Source: Flavobacteriales bacterium (GTDB lineage: Bacteria > Bacteroidota > Bacteroidia > Flavobacteriales > CAJXXR01). From it: DNA of 64,000 nt. Each line of letters starts with the position of its first letter. Position 1 is the stretch's first letter. The DNA is taken from the NCBI GenBank assembly GCA_025210805.1, contig JAOAQX010000028.1:124001-188000 (forward strand), in the 5' to 3' direction. The notes under the pieces are model-generated. The model was not told the DNA's origin, searched no databases, and worked only from the letters and a program-made list of their open reading frames with translations. This document shows positions 1-64,000 of the stretch, piece by piece. Position numbers and translations under genes: made by a program.

Positions 1-609
1 GCATCAAGACTCATAGAAAAGCATTACCGCCCTACAATTGTTTTTACAGAAAAGGAGGGAAAACTTACTGGCTCGGCTCGTTCAATTCCTGGTTTTGATC
101 TTTATGAAGCGTTACAGGCTTGTTCTGATAATATCGAACAGTTTGGTGGTCATTATTTTGCTGCAGGACTTACGATTAAAAAAGAGAATCTTGAAGATTT
201 TAAAAATCAGTTTGAAAAATACGCTAGCAGGATACTTTCAGAAGAAGATTTAATAGAGAAAGTGCATTTGGAAAGTGAACTTAACTTCGATGATATTTCT
301 GACAATTTTTTCAATCAATTAGCGATGTTCGAACCTCATGGTCCAGATAATTTACCTCCTATTTTCGGAGCAAAAAATGTAATTGATACAGGCTGGTCTC
401 GAAAAGTAGGGAAAGAATCCCAGCACATTTCTTTTGCCATAAAACAAAGAGAAAGTAAAAATGCTTTTAAAGGCATTGGTTTCGGAATTGGCGAATCTTT
501 TGCCCAAATGGCACGAACAAATCAATTTGCCATTGCATATTCTATCAAGAAAAACAAATGGAGAGACCGAGAAGAAATTCAGCTAAATATTAAGGATATT
601 AAGTTTTAG
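1..609 (+). CDS. recJ: RecJ single-strand DNA exonuclease, C-terminal part
   Basis: Frame 1 is open from the window edge to TAG at 607-609, giving the last 202 residues; the N-terminal DHH catalytic half lies outside. RecJ degrades single-stranded DNA 5' to 3' in recombination and mismatch repair. The DHHA1 signature is visible (GGHYFAAGL, about residues 50-58 of this fragment), preceded by GSARSIPGFDLYEAL, a typical RecJ stretch, and followed by the OB-fold tail with EPHGPDNLPPIF. The call is firm although only the end is visible. A start at base 38 or 262 would be an artefact of the truncated view. Confidence 0.93.
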   Translation, partial: ASRLIEKHYRPTIVFTEKEGKLTGSARSIPGFDLYEALQACSDNIEQFGGHYFAAGLTIKKENLEDFKNQFEKYASRILSEEDLIEKVHLESELNFDDISDNFFNQLAMFEPHGPDNLPPIFGAKNVIDTGWSRKVGKESQHISFAIKQRESKNAFKGIGFGIGESFAQMARTNQFAIAYSIKKNKWRDREEIQLNIKDIKF

Positions 610-732
610 AGAATAGTCTTTTGAGGCTATCTGGTCTTATTATGTAAAGAAAATCGCATTTTCTTTACATAGTTGATTTCTTATGTAAAGATTTTTCATT
701 TTTGTATACATAGACTATTGGAAAGTTGGATG

Positions 733-1221
733 CTATTCCTTCAATCCCTTTTCATAAAATCCAAAAGGAAGGATATCGGCTATGGAATTCATAACATATA
801 CTTCAGAACTATCAGATTGAAGAATGATTTGGATGTCTGATTCTTGTTTCTGTTCATATTCAAACATTACTTGTCTGCAAGCACCGCAAGGAGATAGAAT
901 TCCGAGTGTTTCGAATTTATTGGAACCACCTACAATGGCAACTGAAACAATTTTTGAATCAGAAAATGTAGCTCCATAATGAAAAAAGGCCACTCTTTCT
1001 GCACAAAGCCCAGATGGATAGGCGGCGTTCTCTTGGTTAGATCCCAGAACTATTTCCCCATTTTCAAGAAGTAAAGCTGCACCAACTTTAAAATTAGAAT
1101 AAGGAGCATACGCTTTTGCTTGGGCTTCACGAGCTTTAGCAAGAAGTTTTTGTTTTGCAGTGTCTAATGCTTCTTTATTAGGAAATTCAGAATATTCGAG
1201 TTGGAACTGATGTTTTTTCAT
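733..1221 (-). CDS. cdd: Cytidine deaminase
   Basis: This 162-residue protein hydrolyses cytidine and deoxycytidine to uridine and deoxyuridine in pyrimidine salvage. The zinc site is complete: Cys73-Ala-Glu75 in GLCAERVAF supplies one ligand and the proton-shuttle Glu, and Cys112 and Cys115 in SPCGACRQV supply the others. YAPYSNFKVGAAL near residue 40 is the substrate-binding stretch. Length fits the homotetrameric class. It lies downstream of pruA on the same strand, but a strong hairpin separates them, so it is probably transcribed on its own. Confidence 0.95.
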   Translation of the reverse strand: MKKHQFQLEYSEFPNKEALDTAKQKLLAKAREAQAKAYAPYSNFKVGAALLLENGEIVLGSNQENAAYPSGLCAERVAFFHYGATFSDSKIVSVAIVGGSNKFETLGILSPCGACRQVMFEYEQKQESDIQIILQSDSSEVYVMNSIADILPFGFYEKGLKE

Positions 1222-1280
1222 ATTGATTGAAGTAGATGTTTATAATATTTTTAGGTAAAATTCAGAAGATAAATCGATAG

Positions 1281-1313
1281 AAAAGCCCCCTTTTTTCTAT
1301 AAAAGGAGGCTTT
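1281..1313 (-). terminator. Rho-independent terminator after pruA
   Basis: On the minus strand AAAGCCTCCTTTT, a 4-base loop region and AAAAAAGGGGGCTTTT form a GC-capped stem that runs into a T-rich stretch. It sits 25 bases past the pruA stop and should separate pruA from cdd. Confidence 0.8.
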
Positions 1314-1337
1314 ACAATAAAATACACTTATAATTTT

Positions 1338-2957
1338 TTATCCTAAGAATGGATATTTAAAATCTGTAGGCGGTACAAATGTTTCCTTGATAGTTCTTGG
1401 AGAAACCCATCTAAGAAGATTTAAGATAGATCCCGCTTTATCATTTGTTCCAGATGCACGAGCACCTCCAAATGGTTGTTGAGATACAACAGCTCCTGTT
1501 GGTTTATCATTAATATAGAAATTACCAGCAGAGTTTTGAAGCCTTTTACTAGCAGATTCTATGATATAACGATCATTTGAATAGATGGCTCCAGTAAGTG
1601 CGTACTCTGAAGTGCTGTCAACAAGATCTAAAGCTGCATCAAAATCATCATAAAGATAAATAGTCATTACAGGTCCAAAAAGCTCTGTAGACATGGTTTC
1701 AAACTGAGGGTTGGTAGTTAGTACAACTGTAGGTTCTATAAAGTAACCTTCAGATTTATCATAGTTTCCACCTAAGATAATTTCCGCATCATCAGCAGCC
1801 TTTACTTTATCTATATAAGAAGCTAATTTATTGAAAGAACCCTCGTGAATTACTGCATTAATGAAGTTTGAGAAATCTCTTGGCGTTCCCATTTTCATTT
1901 CAGCATGTTGTTTACTCATAATTGCTTGAACATCGTTCCAAAGACTCTTAGGAATATAAGAACGTGAAGCAGCAGAACATTTTTGACCTTGGAACTCAAA
2001 AGCACCTCTCATGATTGCTGTGGCAACTTCTGCTGCATCAGCAGATTCATGAGCAATAATAAAGTCTTTTCCTCCTGTTTCTCCCACAATTCTTGGGTAG
2101 GTATCATAGTTATGGATATTGTTTCCAATTTGTTTCCACAATTCTTTAAATACAAAAGTAGAACCTGTAAAGTGAAGTCCTGATAGTGATTTATGTGCAA
2201 AAACTTCATTTGAAATTTCCACAGGATCACCATAAACTACATTGATTACTCCATCTGGTACTCCAGCAGCTTTGAAAAGCTCTACAATCACTTGTGCAGA
2301 ATATACCTGACTATCTGAAGGTTTCCATACTACAACATTCCCCATCATGGCAGGTGCAGCACATAGGTTTGCAGCAATAGAGGTGAAGTTAAATGGAGTA
2401 ATTGCATAAATAAACCCTTCTAAAGCACGGTGTTCAAGACGATTCCATATTCCTGGTGCAGATTCTGGCTGTTCTTGATACACTTGCATCATATAGTAAG
2501 CATTGAATCTAAAGAAATCAATCATTTCACAAGCAGCATCAATTTCGGCTTGGTGTGCATTTTTAGATTGAGCGAGCATCGTTGCAGCATTCATCTTCAT
2601 ACGGAAAGGACCCGCAAGAAGTTCAGCAGCCTTCAAGAAAATAGAAGCACGGTGCTCCCATGAAGTATTCGCCCATTTTTCTCTAGCCTCTAGAGCATTT
2701 TCTATGGCTTTTTTGGTGTGGTCAGCTCCTCCAATGTGATAATGACCCAAGACATGTTTATGCTCATGTGGAGGGTTCATTTCGGCAAGATTTCCTGTGC
2801 GGATCTCCTCACCACCAATATACATAGGAATATCGGCTTTTTGATTGTACATTCTATCGTACTCAGCCATTAAGGCTTCTCTTTCCGGAGTTCCCGGAGC
2901 ATATGATTTCACAGGTTCACAACTAGGATGTGGTACCTTAAAAAAAGCGTTTGACAT
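1338..2957 (-). CDS. pruA: L-glutamate gamma-semialdehyde (1-pyrroline-5-carboxylate) dehydrogenase
   Basis: A 539-residue aldehyde dehydrogenase that oxidises glutamate semialdehyde/P5C to glutamate with NAD+, the second step of proline breakdown. The catalytic Cys327 is in GQKCSAASR and the general-base Glu293 in VGETGGKD. ITPFNFTSIAANL and WKPSDSQ belong to the cofactor-binding fold, and ELFGPVMTIY is the usual C-terminal landmark. Length and the N-terminal extension match the stand-alone P5C dehydrogenase type rather than the PutA fusion. No proline dehydrogenase gene is in the window. It is followed by a strong terminator. Confidence 0.95.
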   Translation of the reverse strand: MSNAFFKVPHPSCEPVKSYAPGTPEREALMAEYDRMYNQKADIPMYIGGEEIRTGNLAEMNPPHEHKHVLGHYHIGGADHTKKAIENALEAREKWANTSWEHRASIFLKAAELLAGPFRMKMNAATMLAQSKNAHQAEIDAACEMIDFFRFNAYYMMQVYQEQPESAPGIWNRLEHRALEGFIYAITPFNFTSIAANLCAAPAMMGNVVVWKPSDSQVYSAQVIVELFKAAGVPDGVINVVYGDPVEISNEVFAHKSLSGLHFTGSTFVFKELWKQIGNNIHNYDTYPRIVGETGGKDFIIAHESADAAEVATAIMRGAFEFQGQKCSAASRSYIPKSLWNDVQAIMSKQHAEMKMGTPRDFSNFINAVIHEGSFNKLASYIDKVKAADDAEIILGGNYDKSEGYFIEPTVVLTTNPQFETMSTELFGPVMTIYLYDDFDAALDLVDSTSEYALTGAIYSNDRYIIESASKRLQNSAGNFYINDKPTGAVVSQQPFGGARASGTNDKAGSILNLLRWVSPRTIKETFVPPTDFKYPFLG

Positions 2958-3193
2958 AGTATTATTTTTTAAAAATAAATGAGTAAGCTAAGGTACAAAA
3001 TCTGTTTTGATTTTAATGTGTGAAAATTTAGATTAAAAACAAGTGTGGAAAGCCTTTATTTCTTTGTGTTTTTTTGTTTAGAAAGATTTGATTAATAGAA
3101 TTTATTCTGTTTTTAAGCTCAAAAATGATTATTTCAATACATTTTTTTTTGCTTTGGAGTATATTAGTAAATTGTAACACAAAAATATAGGGG

Positions 3194-3646
3194 ATGAAAA
3201 ATGTTTTTAAGAAAAATGACGTAGCACTTTTTTTCGAAAGAATTGATAAAATTACACCAGAAAGTCAACCAAAATGGGGAAAGATGTCTGCTGATCAAAT
3301 GTTGGCTCACTGTAATGTAACTTATGAATACATTTTTGAAGATAAATATAAAAAGCCAAGAGGGTTCAAAAGGTTTTTGTTAAAAGCCTTTGTGAAAAAT
3401 GCGGTGGTAAATGAAAAAAAATATCCAAAAAATAGTAGAACAGCACCAGATTTTATTATTTCTGATGAAAGAAACTTTCAGCTAGAAAAAGACCGACTTA
3501 AAAATTATATGAATCGTGTTTTGGAACTAGGAGAAGATCATTTTGAAGGAAAAGAATCTCATTCTTTTGGGGTGCTCAGTAAAAATGAATGGAATAATAT
3601 GTTAGCAAAACATTTAGAGCATCATTTAGAACAATTCGGAGTATGA
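3194..3646 (+). CDS. DUF1569 / DinB-like protein
   Basis: A 150-residue soluble protein with the layout of the DUF1569 branch of the DinB four-helix fold. KMSADQMLAHCNV near residues 29-41 and HLEHHLEQFG at the C-terminus carry the conserved His residues that usually form a metal site. The family's reaction is unknown; members are often thought to be thiol- or metal-dependent. The stop overlaps the start of msrB as ATGA, so the two are almost certainly co-transcribed and translationally coupled. That hints at a link with oxidative damage, which is inference only. Confidence 0.8.
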   Translation: MKNVFKKNDVALFFERIDKITPESQPKWGKMSADQMLAHCNVTYEYIFEDKYKKPRGFKRFLLKAFVKNAVVNEKKYPKNSRTAPDFIISDERNFQLEKDRLKNYMNRVLELGEDHFEGKESHSFGVLSKNEWNNMLAKHLEHHLEQFGV

Positions 3647-4089
3647 TTTTTTGGAAAAACATCATGCATTGGGTGAAGGAAGGAAATCCAAAACCAGACA
3701 CCGTTGTAGAAAAAACCGAAGAGCAATGGCAATCATTACTCACACCTGAAGTATTTGCTATCACTAGAAAAAAAGGAACAGAAAGAGCCTTTTCTTCTGA
3801 TGTTTGCCACAGATTTGATCCAGGGGTTTATCAGTGTGTTTGTTGTAAAACACCACTTTTTGATGCCCAAGAAAAATACGATAGCGGATCAGGTTGGCCA
3901 GCCTTTTCTCAACCACTAAAAGAAAATTTGGTTGCCTATTCTGGAGACTATACTTACGGAATGGTACGAGTAGAGATTTTATGTAATACTTGCCAAGCTC
4001 ATTTAGGGCATGTATTTCCAGATGGACCACCACCTTCTGAGTTGAGATATTGTGTAAATGCAATATCATTAGAAAAAATAGAAAAATAA
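3643..4089 (+). CDS. msrB: Peptide-methionine (R)-S-oxide reductase
   Basis: This 148-residue enzyme reduces the R epimer of methionine sulfoxide in proteins. The catalytic Cys137 is in LRYCVNAISL; two zinc pairs are present, Cys65/Cys68 and Cys114/Cys117; GSGWPAF and GHVFPDGP are core MsrB motifs. Cys55 could be the resolving cysteine. There is no signal peptide, so it should act in the cytoplasm. The ATG overlaps the preceding DUF1569 stop by 4 bases, and the prsW-like gene begins 4 bases after the stop, so all three probably form one operon. Confidence 0.95.
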   Translation: MIFWKNIMHWVKEGNPKPDTVVEKTEEQWQSLLTPEVFAITRKKGTERAFSSDVCHRFDPGVYQCVCCKTPLFDAQEKYDSGSGWPAFSQPLKENLVAYSGDYTYGMVRVEILCNTCQAHLGHVFPDGPPPSELRYCVNAISLEKIEK

Positions 4090-4093
4090 CTTT

Positions 4094-5353
4094 GTGAACA
4101 TCTTACTAGGTTTTATTGCCTTTTTTATCGCTTGGATATGGGTAGATTACTATCGTTTGATAGATATCTACGAAAAGGACAAACTCAAATATTTCATTAT
4201 CGTTTTTGTGTTGGGAGCATTATCTGTTCCACTCACGTTTTTTATTGGAGATTTTGTGGAACTTTTCTGGGAAATAGAACTCAATCAAACAGATTTTGTA
4301 AATGTATTTCTCTATAGTTTCTTCAACGTGAGTTTGATAGAAGAAATAGCTAAACTCTTACCAATAATTGTTTTTTATTGGGTTTTTAGGAAGCAAGTAA
4401 ACGAGCCCATAGATATTATAGCATATAGTTGTACTGGGGCTTTGGGATTTGCAACACTCGAGAATTTTTTCTATTATCTGCAATATGGAGAAAGTATTGT
4501 GTTGCTTAGAGCCATCATGAGTACTTTAGGGCATATGATGTTTACGGGTTTTATTGCTTACGGATGGGTTCTTTGGCAGTTCAAAATGAGTAGGAAACCA
4601 ATTCAAGATTGGCTCAAGTTTTTTGTTTTTGCTATTGCGTCTCATGGAGTTTATGATCTCTTTTTGTTTTATCAGCTTGATGAATTTTCATTGACAATCA
4701 TAACCAATATCTACTATCTTTTTGCAATTAATTGGTTCGCTAAAATAATTAACAACTCCCTAAATAACTCACCATTTTTTGAAGAAAATATTTCTTTTGA
4801 TTCTCAAAAAGTCTTCAAGAGATTATTACAATATTATGCGTTTGTTTTGGCGTTTCAATTTGCTTTATCTGCTCATCAAAATGGAATAGAAAAGGCCGTA
4901 GTGATCACTTTTTCCACACTGTTCTATTCTGTTTTTTATATTCTTGTGGCTTCCTATCGTTTGTCGAGGTTTTTCTTAGTGAAAGGAAAAACTTTAGCAC
5001 TCAAATGGGAACTACCTTTTAAACCAAAAACAGATAAATCATCGGGCAAATTGTATTTAGAAATGAACACCATAAAGAATAGAGAACTGATACTTCAAAA
5101 TTATATAAAAGAGCATATAAGAGTGAAGAATTTGCATTTTAGTTCCTCGGTGAATCCCGATTTTTCTCAATGGATTTCTATTAAGATTTCGCATCGTTTT
5201 CATAATGATGAACAAAGCTTTTTTTATAAAATAGAAGGAGCGGATGAAGAATTAGCTCTAGATTATTATATACAAATAAAACAAGAAGGAGAGTATTTAT
5301 TAGAAAACGGATTGCTTGTCGTAGGTTTGTTTCATAAAACAGAGAACAAATGA
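4094..5353 (+). CDS. PrsW-family intramembrane protease with C-terminal extension
   Basis: A 419-residue membrane protein with a GTG start 4 bases after msrB. The PrsW glutamic-protease signature is intact: EEIAK (Glu83, Glu84, Lys87), TLENFFYY (Glu123), GHMMFTG (His147) and SHGVYD (His184, Asp188), spread over roughly eight membrane helices in residues 1-290. In Bacillus, PrsW starts cleavage of an anti-sigma factor. Residues about 300-419 form a soluble tail that I do not recognise. No sigma/anti-sigma pair is adjacent, so the substrate is unknown. Confidence 0.82.
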   Translation: MNILLGFIAFFIAWIWVDYYRLIDIYEKDKLKYFIIVFVLGALSVPLTFFIGDFVELFWEIELNQTDFVNVFLYSFFNVSLIEEIAKLLPIIVFYWVFRKQVNEPIDIIAYSCTGALGFATLENFFYYLQYGESIVLLRAIMSTLGHMMFTGFIAYGWVLWQFKMSRKPIQDWLKFFVFAIASHGVYDLFLFYQLDEFSLTIITNIYYLFAINWFAKIINNSLNNSPFFEENISFDSQKVFKRLLQYYAFVLAFQFALSAHQNGIEKAVVITFSTLFYSVFYILVASYRLSRFFLVKGKTLALKWELPFKPKTDKSSGKLYLEMNTIKNRELILQNYIKEHIRVKNLHFSSSVNPDFSQWISIKISHRFHNDEQSFFYKIEGADEELALDYYIQIKQEGEYLLENGLLVVGLFHKTENK

Positions 5354-5389
5354 AATTTAAAACTTTTCTAAAGCTTAAAAAATAAAATA

Positions 5390-5608
5390 ATGACTGATTA
5401 TTTAGGGTATTTTGCCATGACCATTTTAGTGCTATCATTCACTTTTAAAGATATGAATAAACTACGCCTTTGGAATGCAGTAGCTTGTTTTTTGTTTTTA
5501 ATTTATGCTATTTTGATAGACTCAATTCCTATTTTGCTATCCAATCTTTTTATTTTCTTGCTAAATGTTTTTCATTTAATAAAAAACAGAAAGAAAAAAC
5601 TTCACTAA
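5390..5608 (+). CDS. Small membrane protein, possibly YgjV-like
   Basis: A 72-residue protein with two or three hydrophobic helices (about residues 4-20, 30-44 and 48-65) and a basic tail RKKKLH. The pattern of LSFTFKDMNKLRLWNAVAC resembles short YgjV/CBU_0592-type inner membrane proteins found in many Bacteroidota, whose function is unknown. It follows the PrsW-like gene by 36 bases on the same strand and may be in its operon. Codon use looks normal. The family assignment is tentative; that it is a real gene is likely. Confidence 0.6.
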   Translation: MTDYLGYFAMTILVLSFTFKDMNKLRLWNAVACFLFLIYAILIDSIPILLSNLFIFLLNVFHLIKNRKKKLH

Positions 5609-5794
5609 GTTAAAAAGAACACAATGGTGATTTAGACTATTCAAACAATTTAACAAAATAAAAAGGGAGAAATTACCATTGAAACAATAGATTGCTTAAT
5701 TTGGTAACGTATTACAGTTGTTAGTGCTATTTTAAGTTATAGTAAAACAAAGTTTTGTAATATTAAACTAACAAATAATTGAAAATTACCCCTT

Positions 5795-6091
5795 ATGTTC
5801 TCTATTTTCAAATCTCGAAAAATCAGGCAATTTAATCTTCCTACTCAGCATTATGACGAAAGGAAAGAGCGTTTGGATCGACTAAAAGAAAAGTATGACC
5901 ATGAAGATGCTCCAGAAATTTCGGAAGAAAGAAGTAGAAAAAAGGACTTCCGAAGAGAATGGGAGAATAGAAGCTATAGAGAGCATGCAGCGGAAAACTT
6001 TAAGGAACTCGGAAACAGTAGGTCGAATATTCGCCTAGGTGTCATCTTGGCAATTTTAATGTTTTTGGCATGGTTTTTCTTGATTAGATGA
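5795..6091 (+). CDS. Small charged protein with C-terminal membrane anchor
   Basis: A 98-residue protein. Residues 1-75 are highly charged and probably helical (Glu/Arg/Lys-rich), and residues about 79-96 form one hydrophobic helix ending in Arg, as in a tail-anchored protein with a cytoplasmic head. I recognise no domain. It lies 40 bases upstream of clpC on the same strand, so it might be co-transcribed with the chaperone gene. No function is assigned. Confidence 0.6.
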   Translation: MFSIFKSRKIRQFNLPTQHYDERKERLDRLKEKYDHEDAPEISEERSRKKDFRREWENRSYREHAAENFKELGNSRSNIRLGVILAILMFLAWFFLIR

Positions 6092-6131
6092 TAGTTATTT
6101 ATTGGTTTTGTAATTTTAAAATATTCTCGTT

Positions 6132-8675
6132 ATGCAAGACAATTTTTCACAGACACTCAAAAAAGTTATTGCTTACTCAAAAGAAGAAGCAATGCGACTC
6201 GGACATAATTATATTGGAACTGAACACTTTATTTTAGGGATATTTAAAGAAGGAACTTCAGATTTTATTTCCCTTTTATACGATAGAGATATCCAAATCC
6301 ACGAAGTATTGGAAAGAATGGAAAATCTCAATGAACTAGGAAGTAGCGAAAAAAATCCTATAACCTCCATTCCATTAACAAAAATGGCAGAAAAGGCATT
6401 GAAAATGACTTTTCTAGAAGCCAAAGATTTGCGAATGACTCAGGTACATCCGATACACCTTTTTCTTTCTATTTTAAGAAACTCTGACGACCCTGTAGGG
6501 CTTATTTTTAATAAGAACTTTCAAGTAGGTTATGATGAATTTAAGGAAGAATATTACGAAGCTTTTGTAAACGATGTACAAGGAAACGACCCTCAGGGGA
6601 GTTTTGGAGAAGGGGGACAAGCAGGTGGTGATCCTTTTAGCGGAAATAATAAAAAAAATCCGAAACAAAAGGAAAGTAAAACACCCGTTCTCAATAGTTT
6701 TGGACGCGATTTAACCCTCATGGCAGAAGAAGGGAAACTTGACCCTGTTGTAGGGCGAACGAAAGAAATTGAACGTGTTTCTCAAATTTTAAGTCGTAGA
6801 AAGAAAAACAATCCACTTCTTATTGGAGAACCAGGAGTTGGAAAATCGGCAATTGCTGAAGGTTTAGCCATTCGCATTGTGCAGAAAAAAGTTTCACGTG
6901 TACTTTTTGGAAAACGAGTAGTAAGCCTTGATTTAGCCTCATTAGTGGCAGGTACAAAATACAGAGGTCAGTTTGAAGAGCGAATGAAAGCGCTGATGAC
7001 AGAGCTGGAAAGAAACGACGATGTGATTCTTTTTATTGACGAAATACACACCATTGTGGGAGCAGGTGGAGCCACAGGATCTTTGGATGCTTCAAATATG
7101 TTTAAACCCGCACTCGCAAGAGGTGAAATACAATGTATTGGTGCAACAACTTTGGATGAATACCGCCAGCATATCGAGAAAGATGGAGCTTTAGAGCGTA
7201 GATTTCAGAAAGTTATTGTGAATCCTACAACAAAAGAAGAAACCATCCAGATTTTAAATAATATCAAAGATAGATACCAAGATCATCATAAAGTAAAATA
7301 TACCGATGAAGCTTTGGAAGCCTGTGTGAACCTTACAGATCGTTATATCTCTGATAGACATTTACCAGATAAAGCAATTGATGCACTTGATGAAGTGGGA
7401 TCTAGAGTGCATATTTCTAACCTCAATATTCCAAAGGATATTTTGGATCTTGAAAAGGATTTAGAAACGCTCGAAGAACAAAAACAAGCCTATATAGATA
7501 ATCAAAACTTTGAAGAAGCTGCGTCTGTTAGAGATATCATCAGATTAAAAACAGAAGAAGTTCAGCAAAAGCAAGAAGCTTGGGAAAAAGATCTGGAAGA
7601 AAACTACCGAGAAGTAGATGCAGAAGCTGTAGCTGAAGTAGTTTCTATGATGAGCGGAATTCCTGTACAACGTGTGGCTACCAAAGAAAATGAAAAGCTT
7701 AGAGGTTTAACCACACAAATACAAGATCAAATTATTGGTCAAAATGAAGCCGTTGAAAAAGTGGTAAAAGCGATTCAAAGAAATCGTGTAGGTCTTAAAG
7801 ATCCTAATAAACCAATCGGCTCTTTTATCTTCTTAGGAAATACGGGAGTAGGAAAAACTCAATTGGCAAAGATTATTTCTAAAATGATTTTTGACTCTGA
7901 AGAAGCCTTAATCCGAATAGATATGAGTGAGTATATGGAAAAATTTGCCGTATCTCGTTTAGTAGGAGCACCTCCAGGTTATGTAGGTTATGAAGAAGGA
8001 GGACAGCTGACCGAAAAAGTTAGAAGAAAACCTTATTCTGTAGTGCTTCTTGATGAAATAGAAAAAGCACATCCAGATGTGTTTAATCTGTTATTACAGG
8101 CTCTAGATGACGGTCACATGACTGACAGTCTTGGAAGAAAAATAGATTTTAAGAACACCATTATCATCATGACTTCAAATGTGGGAACACGTAGACTCAA
8201 AGAGTTTGGAAAAGGAGTTGGATTTGGAAAAGATGGAGGGAAAAATGCTGATTTCGGAGACTATGAGAAAAGCATTATTCAAGGTGCTTTAAAGAAAGCA
8301 TTTGCTCCAGAATTTCTTAATCGTATAGATGATGTCATCCTTTTTAATAACCTAGAGAAAGAAGATATTAAAAAGATCATAAAGATAGAACTAGAAAAGC
8401 TTCAAGTACGTACCAAAAACATAGGAATTACTCTAGATTTTAGTGAAGAAGCATTAGATTATATCACAGAGAAGGGATTTGATCCTGCTTATGGAGCGCG
8501 GCCATTAAAAAGAGCCATACAGAAATATGTAGAAGATCCGTTGGCTGAGGAGCTTTTGAATCACCCTCTAGGTGAAGGTCAAGAAATTGTGATGAAAGTA
8601 GATTTAGAAAATGATGAATTAGCTTTTAAAAACACCAACGAAACCCCATCAGATAAGGTAGATGAAAATGCCTAA
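6132..8675 (+). CDS. clpC: ATP-dependent Clp protease ATP-binding subunit ClpC
   Basis: An 847-residue AAA+ unfoldase that feeds substrates to ClpP. The N-domain has two Clp_N repeats (residues about 1-145). The first ATPase has Walker A GEPGVGKS at 232-239 and Walker B ILFIDEIH; the UVR-like linker (NFEEAASVRDII) marks ClpC rather than ClpA or ClpB; the second ATPase has GNTGVGKT. A VGFGK loop between them matches the ClpP-docking tripeptide. A Gly-rich spacer sits at about 150-185. clpP is not nearby. A terminator hairpin follows. Confidence 0.94.
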   Translation: MQDNFSQTLKKVIAYSKEEAMRLGHNYIGTEHFILGIFKEGTSDFISLLYDRDIQIHEVLERMENLNELGSSEKNPITSIPLTKMAEKALKMTFLEAKDLRMTQVHPIHLFLSILRNSDDPVGLIFNKNFQVGYDEFKEEYYEAFVNDVQGNDPQGSFGEGGQAGGDPFSGNNKKNPKQKESKTPVLNSFGRDLTLMAEEGKLDPVVGRTKEIERVSQILSRRKKNNPLLIGEPGVGKSAIAEGLAIRIVQKKVSRVLFGKRVVSLDLASLVAGTKYRGQFEERMKALMTELERNDDVILFIDEIHTIVGAGGATGSLDASNMFKPALARGEIQCIGATTLDEYRQHIEKDGALERRFQKVIVNPTTKEETIQILNNIKDRYQDHHKVKYTDEALEACVNLTDRYISDRHLPDKAIDALDEVGSRVHISNLNIPKDILDLEKDLETLEEQKQAYIDNQNFEEAASVRDIIRLKTEEVQQKQEAWEKDLEENYREVDAEAVAEVVSMMSGIPVQRVATKENEKLRGLTTQIQDQIIGQNEAVEKVVKAIQRNRVGLKDPNKPIGSFIFLGNTGVGKTQLAKIISKMIFDSEEALIRIDMSEYMEKFAVSRLVGAPPGYVGYEEGGQLTEKVRRKPYSVVLLDEIEKAHPDVFNLLLQALDDGHMTDSLGRKIDFKNTIIIMTSNVGTRRLKEFGKGVGFGKDGGKNADFGDYEKSIIQGALKKAFAPEFLNRIDDVILFNNLEKEDIKKIIKIELEKLQVRTKNIGITLDFSEEALDYITEKGFDPAYGARPLKRAIQKYVEDPLAEELLNHPLGEGQEIVMKVDLENDELAFKNTNETPSDKVDENA

Positions 8676-8696
8676 AACTGTAATTATTAAACTGAT

Positions 8697-8733
8697 AAAT
8701 GCTATTTTGATTCATTTCGAAATAGCATTTTTT
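8697..8733 (+). terminator. Terminator after clpC
   Basis: AAATGCTATTT and AAATAGCATTT (8697-8707 and 8720-8730) form an 11-bp stem followed by a run of T. It begins 22 bases after the clpC stop. Confidence 0.75.
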
Positions 8734-8898
8734 ATATCAACTTTTGTCTTTTAAAAACTAGCTAAGGAGAAAAATATGAGAGTATTTAAATGGTAATCAG
8801 TTATAAGTATTATATTTGGTTGAAAATTATGTATAATTAAATATCAATGTCTATTATTTTTAATAAGTAAGACTTTGATAATTCTAACACAAAAAACA

Positions 8899-10068
8899 AT
8901 GAAAAAATTTTTATGTTCTGCATCATTATTGATTGCAGCATCAGCTTCCGCTCAGTTTACCCACACTTTGGATAGTGTCCGAACAAATATAACGGTGGAT
9001 ATTAATGGATCACAAACAAACGTTATTAATGTAAATCATTTTACTTATCAAGGTAACCAAGTAGAAGATATGCAACTATTAGTTACGCAAGGACAAGCAC
9101 AGGTGCGAGAAATAGAAGGTGTTTTTGTATATGCCAATAATGAAACCACAGTTTATTATATGGAAAATATTCCAAATTCTACGGTTAAGGATACCACAGC
9201 TTCTTTTAGAAATGTCTATGATCAAAACAATCGATTAACGGAGCATCATCTTCAAGTAGGACAAGCAGGAGCGGACCTTATAAACACCCAAAAATTTGTT
9301 TATGATTACAATGCACAAGGTTTAGTAAGTAAGATAACAACATATACTACTTATTTTAATCCTCCACAGGCATTACAAACGACCAATTTTCACTACGGAA
9401 GTGGGGGAAGGATAGATTCTATAATTGAAGAAAATAGTATTTTACAGAATGCAGAGAAAAAAATAGAATACGACTATGATAATGCAGGAGCTTTAACTAC
9501 TCAAAGGTTTTATAATATAGGCTCACTCAGTACTTGGGATTTATCTGAAGAAATTAGTTACACATATCAAGGGAATGAAATTAATAGACTGTTTAAGATT
9601 TTTACGAATGGTGTTCAAACCCAGTCAAAAAAAGAAAAATATCAAACAAATAATTTTCTTATGAGCAATGTGCTTTCAGCAATTAACTTGTTCGATCCGT
9701 ATAACTATAGACTGTTTTTACCTGAAAAGGCAATTTCAACTTTAGAAACGAAAGTTGATAAAAATAATAATGGAAATTGGACAGATGAGGGACAAGCATT
9801 TTATTATTATAATCAAAATTTCTCAGTTGATAAAAATGCCATAAAAATTGCGGATATTTATTTTCAAACGAATTCAAAAACTCTGCAAATTGAGAATTTA
9901 GAAAATTCCAGTAATCTTTCAATCCACAATATCGCAGGTCAAACTCTAGCTATTTATGGTAGTATTAATAATCATAAGGAAATAGATCTTTCCATGATGC
10001 CAGCGGGAGTTTATATGGTACACTTACAAAATAAAAATGGTCAACAGATTTTAAAGATAAAAATTTAA
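8899..10068 (+). CDS. Secreted protein with T9SS type A sorting domain
   Basis: A 389-residue exported protein. The start at 8899 gives a clean signal peptide (MKKFLCSASLLIAASASAQ); an upstream in-frame TTG at 8875 would only add eight residues before it. The middle (residues about 20-300) contains loosely repeated Tyr-rich strands such as FVYDYNAQG and YDYDNAGAL, as in YD-type cell-surface proteins. The last 75 residues fit the type A T9SS C-terminal domain: LSIHNIAGQ, a DLSMMPAGVYMVHL block and a final ILKIKI. It should therefore cross the outer membrane through the gliding/PorSS machinery. Its ligand or activity is unknown. Confidence 0.85.
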   Translation: MKKFLCSASLLIAASASAQFTHTLDSVRTNITVDINGSQTNVINVNHFTYQGNQVEDMQLLVTQGQAQVREIEGVFVYANNETTVYYMENIPNSTVKDTTASFRNVYDQNNRLTEHHLQVGQAGADLINTQKFVYDYNAQGLVSKITTYTTYFNPPQALQTTNFHYGSGGRIDSIIEENSILQNAEKKIEYDYDNAGALTTQRFYNIGSLSTWDLSEEISYTYQGNEINRLFKIFTNGVQTQSKKEKYQTNNFLMSNVLSAINLFDPYNYRLFLPEKAISTLETKVDKNNNGNWTDEGQAFYYYNQNFSVDKNAIKIADIYFQTNSKTLQIENLENSSNLSIHNIAGQTLAIYGSINNHKEIDLSMMPAGVYMVHLQNKNGQQILKIKI

Positions 10069-10087
10069 TCTTTGTAATTCTGAAATC

Positions 10088-10129
10088 AAAAAAAAGCCTC
10101 AAATTCTAATGAATTTGAGGCTTTTTTTT
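10088..10129. terminator. Bidirectional terminator
   Basis: AAAAAGCCTCAAATTC, loop TAAT, GAATTTGAGGCTTTTTTTT forms a long perfect stem with A and T runs on both sides. It lies between the convergent T9SS protein gene and the TerB-like gene, so it can serve both. Confidence 0.88.
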
Positions 10130-10150
10130 GATCTAAAAGTATATGGGTTT

Positions 10151-10585
10151 CTAAAATCCCAGTTTTCTATTAGTTTCTTTGTCATCTGTAGTCATGATGT
10201 TGATTCCAAGATTTTTACCAATCAAATCATGAAGTTGTTTTTCGCTATCAGAAAAACGACCATCTGTAACAGCTATATCTCTAAGGTCTGATAAAATATC
10301 TTTACGAGTATTGAGATCCAAATCTTGAACTTTTCCCAATCCTTCTGATACTTGCATCAATAGTTGGTATTTTTCTTCATCTGTTTTAAGCGAGTTATAC
10401 CAGTTGGTACTTTCCATCATGATTTTATTAAAAACATGAATATTATTAAAATCAACTTTAAACCATTTTGCTGCCTTTTTTTGTATTTCTGCACCTTCTT
10501 CTTCGGTTACTTTTCGGTCAGTAAGATGTGCATAACCTAAATAAAGCACAAATAAATAATGGTAAACTGATACTTCTTGTTGCAT
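10151..10585 (-). CDS. TerB-like protein
   Basis: A 144-residue all-helical protein. DIAVTDGRFSDSEKQLHDLIGKNLGI near residues 107-132 is the TerB/DjlA-type acidic helix pair, and an earlier copy LTDRKVTEEEGAEIQ is at about residues 21-35. The family binds metal in tellurite-resistance systems, but most stand-alone members have no known role. No other ter genes are nearby. It is transcribed divergently from rfbC, with the two start regions about 65 bases apart. Confidence 0.68.
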   Translation of the reverse strand: MQQEVSVYHYLFVLYLGYAHLTDRKVTEEEGAEIQKKAAKWFKVDFNNIHVFNKIMMESTNWYNSLKTDEEKYQLLMQVSEGLGKVQDLDLNTRKDILSDLRDIAVTDGRFSDSEKQLHDLIGKNLGINIMTTDDKETNRKLGF

Positions 10586-10651
10586 AATTCTTATTTTTGG
10601 TTGTCCAAATATACTATTTCGTCTTGGATAAAACGAAAGACTTACAAACGT

Positions 10652-11194
10652 ATGACAATCAAGAATTGCACCATAGCTGGCTTAAAGATTATAGAACCCA
10701 AAGTATTTGAGGATTCTAGAGGATATTTCTTTGAATCTTTTAGTAAGCACAAACTAGCAGAGGCTGGAATAAAAGAAGAATTTTTACAAGATAATCAGTC
10801 GCTTTCACAAAAAGGAGTTTTGAGAGGTTTACATTTTCAGAAGCCTCCATTTGCTCAAAGTAAACTAGTGAGAGTAATAAAAGGAAGTGTCTTGGATGTA
10901 GCAGTAGATTTGCGAAAAAAATCGCCAACTTATGGAGCTCATTTTAAGATTGTACTATCCGAGGAGAATAAGACACAGCTCTATATACCCAAAGGTTTTG
11001 CTCATGGTTTTCTTACCTTAGAACCTGATACTATATTTTCTTATAAATGTGGAGATTATTACCACAAAGAATCAGAAGATGCACTTTTTTGGAATGATCC
11101 TATACTCGGAATAGACTGGGGAATAGAAGATCCTTTAGTTTCTGAAAAAGACCAAATAGTCTCCTCTTTTAAAGATTTTGTTTCACCATTTTAG
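10652..11194 (+). CDS. rfbC: dTDP-4-dehydrorhamnose 3,5-epimerase
   Basis: A 180-residue cupin enzyme that makes dTDP-4-keto-L-rhamnose. I chose ATG 10652 (MTIKNCTIAGL) over an upstream ATG at 10577, which overlaps the divergent gene; this gives the usual RmlC length. Motifs are DSRGYFFESF, VLRGLHFQ with the active-site His, KGFAHGFLTL and DPLVSEKD. The other dTDP-rhamnose genes (rfbA, B, D) are not in the window. The folP ATG lies 7 bases past the rfbC stop, so the two are linked. Confidence 0.93.
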   Translation: MTIKNCTIAGLKIIEPKVFEDSRGYFFESFSKHKLAEAGIKEEFLQDNQSLSQKGVLRGLHFQKPPFAQSKLVRVIKGSVLDVAVDLRKKSPTYGAHFKIVLSEENKTQLYIPKGFAHGFLTLEPDTIFSYKCGDYYHKESEDALFWNDPILGIDWGIEDPLVSEKDQIVSSFKDFVSPF

Positions 11195-11201
11195 GTCACT
11201 T

Positions 11202-12047
11202 ATGATAGAGAAAATATCCGACTTGAGTATCAATTGTCAAGGACAATTATTGAGTTTTGAACAAGCCAAAGTAATGGGGATTTTAAATATTACCCCAGAT
11301 TCTTTCTATGAAGCAAGTAGAGCAACACAAATAAAGGATATTCTTTGTCATATAGAAAAAATGGTAAACGAAGGGGTGGATATTGTAGATATCGGAGCCA
11401 TGTCCTCTCGTCCAGGAGCAAAAATTATTTCGGCACAGGAAGAAATATCGAGAATTCAAGAACCTTTAGAGGCTATCTTTAAAGAATTTCCGAAGCTTAT
11501 TTGCAGTATTGATACCGTGTATCCAGAAACGGCAACTTTTGCCGTAGAAAATGGAGTTTCGATCATTAATGATATTTCGGGAGATCAATGGAACCAAGGG
11601 ATGTTTGACGTGATTGCTAAACTGCAAGTGCCATATATCCTTATGCACAGTAAGGGGAGGCCACAGGATATGCAGAATCAAACAGATTATGCTCATTTAA
11701 TGGATGAGCTGATTTATTTTTTCTCAGAAAAAATCAATAAATTACAGGCTCTTGGAGTCAATGATATTTTGATTGATCCTGGTTTTGGGTTTGCCAAAAC
11801 TTTAGATCAAAACTTTGAATTACTCAAGAAATTAGAAGTTTTTTCGATGTTTGATTTGCCAATTTTAGTAGGACTTTCAAGAAAATCTATGTTGTATAAT
11901 TTTCTTGATATTGAGGCTAAAGAAGCCTTGAATGCTACCAGTGTAGCACATTTTCAAGCATTGATAAACGGAGCGAATATTCTAAGGGCTCATGATGTGA
12001 AAGAGGCCAAAGAATGTATTTTACTTTATGATAAAATGAACAAGTGA
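11202..12047 (+). CDS. folP: Dihydropteroate synthase
   Basis: A 281-residue TIM-barrel enzyme that joins p-aminobenzoate to dihydropterin pyrophosphate in folate synthesis and is the sulfonamide target. GILNITPDSF is the pterin/pyrophosphate loop; VDIGAMSSRPGA, NDISGD, LIDPGFGFAKT and GLSRKSML are the other conserved blocks. I used ATG 11202; a start at 11178 would overlap rfbC. The stop overlaps the GTG start of cdaA (GTGA at 12044), so translation of the two is coupled. Confidence 0.94.
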   Translation: MIEKISDLSINCQGQLLSFEQAKVMGILNITPDSFYEASRATQIKDILCHIEKMVNEGVDIVDIGAMSSRPGAKIISAQEEISRIQEPLEAIFKEFPKLICSIDTVYPETATFAVENGVSIINDISGDQWNQGMFDVIAKLQVPYILMHSKGRPQDMQNQTDYAHLMDELIYFFSEKINKLQALGVNDILIDPGFGFAKTLDQNFELLKKLEVFSMFDLPILVGLSRKSMLYNFLDIEAKEALNATSVAHFQALINGANILRAHDVKEAKECILLYDKMNK

Positions 12048-12814
12048 ATTTTTTAGATTTCGACATATTAGATATCATAGATATATTTTTGGTAAGCTTA
12101 CTCATTTATCAGCTTTATAAATTAGTAAGAAATACTGTTGCTATAAAAATTCTGATAGGAATAGGCGCCATTTATATCCTATGGAAAGTCGTCGAAATTC
12201 TTAAAATGGATTTGTTGTCTGAGATTTTAGGCCAATTTATTGGAGTAGGAGTTATTGCTATCATTATTGTGTTCCAACAAGAAATACGACGGTTTCTACT
12301 CATTTTAGGAAACAAATCCTTTAGTGGTAGAAGACGTTTTTTTAATAAAATTCAAAACCTTCAAAAGGAAAATCAAAAGCAAAATATTAATAAAATTGTA
12401 GATGCTTCATTCAATATGTCTAGAACCAAAACAGGAGGGCTTATTGTACTTCAAGGGGGTTCCGATTTATCGGATATTATTGAAAGCGGAAAAAAAATAG
12501 ATGCAGTGATTTCTAGGGAACTTATTGAAACCATTTTCTATAAAAACAATCCGCTACATGATGGTGCCATGATCATTCATAACGGGAAAATAGTGGCAGC
12601 TTCCTGTATTCTTCCCATGAGTGAAAGGCTTGATATAAAATCTAGCTACGGAACACGCCACCGTGCAGCATTGGGAATTAGCGAAACTACGGATGCCATC
12701 ACTCTTGTGATTTCTGAAGAAACAGGACTTATTAGTCTTACCGAAAAGGGACAGTTTATTACAGATTTATCAGAGATTGAGATTAAGCAAAGATTGTTGG
12801 CTAGTTTAGAGTAG
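12044..12814 (+). CDS. cdaA: Diadenylate cyclase CdaA
   Basis: A 256-residue membrane enzyme that makes c-di-AMP from two ATP. Three hydrophobic helices occupy residues about 10-85, followed by the DAC domain with the two signature motifs LHDGAMII and RHRAALGISE. The GTG start overlaps the folP stop. No cdaR or glmM partner follows. In other bacteria c-di-AMP controls potassium and osmolyte transport and wall homeostasis; targets here are not visible. Confidence 0.93.
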   Translation: MNFLDFDILDIIDIFLVSLLIYQLYKLVRNTVAIKILIGIGAIYILWKVVEILKMDLLSEILGQFIGVGVIAIIIVFQQEIRRFLLILGNKSFSGRRRFFNKIQNLQKENQKQNINKIVDASFNMSRTKTGGLIVLQGGSDLSDIIESGKKIDAVISRELIETIFYKNNPLHDGAMIIHNGKIVAASCILPMSERLDIKSSYGTRHRAALGISETTDAITLVISEETGLISLTEKGQFITDLSEIEIKQRLLASLE

Positions 12815-13248
12815 TCTTTTGAATTAGGTTGAGGTTTTCAAAATATTGATATTTAATGTTTAAATTTATTGTTATAAATGAATCATTATGAGGTTTTGTA
12901 AGAAATTATAGATCAAAATGTAATTTTTCTACAATCTCATCACTCAATGCTTGTAGAAGGTTCTATTTTTATAAAACAAAGCTGAAATTTATTTATTAGC
13001 ACTACTTGCTTCATTTTGAATCCTCAATCTTGTGAAAAGGGAAGTATTAAAGGAAACAAGAAATTCAATATGAAAAAGTATGCTTTGACCATGATGGAAA
13101 TCAGGAAGGATCAGATAATGATTAAATGATTTTAAATTCCCTTAACAACCAATTTTATAAAATGTAGGTTGTTAAGGGTTTGTTTATTAGTTCTATAAGC
13201 TTGTAAAGTAATTGTTGGAAATTCATAAACTTAACTAGGGAGTGTCTT
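12815..13248. other. Gene-free gap of 434 bases
   Basis: No convincing ORF on either strand. A short open stretch near 13065-13126 reads FDHDGNQEGSDND before a stop, which could be the worn end of an old gene, but nothing upstream stays open. The only firm structure is the hairpin at 13139-13178. Confidence 0.5.
13139..13186 (+). terminator. Hairpin with perfect 12-bp stem
   Basis: CCCTTAACAACC (13139-13150) pairs with GGTTGTTAAGGG (13167-13178) across a 16-base loop and is followed by a T-rich run. It reads best as a plus-strand terminator but lies over 300 bases past cdaA. It is also downstream of the convergent sensor kinase gene and could serve that too. Confidence 0.6.
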
Positions 13249-15978
13249 TCAATCAATAATGTCATTTTCTTTATCAAAACGATCTTTATCTGATGGGTAA
13301 AAACCGAATTTCGATTTGAAAACCTTCGCAAAATAATGAGAACTAGGGATTCCGACTTTATTACGCACTTCATAAATTTTGAAATTTCCGCTTTTCAATA
13401 ATGCGTATGCATTTCTCATTCTAATCTCTTGAATAAGCTTATTAGGAGTTAATCCACTTTCTTTTTTGATGAGTCTTCTTAGTTGACTTTCACTATAGAA
13501 CATTTCAACAGCTAAATCTTTTACCGTGAATTCATGATTGCTGATGTTTTTTTGAATGATTCTGATGGTTCTGTCGAGAATGGAATCATCATTTGAAGGT
13601 TCCAAATTTGAAAGGTTAAAACTTAAGCTTTTTGCTCTTGAATTCGTGAAATTTTTAATAACATTTTCTATTCGGATTAACAATTCCCGTTTATCAAAAG
13701 GTTTAGTCATATAGTCTTGAACTCCAAATTTGTATGCTTGTATCCTTAACTCCATATTTGTAGAACCAGAAACAATAATAAGTGGAGTTTGAATTCTATT
13801 TGACACCACATATTTTTGTACCTCCATTCCTGAATTGTCAGGTAATTTTAGATCACAAAGAATACAATCAAATTCATTTTTCTGAATTTGGAGTATTGCC
13901 TCTTCTACTGTGGTACAGATGTTTAATTGATAATTATACATAATTAATTGATAAAATTCAATCAGATCAATATTGTCTTCAATAATTAGAATTTTATTCT
14001 TTGTAGCTTTATTCACTATTTTTGGAGTATCATTCTGTAGATTATTAAAGATCATATTGTGATTCTCGTTTTTGTGTTGGCTTGTTTCTAGAGGTAGTTC
14101 AATGATACATTCAACACCTTCTTGTGTGTTATAAATATCTATTTTCCCATCAATCTCAAGAATTATTTTTCTAGTCAAATATAGACCCAACCCTTGTGAG
14201 GTATCACTTGTTTTAGCACCTTTAAAATTCTTTTGGAATACTTTTTTTAAGTCTTCTTTAGCTATATTTTTTCCATGATTTTTAACAATAAACTGAGTTT
14301 TTTCCTTAGAGACATTGATGTTTACTAAAATTTGATTTTCATTAAAACTATGCTTAATTGCATTGGAAATAATATTAGAAAGTACAATGTTTAATTTTTG
14401 CGGAGTGAAATTTATTTGAGTGAAATCTGAGCAATTACTGGTGAAAATTATTTCAATATTTTTTGAGGATAAAGCAGTTTGGTAGCCATTAATAATTCTC
14501 TTGAAAAAATCATTGATTGGTATGAATTCAAATTTTTCTGAATGCTCCTTAAATCCGTCTTTGGAATAGGAAATTAAGTTATCAATATTTTCTTTTAGTC
14601 TTTCTACTGATTTTTTTGTTATTTGATTACTGCTTTTTGAATTTTGATTATTGAAAGAATTTGTTATTAATGTAATCGGTGTTTTTATTTCATGTGTTAG
14701 AACTTCCAAAAACTCATTTTTTAATACATTTTTCTTCGTTTCTTTTGCAAGTTTGACCTGTATTTCTTCAAATTCCTTCTTTTGAACTTTGTGCCATCGG
14801 ACGATAATTACAACAAGTGAAATAAGTATTAATGTTGCGATAAGTAATGTATATTTATTGGTTTTCGATTGAGCTTTCTTATTATTTATTTTTTCTTTTT
14901 CATAATTGATGATTTTATTACTTAAGGCATCTTCTTTATTTTTTTCTAAGAGTTTCGTGTACTTGGAAAGATAGTATAAGGCAGAATCGGAATTTAAATC
15001 TAAATGAATATAATACTGAAGTCTATAACTGTAGATTGGATTTTCAAATAAAGGTAATTTATTATAAACTTCACGATATTTTGAGTATAAGTTGAGGGCT
15101 TCTTTATCAGCACCTGTGTCAAAATAATACGTTAAAAGTAGTAGGAAAAATTGCTCTTTAAATTTGGGGTGTATTTTTTGATTTTCAAGAATAAATTTTA
15201 TTTCTGTTGGAGCATGATGTTTTAATGAATCATTAGAGAGTAAGTGATTCATTTTTATTAAATTACTTTTATGAAAGAAATAGGCTCCAGATGGGAGATC
15301 GACATAGAACAAAGAAGAATCTAATGAACTTATTTTCTCTATTAGATCATTAGCTAGCATGCTTTTATTGACAAAAAAATGGTAATGATGAAGTTTTTTT
15401 AACTGAGTTTTGTGCGCGGCTCTTAATTGTTCTTGCTTAAGAAAATTTTCTTTGGCTGAAACAGTATCTTGTTGTGAAATAAAATACATTGTTAAGTTAT
15501 TGATTGCCACATATTCCTTAATTGGACTGTTTAATTCTTGAGCATATTTTATTACTTTTTGAAAGTACATTTTCGCCACAGCAGGTTCACTGACAAAACT
15601 GATGGCAAGTAAGTTACTGAAACCATACTTATAATACTTGTGCTCCAAACTGTCTGCAAGTTTTAAACCTTTGAATAATGTTTCACGTTGTACTTCTAGG
15701 GGTTTGCTGTGAACTTTGGAAGCTTTTCCTTTTAAATAATAATAGCAAATTTTTGATTCTATAGCTATTTTAGTGTTGTCAATTAATTCTTTGCTGAGAT
15801 TTATATAGTAATAGGTAGAATCATTGTTTGAATATAAATGCTTTTCAATATTGGAGAGGTAATAGTCAATTTCCTTCTTTTTTGAATACTTATAAGATGT
15901 ATTATATTCTTGTGCATTGAGGTTGAGAAAAAGTGCTGCCGTAAGAATAATTGCGAGTATGTATTTAGAGTTTTTCAT
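13249..15978 (-). CDS. Hybrid sensor histidine kinase / response regulator / AraC-type activator
   Basis: A 909-residue one-protein signalling system. A signal peptide (residues 1-22) leads a helical TPR-like periplasmic domain (about 30-365) and one membrane helix (376-394). The kinase core has His429 in LTHEIKTP, Asn539 in NAIKH and the GLGLYLTRK G-box. A receiver domain (662-775) has Asp709 and Lys759; an AraC-type helix-turn-helix ends the protein (about 800-905). This order matches Bacteroidota hybrid two-component systems, but the sensor is TPR-like rather than the Reg_prop/YYY propeller type of sugar-sensing members. It is divergent from the secreted protein gene at 16257, an obvious candidate target. 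Confidence 0.92.
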   Translation of the reverse strand: MKNSKYILAIILTAALFLNLNAQEYNTSYKYSKKKEIDYYLSNIEKHLYSNNDSTYYYINLSKELIDNTKIAIESKICYYYLKGKASKVHSKPLEVQRETLFKGLKLADSLEHKYYKYGFSNLLAISFVSEPAVAKMYFQKVIKYAQELNSPIKEYVAINNLTMYFISQQDTVSAKENFLKQEQLRAAHKTQLKKLHHYHFFVNKSMLANDLIEKISSLDSSLFYVDLPSGAYFFHKSNLIKMNHLLSNDSLKHHAPTEIKFILENQKIHPKFKEQFFLLLLTYYFDTGADKEALNLYSKYREVYNKLPLFENPIYSYRLQYYIHLDLNSDSALYYLSKYTKLLEKNKEDALSNKIINYEKEKINNKKAQSKTNKYTLLIATLILISLVVIIVRWHKVQKKEFEEIQVKLAKETKKNVLKNEFLEVLTHEIKTPITLITNSFNNQNSKSSNQITKKSVERLKENIDNLISYSKDGFKEHSEKFEFIPINDFFKRIINGYQTALSSKNIEIIFTSNCSDFTQINFTPQKLNIVLSNIISNAIKHSFNENQILVNINVSKEKTQFIVKNHGKNIAKEDLKKVFQKNFKGAKTSDTSQGLGLYLTRKIILEIDGKIDIYNTQEGVECIIELPLETSQHKNENHNMIFNNLQNDTPKIVNKATKNKILIIEDNIDLIEFYQLIMYNYQLNICTTVEEAILQIQKNEFDCILCDLKLPDNSGMEVQKYVVSNRIQTPLIIVSGSTNMELRIQAYKFGVQDYMTKPFDKRELLIRIENVIKNFTNSRAKSLSFNLSNLEPSNDDSILDRTIRIIQKNISNHEFTVKDLAVEMFYSESQLRRLIKKESGLTPNKLIQEIRMRNAYALLKSGNFKIYEVRNKVGIPSSHYFAKVFKSKFGFYPSDKDRFDKENDIID

Positions 15979-16256
15979 AATGCAATAATAGGTAATAAAC
16001 TCAATAAGAATACAATCTGATAGAACATAAAACAGTCTTTAATGAACAAAAAATGAGCTATTGTTAAAAAAATAATACTGTTATACATGTATTAAGGGTT
16101 GTATTTAGAACAAAATATAAGCATAAAGGAAAATAAAAATGCCATTTTTAAATTTGTTTCAGTTTTTCACTGATTCTTATTTCATATTTGTAATGTTTTA
16201 TTTTTAAGCCAGAAAGGCACTATTTACTCATCAAACTATAAAATCGCGTTATCAAA

Positions 16257-17876
16257 ATGAAACTAAGCACAAAAACTGTATCATTAGCTCTAGTATTTTA
16301 TCTATCTGGGTTATTGATGGCAATAGGACAGGTTGGAATAGGAACAATAACACCAGATGTTTCCTCTAAATTAGATATTACTGCCACAGATAAAGGATTA
16401 CTTATACCAAGAGTGTCTTTAACGGGTAGTAATGATGTTACTACTATTGCAAATCCTTCAACAAGTTTATTGGTATTCAACACTGCTACGGTAGGAGATA
16501 TATCACCTGGCTTCTATTTTTATGATGGAAGTAAATGGCAACCTTTTGCTACAGGAGCAGGTGGAGCTTCTAAATGGACAAATGACAATGCAAATTCTTT
16601 AGTTAAATTGACTAATTTATCTGATGGATCTACTTCAAGGCCTGTTAATAATGGTATTTATATTCATGATAATGGATATTTTGGGATTAATAATATTCCA
16701 GAATCTATGTTTCATTTAGAAAGTAATAGTCATCCTTTAACAAATGGAAAACCATTAGCACAAATAATTAATTCTAGTTCAAGTACAGCAAGAGCAGGAG
16801 GTTTATTGGTTCAGGGGGGGAATAATAATCAAAATAGTTATGAATTTCAAACACTTGATAAACATGGTAATATCGATTTTATTATTGACGGTCTAGGTAA
16901 TGTGGGTATTGGAAATGAAACACCCTTAGCTTCTTTGGATATTGTTGGAGGTTTAAACGCAGGAAGATCACTAAGAGTGAAGCATAATTCAGTTTCGAAA
17001 TCGAATGGGGTTTATACCTTTGAAATTGATAATTCAAATCATACATCTAATCTAAGTGAATCAGGGGCATTTAAAGTAGATGTTAATTCGGGTAGAGCAT
17101 TTACGATAAATGGAAATGGTAACGTAGGTGTTGGAACCTCTACACCCACCTTTGGTAAAATGCAGATAGAAGGTAATGCTGCAGGTGTATTCTATAGTAA
17201 TCTTTCCTTGTCAAAAGTTGACGGTTCTAAAACTTCTTTTTTGAATTTTGCAATAGGTAGATCTTATGCCTCAGGTTTTCCTGGCGTGGATACTTTTGCT
17301 TACTCTACTATCCATGTTGCAGGTTCTGGTGGAGCTGCAAATGTGGGTGTACTAGGCTTTGCATATAATTTGGTTGAAGTATACCGATTCAGTGAGTCCT
17401 CTGCAGTTTTTAATGGCAAATTGGGTTTAGGTGGAGTTGAGCCAATGGAAACACTGCACATTGATGCACATGGTGACAGTCTTCAAATTGACAATCTTGC
17501 AGGTAGTGGTAATTTATTGGGTATTGATGATAATGGGAAAGTAACCAAAACCACAGCAACTAGTGTTTTAAAAGTAATTAGTACATCGGGTAGTCATTCT
17601 TGTGCTCCTACAGATGAGGTGGTTATATTAAATATTGATCCTGTAACTAATGGAGGAATAACAACAGGAACAGTTAACCTAAATCCTAATCCAAAAACGG
17701 GGCAATTTATTACAATAAAAAAGCGTGATGCTACAGCTAACCCACTCACAATTAATCTGACTAACGGTTATACATTAGAAGATGATGTAACTACAGTTAT
17801 TACGATGTCCGTAGCCTATCAATACATCAAATTGGTTTTTGATGGAGACGATTGGGTAGTTATTGGAAAAGGTTAA
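16257..17876 (+). CDS. Secreted repetitive surface protein of the VGIGTxTP type
   Basis: A 539-residue exported protein: signal peptide at residues 1-25, then VGIGTITPDVSSKLDI directly after cleavage. Related motifs recur (GINNIPESMFHLES, GIGNETPLASLDIVG, GVGTSTPTFGKMQIEG, GLGGVEPMETLHIDA), each about one beta-strand hairpin long, with Gly/Asn/Ser-rich spacers. Such repeats are common in Bacteroidota surface and tail-fibre-like proteins. The last 100 residues are a distinct beta-rich domain without a recognisable T9SS tail. It is divergent from a hybrid sensor regulator. Function is unknown; adhesion or a structural role is a guess. Confidence 0.75.
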   Translation: MKLSTKTVSLALVFYLSGLLMAIGQVGIGTITPDVSSKLDITATDKGLLIPRVSLTGSNDVTTIANPSTSLLVFNTATVGDISPGFYFYDGSKWQPFATGAGGASKWTNDNANSLVKLTNLSDGSTSRPVNNGIYIHDNGYFGINNIPESMFHLESNSHPLTNGKPLAQIINSSSSTARAGGLLVQGGNNNQNSYEFQTLDKHGNIDFIIDGLGNVGIGNETPLASLDIVGGLNAGRSLRVKHNSVSKSNGVYTFEIDNSNHTSNLSESGAFKVDVNSGRAFTINGNGNVGVGTSTPTFGKMQIEGNAAGVFYSNLSLSKVDGSKTSFLNFAIGRSYASGFPGVDTFAYSTIHVAGSGGAANVGVLGFAYNLVEVYRFSESSAVFNGKLGLGGVEPMETLHIDAHGDSLQIDNLAGSGNLLGIDDNGKVTKTTATSVLKVISTSGSHSCAPTDEVVILNIDPVTNGGITTGTVNLNPNPKTGQFITIKKRDATANPLTINLTNGYTLEDDVTTVITMSVAYQYIKLVFDGDDWVVIGKG

Positions 17877-17901
17877 TAAATTTTGTCTAACGTTCCGATC
17901 T

Positions 17902-17936
17902 AAAAAGGGTTGCACTATAAATGCAACTCTTTTTTT
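17902..17936 (+). terminator. Terminator after the surface protein gene
   Basis: AAAAAGGGTTGCA and TGCAACTCTTTTTTT form a stem with a 7-base loop and a T run, 26 bases after the stop. Confidence 0.82.
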
Positions 17937-17971
17937 TAGAACCAGATACTAGATGTCAATTAATGAATAAA

Positions 17972-18004
17972 AAAACAAAACCCAATTTATTTTAAAAATT
18001 GGGT
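17972..18004 (-). terminator. Terminator at the end of the polysaccharide locus
   Basis: On the minus strand ACCCAATTT and AAATTGGGT (18004-17996 with 17988-17980) form a stem followed by TTTGTTTTTTT. The stem includes the last codons of the LOG gene, so termination is placed right at the stop. Confidence 0.75.
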
Positions 18005-18681
18005 CTCATTCTATGTTCGTTATAGTATTTATCGATGATATCAACTACTTCATCAGGATCATCGGTAATATGTACTAGGTCAAGATCGCTTTCGCTGATA
18101 TTCTTTTCTTTGAGCATCACATTTTTAATCCATTCCCAAAGTCCTTTCCAGTATTCTGTTCCCACTAATACAATTGGGTAGGTACGGATTTTATCGGTTT
18201 GAATTAAAGTGATTGCTTCAAATAATTCATCCAAAGTACCAAAACCTCCAGGCATTACAACGAATGCTTGAGAATATTTCATAAACACTACTTTTCTTAC
18301 GAAGAAGTAATCAAACTTAATGTCTTTGTCGATATCGATATATGGGTTGCTGTGTTGTTCAAAAGGCAAATCGATATTTAAACCTACTGAAGGTCCTTCT
18401 CCTATAGAAGCCCCTTTGTTTCCTGCTTCCATGATTCCTGGACCACCACCTGTAATAACACCATATCCTTTTTGGGTAATCTTGTAGGCGATATCTGTGG
18501 TAAGTTTATAATAGGGATGTTCTGGTTTTGTTCTTGCTGAACCAAATATAGAAACACAAGGTCCTATTTGAGCCATTTTTTCGAATCCATTGACGAATTC
18601 CCCCATGACTTTAAAAATCTGCCATGAATCTTGTGTTTTTATTTCGTTCCAGTCTTTTCTTGCTGATTGTTCGTTTGTCAT
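17992..18681 (-). CDS. LOG family protein (cytokinin riboside monophosphate phosphoribohydrolase-like)
   Basis: A 229-residue Rossmann protein of the TIGR00730/LOG family, often misnamed lysine decarboxylase. GGGPGIMEAGNKGA and MPGGFGTLDELFE are the two nucleotide-binding and catalytic signatures. Members cleave N6-substituted AMP or related nucleotides to base and ribose phosphate; the bacterial substrate here is unknown. The start overlaps the stop of the CapD-like gene by 4 bases, so it is the last gene of that transcript. Its link to polysaccharide synthesis is unclear. Confidence 0.88.
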   Translation of the reverse strand: MTNEQSARKDWNEIKTQDSWQIFKVMGEFVNGFEKMAQIGPCVSIFGSARTKPEHPYYKLTTDIAYKITQKGYGVITGGGPGIMEAGNKGASIGEGPSVGLNIDLPFEQHSNPYIDIDKDIKFDYFFVRKVVFMKYSQAFVVMPGGFGTLDELFEAITLIQTDKIRTYPIVLVGTEYWKGLWEWIKNVMLKEKNISESDLDLVHITDDPDEVVDIIDKYYNEHRMRPNF

Positions 18682-20594
18682 AATTCTGTTCTTTGATTGT
18701 CTAGTGACTGATAAACGGAATTTTTGGATTTAAATTCTGGAATAAGCAATTTTAATTGCTCTACCAAAGCCATATCTTCCTGTTTAAGAATCAAGTCTTT
18801 TAATATAGTAATATTTTCATGAAGCCAAATATCATTTACCTGAAGTACTTTAGCAATCATGATTTTTTTATGATAAGTAGGAATGGTGTTTTCCTTATCA
18901 TTTAAGAGTTCTTCGTAGAGTTTTTCTCCTGGTCTGAGTCCTATTTCTTTGATGTCAATTTCATCGGGATAACTATACCCTGAGAGTTGGATCATTCTAA
19001 TGGCAAGGTCGTAAATTTTTACAGATTTTCCCATATCGAAAATCAAAATCTGACCATCTTCACCCATGCAACCTGCCTCAAGGACGAGTTGACAAGCTTC
19101 GGGAATGGTCATAAAGAACCTAGTGACATCTTTATGAGTTACAGTTAGTGGGCCTCCTTTTTCTAATTGTTTTTTAAATAAAGGAATGACTGATCCGTTA
19201 GATCCAAGAACATTTCCAAAACGTGTGGTAACAAAAGAGGTGGTTCCGTTGTCTTTTAGGGAAGTCACATATTTTTCTGCCAATCTTTTTGTGGCACCCA
19301 TTACATTGGTAGGATTTACCGCTTTGTCTGTAGAAATCATTACAAATTTCTTTACATTATTCAGGATCGATAAATCGGCAAGTATTTTAGTTCCAAAAAC
19401 ATTTACTTTTATAGCCTCATAAGGGTTTGCTTCCATTAATGGAACGTGTTTGTATGCGGCTGCATGAAACACAATGTCTGGTTTGTATCTGGAGAATATA
19501 TTTTGAATTCTTAGTTTATCACGGATATCGGCAACTAAAGTTTCAAAAGCCTCAAATCCTCCTTGAACAAGATCTTGTTGAATTTCATATAAAGGAGATT
19601 CTCCGATGTCTAGAAGAATGACTTTTTTGGGCTTATAAAGTAATAATTGTCTTGCTATTTCACTTCCAATTGATCCAGCACCACCAGAGACGATAATTAC
19701 TTTATCTTGATACTCTTTTTGAACTTTTGGATTGTCAATTTGTATCGGTGGTCTATTGAGTAAATCTTCAATTTTTAGTTTTTGAATCTGTTTTGACTCA
19801 AATTGATTGTTTGTCCATGTACTTACAGAAGGCACCTTGGTGATTTTGATTCCAAATTCTACCACTTCATCAACAATTTCTCTCATTCTGGGAGCCGGAA
19901 GATTAGAAATTGCAATAACTATTTCATCAATATCATGATCTATAATGTATTGTTTGTCAATAGTTGGTGAATGTAAGACTTTGATTCCATGTAATACTTT
20001 TCCTGCGATTTTAGGATCATCATCCACAAATGCTACAATTTTTACTTGTTGAGCAGTATCATTTGTTAATACTTGATGTGTTAAACAACCTGTATAACCC
20101 GCACCAAAAATCAAAACATTTTTTGCTGTAATATCTCCCTTTTTTACTCGATAATAGATGACCTTATAGAGGAATCTAAAAGCAGAAAGAAGGATGATAT
20201 TTAATATGATATGGATGGAAACTACTGAGGTTGGGATTATTAATCCTGTCCAAAATTCTGTTCTTCTTTTGAAAAAAACAAAAGCGAAAAGGATGATTGC
20301 GGTAAGCAATTGAGCTTGTACAATTCTGAGTAAATCCCGCTCACTTGTGTGGCGAATAACTCCTCTGTGAGCTCCTGCTAAAATAATACTTAAAGCACTT
20401 GCTAATATCGCGACTGGAATCCCTTGTAGAAGCTCTAAGTAATTAATTTCTAATGAGAAGTTGAATCTTAGGAAATAAGCGAAAACAAAAGATTGAAATA
20501 CAATAAACAAATCCACCAATAGTATTATCCAATGAGAGATATAACTATTCGTGTTTCTAAGAACAAAAGATTTCAACTTTTGGTAACTATACAT
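18678..20594 (-). CDS. Membrane nucleotide-sugar 4,6-dehydratase (CapD/PglF/WbpM-like)
   Basis: A 638-residue protein with four N-terminal membrane helices (about residues 15-150), a first Rossmann-like domain (FGAGYTGCLTHQVL) and a C-terminal short-chain dehydrogenase domain with GGAGSIGSEIARQLL. The catalytic region reads STDKAVNPTNVMGATKR: Met sits where ordinary SDR enzymes have Tyr, as in the Ser-Met-Lys triad of WbpM/PglF. The family turns UDP-GlcNAc into UDP-4-keto-6-deoxy-GlcNAc, the precursor of QuiNAc, bacillosamine or FucNAc-type sugars. It has 167 bases upstream and may have its own promoter. Confidence 0.9.
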   Translation of the reverse strand: MYSYQKLKSFVLRNTNSYISHWIILLVDLFIVFQSFVFAYFLRFNFSLEINYLELLQGIPVAILASALSIILAGAHRGVIRHTSERDLLRIVQAQLLTAIILFAFVFFKRRTEFWTGLIIPTSVVSIHIILNIILLSAFRFLYKVIYYRVKKGDITAKNVLIFGAGYTGCLTHQVLTNDTAQQVKIVAFVDDDPKIAGKVLHGIKVLHSPTIDKQYIIDHDIDEIVIAISNLPAPRMREIVDEVVEFGIKITKVPSVSTWTNNQFESKQIQKLKIEDLLNRPPIQIDNPKVQKEYQDKVIIVSGGAGSIGSEIARQLLLYKPKKVILLDIGESPLYEIQQDLVQGGFEAFETLVADIRDKLRIQNIFSRYKPDIVFHAAAYKHVPLMEANPYEAIKVNVFGTKILADLSILNNVKKFVMISTDKAVNPTNVMGATKRLAEKYVTSLKDNGTTSFVTTRFGNVLGSNGSVIPLFKKQLEKGGPLTVTHKDVTRFFMTIPEACQLVLEAGCMGEDGQILIFDMGKSVKIYDLAIRMIQLSGYSYPDEIDIKEIGLRPGEKLYEELLNDKENTIPTYHKKIMIAKVLQVNDIWLHENITILKDLILKQEDMALVEQLKLLIPEFKSKNSVYQSLDNQRTEL

Positions 20595-20673
20595 GAAGTA
20601 AATGTTAAGCTTTATTTATTTAAAAGTGATAGAATTTTAAGGTAAAATCTTGTAAAATTCTATTTAACCAAAG

Positions 20674-20681
20674 CAAAGTTA
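20674..20681 (-). promoter_or_regulatory. Possible -7 promoter box for the CapD-like gene
   Basis: The minus strand reads TAACTTTG, matching the Bacteroidota TAnnTTTG -7 element, 80 bases before the ATG and inside the one sizeable gap of the locus. I see no good -33 TTG at the usual distance, so this is a weak call. Confidence 0.35.
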
Positions 20682-20761
20682 GGCAAAAATTAACGATTAA
20701 TCGTTTCTGGTAAACCTTGGGTATTCAATTTTTTTATTCGATTTAATAATGTTCTTTTTAT

Positions 20762-21583
20762 TTATAACTCATGTTTTGTCTTAATAATTTTGAGGACATT
20801 TTCTTTAAGTTTTTGTTTTCTTTCTATTAATTTTTCAAGATTGTGGTTTTTTAAATCTTGCCAGAAAAGATGTATTTTCTCTACTTCCTCAGGCAAATTC
20901 ACATTGTCTAACAATTCTTCATAAGAGCTGGAGTATCCATGAAAATCTCGTGAAAGAATAACAGCAGAAGAATGTAGCCTTATATGTTCTGAGAGGATAA
21001 GTTCTGAGGGAAGCATTCCTTTGCCCAGCCGTGCGATTCCTCCAAAACCGAAAGGTATTTGAGCTTGATGAATTTTCTGACTAAGATATTCTACGATACC
21101 ACCACTGAGGAGTTCAAACATAAAGTCAAGTTCCATGGCCAAATGCAAGTCATTTAGTCCAATATGTATTTCGTCAATGCCTTCAATTTTTAGAATATCA
21201 TCTATGCGGGCAAGAGCCTGTGTTGTTTCTAGTAAGAGAATTGTTTTTACTCTTTTGTTTACAATTTTAAGGAAAGTAGCTACCTCATGGGGTGTCTTAA
21301 ACATGGGTAACATAATAATATCTGCTCCTGCTTGAATTACTTGGTCGATTTCTTTTTCACTGTCCTCGTGTATCGGATTGATTCTTACAAGTAATTCTGA
21401 GGTAGATATCGTCTGCCTAATAACTTTTACATCTTCTAAGCTGTGTTTGGATATTACAGTATTAAGATGACCTTGACGTTCATTTTTTCCCAAAATTTCA
21501 AGATCTACCATGATCCTATCTATTTGAGATTTTTCTGCTAATTGTGCCGTTTTTGGGCAATTAGTAATGAAAATTGTTTTCAT
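20762..21583 (-). CDS. HpcH/HpaI-type aldolase / citrate lyase beta-like protein
   Basis: A 273-residue (beta/alpha)8 protein of the HpcH/HpaI aldolase superfamily: RIMVDLEILGKNERQ, LLVRINPIHEDSEKEID, GADIIMLPMFKTP, LLLETTQAL and HIGLNDLHLAM follow the family order. Members cleave or form C-C bonds next to a pyruvate or acyl-CoA enolate using a divalent metal. The substrate cannot be read from sequence; it is a divergent member. It lies 4 bases from the aminotransferase gene upstream and ends the long wbp operon. It forms a trio with the next two genes. Confidence 0.75.
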   Translation of the reverse strand: MKTIFITNCPKTAQLAEKSQIDRIMVDLEILGKNERQGHLNTVISKHSLEDVKVIRQTISTSELLVRINPIHEDSEKEIDQVIQAGADIIMLPMFKTPHEVATFLKIVNKRVKTILLLETTQALARIDDILKIEGIDEIHIGLNDLHLAMELDFMFELLSGGIVEYLSQKIHQAQIPFGFGGIARLGKGMLPSELILSEHIRLHSSAVILSRDFHGYSSSYEELLDNVNLPEEVEKIHLFWQDLKNHNLEKLIERKQKLKENVLKIIKTKHEL

Positions 21584-21587
21584 AATT

Positions 21588-22505
21588 CTAGTAAACAGGG
21601 GTTAACCAATCAATTCTATCTAAGATTTTTCCACGAGCAATATCAAAATAATGATTTTTGATTTTTTCGGTTAATTTCCCTTCGAGCTGTTGGTTTATTT
21701 CATAACGATCAATAGAAAGAATAGGGACAATTTCAACAGCAGTTCCACATAAGAACAGCTCGTCGGCAGTGTATAATTCTGTTCTATTTACTTCTCGTTC
21801 TTCTACATGTAGATTAAGGTCCTCTTTCGCAATCTGTAATATTGTTTTACGAGTAATACTATCAAGTATAGAGGAGGTGGTAGAAGGAGTGATAAGTACA
21901 TCGTCTTTTACCATAAAGAGGCAAGAACCTGGACCTTCTGATACAAAACCTTGATTATTGAGAAAAATAGCAAAATCGTAATTATTTCTTTTAGCTTCTA
22001 GTTGTCCTGCACGGCTATTGATATAATTTGCTCCAACTTTTATTCTTGGCGAAACGGAATTATCATTAATTCTCTCCCAAGAGGAAACACAACAATGAAC
22101 ACCTGTTTTATTTTGATTGAGTAATCGGCCTTTTGGAATAGGTGCAATAAACATTTCAACAGGATCTGTACTAAACCAACTTCCAAAACCGTCTAGAAAA
22201 ACAGTCTGTCTAATTGCTATATCTTCTTGATAATCATTTGCGATAATAATGTCCTTACAACTTTGTTTTAAGAATTCGGTTGAGTATTTATCTTCAAATT
22301 TTATAAGCTTGATAGACTCTTTGAGTCTTTTTATATGTTCATCTAACCTGAATATATAAAGTTGTTCTTGCTCTTCATTCCAGTAAGCTCTATGACCTTC
22401 AAATACATTTGCTCCAAATTGACTGGTAGGTGCAAGTACATTAATCGTAGCTTGACTTAGTGGTACAATTTGGTTTTTAAACCATATTTTTCTTTCTTCT
22501 TTCAT
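21588..22505 (-). CDS. Class IV PLP-dependent aminotransferase (branched-chain type)
   Basis: A 305-residue fold-type IV aminotransferase. The Lys that holds PLP lies in IKVGANYINS; FVSEGPGSCLFMV and TPSTTSSILDSITR are the phosphate and carboxylate-binding loops. ANVFEGHRAY near the N-terminus resembles IlvE and D-amino-acid transaminases. I took ATG 22505 (MKEERKIWF), 4 bases after the decarboxylase stop; the longer frame from 22580 would overlap that gene. In this setting it is more likely a dedicated enzyme of the polysaccharide locus than the housekeeping IlvE, but that is inference. Confidence 0.82.
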   Translation of the reverse strand: MKEERKIWFKNQIVPLSQATINVLAPTSQFGANVFEGHRAYWNEEQEQLYIFRLDEHIKRLKESIKLIKFEDKYSTEFLKQSCKDIIIANDYQEDIAIRQTVFLDGFGSWFSTDPVEMFIAPIPKGRLLNQNKTGVHCCVSSWERINDNSVSPRIKVGANYINSRAGQLEAKRNNYDFAIFLNNQGFVSEGPGSCLFMVKDDVLITPSTTSSILDSITRKTILQIAKEDLNLHVEEREVNRTELYTADELFLCGTAVEIVPILSIDRYEINQQLEGKLTEKIKNHYFDIARGKILDRIDWLTPVY

Positions 22506-22509
22506 GTAT

Positions 22510-23745
22510 TTAAAAATTGAATGTCGTAAAAATATCTTCCATAGTCTCCTTCCTTTTGATTTCTGAGTAACCATGTTCATTTATGTCTATAATTGAAACA
22601 TTAGGAAGGATAAACGGAGGCTTGAAAACTACTGAGTAAGAGCCTACATTTGAGAAAGCCAAATAATCTCCAATGGTCATTGGTCCGCTATATCCTCTAA
22701 AAAGGTAATCAGATTCTATACAGGTGTATCCAGAAATATTTAGGTTTTCAAATGATGGAGTATCAGAATCATCAGATAAAACTTTCATTGGCATATTAAC
22801 GGTTGAGCTAATAACTCCAATATTAAATCTACTTCCAGAAGTCATGGCAATATCCTGTCCTCTCACTTGTTTGATATCAATAACCTTTGCAACAAATTGC
22901 ATGGTATTAGCAACTAAAGCACTTCCTGGCTCTAAAAACAGTTTGGGTTTTTTATCGTCTTCAATATGAGTAAAGTGTTCGCCAATTCTTGTGGCAATTT
23001 CCTTAGCATATTCTTGATAGCTTGGTACATTAGCATTGAATTGTTTTTTAAGATCTTCATGCATTTTTCCAAAATACCCACCACCTATATCGATAAACTC
23101 TGGAGGATTTGTTGGGAACACCTTTTGAACTAGGTCTAACATACTTTCAACTCTTGGGATATAGGAGGCTAAATCTCTGTTTGGGAAATGACAGTGTAAA
23201 CCTTTAAGTTTAATGTTTTGATGATTTTTTAATTCTTCAAATATTTGAAAAAATTTAGCTTGAGTAATATCAAAACCAAAACGAGAAATTAGATCACTAT
23301 TAATTTCAAAATTACAACGAAGACCTATATTGAGAGTGCTTTTAGGTTGTTCTTGAGCAATCATAAAGAGGTTTTCAAGCTCTTTATAGGAATCAATATT
23401 TACTAAACTTCCAGAAAGAAGGAATTTTTCTAAGGCTTCTTTATTTTTATAAGGTCCATTTACGATAATACGATTTTTTTGTACGCCTACCTTGAGGGCT
23501 AAATCGTATTCCATTTCAGAGACAACTTCAGCATATCCGCCTCTTTGATCTACAATTTTGCAAATTTTGGGGGTATAATTCGTTTTATAGGAGTAACCAA
23601 TATGGGTATTTGGATAATATTTCCTGAATGCTCCTAAGAAATCATCATAATTTTTTTTAAAAACATCGGAATGGAACAAATAGAAGGAATCCCCAAATTT
23701 TTGTTCTAATTCCTTGGCAAGTTGAAAATCGAAATTATTGGTCAT
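22510..23745 (-). CDS. Fold-type III PLP decarboxylase (LysA-like)
   Basis: A 411-residue alanine-racemase-fold decarboxylase. The PLP Lys is in IGYSYKTNYTP near residue 54; GLHCHFPNRD, FIDIGGGYFG and LEPGSALVA are phosphate- and PLP-binding motifs, and YTCIESDYL parallels the CESxD substrate motif of diaminopimelate decarboxylase. Relatives act on diaminopimelate, ornithine/lysine, carboxynorspermidine or carrier-bound glutamate, so the substrate is open. Its start overlaps the sugar transferase gene by 11 bases, placing it inside the polysaccharide operon. It is unlikely to be the housekeeping lysA because of that context. Confidence 0.82.
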   Translation of the reverse strand: MTNNFDFQLAKELEQKFGDSFYLFHSDVFKKNYDDFLGAFRKYYPNTHIGYSYKTNYTPKICKIVDQRGGYAEVVSEMEYDLALKVGVQKNRIIVNGPYKNKEALEKFLLSGSLVNIDSYKELENLFMIAQEQPKSTLNIGLRCNFEINSDLISRFGFDITQAKFFQIFEELKNHQNIKLKGLHCHFPNRDLASYIPRVESMLDLVQKVFPTNPPEFIDIGGGYFGKMHEDLKKQFNANVPSYQEYAKEIATRIGEHFTHIEDDKKPKLFLEPGSALVANTMQFVAKVIDIKQVRGQDIAMTSGSRFNIGVISSTVNMPMKVLSDDSDTPSFENLNISGYTCIESDYLFRGYSGPMTIGDYLAFSNVGSYSVVFKPPFILPNVSIIDINEHGYSEIKRKETMEDIFTTFNF

Positions 23746-24382
23746 TTTTTAATCTTTTTCTGTCTTTTTCAGCATTTTCAGCGGTTTCGTATCCGCCGTC
23801 GTTTTTAATTACTTTAATAATGGTAATTAAAATAATTTTGATATCTAAAAGAACTCCCCACTTGTAGAAGTCTTCTATATATTCATTATCAAAGATAATC
23901 TTTTCATCCCAAGAAATCTCATTTCTACCATTAACTTGGGCATATCCTGTAACACCTGGTTTTACACGAAATCGAGCTTTTAAGTCTCCTGTAAAATCCT
24001 TATAATCTCCAAGTTCATAATTGACAGGTGGTCTAGGTCCTACAAATGACATATCGCCTTTTAGAATATTGAATAGTTGAGGAATTTCATCTAAACTGGT
24101 ATTTCTGATAAAATTCCCCACTTTTGTTACCCTTGGGTCATTTTCAAAGTTAAAAAGCCCTGTACCTTTTTTTTCAGCTCCCACTACCATAGAGCGAAAT
24201 TTATAGATATAGTATTCTTTTCCGTTTCTCCCTATTCTGAGTTGTTTAAAGATAATAGGACCTTTGGAATCAACCTTTACGGCAATGGCTACCAAAATAA
24301 GTACTGGTAGGAAAACAATGATACCAAAAATGGAACAGATGATATCAAAAACCCTTTTGGAAAAGTCATATAATTTTTTCAT
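23735..24382 (-). CDS. Small phosphoglycosyl transferase (PglC/WcaJ C-terminal type)
   Basis: A 215-residue enzyme that moves a sugar phosphate from a UDP-sugar to undecaprenyl phosphate, starting a repeat unit on the inner membrane. One hydrophobic re-entrant helix (residues about 12-34) is followed by FKQLRIGRNGKEYYIYKFRSM, LDEIPQLFNIL and SFVGPRPP, the standard core. The N-terminal multi-helix domain of WcaJ-size proteins is absent. With a UDP-4-keto-6-deoxy-GlcNAc dehydratase in the locus, a QuiNAc/FucNAc-like or HexNAc first sugar is plausible. It starts 2 bases after the GT4 gene. Confidence 0.92.
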   Translation of the reverse strand: MKKLYDFSKRVFDIICSIFGIIVFLPVLILVAIAVKVDSKGPIIFKQLRIGRNGKEYYIYKFRSMVVGAEKKGTGLFNFENDPRVTKVGNFIRNTSLDEIPQLFNILKGDMSFVGPRPPVNYELGDYKDFTGDLKARFRVKPGVTGYAQVNGRNEISWDEKIIFDNEYIEDFYKWGVLLDIKIILITIIKVIKNDGGYETAENAEKDRKRLKNDQ

Positions 24383-24384
24383 AT

Positions 24385-25629
24385 TTAGCCTTTATAGTTT
24401 TTTGCAATTTTTTCTAGGTATTGAATCATTTCTCCATAGACTTTTTCTGCGGAAAACTGCTTTTTAAAAAGGGAATAAGCATTTTTAGACATTTCTTGTT
24501 GTAAATCAAAATTGTTGTACAATCTAGAGACGTATTCAGTGAGCTTTTCACTAGAATTGTCGTAAACGAATCCACAGTTATTTTGATTAAATAAAGAGCC
24601 TGAAACTCCGCCTATACTTGTCAGAATAGGTAGCTTTCCTGCTAAATACTCAATGTTTTTATTGGTTAAATTATGCAGGAAATTATTTTTTTCAACGTAG
24701 CAAGAAAGTCCAATTTTAGCATTTTCCATGAGTAGAATAATTTCTTCCTCTGTTAACCAACCAGGGAAAATAATATTATCGATGTTTTTAGTTCTTTCCT
24801 CAAGATTTTCTAAGTTGTCTCCTTTTCCGCAAAGAACAAATTGTAGGTCCAAAGCTGTTAACTTTTTAGCAGCTTCGATAACAGGTTCAAAATCAAATTG
24901 TGCACCAATAGTTCCGAAAAAACAAACAATGAACTGATTAAAATGGATTCCTCTTTTTTTAAGTGCATCCTTTATTTGGATTTTCTTTTCGTTTCCAATG
25001 TTTTTTTGAGGGTATCCAAAAGCAAATGCTTGATCAAATTCTTTTTGTTTCCTCCCCGATTTTTTAACTCCAAATTTCACAAATTCATCCGTGACACCTG
25101 ATATGGCAAAAGTGTTTTTAAATATTTTTTTTGCTTTTTGTTGAAGTGGATAAAAGGCAAGTTTGGAAATTTTTGTAAGTGCATTTGGGAGAACTTCCTC
25201 AAAAATATCGGGCCACATATCACGAACATCTATAACAACGGGAACTTGGTTGTTTTGTCCATATTTTACTGCTTGATGAGCAAGGTCTAAAGTTGGATAC
25301 GCACAGAGAATGACATCAGGTTTTTCTTTATTTTGAGAAATTTTGGTAAATTTTCCTCCTACCTGAACATGATTAATAATCCTTTTGACAGAAATATTCT
25401 TGTTGTACCCAGTTTTGGGATGTAGGAATATCATATTTACTCCCCATTCATTCTGTATTTCAGTATCTTGATTAAATAAATACTTTTTGTGCTGATGATC
25501 ATAAGCTGTAGTCCACCAAGTAACTTGATGATTAGCTTGTACCAACATTTTTGAGAGAATACCAATTCTGTGAGGTCTTTCTCCAAATTGTTCTAAGGGC
25601 TCTCCAGACATGATTAACCAGATATTCAT
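24385..25629 (-). CDS. Glycosyltransferase family 4 (WbuB-like)
   Basis: A 414-residue GT-B enzyme. The N-terminus (IWLIMSGEPLEQFGERPHR) and VVIDVRDMWPDIF are typical of the WbuB-like GT4 group, which often transfers N-acetylated or acetamidino deoxysugars. The C-terminal donor domain has FFGTIGAQFDFEPVIEAA, LCGKGDN and the late NIEYLAGKLPIL region. It is likely cytoplasmic and membrane-associated. It sits between another GT4 and the initiating transferase in the same operon. Donor and acceptor are not known. Confidence 0.87.
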   Translation of the reverse strand: MNIWLIMSGEPLEQFGERPHRIGILSKMLVQANHQVTWWTTAYDHQHKKYLFNQDTEIQNEWGVNMIFLHPKTGYNKNISVKRIINHVQVGGKFTKISQNKEKPDVILCAYPTLDLAHQAVKYGQNNQVPVVIDVRDMWPDIFEEVLPNALTKISKLAFYPLQQKAKKIFKNTFAISGVTDEFVKFGVKKSGRKQKEFDQAFAFGYPQKNIGNEKKIQIKDALKKRGIHFNQFIVCFFGTIGAQFDFEPVIEAAKKLTALDLQFVLCGKGDNLENLEERTKNIDNIIFPGWLTEEEIILLMENAKIGLSCYVEKNNFLHNLTNKNIEYLAGKLPILTSIGGVSGSLFNQNNCGFVYDNSSEKLTEYVSRLYNNFDLQQEMSKNAYSLFKKQFSAEKVYGEMIQYLEKIAKNYKG

Positions 25630-25636
25630 GTTATGA

Positions 25637-26761
25637 CTATTTAGATTGTAAGGTTTGGTAAATATTTACTAGTTTTTTCTCTTCTTGAGTCCAGTTATAT
25701 TTGTTTTTTACAGCTTGTTGCCCTCTTTTACCCATTTCTCGAGCAATTTCATCATTTTCAATTAAGTAGTTTATTGCTTCGGCAATGGCATTTGAATTGT
25801 AAGGATCAACAGCTAACCCACAGTTGTTTTCTTCAACAACAATTTGCTTCCAAAGTGGAATATCTGAAGTAATAACAGGTATTCCACTAGCCATATATTC
25901 AAACATTTTAACCGGTAAAGCATCTAAATAGTTAATGATAGGGTGTAGAGTTACTAGGCCAGCTTTTGAATTTTTAAAAACGACATTTATTTGTTCTCTA
26001 TTCAAAAAGCCTAACTCATTCACATTTTGCCAGCCTTTATAACCTTTTACTTCAAGATGAACATCTTTTTGATCAGCAATGAACTTACCACCGAGGTTTA
26101 ATTTTGTATTTGGTGTGTATTCCATCGCTTTAACGATTTCTCTAATTCCACGAATAACCTCAATGGCACCTACATAACAAACTTCATTTTTTTTGTGTTC
26201 CCATGGTGTAGAGTTGGTTAGTTCTTTAATAATGGGAAAGTTGTTGATATCTAGGCTGTTTGTGTTTATTTTTTGAAATTTATTTTTAATATAGGGTGTG
26301 GCAGTAATCACAAAATCTAACTTAGAACAAACACGATTTTCGTAGAGCGATAAGCTCTTCGCTATAAGGGTTCTTACTGGTTTGTTGAGGTAAGGTTTGT
26401 ATAAAAACTGTTTAGGAACATCTTCATGAGAGTCAAATATTACCTTTTTCCCTTTCTTTTTTAGTTTAAGGGCATACGGAAGTAGCTCTGGATCATGAAT
26501 ATGATAAATTTCACAATCGAGCTCAAGTGCTTTTTTGTAAACTGCTTTTGTTGTTTTAAAAATTCTATTTACTCTTCCTTCTAGTTTTCCTACATCCACA
26601 AAAGAAACTCCTTCTTTTACTTCATCACCTAGACCATCAGCGACTATTAAGCTCACATCAAATCCATTTTTTGCTAGTGATTGACATTCTTTGATGAAAA
26701 TTCTTGTGTCATATCTTGGGTGTACGGAGGTCAAATGGCATACTTTTGTCTTCTTATCCAT
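25637..26761 (-). CDS. Glycosyltransferase family 4
   Basis: A 374-residue GT-B glycosyltransferase. [19 protein letters not shown] opens the acceptor domain, [18 protein letters not shown] and [12 protein letters not shown] follow, and the donor domain has [12 protein letters not shown] and [16 protein letters not shown] with the EX7E-type acidic residues. I used ATG 26761 ([10 protein letters not shown]), which overlaps the hisF2 stop by 8 bases; a start at 26773 adds four residues. It should add one sugar of the repeat unit; linkage unknown. Confidence 0.88.
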
Positions 26762-27533
26762 GTGAATGAGCAATTTTGTTTAGTTTGTTAATTTCCATTC
26801 GTGATGGATAATTGATTAAAACCCCATTGAGTTGTCCTTTATAAACAAAAAGACTCCCACAGGAAACGGCTTTTATAGTAGTTTGGCGAAAAAGTTCTTC
26901 GATATGCTCGATCTTTCCAACTCCTCCGGATGCTATAAGAGGTAAATTTGTAGATGATGCCATTTTATTTAAAAAATCGATATCCATACTATTCATCATA
27001 CCTTCATGATCTATGGATTGAATAACAATTTCTCCAGCACCATGGTCTTCGGCCATTTTGAGCGCTTCTTCTGGGCTCATGTTTATTTTTTCTTTCCCGT
27101 TCTTGATATAGACTTTTCTTCTCCCAAGCAAGTCTTTTTTATAATCAATGGTAACCAAAACACTTTGTGACCCAAAAGTATCAGCAGCATCGGTTATAAG
27201 TTGTTTGTTGTTGAAAAAATTTGTACTCAATGATATTTTTTCTACACCAGAATAAAAGATTCGTTTCATTTGGTCTACAGAGCTGACACCGCCAGCATAA
27301 CAAAGCGGCATAAAGCATTCACTGGCAACATCCTCAATCAAATCGAAATTTGGTGGACGATTATCTCGAGAGGCATCAATATCTACCAAAATAAGCTCAT
27401 CAACTTCTTTTTCATTAAAGATTTTAATGGCATTTATTGGGTCACCAATATAATTGGGCTTTTTGAATTTTTTGGTTTTATAAAGTCCGCCCTTGTGTAC
27501 TAACAAAGTGGGAATTAATCTAATTTCAACCAT
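26754..27533 (-). CDS. hisF2: HisF-like ammonia-using subunit for sugar acetamidino synthesis
   Basis: A 259-residue (beta/alpha)8 protein related to HisF. It is not the histidine enzyme: the catalytic Asp of the first strand is replaced ([15 protein letters not shown]), while the second, in [10 protein letters not shown], remains. This pattern and the order wbpG-hisH2-hisF2 match the Pseudomonas O5 and Escherichia wbuXYZ sets, in which HisH makes ammonia from glutamine and HisF passes it to WbpG. CYAGGV and [14 protein letters not shown] are the phosphate-binding loops. No other histidine genes are present. Confidence 0.88.
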
Positions 27534-27536
27534 GGT

Positions 27537-28169
27537 CTATAGTTCGCAGTAATTTTTTAATAATTGAAACCCGTATTTATGACTCTTTTCAGGATGAAAT
27601 TGAACACCAAATACATTTTCTTTGTGAATTGACGAATCAAAAGTGATTCCATATTTTGTTTTTGCCAAAGAGTTTTGTCTATTTTTTACATGTACATAAA
27701 AGGAGTGAACATAATAGTATCTGAAATCAGTTTGAATATCTTTAAAAAGTGGATTACTACCTTCCACTTCTCCAAAAGTATTCCACCCCATGTGAGGAAT
27801 TCTTAGGTTTTTGTCTTGCATTTCTTTACTTGGGAATTTTAGCACCTCTGCATCAATCCAGCCCAAGCCGGGTAAAGAGCCTTCGTCACTTCTATTGGTA
27901 AGCATTTGCATTCCAAGACAAATTCCTAAGATCGGTTTTTTATTTTCTAAAACTTGGTATTCCAATTCTTTAAAAAAATCTTGATTTTTGAGATTGCTAA
28001 TCCCTTTATCAAAAGCACCTACACCAGCAAGAATAAACCTAGTGGCTGTTTTGATATCTTCTATTTCTTTTGATATTATGGCTTGATAACCAATTTTTTT
28101 TATCATATTCCGAATAGAATTCATATTTCCTATTCCAATATCTAGAATGACTATTTTGTTGGACTCCAT
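27537..28169 (-). CDS. hisH2: HisH-like glutamine amidotransferase for sugar acetamidino synthesis
   Basis: A 210-residue class I glutaminase. The triad is complete: Cys84 in GICLGMQML, His192 and Glu194 in VQFHPEKSH. It should hydrolyse glutamine to glutamate and ammonia and channel the ammonia through the HisF-like partner. It ends 3 bases before hisF2 and starts 4 bases after wbpG, so the three are translated as a set. Sequence alone does not exclude a role in histidine synthesis, but the neighbours make that unlikely. Confidence 0.9.
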   Translation of the reverse strand: MESNKIVILDIGIGNMNSIRNMIKKIGYQAIISKEIEDIKTATRFILAGVGAFDKGISNLKNQDFFKELEYQVLENKKPILGICLGMQMLTNRSDEGSLPGLGWIDAEVLKFPSKEMQDKNLRIPHMGWNTFGEVEGSNPLFKDIQTDFRYYYVHSFYVHVKNRQNSLAKTKYGITFDSSIHKENVFGVQFHPEKSHKYGFQLLKNYCEL

Positions 28170-28173
28170 GAAT

Positions 28174-29304
28174 TTAGTATTTCGAAAGATTTAATTTGAA
28201 TGTTTTGGAAATAAAATTTTGCAACTTTTTTAAACGTTGGTATCTACTTTGAAAATTCTTAAAATCTGAATAATTATGTTTAGGCATATTCATGATTTCT
28301 TCAAATTCAGCCTTGGAAACACCTAATTTTTTCGCAATGTATTCTTTGTCTTCTTCAAGCTCTTTTGGGTTGTATAACTCATTGTTCATTTCTTTTAGAG
28401 CATCTTCTCTCGTCAATTGACCAGAGAGAATTAAACTTGAAAGATGAGGTTTTCGTTTATCGTATCCATAGTACTCCACTAACCAATGATTTTGGAAAAA
28501 TTTCGTAAAAATAGATTCACCATGTTTACGTGCATATTTTTTATATCCAATTTTTTCTTCCAGTTCTTTAAGTGCTTCTTCTTTATCATAAGGCATAAAG
28601 TTTAGCGGCCTTAAAACTTTCATCTTTTTGATAAAAGGGTAGTAGAAATAAAGTTTAAAGAAACTTATTGTTTTGTACTTTTTAAGTTTTAATGTTCCAA
28701 ATCTTTTATGAATATCTTTTAGATTAATAGCATCCATTGCAGACCAATGCCAAGCACTTGGGAATACGCATTCTGTGGCTAAATTTCCACCACTCATAAT
28801 GTATTGCACATTGTGTTTTATGGCAAAGTGATAAAGCGAGGCAAAAAAAGCATGATCTTGTGGGACATCTTGATTCGCTATTCCTGATTTTAAATAGGCA
28901 AGTTGGAGATCTTTCATTTCTTCCCAATCTATCACGATAGTGTGTAAATCCCAGCCACAATAATCTACAATTCGCTCAATGTTTTGAACAGCTAGCTCAC
29001 TGTTCCAGCCTCCATCAACATGTACTACTAATGGACGTAGTCCATATTCTTTTATTTTTAATGCCAAATAGGAGCTATCAATTCCTCCACTAAGACCAAG
29101 AATACAGTCATAGCTTTTGGAAGCTTTAAGTGCTTTGATTTCGTTAAACTGCTTTTCCAGTTTCTGTTCTCCTTCTTTATTAGGATACCAATCTTTTTTT
29201 TGTACATTTTCAAATAATTGACAATGGCTACAAATTCCTTCACTATTAAAAGAAATAGCGGGGTCTGTGGTATCCATTAGGCATTTTTTACAAGTTTGAG
29301 ACAT
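28174..29304 (-). CDS. wbpG: N-acetyl sugar amidotransferase (WbpG/WbuX-like)
   Basis: A 376-residue ATP-pyrophosphatase-type enzyme. A zinc-ribbon-like start (CKKCLMDTTDPAI then CSHC, with four Cys) precedes the PP-loop LGLSGGIDSSYLA near residues 64-76. The family activates the acetamido carbonyl of a nucleotide sugar with ATP so that ammonia from HisH/HisF can convert it to an acetamidino group. PseA/LegA-type enzymes on nonulosonic acids are relatives, but no nonulosonate genes are here, whereas a diamino-uronic acid pathway is. It starts 2 bases after wzy. Confidence 0.92.
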   Translation of the reverse strand: MSQTCKKCLMDTTDPAISFNSEGICSHCQLFENVQKKDWYPNKEGEQKLEKQFNEIKALKASKSYDCILGLSGGIDSSYLALKIKEYGLRPLVVHVDGGWNSELAVQNIERIVDYCGWDLHTIVIDWEEMKDLQLAYLKSGIANQDVPQDHAFFASLYHFAIKHNVQYIMSGGNLATECVFPSAWHWSAMDAINLKDIHKRFGTLKLKKYKTISFFKLYFYYPFIKKMKVLRPLNFMPYDKEEALKELEEKIGYKKYARKHGESIFTKFFQNHWLVEYYGYDKRKPHLSSLILSGQLTREDALKEMNNELYNPKELEEDKEYIAKKLGVSKAEFEEIMNMPKHNYSDFKNFQSRYQRLKKLQNFISKTFKLNLSKY

Positions 29305-29306
29305 AT

Positions 29307-30566
29307 TTAAATGGGTTTAGCCTTTTTGAAGTTGGTAAATATTGTAAGGGCAAATATAAATCCAATGCCCGAACTTAACAATACTGTAGTGTAAAATTGT
29401 TCTAATAAAAGAACACCAAATATGGTTGATAAGAATATTAGTTCAGGTGTTTTAAAACGAATATAAAGTTTATCTATATAGAAGAAATATAGACTGATTA
29501 AAAATATAGATATAATATATCCAACAATTCCGTTTTTGAGAAGTGCATAAATAAATGTATTTGAGTTAGCATTCATTTTAGAATCTGGAAAGTACTTTTC
29601 ACCTATATAAAATGCAATATCTCTTGAATCTTTAATATCTACACCAAAAAGTAATTCTAAGTAGTCACTAGAAGTAAATGTATCATAATAAAACATTTGT
29701 AATTGACTTCCTCCAGCAAAAAGTCTGCGAATAATTAGCTGATTGATAAAATGATTGTCAAAAATTAAATATTCTAAAAAGCTGAACACAAATATTCCAA
29801 GAATAAGGATACTAAAATAAAACGGCATTTTTATAATCTTTTTATTTACAACCCAAAAGGCAAGGAGATAAAAGAAAATCATTTGAAAAAAAGTGTGTTT
29901 ATACCCAAATACCCAGTAGGAAAAAACAACAATAATGAAACCTAATAATAATAAATACTTTTGCTTTCGAACGTAACCAACAAAAATCAGTAGAGGCATT
30001 ATTCCGTTAATCATAATATTCGTGAAATAACTAACTAACGAACCTGCTGTGAAAACACTTCTGGCTTCAAGACGTCTTGCATAGATGTCTGTAAATGAAA
30101 AGCTACCGAATGATGCAGATAAAAGTGTGCCAATAGTCAAAGTAAATAAAGAAAACAGAATTAAATATTTGTATGTTTGACTTAGCTTGAAGTAAGTTTT
30201 ATTGAAAATACGTAAAGGAAAATGTTTAATAGATTTAATAGATAGAATTGGCAATATTAAGATAAATGAAAGCTGAAGAGATTCTATTGAATTAAAAAGT
30301 AGTGTGTCAAACATCGAATTAAAAATCGTATGAGATAAAAAGACGATGAATAGATAAAGTGTTATAAAGATATCTGAGGGATATTTCATTTTTTGCGGAA
30401 CCAAAAATACAATAAGCAACAGGTTTATGATTCGATACATTATAGTGACGTTCATTTCATCATAACCCTCGTTGGCATTTAGTTCTATAAGTGTATCTGC
30501 AATATAATAATCACTAATTAGAAGTATGATTATGAGTGCTAGGAAAATTTTTATCTTAAACATCAT
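29307..30566 (-). CDS. wzy: O-antigen/exopolysaccharide polymerase, Wzy-type
   Basis: A 419-residue hydrophobic protein with about ten to twelve membrane helices and one larger extramembrane loop (about residues 285-335). It has no other domain. Sequence is poorly conserved in this family, as is normal for Wzy. The position between wzx and the glycosyltransferases, a 4-base overlap with wzx, and size and topology support a polymerase that joins repeat units on the periplasmic side. A ligase is possible but less likely in this spot. Confidence 0.75.
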   Translation of the reverse strand: MMFKIKIFLALIIILLISDYYIADTLIELNANEGYDEMNVTIMYRIINLLLIVFLVPQKMKYPSDIFITLYLFIVFLSHTIFNSMFDTLLFNSIESLQLSFILILPILSIKSIKHFPLRIFNKTYFKLSQTYKYLILFSLFTLTIGTLLSASFGSFSFTDIYARRLEARSVFTAGSLVSYFTNIMINGIMPLLIFVGYVRKQKYLLLLGFIIVVFSYWVFGYKHTFFQMIFFYLLAFWVVNKKIIKMPFYFSILILGIFVFSFLEYLIFDNHFINQLIIRRLFAGGSQLQMFYYDTFTSSDYLELLFGVDIKDSRDIAFYIGEKYFPDSKMNANSNTFIYALLKNGIVGYIISIFLISLYFFYIDKLYIRFKTPELIFLSTIFGVLLLEQFYTTVLLSSGIGFIFALTIFTNFKKAKPI

Positions 30567-31816
30567 GCCTTAGAAAATTTATAAGCAAGAGAAAATTCGA
30601 AGATATATTTGATAATATAGACAGAAATATAGCCAACGACAATATGTGTATAGGATAGATTATTTTGATGAATAAAATAGAAAACAGTGTATAGTGAAAT
30701 ACAAAGTACGATTTGTATGATAAGATCATATTTCTGTTTTTCGGCAAAAATAATGGTGGAACTGATAGGGGATGTTGCAATTTGAAAAATAAACATCAAA
30801 GAAAGTAATTGAACCATTTCTCCTGCAATCACCCATTCTTTACCAAAGAAGAAACTAAAAATAAATGGCGAAAAAAAGAATAGTATCAAGATAGGTATAA
30901 TACTGAACAATAAAAGTTTTTTAGAGGTTTGAACCAAAAGATCTCTACAGCTACCAGTTTCTAACAACATTTTAGATGCTTTTTCTCTATAAACATCTCC
31001 AAAGGCTACTGTAATTACACCAATGGGAGCGGCAATAATTTTGAAAGCCGCAGAAAATTGACCTGAAATATCCAAAGAATAATAGGCTGTTAAGAAAAAA
31101 ACGGGAGCAAAAACAGAGAGTTTTTCGACTACTCCAGCAAATGCCTGAAATTTTGGGAAATCAATATATCTTGAAGCAACAGCCTTTAGGGAATAAGGGT
31201 TTACTTTAAAGTTAGATAATTTAACATACTTTGATGCCCAAATAATTAATGCAGAGAATCCAATGATTTCAGCAAGAGCTAATCCAAAAAGCCAGTCGGT
31301 TAAATAACCAATTATAAATGAAAAAAGCACAAAAGAAATTGCTCGAAAGAAACGAGCCATAGAAATTGCCTTGTAGTGTTGGTAGTAATTTAAATATAAT
31401 CTAAATATGCTTTCATAAGCTAAGATAATCCCTCCAAATGGTACCAAGAATAGAATTCCTTTTGAATAGCCGTAGGATTCGGCAAACCAATCACCAAAAA
31501 CGATTATCAAAATAAAGGTTATTAGGAAAGAAAAGGCTGACAAAATAAAAGACAATTTAAAAATGTCTTGTCTTTTTTCTTCTTCTTTCTCTACAAAAAA
31601 GGCATATTCATACTTGAAGGAGTAGATTACTCCTAAAATATTAGCAATTCCTAAAAACGAATTATAAAACCCAAATTGCTCAGGAGAAAAGACTCTGAGC
31701 AAAATTGGAGAAAATATCAGTAAAACTAGTTGAGAAATTACGGTTCCTATGGAAAGCGTTAATGCATTCCTAATATAACTAGAATTTTGTATTGTTTCTT
31801 TTATTTTTTGTATCAT
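30563..31816 (-). CDS. wzx: Polysaccharide repeat-unit flippase, Wzx-type
   Basis: A 417-residue membrane protein with about twelve helices. The start region (IRNALTLSIGTVISQLVLLIFSPILLRVFSPEQFGFY) is characteristic of the MVF/Wzx superfamily, as is AFGDVYREKASKML in the second half. It should flip the undecaprenyl-linked repeat unit across the inner membrane for Wzy. The stop overlaps the wzy start by 4 bases. Its presence means a Wzx/Wzy-dependent rather than ABC-transporter pathway. Confidence 0.88.
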   Translation of the reverse strand: MIQKIKETIQNSSYIRNALTLSIGTVISQLVLLIFSPILLRVFSPEQFGFYNSFLGIANILGVIYSFKYEYAFFVEKEEEKRQDIFKLSFILSAFSFLITFILIIVFGDWFAESYGYSKGILFLVPFGGIILAYESIFRLYLNYYQHYKAISMARFFRAISFVLFSFIIGYLTDWLFGLALAEIIGFSALIIWASKYVKLSNFKVNPYSLKAVASRYIDFPKFQAFAGVVEKLSVFAPVFFLTAYYSLDISGQFSAAFKIIAAPIGVITVAFGDVYREKASKMLLETGSCRDLLVQTSKKLLLFSIIPILILFFFSPFIFSFFFGKEWVIAGEMVQLLSLMFIFQIATSPISSTIIFAEKQKYDLIIQIVLCISLYTVFYFIHQNNLSYTHIVVGYISVYIIKYIFEFSLAYKFSKA

Positions 31817-31877
31817 TTCTCAATGAGTTTAACTGATATTTTTTATTCAGTATTGAATACTATGAATCTGTTGGTTC

Positions 31878-33916
<2,039 letters not shown>

Positions 33917-33920
33917 CGTT

Positions 33921-34496
33921 TTATTTTATTCTTGTTACAGTTTGATCCTTCAGTTGGTATTGTTGACCGCTTTCTGGGCAAATTGCCTGCTGGTTGTCAT
34001 CAAATTCTAAGCGATGTCCGTATTCGCTTACCCATCCTATGTGTTTTGCAGGGTTTCCAACCACTAGGGCATAGGGTGGAATATTTTTGGTAACCACTGC
34101 TCCTGCACCTATTAATGCAAATCTCCCAATAGTGTTTCCGCAGATAATAGTTGCATTTGCCCCAATTGAAGCTCCTTTTTCTACAAGAGTAGTTGCATAA
34201 TTACCTCTTCTGTTTACAGCACTTCTTGGGTTTATGATATTGGTAAAAACCATTGAAGGACCTAAAAAAACATCGTCTTCACAGATAACTCCAGAATATA
34301 CCGAAACATTGTTTTGAATTTTAACATTTCGTCCAAGCTTTACGTCTGGCGAAACGACAACATTTTGCCCGATATTACATTTTTCACCAATATCACAATT
34401 GGGCATTATATGAGAAAAATGCCATATTTTGGTATCTTTCCCTATCGTACAGCCTTCGTCTATTACGGCTGTTTCGTGAGCAAAATAGTTTTTCAT
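33921..34496 (-). CDS. wbpD: UDP-GlcNAc3NA 3-N-acetyltransferase (WbpD-like)
   Basis: A 191-residue left-handed beta-helix acetyltransferase with many hexapeptide repeats (for example IGEKCNIGQNVVVSPDVKLG, IGANATIICGNTIG). The tail VVGNPAKHIGWVSEYGHRL is found in WbpD and its relatives. It acetylates the 3-amino group made by WbpE with acetyl-CoA, completing UDP-GlcNAc3NAcA. It probably works as a trimer. It lies 94 bases after ugd, the largest gap in the upstream half of the operon. Confidence 0.92.
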   Translation of the reverse strand: MKNYFAHETAVIDEGCTIGKDTKIWHFSHIMPNCDIGEKCNIGQNVVVSPDVKLGRNVKIQNNVSVYSGVICEDDVFLGPSMVFTNIINPRSAVNRRGNYATTLVEKGASIGANATIICGNTIGRFALIGAGAVVTKNIPPYALVVGNPAKHIGWVSEYGHRLEFDDNQQAICPESGQQYQLKDQTVTRIK

Positions 34497-34590
34497 ATAG
34501 TAACAAAATTAGTTTAACAAATATCTTTTTAAAAGATATTTTTTGTTAAGTGAAAAAAGAAAGTAATGAGAATTGAAAAACAAAAAAAAT

Positions 34591-35913
34591 CTATTTTCCA
34601 ATTCTGATATATTCAATCTCTTTTTCATGAAGTCTTTGTGCAAGGTATTGATTTCTTCCGTCAAAAATAATGGCATGATTTAAACATTTCTTGATTCGAT
34701 CGAAATCGGGTGAACGGAATTCTTTCCACTCGGTAAGTAAGATCATTGCATCACATTTTTCCAATGCATCGTATTTGTCTTGACAATAGCTGATGTTTTG
34801 AATGCCTTTTAAATAGTGATTTTGAGCTTCTTCCATCGCTTTTGGGTCATAAGCTCGAATTTTCGCACCTCTGCTTACCAGTTCTTTTACGGTATATATA
34901 GCTGGAGCTTCTCTCATATCATCCGTTCCAGGTTTAAATGCCAGCCCCCATAATCCAAAAGTTTTACCACTTAAATCATCTCCAAACTTTTCAATGATTT
35001 TTTGAGCGATAACCATTTTTTGACGGTTGTTTACAGCTTCAACAGATGAAATAAGCTCTGGTGAATAGTGGTGTTGATCTGCAATCCTGATTAATGCTTT
35101 TACATCTTTTGGAAAACAAGATCCTCCATATCCACACCCAGGATATATAAAACTATATCCAATTCTACTATCCGAGCCTATCCCTATCCTTACCTGATTT
35201 ACGTCTGCTCCAACACGCTCGCAGATATTGGCAATCTCATTCATAAACGAAATTTTTGTTGCTAACATCGCATTTGCAGCATATTTTGTCATTTCAGCAG
35301 ATCGTATATCCATTTCGATAAAACGATCATGGGTTCTAAAGAAAGGACTGTACAGTTCTTTCATTTTTCCAAAAGCAAAATCTGAGTCGGCACCTATCAC
35401 CACTCTGTCAGGTTTCATAAAGTCGTTTATGGCATCTCCTTCTTTTAGAAATTCAGGATTGGATACCATCCAAAACTGGTGATGGGCATTTCGAGCAGTT
35501 AATTCTTTTTGAATGGTGTTTTTCACCAAGTCTGCTGTTCCTACAGGAACGGTGGATTTATCTACAATGATTAAATCACGATTCATGGTTTTTCCGATAG
35601 ATTCGGCAACACTCAAAACGTATTGTAAATCAGCCGAACCATCTTCTCCAGTAGGGGTTCCCACTGCAATAAAAACGATTTCTGCGTCGTTAAGAGCTTC
35701 AGAAAGCTTCGTTGTGAAGTGAAGATTTTGGTTTTCAAAATTTTTAAGAACTAAGGACTTTAGCCCTGGTTCATAAATGGGAATAATTCCATTTTTTAAG
35801 CCATTAATTTTATCTTCGGATATATCCATGCAGGTAACTGTGTTTCCCATTTCGGCAAAACATGTTCCTGAAACTAAACCTACATACCCTGAACCTACAA
35901 CTACTACTCTCAT
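34591..35913 (-). CDS. ugd: UDP-glucose 6-dehydrogenase
   Basis: A 440-residue dehydrogenase that makes UDP-glucuronate. VVGSGYVGLVSGTCFAEMGN binds NAD+; the catalytic Cys lies in PGCGYGGSCFPKD; FIAVGTPTGEDGSADL, NPEFLKEGDAI and WGLAFKPGTDDMREAP are standard Ugd motifs. This is a different family branch from the next gene, so the locus can make both a plain and an N-acetylated uronic acid precursor. It starts 6 bases after wbpA and is co-transcribed. Confidence 0.95.
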   Translation of the reverse strand: MRVVVVGSGYVGLVSGTCFAEMGNTVTCMDISEDKINGLKNGIIPIYEPGLKSLVLKNFENQNLHFTTKLSEALNDAEIVFIAVGTPTGEDGSADLQYVLSVAESIGKTMNRDLIIVDKSTVPVGTADLVKNTIQKELTARNAHHQFWMVSNPEFLKEGDAINDFMKPDRVVIGADSDFAFGKMKELYSPFFRTHDRFIEMDIRSAEMTKYAANAMLATKISFMNEIANICERVGADVNQVRIGIGSDSRIGYSFIYPGCGYGGSCFPKDVKALIRIADQHHYSPELISSVEAVNNRQKMVIAQKIIEKFGDDLSGKTFGLWGLAFKPGTDDMREAPAIYTVKELVSRGAKIRAYDPKAMEEAQNHYLKGIQNISYCQDKYDALEKCDAMILLTEWKEFRSPDFDRIKKCLNHAIIFDGRNQYLAQRLHEKEIEYIRIGK

Positions 35914-35919
35914 GCTTTA

Positions 35920-37209
35920 TTACAATCGTTTGTCAATCATTTTTTTATCTAGAACTCCTTTTACATCATACAGTACTCCTGAATCTGATTTAAGGAATTT
36001 GTGTAAATCAATTTCTTGGAATTCTTGGTGAGAAACGGCATGAATGACTACATCATAATCATTAGTGTTTGGTTTTTCAGTTAAGTCAATTCCGTATTCG
36101 TGTTTTACTTCTTCGTTGTTTGCCCAAGGGTCATAAACGTCTACATTTATTTGGTAGTCTCTTAGTTCTTGATAAACATCAATCACACGAGTGTTTCTAA
36201 TGTCTGGACAGTTTTCTTTGAAGGTGATTCCTAGAAGTAAGGCTTTAGAGCCTTTTACTTTAAGGTCTTTTTCAAGCATGAGTTTTACAATTTCTGAAGA
36301 AACATAAGCGCCCATACTATCATTCAACCTTCTTCCTGCAAGAATAATTTCAGGATGATATCCCACTTCTTGAGCTTTTTGAGCTAAGTAGAATGGATCA
36401 ACACCAATACAATGTCCACCAACAAGACCGGGTTTGAATTTTAGGAAATTCCATTTGGTTCCAGCAGCCTCTAAAACATCATGCGTGTCAATGTCTAATT
36501 TATTAAAAATTTTAGCCAATTCATTAACAAAGGCAATATTGATATCTCTTTGAGAGTTTTCAATAACTTTTGCTGCCTCGGCTACTTTAATGGTAGGGGC
36601 TAAATGTGTTCCTGCGGTAATTACTGAACGATAAAGTTGATCAACTTTTTGACCTATTTCTGGGGTTGAGCCCGATGTTACTTTTAATATTTTTGTAACT
36701 GTGTGTTCTTTGTCTCCAGGATTTATTCTCTCGGGTGAGTATCCCGCAAAAAAATCTTGATTGAACACCATACCACTATGTTTTTCCAAAATAGGCACGC
36801 ATTCATCTTCTGTTACTCCTGGGTAAACCGTAGATTCATAGATCACAATATCTCCTTTGGAAAGTACTTTTCCTATCATTTCCGAAGCCTTTATTAAAGG
36901 AGTAAGAATAGGACGATTATTTTTGTCAACGGGAGTAGGTACTGTTACGATATAGTAATTGCAGTGAGAAATATCTTCAACCTGATGAGATAAATATAAT
37001 CCATTTGAGTTACTTTTATCTTTTGTTAATACAGACTGTAAGTTTTTCGAATCAACTTCCAATGTTGAATCTACTCCTGTATTGAGTTCAGAGACGCGTT
37101 CTTGGTTAATATCAAACCCTACTACTTGGTACAATTTTGCAAATTCTACAGCAAGTGGTAACCCTACATAACCCAATCCTATGATGGCAATAGTTGGCTT
37201 TTCGTTCAT
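35920..37209 (-). CDS. wbpA: UDP-N-acetylglucosamine 6-dehydrogenase (WbpA/TviB-like)
   Basis: A 429-residue nucleotide-sugar dehydrogenase. [19 protein letters not shown] is the NAD+ site, [16 protein letters not shown] contains the catalytic Cys, and [16 protein letters not shown] is typical of enzymes acting on UDP-HexNAc. Followed by wbpD, E and B homologues, the logical product is UDP-GlcNAcA. UDP-GalNAc oxidation, as by WbpO, cannot be excluded from sequence alone. It is the first gene of the long minus-strand operon. Confidence 0.92.
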
Positions 37210-37237
37210 TTTATCAATTTAAATTCTTAATAAGAGT

Positions 37238-37245
37238 CAAAAGTA
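37238..37245 (-). promoter_or_regulatory. Possible -7 box of the wbp operon
   Basis: The minus strand reads TACTTTTG (TAnnTTTG), 29 bases before the wbpA ATG, just where the operon must begin. No clear TTG lies at the -33 distance, and such boxes occur by chance in AT-rich DNA. Confidence 0.35.
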
Positions 37246-37439
37246 GCAAATTTTTACTGTTTTCGAGGGTTTTCGACTGCATATATTGTGCCATGGATTT
37301 GATTAAAAAGTCATGAAGAATATCATTTTGATGTTCTTGTGATCGTATTTTTTCTTTGATCATTTGTCTCAATTTTCGTTTTTGATTTAGGTCAAATTTG
37401 TTCGAGAGGTGTTTTTTTATATTTGATAAAAATTTCGTG

Positions 37440-38525
37440 ATGCAAAAAACAATATTTTCACTGTTATTCTCTATATCTTTCCTCTTAATATCTTGTGAAA
37501 AAGATTCAGAGCCCATTAAGAATTCAAATGATAAAACTTCTTATATTCTTCAACTAGGGCACATACCAGCGCCGAAGCTTCCAGAGGACAATCCTCTAAC
37601 AAAGGAAGGTGTTGCACTGGGGAGAAAACTGTTTTATGAAAAAGCACTGAGTTTAGATAATTCTATTTCTTGTGCTTCTTGTCATACGCAGGCATTTGCA
37701 TTTAGCGATACCAATAAATTTTCTATTGGAGTTGGAGGATTAAAAGGAAAAAGACAAGCAATGGCGATTGTTAATTTGGCTTGGAATGACAATGATTTTT
37801 TTTGGGACGGAAGAGCTCATTTACTAAGAGATCAAGCATTAATGCCTATAGAAGATCCGCTTGAGATGCAAGAAACATTAGAAAGGGTTATTCAAAAATT
37901 AAAAGACAAACCAGAGTATTTAAAGGATTTTAAGAAAGCATTCGATTCAGAAGATATCACAGAGGAAAAGATTTCATTAGCACTTGAGCAGTTTATGTTT
38001 ACATTGGTTTCTTACCAAAGTAAATATGATCAAGTACAAAACAAACAAGCTCAATTTACCCCATCTGAAGAAAGAGGTAGGAAGTTGTTCTTTAATCCAA
38101 TAGATCATGATAAACCCAATGAGTCTGGAGCTTTTTGTGTAAAGTGTCATGGAGGTCCAAACTTTACCAACAACCAATATATGAATAATGGACTGGATGA
38201 TATAAGTCAAATGACCGATGTTGGACGGTTTAAAGTAACGGATAATCAGTTTGATTTTGGGAGTTTTAGAGTTCCAACTTTAAGGAATATTGCCGTTACA
38301 GAACCTTATATGCACGACGGCCGTTTTCAAACTTTGGAAGAAGTAATTGATCACTATGATCATGGAGTCCAAAAATCTCCAAGTTTAGATTTAGGTTTGT
38401 TGTTTGTTCAAAATAGTGGAGGTTTAAAGCTTAGTGTTCAACAGAAAAAGGATTTAATTGCATTTCTTAATACATTGACTGATACACAGTTTCTGAAAGA
38501 TAAAAAATTCTCAGATCCTTTTTAA
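37440..38525 (+). CDS. Di-haem cytochrome c peroxidase family lipoprotein (copy 1)
   Basis: A 361-residue CcpA/MauG-family protein. ATG 37440 gives a lipoprotein signal (LLISC, Cys19); a start at 37398 would spoil it. Two haem sites are present: Cys78-Ala-Ser-Cys81-His82 and Cys233-Val-Lys-Cys236-His237. FWDGRA, MPIEDPLEM, TLRNIAVTEPYMHDGRF are family landmarks. It should reduce peroxide or oxidise a substrate in the periplasm, anchored by lipid. A paralogue lies at 43809 on the same strand. The gene begins near the divergent wbpA start. Confidence 0.9.
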   Translation: MQKTIFSLLFSISFLLISCEKDSEPIKNSNDKTSYILQLGHIPAPKLPEDNPLTKEGVALGRKLFYEKALSLDNSISCASCHTQAFAFSDTNKFSIGVGGLKGKRQAMAIVNLAWNDNDFFWDGRAHLLRDQALMPIEDPLEMQETLERVIQKLKDKPEYLKDFKKAFDSEDITEEKISLALEQFMFTLVSYQSKYDQVQNKQAQFTPSEERGRKLFFNPIDHDKPNESGAFCVKCHGGPNFTNNQYMNNGLDDISQMTDVGRFKVTDNQFDFGSFRVPTLRNIAVTEPYMHDGRFQTLEEVIDHYDHGVQKSPSLDLGLLFVQNSGGLKLSVQQKKDLIAFLNTLTDTQFLKDKKFSDPF

Positions 38526-38727
38526 GAGAGGAAGTTGGTTCATTATTTTTTTGAACGTTTTCAAGGATAAATACTAATTTAGAATTAATGTGATATTTAG
38601 TTTTGAGTAACCATTTAGGCTCTTTTGTTTCTGATGAAAGAGCCTAAATATGTTTGAGTTTTGAATTTTAAGAGAGAAGAGTATTCTTTAAAAGCTTCAA
38701 ATTCTTATTTTTGAGAAAAATGTATCA

Positions 38728-39546
38728 ATGAAACTCAAGAGTCAAATTCTTCCAGCTACTTTTCAGGGGCAAAAACCAATTTTATTTGATTTGTACCATG
38801 GCAATTCTCAGAATTTGGTAATTTTTTGCCATGGCTATAAGGGGTATAAAGACTGGGGAGCTTGGCACTTGGTCGCCGATTATTTTTATGAGCATGGAAT
38901 AAGTTTCTTGAAATTCAATTTCTCTCACAATGGAGGAACTGTCAATCAGCCAATAGATTTTCCAGATTTAGACGCTTTTGCCGAGAATAATTATTCTATT
39001 GAAATGGAGGATTTGAGCAGAGTGATAGAGTATTCAAATGAAAATGGATATCAAAATATTCATTTGATTGGGCATAGTAGAGGAGGAGCGATCGTTCTTC
39101 AAGCGGCTTTGGAACAGAAAATCCAGTCGGTTACCACATGGAATGCCGTTCATAGTTTTGATAGATTTCCTAAAGGTGAAAAGTTTGAAAAATGGAAGAA
39201 AAATGGTGTATTCACTGTTCTTAATGGTAGAACGAAGCAAGAAATGCCTCATAATTTTCAATTTTTTGAAGATTATCAAAGGAATTTAAAAAGATTCTCT
39301 TTGCACAATAATTTATCTCTGTTACAATGTCCTTTGTTAATATGTCATGCTGAATTAGATCCTGCTGTTTCTGTTCAATCTGCATATAAAATTGAGCGTT
39401 TTGTGAATAATTCAATATTAGTGGAGAAATTTATTCTTTCAGGATCAGACCATGTTTTTGGATCTAAACATCCTTGGGAGCAATCTAGTTTACCTTCAGA
39501 TTTGGAGATTATTTGTAGAAAAACTATTGAGTTTATTAATCAATAA
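38728..39546 (+). CDS. Alpha/beta hydrolase
   Basis: A 272-residue single-domain hydrolase. The nucleophile elbow is GHSRGG (Ser near residue 115); VIFCHGYKGYKDWG is the oxyanion-hole strand; the acid is probably in CHAELDPAV and the His in GSDHVFG. The FCHGYKG pattern resembles dienelactone-hydrolase/acyl-peptidase-like proteins. No signal peptide is visible. The substrate is unknown. It is followed after 11 bases by the YfhO-like gene, so they may share a transcript. Confidence 0.85.
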   Translation: MKLKSQILPATFQGQKPILFDLYHGNSQNLVIFCHGYKGYKDWGAWHLVADYFYEHGISFLKFNFSHNGGTVNQPIDFPDLDAFAENNYSIEMEDLSRVIEYSNENGYQNIHLIGHSRGGAIVLQAALEQKIQSVTTWNAVHSFDRFPKGEKFEKWKKNGVFTVLNGRTKQEMPHNFQFFEDYQRNLKRFSLHNNLSLLQCPLLICHAELDPAVSVQSAYKIERFVNNSILVEKFILSGSDHVFGSKHPWEQSSLPSDLEIICRKTIEFINQ

Positions 39547-39557
39547 AAAGAAATTAG

Positions 39558-41591
39558 ATGTCAAGGTTCTTAGCAAAAAGAAAACATTTTTTAATCTTGA
39601 CTTTGGGGATTTTGTTGATTATTTTTCCCTTAAGTTTTTTTCTCAATGTGCCCAAATGGGATAATATAGATTGTTTTTTGCCTTATCGATACTTTATTAG
39701 TGATTATGCATGGAATGGGCATTGGCCATGGTGGAATCCCTTTCAAAATTTGGGCTACCCAGGATATTCCGATTTACAATCTGGTGCATGGTATCCTATT
39801 GTGTGGATCTCATTACTGTTAGGAAAATACACGATAACAAGCTTGATGATAGAATTGGTTTTTCATTTCCTTTTAGCTGGTTGGGGAATGTTCTATTTGT
39901 CAAGACTGTTTTTTAATGATTCAAGAATTGGACTTTTACTTGGTTTATCCTATGGATTGTCAGGTTTTATGGTTGGTTCAACACAGCTGATGATCTTTTT
40001 AATCCCTACAGCTTGGTTACCTTGGATTTTATATTTTTTGTTTTCTTGGTTTAAGAATTTTAAAAATAAATACCTCATATTATCTGCATTAAGTATTTCC
40101 ATGCATATTACGGGTTCCAGTCCTGCTTACACGATTGTGTTGATTTATATTCTTTTAGGGATTTTTATATATCAATTTTTGAAACAGTCTCAAAGAAAGA
40201 TATTTGTTCTACGGAGTACTTGGTTATTGTTATTGGTTGCGGGATTGATTTTACCTTATATTACTTCTTTTTTAGATTTCGCACCCTACTTCAATCGTTT
40301 ATCTCCTTTACAGAGTGATAGGTTGTTAGGACTCAATCCTTGGACTTTACCCTCCTATATTTCATTTATTCTTCCTTATGGAGTTTTAGCAGATTCCTCG
40401 CTTTTTTCTATCACAGATTTATCTTGTAGAAATAGCTATTTGGGATTGTTAAGTATCGGAGTTGCTATATTCTTTCTATTGAAGATGAAATTCCAAAAAA
40501 AACATTGGATACTCATCTCTCTTTTGGTTTTAAGCATGGTTTTGGCCGCAGGGAAAGAAACGCTATTTTATGATTGGATACTTCACCTTCCTGGTTTTGG
40601 TAGATTTAAGCACCCATCCATGTACAGAACGTATATTATTCTCTTATTACTTTTGTTAGCGGGTTTTGGGTATCAAGAAGTTTTAAAAAAGGAGCAAAAT
40701 TATCAAGTAAGGAATGTCTTAATTGGTATAGGACTGCTGATTCTAGGGATTGTGATTTTTTCTTGGCAGACTACAAATGGGAGTAATCTAATAGAAGCAT
40801 TTGGAGATTTATTTTCTTCAAAAGAAAGACCGAAGCAAACATTAGCAAGTCTTTTAATTGTGAATGGTGTTTTTTCCTTTATGGTAATTTGTATTGGTTT
40901 TGTTTTAATGAGCTCAAAACGAATAACCGTATTTACCGTATTAGTTGTCATCACTCTTTTAGATCTGGGTATTCATGCTCGAATGACATCTAAAACTACT
41001 ATGGTATATTCTGGTGTTTCCTATGGAGAATCACAAAATTTTTTCAATGAATTACCTAATGAAATGAATCAAAGTGTAGCTCATGAAAATTTTAAAAAAT
41101 TGGACGGGAAAAGTGGTCTAAAACATTGTTGTGGAATTTGGAGAAATGTGTCCACCTTTCATAAAACATTATCTTATCAAGGTCATAATCCAACAGCATT
41201 CTCTCGTTATGATAAAGCCACAAATAGTGATTTCAGCTTACAGTCTCATTTAGAACACCCTCTTTTTTATTCTCCAAATAAAGAATTGGTTCTCAATCAT
41301 CCTAAAATCGGCTACAATAAATTTGAAATTTTTGTTAAAAACCCTTCAGAAAAGTCTCAAGTATTGATTCTTAATCAAAATTACCATCATCTTTGGGAAG
41401 TTAGGGCAAAAGAAGTAAAGCTCCAGCCTTTAGTTCATCAAGATTTGACAATAAGGGTAGATGTTCCTAGTAGTTTTATAGGTAAAATAAGTTTTGAATA
41501 TGATTCAAAAAAGACAAAATTTGCTTTTATTCTCAGTTTGGCTTTGTATATTGGGTTGGCTTTTATTGTTATAAGAAATAGATTCCTATAA
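39558..41591 (+). CDS. YfhO-like multi-pass membrane protein
   Basis: A 677-residue protein with about eleven to thirteen membrane helices, a large extramembrane region near residues 480-640, and a last helix ending at the C-terminus. WNPFQNLGYPGYSDLQSGAWYP and the early PKWDNIDCFLPYRYFISD motif are found in YfhO/GT-C-like proteins, which in Gram-positives help glycosylate lipoteichoic acid. A lipid-linked sugar transferase role is plausible here but unproven. Its 3' end overlaps the convergent gap gene by 6 bases. Confidence 0.75.
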   Translation: MSRFLAKRKHFLILTLGILLIIFPLSFFLNVPKWDNIDCFLPYRYFISDYAWNGHWPWWNPFQNLGYPGYSDLQSGAWYPIVWISLLLGKYTITSLMIELVFHFLLAGWGMFYLSRLFFNDSRIGLLLGLSYGLSGFMVGSTQLMIFLIPTAWLPWILYFLFSWFKNFKNKYLILSALSISMHITGSSPAYTIVLIYILLGIFIYQFLKQSQRKIFVLRSTWLLLLVAGLILPYITSFLDFAPYFNRLSPLQSDRLLGLNPWTLPSYISFILPYGVLADSSLFSITDLSCRNSYLGLLSIGVAIFFLLKMKFQKKHWILISLLVLSMVLAAGKETLFYDWILHLPGFGRFKHPSMYRTYIILLLLLLAGFGYQEVLKKEQNYQVRNVLIGIGLLILGIVIFSWQTTNGSNLIEAFGDLFSSKERPKQTLASLLIVNGVFSFMVICIGFVLMSSKRITVFTVLVVITLLDLGIHARMTSKTTMVYSGVSYGESQNFFNELPNEMNQSVAHENFKKLDGKSGLKHCCGIWRNVSTFHKTLSYQGHNPTAFSRYDKATNSDFSLQSHLEHPLFYSPNKELVLNHPKIGYNKFEIFVKNPSEKSQVLILNQNYHHLWEVRAKEVKLQPLVHQDLTIRVDVPSSFIGKISFEYDSKKTKFAFILSLALYIGLAFIVIRNRFL

Positions 41592-42578
41592 TTTTTCTTG
41601 ATCCAAATACTCTATCAAATCTTTTAATCTATGAGAATATCCCATTTCGTTGTCATACCATCCTACTACTTTTATCATTCGACCTATCACGGAAGTCAAT
41701 AAACTATCAAAAACACAAGAGTAGGAATTCCCAATGATATCATTGGAAACCACGGGATCATCGATATAGCTCAGTATTCCTTTCCATTTTCCTTCTGAAG
41801 CTTTTTGGAAAGCCTGATTGATTTCATCAATAGAAATATCGTTTTTTACAACAAAACTAATATCTGTAAGCGAACCATCGGGAACAGGAACACGAATACC
41901 GCATCCTCCTAATTGTAAATGCGGAAAAAGATGACTTAAAGCCTTAGCCGCACCAGTGGTTGTGGGTACGATAGAAACGGCACCAGCTCTAGCTCTTCTA
42001 AAGTCTTTGTGAGGTCTGTCATGCAGTGCTTGATCTCCTGTATAGGAATGAACGGTAGTGATATAGGCTGATTCTATTTCTGCAATTTCATTCACAATTT
42101 CTATCAGTGGGGCAGCACTGTTTGTAGTACAGCTGGCATTAGAAATAATTTTATCAGATGGTTGAATGCCATCTTCATTCAGTCCCATGACAATCATAGG
42201 AATACGATTATCCTTTGGAGGTGCAGAAAGAATTACTTTTTTCGCTCCAGCTTCAAGGTGTTTATTTGCCAATTCTTGAGTCAGAAACTGACCAGTTGAT
42301 TCCACTACGAGATCAATATTGAGTTCTTTCCAAGGGAGTTTTTCAGGGTTTCTTTCTTGAATAAAAAGAGATTTTTGTTTTCCTGCTACAAGGTAATCGT
42401 CTTCAATAGAAACCTCTGTAGGAAAACCTCTATGAACAGAATCATATTTCAATAAATGCGTCAAAACTTTGGGGTCTCCAAGGTCATTTATGGCAATTAT
42501 TTCAATTTTTGGATGATTCACTAACACTCGAAAAAGGACTCTTCCGATTCTACCAAAACCATTAATTGCTATTCTCAT
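41586..42578 (-). CDS. gap: Glyceraldehyde-3-phosphate dehydrogenase, type I
   Basis: A 330-residue GAPDH for glycolysis or gluconeogenesis. INGFGRIGR starts the NAD site; Asp32 in INDLGD suggests NAD+ rather than NADP+; catalytic Cys150 is in SNASCTTNSAAP and its His in TTVHSYTGDQ. The usual second Cys (SCTTNC) is Ser here. WYDNEMGYSHR closes the protein. Erythrose-4-phosphate dehydrogenase is an alternative. It follows lipA by 3 bases. Confidence 0.92.
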   Translation of the reverse strand: MRIAINGFGRIGRVLFRVLVNHPKIEIIAINDLGDPKVLTHLLKYDSVHRGFPTEVSIEDDYLVAGKQKSLFIQERNPEKLPWKELNIDLVVESTGQFLTQELANKHLEAGAKKVILSAPPKDNRIPMIVMGLNEDGIQPSDKIISNASCTTNSAAPLIEIVNEIAEIESAYITTVHSYTGDQALHDRPHKDFRRARAGAVSIVPTTTGAAKALSHLFPHLQLGGCGIRVPVPDGSLTDISFVVKNDISIDEINQAFQKASEGKWKGILSYIDDPVVSNDIIGNSYSCVFDSLLTSVIGRMIKVVGWYDNEMGYSHRLKDLIEYLDQEKL

Positions 42579-42581
42579 AAA

Positions 42582-43469
42582 CTACAAAATGTGTTTTTCT
42601 GCATGATAAGATGAGCGAACGAGTGGAGAACTTTCAAAATGTCGGAATCCCATTTTATCACCTATTTCTTTATATTTTGCAAACTGTTCTGGTGTGACAA
42701 AGTTCTCAACAGCTAAGTGTTTTGGTGTCGGTTGAAGATATTGTCCAAGGGTGATAATATCTACTTTTGCATTTTTGAGATCTTCTAAGGATTGAATAAC
42801 TTCCTCTTCGGTTTCTCCAAGGCCAAGCATAATTCCCGATTTTGTTCTCTTAATACCTCCGTCTTTCAGGTTACGAAGAACTTCAAGAGATCGTTGATAA
42901 CGTGCTTGAATCCTTACTTCTCTTGTGAGTCTTTCCACCGTTTCCATATTATGGGAAACTACTTCAGGATTTGCATCTATAATTCTTTGTATTTGCTCTT
43001 TTTTACCTTGGAAATCTGGGATTAAAGTCTCCATAGTAGTTTGCGGACTTACTCTTCTAATGGCTTTTACGGTTTCTGCCCAGATAATAGATCCACCATC
43101 TTTGAGGTCATCTCTATCTACAGAAGTAATAACGGCATGCTTTACTTTCATGAGCTTTACAGACCTTGCTACTTTTTCGGGTTCTTTCCACTCCACAGGT
43201 TTCGGTCTTCCTGTAGCTACGGCACAAAACCCACAAGAGCGTGTGCAAATATTTCCCAAAATCATAAAAGTAGCAGTTCCTGCTCCCCAGCATTCTCCCA
43301 TATTGGGGCAGTTTCCGCTTTCGCAAATGGTATGTAGATTATGCTTGCTTACTAGCCCTCGCACATTTTTATAGCTCTTCCCAGTAGGGAGTTTTACTCT
43401 TAACCATTTTGGCTTACGCTTCATTAGGTTATCTTTCTGTGCTTGTTGTTCTTCGGTTGCTCTAGACAT
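42582..43469 (-). CDS. lipA: Lipoyl synthase
   Basis: A 295-residue radical SAM enzyme that inserts two sulfurs into octanoyl groups on lipoyl domains. The auxiliary cluster motif ([12 protein letters not shown]) and the SAM cluster motif (CTRSCGFC) are both intact, and the C-terminal [12 protein letters not shown] has the RSSY element. Length is normal. lipB is not nearby. It is followed by gap with a 3-base gap, so the two are co-transcribed. Confidence 0.95.
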
Positions 43470-43492
43470 TTTCGTATCTTTGAATCTGAAGG

Positions 43493-43500
43493 CAAAGGTA
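43493..43500 (-). promoter_or_regulatory. Possible -7 box before lipA
   Basis: The minus strand reads TACCTTTG, a TAnnTTTG match 24 bases before the lipA ATG. A -33 TTG at the standard distance is not obvious. Confidence 0.4.
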
Positions 43501-43631
43501 TATAAAAAGCCTATGCTTTTTGGTTATTATGATACACAAAATAGGGTTCTCAATAAGAATCGTATCGTTGGGTACGAAATGAAGGTCATATTTCCTTCTT
43601 TGAAGAAATCGGATTTTTGAAATTGAGTAAT

Positions 43632-43657
43632 AAAAAAGGCTCAAGTAATCTTGAGCC
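43632..43657 (-). terminator. Orphan minus-strand terminator upstream of lipA
   Basis: GGCTCAAG, loop, CTTGAGCC (8 bp) followed on the minus strand by TTTTTTATT. No minus-strand gene precedes it, so it may end a small RNA from 43660-43800 or act as an attenuator ahead of lipA. The 339-base gap 43470-43808 holds nothing else I can name. Confidence 0.6.
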
Positions 43658-43808
43658 TAAAAGACAATGTCCCCAACCAAAAGGACAACAACCATAAGAA
43701 AATGAATATCAGTTTTAAAACTAATACTTTCCAAATATCAACGTTTCAAACTGATCAAACAATGACAATTATCATTTTGCCCATTTTTTATCTGAAAAAA
43801 AGAACTTT

Positions 43809-44879
43809 ATGAAAAAGTATAGATTTATTTTACTCATTTTTCCATTGCTCATTGCCTGCAACTGTGAAGAAGATCCGAAAGCCGATGAATTTAAGACAAC
43901 GCCTTATGCATTAGATATTTCTAGTAGCTTGCCAAAATATAATAAAAACCTACTTTCCCTCAATAGAGAAACGGTTACCCTAGGAAAGAAGTTGTTTTAT
44001 GATAAAAAGCTCAGTGGAGACAATACTATGTCATGTAATGATTGTCATAAACAAGAATTTGCCTTTGGAACAAACCTCAAGGTAGAAAAAGGTATTGATG
44101 GAATTGCTGGGAAAAGAAATTCCATGCCTTTATTCAATTTTGTATGGAATAATAAAGATCTCTTTTGGGACGGAAGAGCAAAAAATCTTGAAACACAAGT
44201 AACCATGCCCGTGGAAGATCCAATCGAGATGCACGAAACATGGGAAAACGCTATTACAGAACTCAAGGCAGATGCAGAATACCCGATTCTTTTTAAAAAA
44301 GCATTTAATATCGAACAATCAGAAATAAGTAAAAAATATGCCGCAAAAGCCTTATCTCAGTTTCTTTTCACTCTTATTTCAGGAGATAGTAAATACGATA
44401 AGTTTATACGGGGAGAAGTTGATTTTACCGATGATGAAATAGCCGGTTTAAATTTGTTTAGAATAGAAGGACCAGAAAATGGTTTGCCTGGCGGAGGAGA
44501 TTGCTTTCACTGTCATGTAGAACCACTTTTTACTGACTATGTTTTTAGAAATAATGGATTGGATCCAGAAAGTCAATGGACAGATCTAGGGAAATATAAA
44601 GTATCTAAGGATCCAGATGATAAAGCAGTTTTTAGAACACCCACGCTCAGAAATATAGCCTTAACGGCACCCTATATGCACGATGGTAGGTTTCAAACCT
44701 TGGAAGAGGTTATTGAACATTATAACTCAGGAGGACATGGTTCTTCTACCACAAGTGTGTTGATGGAGCACCAAGAAAATGGATTGCAGTTAACTGCAGA
44801 AAAGAAAAAACAATTAATTGCCTTTTTGCACACGCTTACTGATGAAAAATTTATTACAAACCCTGAATACAAACCTTAA
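43809..44879 (+). CDS. Di-haem cytochrome c peroxidase family lipoprotein (copy 2)
   Basis: A 356-residue paralogue of the 37440 gene with the same plan: lipoprotein signal (PLLIAC, Cys17), haem sites Cys76-Asn-Asp-Cys79-His80 and Cys232-Phe-His-Cys235-His236, FWDGRAKNLE, MPVEDPIEM and TLRNIALTAPYMHDGRF. The region before the second haem (GLPGGGDCFHCH) differs from copy 1. It should be a periplasmic, membrane-anchored peroxidase or MauG-like oxidase. No partner electron donor gene is adjacent. Confidence 0.9.
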   Translation: MKKYRFILLIFPLLIACNCEEDPKADEFKTTPYALDISSSLPKYNKNLLSLNRETVTLGKKLFYDKKLSGDNTMSCNDCHKQEFAFGTNLKVEKGIDGIAGKRNSMPLFNFVWNNKDLFWDGRAKNLETQVTMPVEDPIEMHETWENAITELKADAEYPILFKKAFNIEQSEISKKYAAKALSQFLFTLISGDSKYDKFIRGEVDFTDDEIAGLNLFRIEGPENGLPGGGDCFHCHVEPLFTDYVFRNNGLDPESQWTDLGKYKVSKDPDDKAVFRTPTLRNIALTAPYMHDGRFQTLEEVIEHYNSGGHGSSTTSVLMEHQENGLQLTAEKKKQLIAFLHTLTDEKFITNPEYKP

Positions 44880-44927
44880 AAAGTTTTTTTAAGATAAAAA
44901 AGGTTTTAACAAAAAGCTAAAAACAAA

Positions 44928-44961
44928 TTGAGCACCCTAAGCCGTTTATTTATTAAATTTG
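44928..44961 (+). promoter_or_regulatory. Bacteroidota-type promoter for gatB
   Basis: TTG at 44928-44930, a 23-base spacer, and TAAATTTG at 44954-44961 match the TTG/TAnnTTTG pattern. It is 69 bases before the gatB start. Confidence 0.6.
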
Positions 44962-45029
44962 TAGTTTGCTAAAAAGTAGAATCAAAAATCTGTGTAAAAA
45001 CACAGACGAGATAAATATAAAAAGACGCT

Positions 45030-46484
45030 TTGGAAAAACTAAAAAATTCTGATTACGAACTTATTGTAGGTCTTGAAATACACTTACAATTAAAGACAAA
45101 ATCTAAAGCCTATTGTAGTGATGGTTATGAATATGGAGGAGACCCTAATACTCAAGTTTCACCAATAAGTTTGGGGCATCCAGGGACTTTGCCTGTTCCC
45201 AATATTGAAGTAATTCATCATGCAATCCGATTGGGAATTGCTACAAATTCCCAGATCCGAAAGGTAAATGAATACGCCAGAAAAAACTATTTCTATGCCG
45301 ATTTACCTAAAGGATACCAAATTACCCAAGACAAAACACCCATCTGCATAGATGGACACCTGATGGTTAATGATGCAGAAGGAAAAGAAATAAAAATCGG
45401 GATTACCAGAATTCACATGGAAGAAGATTCTGGAAAATCTATTCACGACATAGATCCATTTGATTCTTTAATAGATTTGAACCGTGCAGGAGTTCCTTTA
45501 TTAGAAGTAGTATCGGAGCCTGATATACGTTCTGTAGAAGAAGCATATAATTACCTTTCAGAAATTAGAAAAATTGTAAAATATCTAGATGTTTGCGATG
45601 GTAATATGGAAGAAGGTAGTATGCGTTGTGATGCAAATATTTCTGTAAGAAAAAAAGGTGAAGACACACTTCGGAATCGTGTTGAGGTAAAAAACATGAA
45701 CTCTTTTAGAAATGTGCAAAAAGCCATTCTTCACGAGGCAAATAGACAGATAGATTGTTACGAAAACGGGCAAGAAGTGGATCAAGAAACAAGAAATTTT
45801 GATACCAATAGTGGAACCACGTCTGTAATGAGAAGTAAAGAAGATGCTCACGATTATCGCTATTTTCCAGAGCCAGATATCTTGCCAATTATTGTAACTG
45901 AAGAACGTATTGATGAAGTAAAGAAATCAATGCCAACACTTCCAAAAGTTCTTTTTGAAAAATACACTACAGAATATCAACTGTCTGATTATGATGCAAA
46001 TCTTCTTACGGAGGAAAGAGATATGGCTTTGTATTTTGAAAAAATCATTAGTTATACAGAGAATTATAAATCAGCATGTAATTATTTGATGGGATCTGTA
46101 AAGTCCTATTTGAATGAAAAAGCTATAGATATTTTAGAGTTTCCACTCGAAGCTTCTAAAATTGCTGAGCTCATCAAGTTGATTGATGAAGGGAAAGTTT
46201 CTCATACAGCCGTTCAACAAAAGCTTTTTCCAGCCATGGTAAACGCTCCCCTAAAAGGAGTACAAGAACTTGCAGAAGAACTTAATATTATCCAAGATAG
46301 TGATGAAGATTCGCTTAAAAAGATCATTGAAGGTGTAATAGAAAATATGCCAAATGAAGTCGAAAGATTTAAAAATGGCGAGAAAAAACTTCAAGGACTC
46401 TTCATGGGGCAAATAATGAAAGCATCCAAAGGAAAAGCAGATCCAAGATTAACAAGTAAATTATTAAACCAATTATTAAACTAG
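45030..46484 (+). CDS. gatB: Asp-tRNA(Asn)/Glu-tRNA(Gln) amidotransferase subunit B
   Basis: A 484-residue protein with a TTG start (MEKLKNSDYELIVGLEIHLQL). GatB is the kinase/transamidase subunit that amidates misacylated Glu-tRNA(Gln) and Asp-tRNA(Asn). DLPKGYQITQ, RIHMEEDSGKS, NRAGVPLLEVVSEPD, RCDANIS and RVEVKNMNSFRN are classic GatB motifs; the C-terminal QqeY-like tail binds tRNA. gatA and gatC are not in the window. It is followed after 3 bases by a thioredoxin-like lipoprotein gene. Confidence 0.96.
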   Translation: MEKLKNSDYELIVGLEIHLQLKTKSKAYCSDGYEYGGDPNTQVSPISLGHPGTLPVPNIEVIHHAIRLGIATNSQIRKVNEYARKNYFYADLPKGYQITQDKTPICIDGHLMVNDAEGKEIKIGITRIHMEEDSGKSIHDIDPFDSLIDLNRAGVPLLEVVSEPDIRSVEEAYNYLSEIRKIVKYLDVCDGNMEEGSMRCDANISVRKKGEDTLRNRVEVKNMNSFRNVQKAILHEANRQIDCYENGQEVDQETRNFDTNSGTTSVMRSKEDAHDYRYFPEPDILPIIVTEERIDEVKKSMPTLPKVLFEKYTTEYQLSDYDANLLTEERDMALYFEKIISYTENYKSACNYLMGSVKSYLNEKAIDILEFPLEASKIAELIKLIDEGKVSHTAVQQKLFPAMVNAPLKGVQELAEELNIIQDSDEDSLKKIIEGVIENMPNEVERFKNGEKKLQGLFMGQIMKASKGKADPRLTSKLLNQLLN

Positions 46485-46487
46485 AAA

Positions 46488-47603
46488 ATGAAAAAAGTTA
46501 GCATCATATTTTCACTCATTCTTTTATCCATTATAGCTTCTTGTGGAGGAGGAAAAACAGAGTCAAAATTCAATACAAATATTGCGGTGGAATACGCAGA
46601 GGCAGATACGGCAATCTTGATTCAAATAAATCCAAAATCAGCGATGCCAATAGATACCCTCTATTTTACGGATAACCGAGCAAATTATGGATTTGATATT
46701 GATACTCCAGGGTTTTACTCTTTGATTTTTAATAATAAAAAAGCCACAACGCTTTTCTTGGAGAAGGGAGATGATATTTCAATAAAATCTTCGGAAAACG
46801 AAAAGGAAAATTTTGTAATCAAAGGTTCAGAAACCTCTCAAAGAATAGAACAATTATTCTACTACCAAGAAGAATATCAAAAGAAGCTTAAAGAAATGAC
46901 CGAAGCGAGTCAAGCAGATATGATGAATCTAAATAGAGATTCATTTATGCTGGCTGTTGGAAGTGTGGATAGAGGTTTTAAAAAGCAATTGCGTTCTTTT
47001 ATTGAGGAAAAACCAAATTCTCCTGCAGCTCTTTTGGCTATTTACCAAGGAAATCGTGAAGGATTAGTTTTTGATTTATTTCAAGATGTTGAATTGTTTG
47101 AATCTGTGCATAAAAATATTTCTGAGGCAAAACCAGCCTTAAAAAGTCATTTAGATTTTTTAAAGAAAAATATAGACAAAACGATTGCTCCAAATTTCAC
47201 CTTGCCTGATACAAAAGGGAAACAAGTTTCTTTAAAAGAGTATGAAGGAAATTGGATCTTTGTAGATTTTTGGGCATCTTGGTGTAAGCCATGTAGAGCT
47301 CAAAATCCTGAATTGGTAAAAATCCATAAGGAATTCCCGGATCTTAAAATGGTTTCGGTATCATTAGATGGTTTGCCAAATCAAAAAGATCCTAAAAAAG
47401 AATGGCTTAAGGCGATTAAAAAAGATAAACTTTCTTGGGTAAATCTTTCGGATCTAAAAGGAGGAAATACAGAAGTAGTAAGACTTTATGAATTCCAAAG
47501 TATTCCTATGAAAGTACTGATAAATCCTCAAGGGAAAATCGTTCTAAGAAACGGATCTTTAGAGACATTTCGTAGTAAGCTAAACGAGGCTTTTAATAAA
47601 TAA
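46488..47603 (+). CDS. TlpA-like thiol:disulfide oxidoreductase lipoprotein
   Basis: A 371-residue lipoprotein (lipobox IIASC at residue 19). An N-terminal DUF4369-like beta domain (about 30-130) and a helical linker precede a thioredoxin domain (about 230-371) with WASWCKPCRAQ as the redox motif and SIPMKVLINPQGK as the cis-Pro loop. It should reduce or isomerise disulfides in the periplasm, for example for cytochrome c maturation. It is probably co-transcribed with gatB and lpxH. Confidence 0.88.
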   Translation: MKKVSIIFSLILLSIIASCGGGKTESKFNTNIAVEYAEADTAILIQINPKSAMPIDTLYFTDNRANYGFDIDTPGFYSLIFNNKKATTLFLEKGDDISIKSSENEKENFVIKGSETSQRIEQLFYYQEEYQKKLKEMTEASQADMMNLNRDSFMLAVGSVDRGFKKQLRSFIEEKPNSPAALLAIYQGNREGLVFDLFQDVELFESVHKNISEAKPALKSHLDFLKKNIDKTIAPNFTLPDTKGKQVSLKEYEGNWIFVDFWASWCKPCRAQNPELVKIHKEFPDLKMVSVSLDGLPNQKDPKKEWLKAIKKDKLSWVNLSDLKGGNTEVVRLYEFQSIPMKVLINPQGKIVLRNGSLETFRSKLNEAFNK

Positions 47604-47612
47604 GCATTCTTT

Positions 47613-48392
47613 TTGGCAAATAGCAAGCAAAATATTTATCTCGCTTCCGATTTTCATTTTGGGGTTCCCAATTATCAAGAAAGTCTTACAAGAGAGAAAA
47701 AGGTCATTCGTTGGTTAGAATTTATTGAAGATAAAGCCAAAGAGATTCATCTTGTAGGAGATATTTGGGATTTTTGGTTCGAATATAAATACACTGTACC
47801 TAAAGGGAATGTAAGACTTTTGGGTACATTGTCAAGACTGATTGATCAAGGAATAGAAATTCATTTCTATACAGGTAATCATGATATGTGGACTTTTGGT
47901 TATCTCGAAAAAGAGATTGGAATGAAAGTCTATAAAAAACCTCAAGAATTCACCTATTTTGGCAAAAAATACCTCATCGGTCATGGTGATGGATTAGGTC
48001 CTGGTGATCGGTCTTACAAAATGCTTAAAAAACTGTTTGCAAATAAGTTTCTGCAGTGGTGTTTGGCAAGGCTTCATCCTAACTTTGTTCTGTGGATTGC
48101 TTCTTATTTCTCCAAGAGAAGTAGAGTAGCAAATGTGGAAAAAGATAAAATTTTTCATAAAGAAGAGGAATGGTTGTATCAGTATTGCATAGAAAAAAAC
48201 CATAAAGATTTTCATGATTTTTATATTTTCGGACACAGACATTTACCGATAAATATAGATCTTGAGAACCAAAGTAAATACATAAATCTAGGCGAGTGGA
48301 TTAATTACTGCTCTTATGTGCAAATTACACCTGAGAATACCTCACTTTTATTTTTCGAATCTGAAAACGAAATGGTTTTTGGCTTAAATTGA
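47613..48392 (+). CDS. lpxH: UDP-2,3-diacylglucosamine diphosphatase-like metallophosphoesterase
   Basis: A 259-residue calcineurin-like enzyme, TTG start 9 bases after the previous gene. Metal ligands are in ASDFHFG, LVGDIWDFW, YTGNHDM, GHGDG and FGHRHLP. The spacing and DIWDFWFE fit LpxH/LpxG-type enzymes that release lipid X in lipid A synthesis. No other lipid A genes are near, so this rests on the motifs alone. Confidence 0.85.
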   Translation: MANSKQNIYLASDFHFGVPNYQESLTREKKVIRWLEFIEDKAKEIHLVGDIWDFWFEYKYTVPKGNVRLLGTLSRLIDQGIEIHFYTGNHDMWTFGYLEKEIGMKVYKKPQEFTYFGKKYLIGHGDGLGPGDRSYKMLKKLFANKFLQWCLARLHPNFVLWIASYFSKRSRVANVEKDKIFHKEEEWLYQYCIEKNHKDFHDFYIFGHRHLPINIDLENQSKYINLGEWINYCSYVQITPENTSLLFFESENEMVFGLN

Positions 48393-48447
48393 TTTAAAAG
48401 TTCCTTTCTTTTGAAATTCAGTTGTAATAGAACTAGAAAAAAAATAC

Positions 48448-48480
48448 AAAAACTCAACAAGAAAATGTTGAGTTTTTTTT
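48448..48480. terminator. Terminator after lpxH
   Basis: AAAAACTCAACA and TGTTGAGTTTTT form a perfect 12-bp stem with a 6-base loop and a long T run. It is 55 bases past the lpxH stop. Confidence 0.85.
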
Positions 48481-48486
48481 GCATAA

Positions 48487-48517
48487 AAAAAGGATGTCTC
48501 GCACCAAACATCCTTTT
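48487..48517 (-). terminator. Second, minus-strand-facing hairpin
   Basis: AAAAGGATGT (48488-48497) pairs with ACATCCTTTT (48508-48517). On the minus strand it is followed by a T run, so it would stop leftward transcription, yet no minus-strand gene lies to its right. Confidence 0.6.
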
Positions 48518-48684
48518 AAAACCAAATTACATTTTTAATTTGAATATTTTATTTAAACGTAATATCTAATTATACTCGTAATTCATCTAATAAAAAATTG
48601 CAAAATTCAATTCTCAAAGTTAATCCCTACTTGATCACGTTGTTTTAGTGAATTCAAAATCCTAAATATTACAGTGCAAATATA
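48487..48684 (-). ncRNA. Candidate small RNA on the minus strand
   Basis: The 428-base gap after lpxH has no ORF. On the minus strand a TATATTTG box (48677-48684, TAnnTTTG) is followed after about 185 bases by the hairpin-T-run at 48487-48517. That is the layout of a free-standing small RNA. I see no -33 element and recognise no RNA family, so this is only a candidate. Confidence 0.3.
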
Positions 48685-48820
48685 TTAGGAGAAAAACATT
48701 AGAGGAATACCCTTTTTGGGGTATTTTTGTTTAGCATCCTTGTATCATTTAGTTAAAATATTGATATATAGGTTTTTGTATTTCATCGCGCATCTTTTAA
48801 ATTTATTTATACCAAGAATT

Positions 48821-49570
48821 ATGAAAGTAAAAGACAGATTAACAGTCATTTTTCTACATGGGAACTCATCTTCGGCAAAAATTTTCGAAGATGTAGTTAA
48901 GAGTCCTGTTTTGAAAATGGAGAAAATTGCTATGAGCTTTTCTGGACATGATCAAATAGATTTTATCGAAAAAAGACCTCATGGTTTATTGGAACAATAT
49001 TGCCAAGAAGTACTAGATGTGACCGATAATATTTTAAATGATGTCGTTTTAGTGGGGAATTCAATGGGTGGTTATGTTGCTCTTGAAGTTGCAGAAAGAA
49101 TAAAGAATTTAAAAGGCTTAGTGATTATGGGAACTGCTCCTATTACGGGCCCACAGGATATGGAAAAGGCATTTTTGCCCTCAGAGTCTTTAGCTATTTT
49201 TTTAAAGCCAGAATCTACCGAAGACGAAGTAGGACAAGCGATAGAATCTGCTGTTTATGACAAAAAAACAATTCCGTTTCATACTGAGTCTTATTTTCAA
49301 ACAGACCCAAGAGTAAGAACATCTATGGGAATTGAATTAACGCAAGGGCAGATGAAAAATCAATTTGAAATCTATACCACATTGCCCATCAAAAAAATGA
49401 TTATTCATGGAGCAATGGATCCTACACTGTCTATAGAATACCTTAAGGAAGTGGATGAAATTGCAGGAGAAAAAAGCCGCTTATCAATTTTAGAAAAATG
49501 TGGTCATTATCCTAGTATAGATGCACCATTGGACTTTATAAATAAATTGAATTCATTCCTAAGTGAGTAA
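48821..49570 (+). CDS. Alpha/beta hydrolase
   Basis: A 249-residue hydrolase. I chose ATG 48821 (MKVKDRLTVIFLHGNSSS); the longer frame from 48716 adds a hydrophobic leader that would start within a hairpin region. Nucleophile elbow GNSMGG, oxyanion strand FLHGNSS, acid in HGAMDPTL and His in KCGHYPSID complete the site. It belongs to the broad esterase/BioH-like group; the substrate is not evident. A LuxR-type regulator gene follows after 10 bases. Confidence 0.82.
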   Translation: MKVKDRLTVIFLHGNSSSAKIFEDVVKSPVLKMEKIAMSFSGHDQIDFIEKRPHGLLEQYCQEVLDVTDNILNDVVLVGNSMGGYVALEVAERIKNLKGLVIMGTAPITGPQDMEKAFLPSESLAIFLKPESTEDEVGQAIESAVYDKKTIPFHTESYFQTDPRVRTSMGIELTQGQMKNQFEIYTTLPIKKMIIHGAMDPTLSIEYLKEVDEIAGEKSRLSILEKCGHYPSIDAPLDFINKLNSFLSE

Positions 49571-49580
49571 TATCTGGTAA

Positions 49581-50276
49581 ATGAGCGAAGTAATTAAAAA
49601 TCAACATATAGGAAATCAAATGCTCGCCATGAAAATGCGAAATTTGTATAAGGAAGATATCGATAAATTTAAAGATTTAGCCGATTATTTCTCCTTGTCC
49701 TATTATGTAAATGGAAGAAATGTTAAAGAATATTATGACTTTTCAAAACACTTGTACACCAAAGGACACAATGTAGAAAAATTGTTTGAAAAAGGATTTT
49801 CGTACCTCAAAGAAATATCAGACCAAAAAAGCTTAGAATGGACCTTAATAAAAACGGAACAGTTAAATAGATCAGAAGACTTCTTGTCTATTTGTAGTTA
49901 CCCACAATTAATGGCTTTAGATAGAGAGCCCGAGGTAATTCTCACCAATAAGCTTATTTTGGACTCCGAAAAAAATATTAGTTTTTTGAATTTTATGTCG
50001 GAACTTGGTGTAATCGGAGAAATTATAAAAGAATTGGTGCCTAATCTTTATAAAGATAGAGAAAGATGGATGCTTCTTCAATCTCTTACAAAAAGAGAAA
50101 AAGATATCATTCAAGAATTAGCAACAGGAAAAAAACTCTATGATATTTCTGATGCTATGTGTGTAACAGAAAGTACGCTAAGAACACACAAAAAAAATGT
50201 CTATAGAAAGTTGGGAATTCACAACAGTAGAGAACTTGTTCGCTATGCTTTAATTATGGATTTGATTTTAGATTAG
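49581..50276 (+). CDS. LuxR-family transcriptional regulator
   Basis: A 231-residue protein with a C-terminal LuxR/GerE helix-turn-helix (about residues 167-228: LTKREKDIIQELATGKKLYDIS then TESTLRTHKKNVYRKLGI). The N-terminal 160 residues are helical and match no PAS, REC or autoinducer-binding domain I recognise. It follows the hydrolase gene by 10 bases, so the two are co-expressed and the regulator may respond to the hydrolase substrate or product. That link is inference. Confidence 0.85.
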   Translation: MSEVIKNQHIGNQMLAMKMRNLYKEDIDKFKDLADYFSLSYYVNGRNVKEYYDFSKHLYTKGHNVEKLFEKGFSYLKEISDQKSLEWTLIKTEQLNRSEDFLSICSYPQLMALDREPEVILTNKLILDSEKNISFLNFMSELGVIGEIIKELVPNLYKDRERWMLLQSLTKREKDIIQELATGKKLYDISDAMCVTESTLRTHKKNVYRKLGIHNSRELVRYALIMDLILD

Positions 50277-50326
50277 CTAAAATTCGTTTTAATTTTCAGA
50301 ACTTTATTAAATAAAATTACGAACAG

Positions 50327-50359
50327 TTGTTCACATCTCAATTGGCATAACTATCTTTG
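50327..50359 (+). promoter_or_regulatory. Bacteroidota-type promoter for uvrA
   Basis: TTG at 50327-50329, a 22-base spacer and TATCTTTG at 50352-50359 match TTG/TAnnTTTG. It lies 67 bases before the uvrA ATG. No SOS-box-like palindrome was noticed. Confidence 0.6.
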
Positions 50360-50425
50360 TGGTTTGGTGAATTTAAAGATCTTCAAAGGATCATTCACTT
50401 CAAAAACAGAACCTTTCAATAGAAG

Positions 50426-53272
50426 ATGACATTGGATAATAAAGAACAATACCTCGAAGTCTTTGGTGCTCAAGAGCACAACCTCAAAAATATAGATGTA
50501 TCCATTCCTATGGATAAACTGGTAGTAATTACTGGGCTTAGTGGAAGTGGAAAATCTTCTCTTGCTTTTGATACGATTTATGCAGAAGGGCAAAGGCGAT
50601 ATATCGAAACATTTTCTTCCTATCTCAAGAATTTTTTGGGAAATATGGAAAGACCCAAAGTAGATAAAATCAATGGTTTGAGTCCTGTGATTTCTATAGA
50701 GCAAAAATCTACGAATAAAAATCCTAGATCTACTGTGGGAACCATTACGGAAATCTATGATTTTCTTCGTTTAATGTATGCCCGTCTTTCCGACGCTTAT
50801 TCCTATAACACAGGAGAAAAGATGGTGCAATTTTCTGATGAAGAAATTTTAAAGAGAATCAATGATCGTTTTCAAGGTCAAAAAGTAGCGATTCTTGCAC
50901 CAGTAGTCAAAAACAGAAAAGGACATTATAGAGAGCTCTTAGAAAGTATTCGTAAAAAAGGATTCATTTTCGCATGGATCGATGGAGAAATGCGAGAACT
51001 GGAACTTGGAATGAAGCTCGATCGATATAAAAATCACGATATTGATATTGTGATAGATCGTTTGAGTATAAAAGCAGGAAATGAGGAACGCTTGAAAAGC
51101 TCAGTGGAATTGGCTCTCAAAAATGGGAATAATGTTTTAAGGATTTATAATTATGACAGCCAAGAACTAACCTATTTTAGTAGAGAACTGATGTGTTCTT
51201 CAACAGGATTGGCGTATCCAAGTCCAGAACCCAATAGTTTTTCTTTCAATTCTCCTAAAGGGGCTTGTCCTGCGTGTAGAGGAATTGGGGAAAAACATGT
51301 ATCGGATATTTCTAAAATAGTTCCCGACGAAGAATTGAGTATTAAGCAAGGAGTAATTCAGCCACTTAAAAACAAGAAAAGTCTTTGGGTAAAACAACAA
51401 ATAGAGGCTATTTGTAAACGTTTTGCATTCAAAGATACTACCCCTTGGAAGGAGATTCCCGAAGAGGGGAAAAATGCGTTACTTTATGGTTTCAAAGGTT
51501 CTGTAAAGTCTATAAATGAAGCCGTGGGTGTTCGCCAAGAAGTGAAAATTGATTTTGGTGGTTTTGTAAATTATATTCAAGAGCAATTTGAGCAAGAGGA
51601 TTCTCAAAAAATTAAAAGAGAAGCATCGGAATATATTTCCAAAATAGCTTGTCCAGACTGTGGAGGTCAAAAACTGAAAATAGAATCATTACATTTTAAG
51701 ATAAACGAAAAAAATATTGCCGAAGTATCTTCCTTAGATATTTTGACTTTAAAAAACTTTATAAAAGAAACAGAAGGAAATTTTTCTTCAAAAAAACAAA
51801 AAATTGCCGAGCAAATCCTTTTAGAAATCAATAAAAGAATAGACTTTTTACTTGATGTAGGGCTGGGTTATTTGTCTTTGGGTCGCCAAGTAAAAACATT
51901 ATCAGGTGGAGAATCTCAAAGAATAAGATTAGCTACACAAATAGGATCGCAGTTAGAAGGCGTACTCTATATTTTGGATGAACCAAGTATTGGACTTCAC
52001 CAAAGAGATAATACACGATTGATAAACTCTTTGAAATCACTAAGAGATATAGGGAATTCTGTGATGGTCGTAGAGCACGATAGAGAAATCATGGAAGAGG
52101 CTGATTATATCCTAGATTTAGGACCTGGGGCAGGTAAAAATGGAGGATCTATCATCGCTCAAGGAAAGCTAGAAGACATCATGAGAGATTCCCCAAGTAC
52201 GGGAGCGTATCTCAATTTTGAAAAATACACACCACTTTCTCAAAAAAGAGAAGGAAATGGAGAAATCATAGAACTGATAGGAGCTACAGGGAATAACCTC
52301 CAAGATGTGCATCTCAAATTACCACTAGGAAAATTAGTGGCAGTTACTGGAGTTTCAGGCTCTGGAAAATCTACCTTAATCAATGAAACCTTATATCCTA
52401 TTCTAAATCATCATTTTTATCGAGCGGTTAAAAAACCGATGCCTTACAAAGAAATAAAAGGGATAGAAAACATCGATAAAATAGTGGATATAGATCAAGC
52501 ACCTATTGGGCGTTCGCCAAGATCAAATCCTGCAACTTATACAGGAGTTTGGACACCCATAAGAAAATTATTTGCAGAGGTTCCTGAGGCAAAAATTAGA
52601 GGTTATAAAATAGGACGTTTTTCTTTTAATGTAAAAGGAGGACGCTGTGAAGAATGCCAAGGAGGTGGGCAAAAACTCATCGAAATGAATTTTTTACCAG
52701 ATGTATATGTTCCTTGTGAAACCTGTAGAGGAAAACGCTTTAATAAAGAAACGTTAGAGATTCGATACAAAGGAAAAAACATCAACGATATTTTGGAAAT
52801 GAGTATCAAAGAAGCTGCTCAATTTTTCGATCAAATTCCTTCTATCTACCGTCATTTAAAAACCTTAGTTGATGTGGGGCTAGGTTATATCCATCTAGGA
52901 CAATCTTCCACAACGCTTTCTGGAGGGGAAGCACAGAGGGTGAAACTGGCATCAGAACTGAGTAAAAGAGATACAGGTAAAACACTCTTTATTCTTGATG
53001 AACCTACAACAGGACTCCATTTTCAAGATGTTCATGTTTTAATGGAAGTTCTTAATGCTATTGTGGACAAAGGAAATACCGTAGTGGTGATAGAGCATAA
53101 TATGGACGTGATTAAAAATGCTGATCATATTATTGATTTAGGACCAGAAGGAGGAGATAGAGGAGGAGAAATCATGGCAGAAGGAGACCCTTATGAATTG
53201 ATGGAAAAAGACACGCTAACTGCCAAATACCTCAAAGAAGAAATAGAAAAACACTTAAAATTTGCCAAATAA
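50426..53272 (+). CDS. uvrA: UvrABC excinuclease subunit A
   Basis: A 948-residue DNA damage-recognition ATPase of nucleotide excision repair. Two ABC cassettes are present, with Walker [10 protein letters not shown] near residue 37 and GVSGSGKST near 645, and the signatures TLSGGESQR and TLSGGEAQR. Zinc modules [14 protein letters not shown] and the CEECQGGG...CETC pair are intact. [13 protein letters not shown] is the UvrB/DNA-contact region. Length is normal. The nrnA-like gene starts 4 bases after the stop. Confidence 0.97.
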
Positions 53273-53276
53273 GCTT

Positions 53277-54272
53277 ATGCTAAAAATATCATTAGATCAA
53301 GTAGAAAATATTGTTTGTATTGCTCATAAAGGACCCGATGGAGATGCTGTAGGAAGCACGGTTGCACTAGCCTCTTTTTTAAACAAAATGGGAAAGAATG
53401 CACAGGTCGTTTTGCCTAATCCAGCACCACCATATTTGCAATTTATGCCAAAAACTGATAAGATTATTAATCATGATAATCATCCTGAGCAAGCTAAAAA
53501 ACTCCTTGCAGAAGCTGATCTTATTTTTTGTTTAGATTTTAATACTCCAGCTAGAGTAGGAACTCTAGAAAAGGCTTTGGTAGAAAGTAAAGCATATAAA
53601 GTGATGATAGACCATCATCTTTATCCTGCGGATTTTTGCAATGAAATAATTTCCAAACCCGAAATTTCTTCAACTTGCCAGTTGGTTTTTGATTTTATGG
53701 CAACTATTGATGAAACATTGATCTATGATCAAGAGATTATGACTTCCATTTATACAGGGATTCTGACAGATACAGGTTCTTTTAGATTTAGTTCTGTAGA
53801 TGGAAGAACTCATGAAATAGCACAAAAATTTATTGACAGAGGCTTTGATCATGAACGTATTCATCGGGAAATATTTGATCAAAACAAGATTGAAAGAATG
53901 AAGTTGATGGGATATTGTATCCATCAAAAAATGGAAATATTGGAAAAAGAGTCATTGGGAATTCTGACAATTACTCAAGAAGAATTAAATGAGTTTTCTT
54001 GTGAAAAATCGGATACTGAAGGATTTGTAAATATGCTTCTTTCTCTAGAAGGAGTGGAGGTTGCAGGATTTTTTATCCAACAAGGAGAAATGACAAAACT
54101 CTCTTTTAGAGCAGTAGGAAACTGGAATGTAAACGAAATAATGAGTGAATATTTTGAGGGAGGCGGACATAAAAGTGCCGCTGGAGGTCAGTTTAAAGGC
54201 AATCCTGAGGAAACAGTGCATTTTTTCTATGAAAATGTTCTTCCTACACTTTCAAAATACCATCATGAGTAA
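53277..54272 (+). CDS. nrnA: DHH-family phosphoesterase (NrnA-like, oligoribonuclease/pAp phosphatase)
   Basis: A 331-residue DHH/DHHA1 protein. Metal ligands are in HKGPDGDAVGST, FCLDFNTPAR, MIDHHLYP and LTDTGSFRF; the DHHA1 signature is GGGHKSAAGGQF. ATG 53277 avoids overlap with uvrA; a TTG at 53262 is possible but overlaps. Such enzymes degrade nanoRNAs, 3'-phosphoadenosine-5'-phosphate or pApA, the last being a c-di-AMP breakdown product. This is relevant because cdaA is also in the window. Confidence 0.9.
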   Translation: MLKISLDQVENIVCIAHKGPDGDAVGSTVALASFLNKMGKNAQVVLPNPAPPYLQFMPKTDKIINHDNHPEQAKKLLAEADLIFCLDFNTPARVGTLEKALVESKAYKVMIDHHLYPADFCNEIISKPEISSTCQLVFDFMATIDETLIYDQEIMTSIYTGILTDTGSFRFSSVDGRTHEIAQKFIDRGFDHERIHREIFDQNKIERMKLMGYCIHQKMEILEKESLGILTITQEELNEFSCEKSDTEGFVNMLLSLEGVEVAGFFIQQGEMTKLSFRAVGNWNVNEIMSEYFEGGGHKSAAGGQFKGNPEETVHFFYENVLPTLSKYHHE

Positions 54273-54744
54273 AAAAGAAGAGCGTACCCAAGCTTTTGGA
54301 GAGAATGGCTATTTCGGAATCGGAATTGTGACACCAAAGAACGAGTATAATATTGGCTCTCTTTGGAGAACAGCTTATTTAATGGGAGCAAGCTTTATCT
54401 TTACAATAAAAAAAAGGTATAAAAAGCAAAGCTCCGACACTACGAAATCTTGGACTAAAATACCTCTTTTTCATTTTGAAGATATTCATGATCTCAAAAA
54501 ACATTTACCTTACCAATGCCAGCTTATCGGAGTAGAAATGGCAGACAATGCTCATTGGTTACAGGATTTTGAACATCCAAAACGTGCCATTTACCTTCTG
54601 GGAGCTGAGGATACAGGTTTGCCCAAATATATTGCCCAAGAATGTCATGAGCTCATCAAAATCCCATCAGTTTTAGATCGTTCATTAAATGTTGCAAACG
54701 CAGGCTCGGTAATTCTTTATGATAGATTAGTAAAAACAAAGTGA
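54265..54744 (+). CDS. TrmH/SpoU-type RNA methyltransferase
   Basis: A 159-residue protein from ATG 54265, which overlaps the nrnA stop by 8 bases; longer frames would read through nrnA. The SPOUT knot motifs are IVTPKNEYNIGSLWRTAYLMG, IYLLGAEDTGLP and LNVANAGSVILYDRL. It should methylate a tRNA or rRNA ribose 2'-O. The usual VAVA of the last motif is VANA here. No N-terminal RNA-binding extension is present, as in the TrmL-size class. Confidence 0.87.
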   Translation: MSKKEERTQAFGENGYFGIGIVTPKNEYNIGSLWRTAYLMGASFIFTIKKRYKKQSSDTTKSWTKIPLFHFEDIHDLKKHLPYQCQLIGVEMADNAHWLQDFEHPKRAIYLLGAEDTGLPKYIAQECHELIKIPSVLDRSLNVANAGSVILYDRLVKTK

Positions 54745-54835
54745 TATTTATCAAATGGTTTTATGTCATTTTTTAAAAAGAATGTAAGGCATTGTATTTT
54801 GAAAGGACTAAACGATAGTTTTAAACAACAAGAAA

Positions 54836-55537
54836 ATGAAAAAATTAGTATTAGCCCTTTTGCTACTTGTGTCTCAACTTGGAATGAGTCAAACAAGTAT
54901 TTTTAATGAATTATTGAATAAACATGTTAGTTCTCAGGGAAAAGTAGATTATGCAGGACTTCAAAAAAATGAAGCAAAGCTTGATAAGTATCTAGATTAC
55001 TTATCAAACCTTAATATGGATGGATGGAATAAGAAGAAAAAAATGGCAACACTAATGAATGCCTACAATGCTTATACCATCAAATTGATTCTAAAAAATT
55101 ACCCAACAAAAAGCATTATGAACATCAAAGAAGGGGGTAAAAATGCTTGGGCGATTCGGATTGCCAAAATAGGAAATAAAACCTATACTTTGGATGAACT
55201 AGAAAATAAAGTACTCAGAGTAAAATATTTTGATCCTAGAATTCATGTAGGGGTAAATTGTGCGGCAAAATCATGTCCGAAATTGCATAATAAAGCCTTT
55301 ACAGCCGCCAATATGGACAGAGAGTTAGATCAATTGATGCGTCAGTTTATTAATGACTCATCTAGAAATATGATCTCTAAGAATGAAGTAAAACTGTCGA
55401 AGATTTTTGAATGGTACCGTGTAGATTTTGAGAAAAAAACGAGCCTTATTGAATATATTAATAAATATTCTCGTACTGCCGTGAACACAAATGCCCAGAC
55501 AAAGTTTATGGAGTATAATTGGCAACTAAACAAATAG
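54836..55537 (+). CDS. DUF547 secreted protein
   Basis: A 233-residue protein with a signal peptide (MKKLVLALLLLVSQLGMSQ). WNKKKKMATLMNAYNAYTIKLIL and HVGVNCAAKSCPKLHNKAF are the DUF547 hallmarks; the second holds two conserved Cys. The fold resembles transglutaminase-like cysteine enzymes, but no activity is established. It directly precedes rhodanese, DUF2064 and purine nucleoside phosphorylase genes, an order I associate with arsenosugar loci. Confidence 0.88.
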   Translation: MKKLVLALLLLVSQLGMSQTSIFNELLNKHVSSQGKVDYAGLQKNEAKLDKYLDYLSNLNMDGWNKKKKMATLMNAYNAYTIKLILKNYPTKSIMNIKEGGKNAWAIRIAKIGNKTYTLDELENKVLRVKYFDPRIHVGVNCAAKSCPKLHNKAFTAANMDRELDQLMRQFINDSSRNMISKNEVKLSKIFEWYRVDFEKKTSLIEYINKYSRTAVNTNAQTKFMEYNWQLNK

Positions 55538-56044
55538 ATGAAACAGTTTTTTCTACTTATTTTTTTAGGATTTTTTTCTGTAAATCTCAGCTTTGGTCAA
55601 AGCAAAGAGTTTTGTGCAACAATAGATAACTTGTTGAGTTTTTCTGTGGACACCATAATGCCCCAGACATTGGCAAATAAAAACCTGAAAGATTTTATCA
55701 TATTAGATACCCGTCAAGAGAAAGAATATCTCACAAGCCATCTAGCAAATGCTCAATTTGTAGATTATGATCGTTTTGATATTGCAGATTTCAAGAAGAA
55801 AAACCCCAATACTTTTAAACCCGTTTTGGTGTATTGTACAGTGGGTTACCGAAGCGAAAAAATAGGAGAAAAACTCAAAAAAGAAGGTTATCGTTTTGTC
55901 TATAATCTATATGGAGGAATTGTAGAATGGAAGAATCAAGAAAATCGTATCTTGAACCTACAAAACAAAACCACAGAAGAAGTACATACGTATTCCAAGG
56001 AATGGAGTAAATGGCTATTGAAAGGAATTAAAATTTATGACTAA
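55538..56044 (+). CDS. Periplasmic rhodanese-like protein
   Basis: A 168-residue single-domain rhodanese with a signal peptide (residues 1-20 ending NLSFG). The active-site Cys100 is in VYCTVGYRSE and the strand FIILDTRQEKEY starts the domain, so catalysis is possible. Rhodaneses move sulfane sulfur or, in Acr2-like forms, reduce arsenate. It begins directly after the DUF547 stop and overlaps the next gene by 8 bases. Its role in the operon is not known. Confidence 0.85.
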   Translation: MKQFFLLIFLGFFSVNLSFGQSKEFCATIDNLLSFSVDTIMPQTLANKNLKDFIILDTRQEKEYLTSHLANAQFVDYDRFDIADFKKKNPNTFKPVLVYCTVGYRSEKIGEKLKKEGYRFVYNLYGGIVEWKNQENRILNLQNKTTEEVHTYSKEWSKWLLKGIKIYD

Positions 56045-56699
56045 AAATCTCATCATAGTATTTGTGAAAAACCTCTCTAAAGGAAAGGTGAAAACTCGGT
56101 TAGCCAAAACAATTGGAGACGAGAATGCCTTGAAAGTTTATAAAGCTTTACTAGAAAAAACACAAACTGTTGTAGAAAATTTATTGATCGATTCACAAGT
56201 GCATTTTTCAGAAAAAATAGCGGATGAAAATTGGGATTTGTCTCAGAAATTTGTACAAGTTGGAGATGATTTAGGAGCACGAATGCAAAAAGCTTTTCAA
56301 GAAGCCTTTCAAAATGGGTATGAAAAAATTGTATTAATTGGTTCTGATCTTCCCAGTATTTCATCAGATTTTATTCAGGAAGCCTTTCAAGTTTTAGAAC
56401 AAAAAGAACTGGTATTTGGTCCTGCAGAAGATGGAGGATATTATTTGATTGGAATGAAAAATATGTACAAATATCCGTTTGAAAATAAAGCTTGGAGTAC
56501 GCCCAGCTTGTTAGATCAAACTAGGAAGGAATTAGCACATAAAAAGATTTCTTACGGTTTACTTTCCACCTTAAACGATATTGATACCTTTGAAGACTTA
56601 AAACAGTATCCAGAATTTTTAAACATAATCACAGATGTTAATAAAACAGTTGGAAGAAACCAAAAAGTTTCTACTCTCACAAGAAATTTCGGCACCTGA
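56037..56699 (+). CDS. TIGR04282/DUF2064 glycosyltransferase
   Basis: A 220-residue GT-A-like enzyme. IVFVKNLSKGKVKTRLAKTIG is the nucleotide-binding start, LIGSDLPSIS supplies the metal-binding Asp, and GPAEDGGYYLIGM is the late motif; together they define the family called arsenosugar biosynthesis glycosyltransferase. The last 65 bases overlap the punA start in another frame, an unusually long overlap. The arsenic link is from family naming; no methyltransferase (ArsM) or radical SAM ArsS gene is visible. Confidence 0.85.
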   Translation: MTKNLIIVFVKNLSKGKVKTRLAKTIGDENALKVYKALLEKTQTVVENLLIDSQVHFSEKIADENWDLSQKFVQVGDDLGARMQKAFQEAFQNGYEKIVLIGSDLPSISSDFIQEAFQVLEQKELVFGPAEDGGYYLIGMKNMYKYPFENKAWSTPSLLDQTRKELAHKKISYGLLSTLNDIDTFEDLKQYPEFLNIITDVNKTVGRNQKVSTLTRNFGT

Positions 56700-57450
56700 A
56701 ATAGGAATTATCCTTGGAACAGGGCTCGGGAAATTGATCGACCATATCCAAATAGAAAAAACAATCCCTTATGAAAAAATTCCACATTTTCCACTTTCTA
56801 CAGTGGAGAGTCATAGTGGAAACCTTGTTTATGGAACATTAGAAGGGAAAAAAGTGATGGTAATGCAAGGGCGTTTCCATTTATATGAAGGATATTCTTT
56901 TCAAGAAATTACTTATCCAGTACGAGTGATGAAATCATTGGGAGTAAATACCTTATTGCTTTCTAATGCAGCTGGAGCCTTAAATACCGATTTTAAGAAG
57001 GCAGAAATCATGCTTTTGGATGATCATATTAACCTTCAAGGCGGAAGCCCGTTAATAGGAAAAAATCACGATGAACTCGGACCTAGATTTCCAGATATGG
57101 CAGAGCCTTATACTTTGGAACTCAATAAAAAAATGAAAAGAATAGCCCAAGAAAAGGGAATTCAACTTCATGAAGGTGTTTATGTGGCTGTAGCAGGGCC
57201 ACAATTGGAAACCCGTGCAGAGTATCGTTTTCTACACAGAATAGGAGCAGATGCCGTGGGAATGAGTACTGCCCCAGAAGCCACCGTAGCAGTGCATGCA
57301 GGAATGCAATGCTGTGCCGTTTCTGTTCTCACAGACGAATGTGATCCCGATCATCTTGAAAAAGTAAACATCGCAGATATCCTTGCCGCAGCTGCTCAAG
57401 CAGAGCCCAATATGATAGAGTTGTTTAAAGGATTGGTAAAAGAAATTTAG
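56635..57450 (+). CDS. punA: Purine nucleoside phosphorylase I
   Basis: A 271-residue trimeric-type PNP that splits guanosine, inosine or related nucleosides with phosphate. GIILGTGLGKLI is the phosphate loop, VMQGRFHLYEGYS, LSNAAGALN, GPQLETRAEYRF and VGMSTAPEATVA are PNP-I motifs. ATG 56635 gives the normal N-terminus even though it lies 65 bases inside the previous gene. In arsenosugar synthesis a nucleoside-cleaving enzyme is needed, but a plain salvage role is equally possible. Confidence 0.94.
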   Translation: MLIKQLEETKKFLLSQEISAPEIGIILGTGLGKLIDHIQIEKTIPYEKIPHFPLSTVESHSGNLVYGTLEGKKVMVMQGRFHLYEGYSFQEITYPVRVMKSLGVNTLLLSNAAGALNTDFKKAEIMLLDDHINLQGGSPLIGKNHDELGPRFPDMAEPYTLELNKKMKRIAQEKGIQLHEGVYVAVAGPQLETRAEYRFLHRIGADAVGMSTAPEATVAVHAGMQCCAVSVLTDECDPDHLEKVNIADILAAAAQAEPNMIELFKGLVKEI

Positions 57451-57477
57451 CAAAGTCTAAAAATATCGATAGCATTG

Positions 57478-57511
57478 AAAAGCTCAGTTCCTAGAATTGA
57501 GCTTTTTTTTT
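57478..57511 (+). terminator. Terminator after punA
   Basis: AAAAGCTCAGTTC, loop CTA, GAATTGAGCTTTTTTTTT: a 13-bp stem (one G-U) with a strong T run, 28 bases past the stop. Confidence 0.87.
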
Positions 57512-57522
57512 GAGATCATTTT

Positions 57523-57696
57523 ATGATTAGGAACTATATTAAGACCGTTGCAAGCTAAGTTAAAGATATTGCAGAATATATGCCAGATTCACATGATTTT
57601 ATAACAATAGGCGGTAAGGGAGAAGCATTTTATTACGTAGTTCAAACCATTGATATTTGGGAAGAACATTTGGAGAAATTGATATTTTTGAAATAG
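57523..57696 (+). pseudogene. Short coding remnant with an in-frame stop
   Basis: From ATG 57523 the frame reads ten codons, then TAA at 57556, then stays open for 45 codons (VKDIAEYMPDSHDFITIGG, later FYYVVQTIDIWEEHLEKL) to TAG at 57696. The composition looks like protein, and a terminator follows. It may be the end of a deleted gene or a gene killed by one substitution. I recognise no family. Confidence 0.4.
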
Positions 57697-57709
57697 TACC
57701 CTAGATTGA

Positions 57710-57742
57710 GCCAGTTGAACAATACTTCAACTGGCTTTTTAG
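57710..57742 (+). terminator. Terminator after the remnant
   Basis: GCCAGTTGAA (57710-57719) and TTCAACTGGC (57726-57735) form a perfect 10-bp stem followed by TTTTTAG. It supports the idea that a real gene once ended at 57696. Confidence 0.8.
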
Positions 57743-57771
57743 TTTTTAGAATATTCTTTAAATGAAATAGA

Positions 57772-57854
57772 TTTCGATAATTCATGTAAATTTGGTTTGA
57801 TTCTCAGTGTTTTTATGTTTTTTTTATAGTTTGGGAAATTGAAAATTGGCGGTG
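57772..57854 (+). repeat. Direct repeat, copy A (83 bp)
   Basis: Starts TTTCGATAATTC and ends GGGAAATTGAAAATTGGCGGTG. The last 67 bases (57788-57854) match 58976-59042 with a single difference, and a diverged copy lies at 60068-60129. It contains a promoter-like TTTG...TATAGTTTG stretch and sits about 50 bases before the next gene. Confidence 0.85.
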
Positions 57855-57906
57855 GCTAAGGAGAGAAATTTGGTAGACTAATTCAGAAAATTTTATTGTT
57901 ACAATT

Positions 57907-58422
57907 ATGAGATTATTTGTACTAATATTTTTGGTTTATTTCAATTTAGGATGTAAATCTGAAAAAAGAGGAAGTTATGAATTACTTGCAGAATACATTG
58001 CTAAAAATGAATTTTGCATAGATTTTTATGGTGGAGCACGTGAATGTATTAGTTTCACACAGGAACCAATGTATATTCCTATCGATTTTTCAATTAATAA
58101 AACGGATAGTAGTATCCTATTAAGAGAAATATTCAATAATAATTTTGGTGGTCAAAATCTAAGTATTCAAAGCAGTTTAGAATTAATAGAATTTCTTAAC
58201 AGCCGAATCAAGCTATATAAAATGTTGAGTCGTCATTCAGTAAAGGTTGTCAAAACGGCATCTGAAGCTACTCGGGAAATTAGGTTAAGTCCTGTTTTTT
58301 ATCGTAATAGAAATAAATTTGTGTTTATGACAGTTACTCGACAGGAGTTTGCAGAGAAGTGGTTTATTCTATTTAAATTTTCAGAAAATGGGATAAACAC
58401 TCATGACATGTGTTTGTCATGA
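57907..58422 (+). CDS. Small putative lipoprotein of unknown function
   Basis: A 171-residue protein with a likely lipoprotein signal (LVYFNLGC, Cys16). The mature part has no motif I recognise; it contains a Cys pair around residues 38-48 (FCIDFYGGARECISF). It follows repeat copy A and ends in a 10-bp inverted repeat. Small exported orphan genes in such repeat-flanked patches are often immunity proteins, but no toxin is recognisable beside it, so this is only a possibility. Confidence 0.55.
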   Translation: MRLFVLIFLVYFNLGCKSEKRGSYELLAEYIAKNEFCIDFYGGARECISFTQEPMYIPIDFSINKTDSSILLREIFNNNFGGQNLSIQSSLELIEFLNSRIKLYKMLSRHSVKVVKTASEATREIRLSPVFYRNRNKFVFMTVTRQEFAEKWFILFKFSENGINTHDMCLS

Positions 58423-58425
58423 GTG
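58398..58425 (+). terminator. Inverted repeat over the gene end
   Basis: CACTCATGAC (58398-58407) and GTCATGAGTG (58416-58425) form a perfect stem with an 8-base loop across the stop codon of the lipoprotein gene. There is no T run, so it may stabilise the mRNA end or mark a recombination site rather than terminate. Confidence 0.45.
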
Positions 58426-58522
58426 ATCACTAATAAAGAACACAAGCAAAGTAAATGTATATTGCTCATGCCAAACGACGTTTAATTATGCATTAACAGA
58501 AAAATAAATTAATTCATCAATT

Positions 58523-58918
58523 ATGGATATAAACTTTTTAAGTGCTAGATTCTTAGTACTAAATGTTTCAGGTTTGCAATTTGACTTTTCTAGAAACAAC
58601 AATGGTTCAATTTTATTGCAAGTTTTTAAAGGTTCTGATATTAAAAGATGGAATTGGAAATTAGATTGTTTTCCAACAGATATTGTTTTTATGTTGCATT
58701 TTCATAAAGATAAGGATGATAACGAAGCGAGCTTCAATCGTTTTGTTTCAAATAAAATTTTTGAAAACTATCAACTAGGAAAAGTAGATTCAATTCCTGT
58801 TTTCTTTCGTGTTATAAGAAATGTGATTAGTGCTAACGAACTTACTCAAGAGATTAAGAAAACTATTAAGGTTATTTACGAAATAGACCAATTCTCTTAC
58901 GAATTGAATGCTTGGTGA
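58523..58918 (+). CDS. Hypothetical cytoplasmic protein
   Basis: A 131-residue protein without signal or membrane segment. It has an early beta-rich part (FLVLNVSGLQFDFSRNN), a Trp-containing stretch (RWNWKLDCF) and a helical C-terminal half ending NAW. I recognise no domain. It sits between the first lipoprotein gene and repeat copy B. An immunity or antitoxin role is conceivable from the setting but unsupported by sequence. Confidence 0.5.
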   Translation: MDINFLSARFLVLNVSGLQFDFSRNNNGSILLQVFKGSDIKRWNWKLDCFPTDIVFMLHFHKDKDDNEASFNRFVSNKIFENYQLGKVDSIPVFFRVIRNVISANELTQEIKKTIKVIYEIDQFSYELNAW

Positions 58919-58959
58919 GATAACGGAGAACTAAGTACAAGTCATTCATAATGATAAAT

Positions 58960-59042
58960 TTTCGATATTTTATTTAAATTTGGTTTGACTCTCAGTGTTT
59001 TTATGTTTTTTTTATAGTTTGGGAAATTGAAAATTGGCGGTG
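58960..59042 (+). repeat. Direct repeat, copy B (83 bp)
   Basis: Nearly the same as copy A, including the TTTCGATA start and the GGGAAATTGAAAATTGGCGGTG end. The 282-base gap 58919-59200 also holds a 34-codon open stretch (59075-59179; ENDVIFDTDNLFYAHL...) that looks like the worn end of another gene. Confidence 0.85.
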
Positions 59043-59200
59043 CGGGAACTCTTAAAAATAAAAATCGATGATAAGAAAACGATGTCATATTTGATACCGA
59101 TAACTTGTTCTATGCTCATTTATTTCACTTCATTCATAAGGGAGTTTTCAAATGTGTCGGCATTATACAAAAGAGTAAATAACATCATAAATGGTCTTTT

Positions 59201-59761
59201 ATGGAATTTTTAGATGATTCATACGAATATGATTTTTTAGGTATAGAAGATGGTGCTTATGTTTATAGCTTCGTTAGTGTTGGTGCAACGGACATAATAA
59301 AAAGAGTGTCTTTAAATCCATTGTATGAAAGCGATATATATAATTTAGGATTTGGCAATTTAGAATTTATTGATAATGAGTATGTATTTAATGATAGATC
59401 ACTTGATAACAACAAAGACTTTCATTAGGTATTATGTACAGTTTTCAATTGTTTAGTTCACTTTTTGAGATTGAATAATTCAGCACAGGTTGTTTTCTTT
59501 GGTAATACAAAACATAAGCATTTGTTGTATTTAAGGAAAATTACCGCCAATTATGAAAGCTTGAGTAGGATATTTACCGTTAGAGGTGGGATTTTACGTA
59601 ATCATATATCTCTTATTGAAAGACTTGATGAGTCAAATAGAACTATTATTGAAAAAGGGATTGGCGAAAGTATTTTAGACGAGTTAGATATAGGAAAAAT
59701 TGAGCGTTTCGATGTTTTAAATAGTCGGGACTATCACTTTGTAATTATTGGTTTTGAGTAA
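59201..59761 (+). pseudogene. DUF6934-like gene interrupted by an amber codon
   Basis: Two open stretches (59201-59425 and 59429-59761) lie in the same frame, divided only by TAG at 59426-59428. Joined, they give about 186 residues with the DUF6934 plan: SFVSVGATDIIKRV, YNLGFGN, NNKDFH-stop-VLCTV, QVVFFGNT and a LLYLRKI region. In this family I expect Lys at the stop position (KVLATV), so one AAG-to-TAG change would explain it. The product is unknown in function. Readthrough is possible but untested; loss of function is simpler. Confidence 0.68.
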
Positions 59762-59784
59762 ATTATTAGTAAATTTGTATTATC

Positions 59785-59985
59785 ATGACAAAGAACGAGC
59801 AGTACGACATATTAATTAAAAAGTTCAATAGTAATGAAGACTATCGAGTAGGGAGTAATGTTTCTAAGTCAGATGATATTAAGGCAACTGTGCAATATGG
59901 TAAAAAGAAATCAGAACCTTTTAGAAGGTATTTTTCAAAGCCTGAAAATGTTGAAAAGTTCAAAAAGATGTTATCTGAGTCTTAG
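59785..59985 (+). CDS. Small basic protein following the DUF6934-like gene
   Basis: A 66-residue, Lys/Ser-rich protein without signal or membrane segment. It starts 23 bases after the broken DUF6934-like gene and ends before a terminator, so the two look like a pair. Small partners of this size are plausible antitoxin-like or accessory proteins, but I cannot assign one. Its reading frame is intact, unlike its neighbour. Confidence 0.5.
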   Translation: MTKNEQYDILIKKFNSNEDYRVGSNVSKSDDIKATVQYGKKKSEPFRRYFSKPENVEKFKKMLSES

Positions 59986-60012
59986 ATAAAGAAAACATAA
60001 ACGATAATTTAG

Positions 60013-60043
60013 AAGCAGTGATTTTGATAATCATTGCTTTTTA
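60013..60043 (+). terminator. Terminator after the DUF6934 pair
   Basis: AAGCAGTGAT and ATCATTGCTT (one G-U) form a 10-bp stem followed by TTTTTAG, 27 bases past the small gene. Confidence 0.65.
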
Positions 60044-60067
60044 GTTTCTATCTGTTGAGTATAGTAA

Positions 60068-60129
60068 GGTTTGTTCTCAGAGTATCCACACCTTGTCTTG
60101 AATATCGGGAAATTGAAAATTGGCGGTGG
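60068..60129 (+). repeat. Direct repeat, diverged copy C
   Basis: Begins GGTTTGTTCTCAG and ends CGGGAAATTGAAAATTGGCGGTG, matching the edges of copies A and B with a different middle. In this copy one frame is open across the repeat (SEYPHLVLNIGKLKIGGGG, to a stop at 60187), hinting that the repeat began as coding sequence. Confidence 0.65.
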
Positions 60130-60191
60130 CGGAGTAGTGGGAGAAATCAAAAATAAATCTCATTTTTTATCATTATTAATTTTTTAGATCA

Positions 60192-60650
60192 ATGAAAAAA
60201 TCATTTAATAAAGTTTTTGCGATGATGCTGATTTTGGTTAGCTGTTGCTCTTCGAATGATTTGTATTTTTTAGAATCAGGGCGTTGTATTTCCGTAATAA
60301 AAAAGAATGATATATGTTATTTAGTTCCTTATGAATATCATGAGAAGGAAGTGCCTAAGCTTAATTATATTAAATGCTCCTGTCATCATTCATTTACATT
60401 TTATTTTGATAAGTCAAAGGAAAACGAGGTAATATTGAGAGACGAAGGAAGTATTTATGATAAAGTTCCATACGAAATTAGCACTTCAAATAATCAAATA
60501 TTAAAATACGATGAAAGTATTAGAAACCGTATTTATCCTAAAAAAACAGTAAGATTCAAAGATGTTAATTCCAATATAGAGTTTATCTCAATTGATTTAC
60601 ATGAAAGATATGCCAGTAGTTTATATAAAAACAGAATAGCGCCTAGATAG
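60192..60650 (+). CDS. Small putative lipoprotein of unknown function
   Basis: A 152-residue exported protein: MMLILVSCC is a lipobox-like signal (Cys18 or Cys19). The mature part has a Cys/His cluster (KCSCHHSF) and is otherwise beta-rich and charged. I recognise no family. It follows repeat copy C and is the last gene of the accessory patch. The 213 bases after it contain a further worn open stretch (to about 60855) but no gene. Confidence 0.5.
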   Translation: MKKSFNKVFAMMLILVSCCSSNDLYFLESGRCISVIKKNDICYLVPYEYHEKEVPKLNYIKCSCHHSFTFYFDKSKENEVILRDEGSIYDKVPYEISTSNNQILKYDESIRNRIYPKKTVRFKDVNSNIEFISIDLHERYASSLYKNRIAPR

Positions 60651-60863
60651 TGGTGTAAACCAGTATGGTCTGATTGAATGACAAATAATCCTAAAAAACG
60701 ACCACGCTACAGCAAGGAATAACACACCGCAAATCGCTCTACCAATTTTTAATTGGTGCTGTTATAAATGTCAAAACAATGAAAAGGTTCTAAGAAAACT
60801 CCCAAAAAAGAAAGCAAACAAAAAAATAGATAACAAGAAATTCGACTTTTCTTGAAAATTTAT

Positions 60864-61898
60864 TCACGGATAATATTCTTCTTCTAAAATTTGGGCGACA
60901 AGCTCAAAAATCTCATCATGAAATTCGTGAACTCCTTTATTTTTCATTTCATTTTGAATGATTTCAAGGGGAGTAGCTTTTCCTAAATGAAAGAAAATAA
61001 AATTTAAAATGGGAGCAGGTATGATTTCAATAAGGTGTTTTTTTCTTTTTTGAAATAAAGCAAAAAAACCTAGGAAGATATGAATTAGAACTCCTAAAAT
61101 AAGACCTATCAAAAGAAGAATCCAGCGTTGAGGTTCTATACTAAGGTCTTTTAAAAAGATCTCTTGTTGAAGGAATTCTTCGAAATTCAAGTTGTTAATC
61201 TCTTGTTTGGTAAAGAAGAAATAACTCATGATCCAGCCAATGTGCGTTCCAATAATTTGAAAAGAAAAAAGACGGATAAGCTCTTTATGTTTAACGATGT
61301 GGCAAAATTTTATAAGGAAATGAAATACGGCAAGAATTATAAGGAGTGTTATTATCTCAAAAACAATTGGAATATAAAATCCATTGTGAAAACTAAAACC
61401 TACAAGAGTAGATAATGATACAATAGAGATGATAACAAGTGCGTAGGCAAGAATACTTTTACTTTTTTTTATTTTTTGAGGTGTAGGGAGCGTGTCGGGT
61501 ACTTCATAAGTAAACCAAAAATCTTGTTCTTTTCTTAATTGAATTAGGGAACTCTCTGTTTTGTGTTTTTTTTCTAAAGCTTTAAATGTTTCAATAAACT
61601 CATTAACTCGGAGAGAATTCCGACCTCTATCCCACAGAAAAGACTCAAGAGATTTACTGGTAATGTGTAATTCTTGATTGATAATTTTAATAGAAATTTC
61701 TTCTAAATCTTTATTTCTTCTTTTCCTAATTGCCAGGAAATTTTCTTGATTACACGCTGTGATGATCCAACCAAGATCTTCAATTGATTTTTTTATTAGG
61801 GAGAAAATGTATTTTTTAGGCGATTGATAAAGAGTGCGGTCTGTGTGTTTTAGACTAAAGCCAAAATGATGAATTCTTTTATTATTGTTTATCTCCAT
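60864..61898 (-). CDS. Hypothetical membrane protein
   Basis: A 344-residue protein with a cytoplasmic-looking N-terminal half (residues 1-148) that has no known motif, then four membrane helices (about 150-172, 178-200, 208-232, 258-286) and a short soluble tail. The N-terminal part, with KSIEDLGWIITACNQENFLAIRKRR, looks like a small alpha/beta domain. It is the first conserved-looking gene beyond the accessory patch. Function unknown. Confidence 0.65.
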   Translation of the reverse strand: MEINNNKRIHHFGFSLKHTDRTLYQSPKKYIFSLIKKSIEDLGWIITACNQENFLAIRKRRNKDLEEISIKIINQELHITSKSLESFLWDRGRNSLRVNEFIETFKALEKKHKTESSLIQLRKEQDFWFTYEVPDTLPTPQKIKKSKSILAYALVIISIVSLSTLVGFSFHNGFYIPIVFEIITLLIILAVFHFLIKFCHIVKHKELIRLFSFQIIGTHIGWIMSYFFFTKQEINNLNFEEFLQQEIFLKDLSIEPQRWILLLIGLILGVLIHIFLGFFALFQKRKKHLIEIIPAPILNFIFFHLGKATPLEIIQNEMKNKGVHEFHDEIFELVAQILEEEYYP

Positions 61899-61913
61899 GG
61901 CATAAAATTAAAT

Positions 61914-61950
61914 AAAAAAAACTCACTTTGAAATGATATTCTAAGTGAGT
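61914..61950 (-). terminator. Terminator after the small lipoprotein gene
   Basis: On the minus strand ACTCACTT and AAGTGAGT form an 8-bp stem followed by TTTTTTT, 27 bases past the stop of the 61977 gene. Confidence 0.75.
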
Positions 61951-61976
61951 TATTCTATGGGTAGAGCAAACTGAGG

Positions 61977-62417
61977 CTATTGAAAGATCAAAGTAGAGTC
62001 TCCTCGATTAATTCTAATATTGTTTCCATTACCATTTTCAAGCGTATCACCATCACTAAAGATTGCATCGAATTTGAAATTAGAATAAAAGTTGATGTAT
62101 TCAAGATCAAATCCACCTTGAAGTGCTTTTCTTTTGTTTCCGTCTTTTTTAATTTCCAAGTAATGCGGGCTATTCGAACCTAAAGGATAATATCCTGCCA
62201 TTCCTTTGTTTCCTCCTCTTGAGATAAAGAAGTGAAGTGAATCATTTCCTGCTGCACCATAGATCTCAAAAGTAGAGTCGGTGTAGAATGAGGTATAAGT
62301 TGTGACAGTTTTCATGTCATCATTCCATTTATATGAAAAAGATTCTTGTCTAAGATCTTCTTTTACACAAGAAATCGCCGCAATTAAAAGGGCAGAGAAT
62401 AGTACAATTTTTTTCAT
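61977..62417 (-). CDS. Small lipoprotein of unknown function
   Basis: A 146-residue lipoprotein; ATG 62417 gives MKKIVLFSALLIAAISC with the lipid Cys at 17, whereas a start at 62438 adds seven residues before the signal. The mature part is beta-rich (TYTSFYTDSTFEIYG, DSLHFFIS, FDAIFSDGDTLENG), like a small beta-sandwich or lipocalin-like domain, but I recognise no family. It follows bshA by 26 bases and may be co-transcribed. Confidence 0.65.
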   Translation of the reverse strand: MKKIVLFSALLIAAISCVKEDLRQESFSYKWNDDMKTVTTYTSFYTDSTFEIYGAAGNDSLHFFISRGGNKGMAGYYPLGSNSPHYLEIKKDGNKRKALQGGFDLEYINFYSNFKFDAIFSDGDTLENGNGNNIRINRGDSTLIFQ

Positions 62418-62443
62418 CGAATAGTATTTTGCTCCCAATTTAC

Positions 62444-63637
62444 TTATTTTTTATCTTTTGTTCTTCCTTTTTGATATTTTTCGCATTCTTCCATGCTCTT
62501 TTGTATCAGATTATAATAGACTTCTTCATAATCTGGAACAATATTTTGGATATCAAAAGTTTGGGCATGAGCCAATGCATTCTCTTTAAAATGCTGTAGT
62601 TTTTCAGGGCATCCGAGAATATGTTTGGCCGCTTTTGCCATTCCTTCAATGTCTCCTACAGGTAGGGTAAAACCTGTTTTTTCGTGGATATTTACTTCGG
62701 GTAATCCTCCTGTGTTTGTAGATACTACAGGAACAGAACATGCCATAGCTTCTAGTGCTACGAGTCCAAAACTTTCTGTTTTGGAAGGCAAAAGCATGAG
62801 ATCACAAACCGAAAGAATTTTAGGAACTTCAAGGCTTTTACCCATAAATCGAACTTTATCGGCAATATTGAGTTCTCTACAAAGTTTTTCTGCTCCTTCT
62901 CTGCAAGGTCCATCACCCACCATGATGAGTTTTGAAGGGACTTCTTTTTGAACCTCGTAGAATACTTTCACAACATCTTCAATGTTTTTTACGGGGCGGA
63001 AATTTGAAATATGCACCAATAATTTTTCACCATTGGGTGCAATCGCTTTCTTGATTCTTTGTAGTTTTTTAATCACACGATACTCCTCTAAGTCAATAAA
63101 GTTAGGGATCACATGTATTTTATCGGGCTTTACATCAAAATAGGAACAAGTTTCTTTTTTAAGATCATCAGAAACGGCGGTAACATAGTCTGATTGATTA
63201 ATGGCAAAAGAAATAGCGGGTTTTAATAATTCAGATTTACCCACTAGTGTAATGTCTGTTCCGTGTAAGGTAGTAAAAAGAGGAATTCGGATCTGTTCTT
63301 GAAGCAAGATTTGCTTTGCCATAAACGCTACATAGGCATTGGGAATGGCGTAATGAACATGAAGAATATCTAGTTTTTCAAACTTTACAACATCCACCAT
63401 TTTTGCTGCCAAAGACAATTCATATGGCGGAAATTCAAACAATGGATAATCAATAGAACTTACTTCATGGTAGAATACGTTTTCTTCAAAGACATCAAGG
63501 CGTACGGGCATTTTATAGGAAATAAAATGAATTTCATGTCCATGTCTTGCCATGGCTCTACCCAGTTCTGTTGCCACAATTCCAGATCCTCCGTAAGTGG
63601 GGAAGCAAACAACTCCTATTTTTAGCTTTCTATTCAT
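62444..63637 (-). CDS. bshA: N-acetyl-alpha-D-glucosaminyl L-malate synthase (bacillithiol)
   Basis: A 397-residue GT4 enzyme that joins GlcNAc from UDP-GlcNAc to L-malate, the first step of bacillithiol synthesis. VVCFPTYGGSGIVATELGRAMA, LDILHVHYAIPNAY, TLHGTDITLVG, NFRPVKNIEDVV and LLPSKTESFGLVALEAMAC are all BshA-typical. ATG 63637 fits the family start and overlaps the MORN gene stop by 8 bases. bshB and bshC are not in the window. Confidence 0.93.
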   Translation of the reverse strand: MNRKLKIGVVCFPTYGGSGIVATELGRAMARHGHEIHFISYKMPVRLDVFEENVFYHEVSSIDYPLFEFPPYELSLAAKMVDVVKFEKLDILHVHYAIPNAYVAFMAKQILLQEQIRIPLFTTLHGTDITLVGKSELLKPAISFAINQSDYVTAVSDDLKKETCSYFDVKPDKIHVIPNFIDLEEYRVIKKLQRIKKAIAPNGEKLLVHISNFRPVKNIEDVVKVFYEVQKEVPSKLIMVGDGPCREGAEKLCRELNIADKVRFMGKSLEVPKILSVCDLMLLPSKTESFGLVALEAMACSVPVVSTNTGGLPEVNIHEKTGFTLPVGDIEGMAKAAKHILGCPEKLQHFKENALAHAQTFDIQNIVPDYEEVYYNLIQKSMEECEKYQKGRTKDKK

Positions 63638-64000
63638 TCGCTTTTTTATCTTCAAAATTTTTCCAATCTCCATCTAGCGATCCATTAGTATAATTGGCTT
63701 TGGCTTTGATATTTCCACTTGGGTAATATTTTTCAGCTACTCCGTGTAGTTTTCCATTATTATAATGAAAAACCGTACTCAAGGTTTGATCTTTGTCATC
63801 AAAGTACCAAAGTGCTTTTCCGTGCTTTTCTCCGTTTTTATAAACACAATGCTCTTGAATTCTTACTCCTCCGTTATAGTATTTGGTATAGTCTCCATCT
63901 TTCACTCCATTTTTGTAAGAAACAATCAACTCTCTGCTTCCGTTTCTTGAGAAATGAAATTGTTTCCCATCTAATTCACCATGCTGATAATTGTATTGTT
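63630..64000 (-). CDS. MORN-repeat / YwqK-type protein, C-terminal part
   Basis: An open frame running in from the right edge to a stop at 63630 (about 122 residues seen; the start lies outside). It consists of about five MORN-like repeats of 20-23 residues, such as YKNGVKDGDYTKYYNGG, YKNGEKHGKALWYFD and YNNGKLHGVAEKYYPSGN. Databases often label such proteins YwqK-family antitoxin, but in Bacteroidota they are usually surface or periplasmic proteins of unknown role. It overlaps the bshA start. Confidence 0.8.
   Translation of the reverse strand, partial: QYNYQHGELDGKQFHFSRNGSRELIVSYKNGVKDGDYTKYYNGGVRIQEHCVYKNGEKHGKALWYFDDKDQTLSTVFHYNNGKLHGVAEKYYPSGNIKAKANYTNGSLDGDWKNFEDKKANE

Follow-up and report, generated by a model that had tools for sequence, protein, structure and literature searches.

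The question raised by this locus is why three enzymes of amino and keto acid chemistry should be encoded within a polysaccharide operon. The window analysed here (the whole stretch of 64,000 nucleotides of contig JAOAQX010000028.1, from a Flavobacteriales bacterium) contains a cluster of polysaccharide-type genes running from 37209 down to 17992: diamino uronic acid genes, a Wzx flippase, a Wzy-like polymerase, an acetamidino cassette, two GT4 glycosyltransferases, an initiating sugar transferase, the three genes in question (hereafter the trio), a WbpM-type gene and a LOG-family gene. The trio and the initiating transferase are all located on the minus strand (window coordinates), and the main features are as follows.

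31878..37209, minus strand: diamino uronic acid sugar nucleotide genes, i.e. WbpB, WbpE, WbpD and two UDP-sugar 6-dehydrogenases (GFO_IDH_MocA, DegT, hexapeptide and UDPG_MGDP_dh matches)
30563-31816, minus strand: Wzx flippase (PF01943)
29307-30566, minus strand: Wzy-like polymerase, without a Pfam match and assigned from its place and length
26754..29304, minus strand: WbpG-HisH2-HisF2 acetamidino cassette (AglZ/HisF2 342 bits, cut-off 310; WbuX 326.5 bits, cut-off 203.2)
24385..26773, minus strand: two GT4 glycosyltransferases (PF00534)
23735..24382, minus strand: PglC/EpsL-type initiating phosphoglycosyl transferase, 215 aa (PF02397)
22510..23745, minus strand: LysA-like PLP decarboxylase, 411 aa (Orn/DAP/Arg decarboxylase family, E=7e-27)
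21588..22505, minus strand: IlvE-type class IV aminotransferase, 305 aa (PF01063, Aminotran_4, E=2e-49)
20762..21583, minus strand: HpcH-type class II aldolase, 273 aa (PF03328, HpcH_HpaI, E=2e-12)
18678..20594, minus strand: WbpM/CapD-type membrane UDP-GlcNAc 4,6-dehydratase, 638 aa (PF02719, E=6e-116)

Coordinates and family assignments bear out the sequence-only reading that a decarboxylase, a class IV aminotransferase and an HpcH aldolase directly follow the initiating transferase, and its spacing was correct too: the transferase gene (23735-24382) overlaps the start of the decarboxylase gene (22510-23745) by 11 bases, and 4-base gaps separate the decarboxylase gene from ilvE and ilvE from hpcH. 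The true start of IlvE is at 22505 (305 aa), while the 330-aa open reading frame reaching 22580 begins at an earlier ATG within the decarboxylase gene. The coding strand of the interval between HpcH and WbpM carries no terminator-like site; one is found at the end of the LOG-family gene, and a promoter scan did not outperform shuffled sequence. The cluster has a single DegT gene (32819-33916), which is grouped with wbpB and wbpD; it is likely the 3-amino enzyme, but it may also be active at C4. Within the repeat unit, the acetamidino cassette would modify a sugar other than that of the trio.

The trio had been proposed to serve a dedicated, non-housekeeping modification of the polysaccharide, and this proposal holds, since separate lysA (396.6 bits, cut-off 297.9) and ilvE_II (327.7 bits, cut-off 250) genes are present elsewhere in the genome. 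The window decarboxylase scores only 131 bits against the lysA profile (cut-off 297.9), i.e. far below the threshold, and is thus not LysA by this test. That housekeeping lysA- and ilvE-like genes landed in the cluster by chance is hardly credible: the window IlvE does pass the general ilvE_I cut-off (277 bits against 245.6), but the genome has its separate lysA and ilvE_II, and the association of the trio with such loci is conserved over multiple phyla and includes gene fusions. We therefore rejected a housekeeping origin. The HpcH gene itself is rare, being present in 8 of 395 genomes of the window's phylum, in 6 of 395 genomes of the order of Colwellia, and in only one of 396 genomes of the window's own order, the window's own genome, so that no close relative in that sample carries it.

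A scan of relatives, with one genome per species, yielded 400 stretches with HpcH relatives, of which the best 80 were taken, a choice that biases the sample towards the window's own version of HpcH. Together with phage, plasmid and Bacteroidota loci they form a set of 90 loci (L008 and L009 being near-copies). The match MT835705, labelled 'bacteriophage', appears to be a bacterial contig under a wrong name, and a scan of viral contigs found no relatives. The co-occurrence search that had been suggested gave a positive answer: unrelated bacteria also carry the trio next to polysaccharide genes, and members of at least six phyla have it adjacent to a PglC-type transferase. In 78 of the 90 loci, the distance from HpcH to such a transferase is no more than 4 kb; some of the remaining loci are contig ends.

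The partners of HpcH fall into three sets. Type A loci carry IlvE (26/90), in 24 cases together with the decarboxylase; type B loci carry a D-2-hydroxyacid dehydrogenase (30/90); and type C loci carry AsnB, an asparagine-synthase-type amidotransferase (18/90). These types are mutually exclusive, as none of the 90 loci has two partner sets (Fisher p = 3e-6, 1e-3 and 4e-4, with the loci taken as independent and kinship ignored). According to record titles, type A ranges over Bacteroidota, Bacillota, Pseudomonadota, Thermodesulfobacteriota, Cloacimonetes, Actinomycetota and Fibrobacter. Colwellia sp. C1TZA3 and Bacillus sp. ISL-55 are examples of cultured type A strains. The type has several gene orders, in which the genes are tightly spaced, and the order of the window (PGT-dec-ilvE-hpcH) is shared with L010 and L058. 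The IlvE copies beside HpcH in the 26 loci are 44-62% identical. The decarboxylase is absent from L024 and L029, and in the latter a GNAT acetyltransferase adjoins IlvE. Five loci (L030, L033, L034, L049, L055) encode HpcH-decarboxylase fusions and one (L023) a fused PglC-HpcH protein. Several type C loci hold WbpM, HpcH, the transferase, AsnB and a NeuB-like gene jointly, and the AsnB examined scores above the asparagine synthase cut-off. Five more gammaproteobacterial loci comprise four of type C and one with an aminotransferase and NeuD.

HpcH thus appears as the constant component and the partner sets as alternative fates of a 2-keto acid. We read HpcH as the maker of this 2-keto acid because transamination, reduction and amidation of the carboxylate would all suit such a compound. 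Some loci contain HpcH and the transferase with no recognised tailoring enzyme. In six others (L050, L051, L064, L070, L085, L121) HpcH is accompanied by a LegC-like aminotransferase and a NeuD-type acetyltransferase.

The residues of the trio are compatible with active enzymes. In HpcH, R67, E119 and D145 are invariant among 78 relatives, and from alignment and the HpaI literature, we take them to correspond to the pyruvate/metal site of HpaI. The predicted fold (pLDDT 95) is closest to the HpaI/YfaU pyruvate aldolases, although remotely (TM about 0.6), and identity to characterised aldolases is 12-19%. HpcH has the Glu/Asp metal ligands, the pyruvate-binding Arg and the TIM barrel of a class II pyruvate aldolase, and at the level of the family pyruvate is its predicted substrate. 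CitE-like sequence motifs are present around residues 27-37, and citramalyl-CoA lyase appears among the fold matches. Catalytic residues are also intact in the two partners, with K156 invariant in IlvE and K54, H186, E272, C342, D346 and Y370 invariant in the decarboxylase, the best solved match of which is FslC, an N-citrylornithine decarboxylase. A siderophore-like synthesis of an N-citryl amine, considered because of the similarity to FslC and SbnG, was rejected, as the cluster has no siderophore synthetase; neither did an SbnG-like role for HpcH hold, SbnG being no nearer to HpcH than other aldolases.

Based on these observations, we consider it likely that the trio, the WbpM-type dehydratase and the PglC-type transferase make and load an initiating sugar branched by an aldol reaction. 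Members of the WbpM family make UDP-4-keto-6-deoxy-GlcNAc, and this would be the first intermediate. The metal-dependent HpcH would then attach a pyruvate enolate at the C4 ketone, which would become a tertiary alcohol with a CH2-CO-COOH branch; the 2'-keto group of this branch would be transaminated by IlvE. Removal of the branch carboxylate by the LysA-like decarboxylase would leave a 4-C-(2-aminoethyl) branch, and the PglC-type enzyme would finally load the branched sugar-1-phosphate onto undecaprenyl phosphate, where it would start the repeat; this last step is suggested by the linkage, the fusion and the transferase tree (see below). In other bacteria, the transamination and decarboxylation would be replaced by reduction (D-2-hydroxyacid dehydrogenase) or by amidation of the carboxylate (AsnB type). 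We lean, more cautiously, towards the wider proposal of a widespread and previously undescribed class of pathways, in which a pyruvate aldolase branches a 4-keto nucleotide sugar, the tailoring enzymes are swappable and the PglC-type transferases match them, the window product being 4-C-(2-aminoethyl)-2-acetamido-2,6-dideoxyhexose. To our knowledge, this sugar is in no described polysaccharide.

Branching on the sugar nucleotide itself is favoured because the constant and sometimes HpcH-fused partner loads the first sugar, because a 4,6-dehydratase (WbpM or LegB) is at hand, and because Bacillus-type loci place HpcH and the dehydrogenase next to an EpsL-like transferase. A LegB 4,6-dehydratase gene adjoins the trio upstream, in the place of WbpM, in L028 and L037, and lies 0.6 kb downstream of it in L025; none of these three loci has a sugar aminotransferase within 8 kb of the trio. 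Such an enzyme (of the EpsN kind) is likewise missing within 8 kb in 27 of the 30 type B loci. A full-length WbpM homologue occurs in all 15 tested genomes without a clear copy in the locus, a weak indication as WbpM is common. As a counterpoint, the LegC-like aminotransferase of the six loci with NeuD would use the same ketone if it acts at C4. The genome of L037 was searched for a PglC-type transferase and none was found, therefore the branched sugar may occupy another position than the first in that case.

The transferase also follows the chemistry assigned to its neighbours. Trees of the transferase and of HpcH were built on the same 65 loci; as these were quick trees, the contrast between them carries more weight than the exact numbers, which are 3 changes of type on the transferase tree, 11 on the HpcH tree and a shuffled mean of about 30. 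Thus the PglC tree tracks the partner set, while the HpcH tree does so much less. On the transferase tree, 18 of the 20 type A members form one set (SH-aLRT 95), and a branch of support 88 leaves every type C member on the same side; the window transferase belongs to the clade of 18, which spans several phyla. This contrast would be expected from the proposed model, since HpcH would perform the shared first step and the transferase would read the finished branch. Linked gene transfer can likewise yield matching trees. Linked inheritance alone, however, should affect the transferase and HpcH alike.

It had been suggested earlier that the trio supplies an amine, keto acid or acyl substituent, attached, for instance, to a uronic acid carboxylate. 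The part concerning a dedicated modification stands, but that concerning attachment of a separately made amine or acid by an unseen ligase is not supported, as no ligase recurs and HpcH is tied to the initiating transferase. An explanation of this kind would have the trio produce a free small molecule (from aldol to keto acid, amino acid and amine), which is then ligated to a sugar, e.g. as a uronic acid amide. The order of aldolase, transaminase and decarboxylase suits a free amine too, the window does contain uronic acid genes, and the HpcH-decarboxylase fusion with IlvE can occur apart from sugar genes. The latter was seen in four related gut Clostridia, where both lie outside sugar clusters and PglC-type genes are elsewhere. 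We nevertheless regard it as unlikely. The earlier remark that no ligase gene is recognisable was confirmed for the window, and an adenylation-type ligase homologue was found within 10 kb in 0 of the 90 loci (one query only), hence ligation to a uronic acid as an amide was rejected. Moreover, a free amine leaves unexplained both the initiating transferase as a constant, sometimes fused partner and its tree tracking the tailoring set. The uronic acid carboxylate is probably the wrong attachment point, as HpcH is tied to 4,6-dehydratases and not to uronic acid genes.

Still less probable, in our opinion, is that HpcH resembles CitE or malyl-CoA lyase in function and provides the hydroxyacyl-CoA with which an amino sugar is N-acylated, with IlvE and the decarboxylase modifying the acyl precursor. 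The CitE-like motifs, the citramalyl-CoA lyase among the fold matches and the acyltransferases (of LpxD, NeuD or GNAT type) that some loci carry speak in its favour. However, no recurring acyltransferase was found in types A-C, the nearest folds are pyruvate aldolases, and IlvE and the 2-hydroxyacid dehydrogenase both require a 2-keto acid, which a hydroxyacyl-CoA does not have. If the branch is formed on the sugar nucleotide itself, as we propose, a ligase would be unnecessary.

If the aldol branching proposal is true, it represents a new route to C-C bonds on nucleotide sugars, which uses all three pyruvate carbons and no thiamine cofactor, and it predicts that many bacteria make two further branched sugars, one with an amino and one with a hydroxy-acid branch. 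The loci would constitute a natural panel of PglC-type transferases differing in specificity, and the annotations 'aldolase/citrate lyase family', 'diaminopimelate decarboxylase' and 'branched-chain aminotransferase' in polysaccharide loci would be corrected. It would also assign a pathway to shewanellose, a sugar whose report is dated 2002 in the passage discussed below, and explain how the rare branched sugars of its family are made. In the literature searched on these gene combinations, no description of the system was found.

Shewanellose was compared with the hypothesis, by way of the literature, after the latter had emerged from the gene sets. In the passage of PMC4052302 that treats this sugar (citing Shashkov et al. 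2002), it is 2-acetamido-2,6-dideoxy-4-C-(3'-carboxamide-2',2'-dihydroxypropyl)-D-galactose of Shewanella putrefaciens A6, where it occurs with an 8-epilegionaminic acid derivative. In this structure, a 2-acetamido-2,6-dideoxyhexose bears at C4 a three-carbon branch with a hydrated 2-keto group and a carboxyl-derived group, which is what loci with HpcH and AsnB would be expected to produce. The amidated pyruvate adduct of 4-keto-6-deoxy-GlcNAc would be 2-acetamido-2,6-dideoxy-4-C-(CH2-CO-CONH2)-hexose and its hydrate would correspond to shewanellose; on this account, the type C version of the pathway predicts shewanellose, a C4-branched sugar bearing a hydrated pyruvamide. The literature searched contained no biosynthetic pathway for this sugar. 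The window has a source of 4-keto-6-deoxy-HexNAc (WbpM), and its cluster contains no AsnB among the annotated genes. IlvE and the decarboxylase take the place of AsnB, so an aminoethyl branch is predicted, and the window therefore represents a variant rather than a shewanellose maker.

The joining of carbon from pyruvate to a nucleotide sugar at its C4 ketone has a precedent in YerE (PMC12247030, PMC4753412). In the yersiniose pathway, this ThDP-dependent enzyme likewise places pyruvate-derived carbon on a C4 ketone, that of CDP-4-keto-3,6-dideoxyglucose, and tailoring follows. It differs in fold and cofactor, and decarboxylates pyruvate to add two carbons, whereas HpcH would add all three; no ThDP-dependent carboligase is present among the annotated window genes. 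HpaI and YfaU resemble the window HpcH in fold and in the metal/pyruvate residues, but they use small aldehydes as acceptors, in contrast to the predicted nucleotide-sugar ketone, and share with HpcH only the low identity given above. FslC and BtrK are LysA-like decarboxylases that act on bulky substituted amino acids, as proposed for the window enzyme, although they belong to siderophore and antibiotic pathways and not to a polysaccharide locus.

In the eps operon of B. subtilis, EpsC, EpsN and EpsM supply EpsL with UDP-diNAcBac (PMC10653937). The dehydratase family and the transferase family of this system, and of its counterpart PglF-E-D-C, are common to the window, but in the HpcH loci the place of EpsN (aminotransferase) and EpsM (acetyltransferase) is occupied by HpcH and its partners.

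Besides the decarboxylase-aminotransferase-aldolase trio itself, the following features stand out in the window and in two relatives' loci:

Window 13249-15978, multi-domain protein that combines a histidine kinase ATPase domain, a receiver domain and an AraC-type DNA-binding domain
Window 17992-18681, LOG-family gene (lysine_decarbox fold, TIGR00730)
Window 26754-29304, complete WbpG, HisH2 and HisF2 acetamidino-sugar cassette
L025, near 15.0 kb, LpxD/NeuD-like acyltransferase gene downstream of a LegB-associated trio
L037, 7257-8183, the same kind of gene, likewise placed

The multi-domain protein gene adjoins the polysaccharide cluster, and its product is a possible regulator. The LOG-family gene overlaps the WbpM dehydratase gene by 4 bases, and there the polysaccharide operon ends; it has no kinship with the trio's decarboxylase. 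The acetamidino cassette is set in a Bacteroidota polysaccharide cluster. The acyltransferases of L025 and L037 might acylate the predicted branch amine.

Among the loci encoding HpcH relatives, L006 (MT835705.1) is labelled 'Bacteriophage sp.' but looks like a bacterial contig, as it carries aminoacyl-tRNA synthetases, recA and polysaccharide genes, and no phage genes were seen in it. In its reported frame, the HpcH match G429:C63:159918-160724 (L095, L101; Bacteroidota genome) has a single in-frame TGA. The HpcH-AsnB-NeuB polysaccharide loci L008 and L009 are near-identical and both plasmid-borne, their hosts belonging to two different Rhodobacterales genera; this suggests recent transfer by plasmid.
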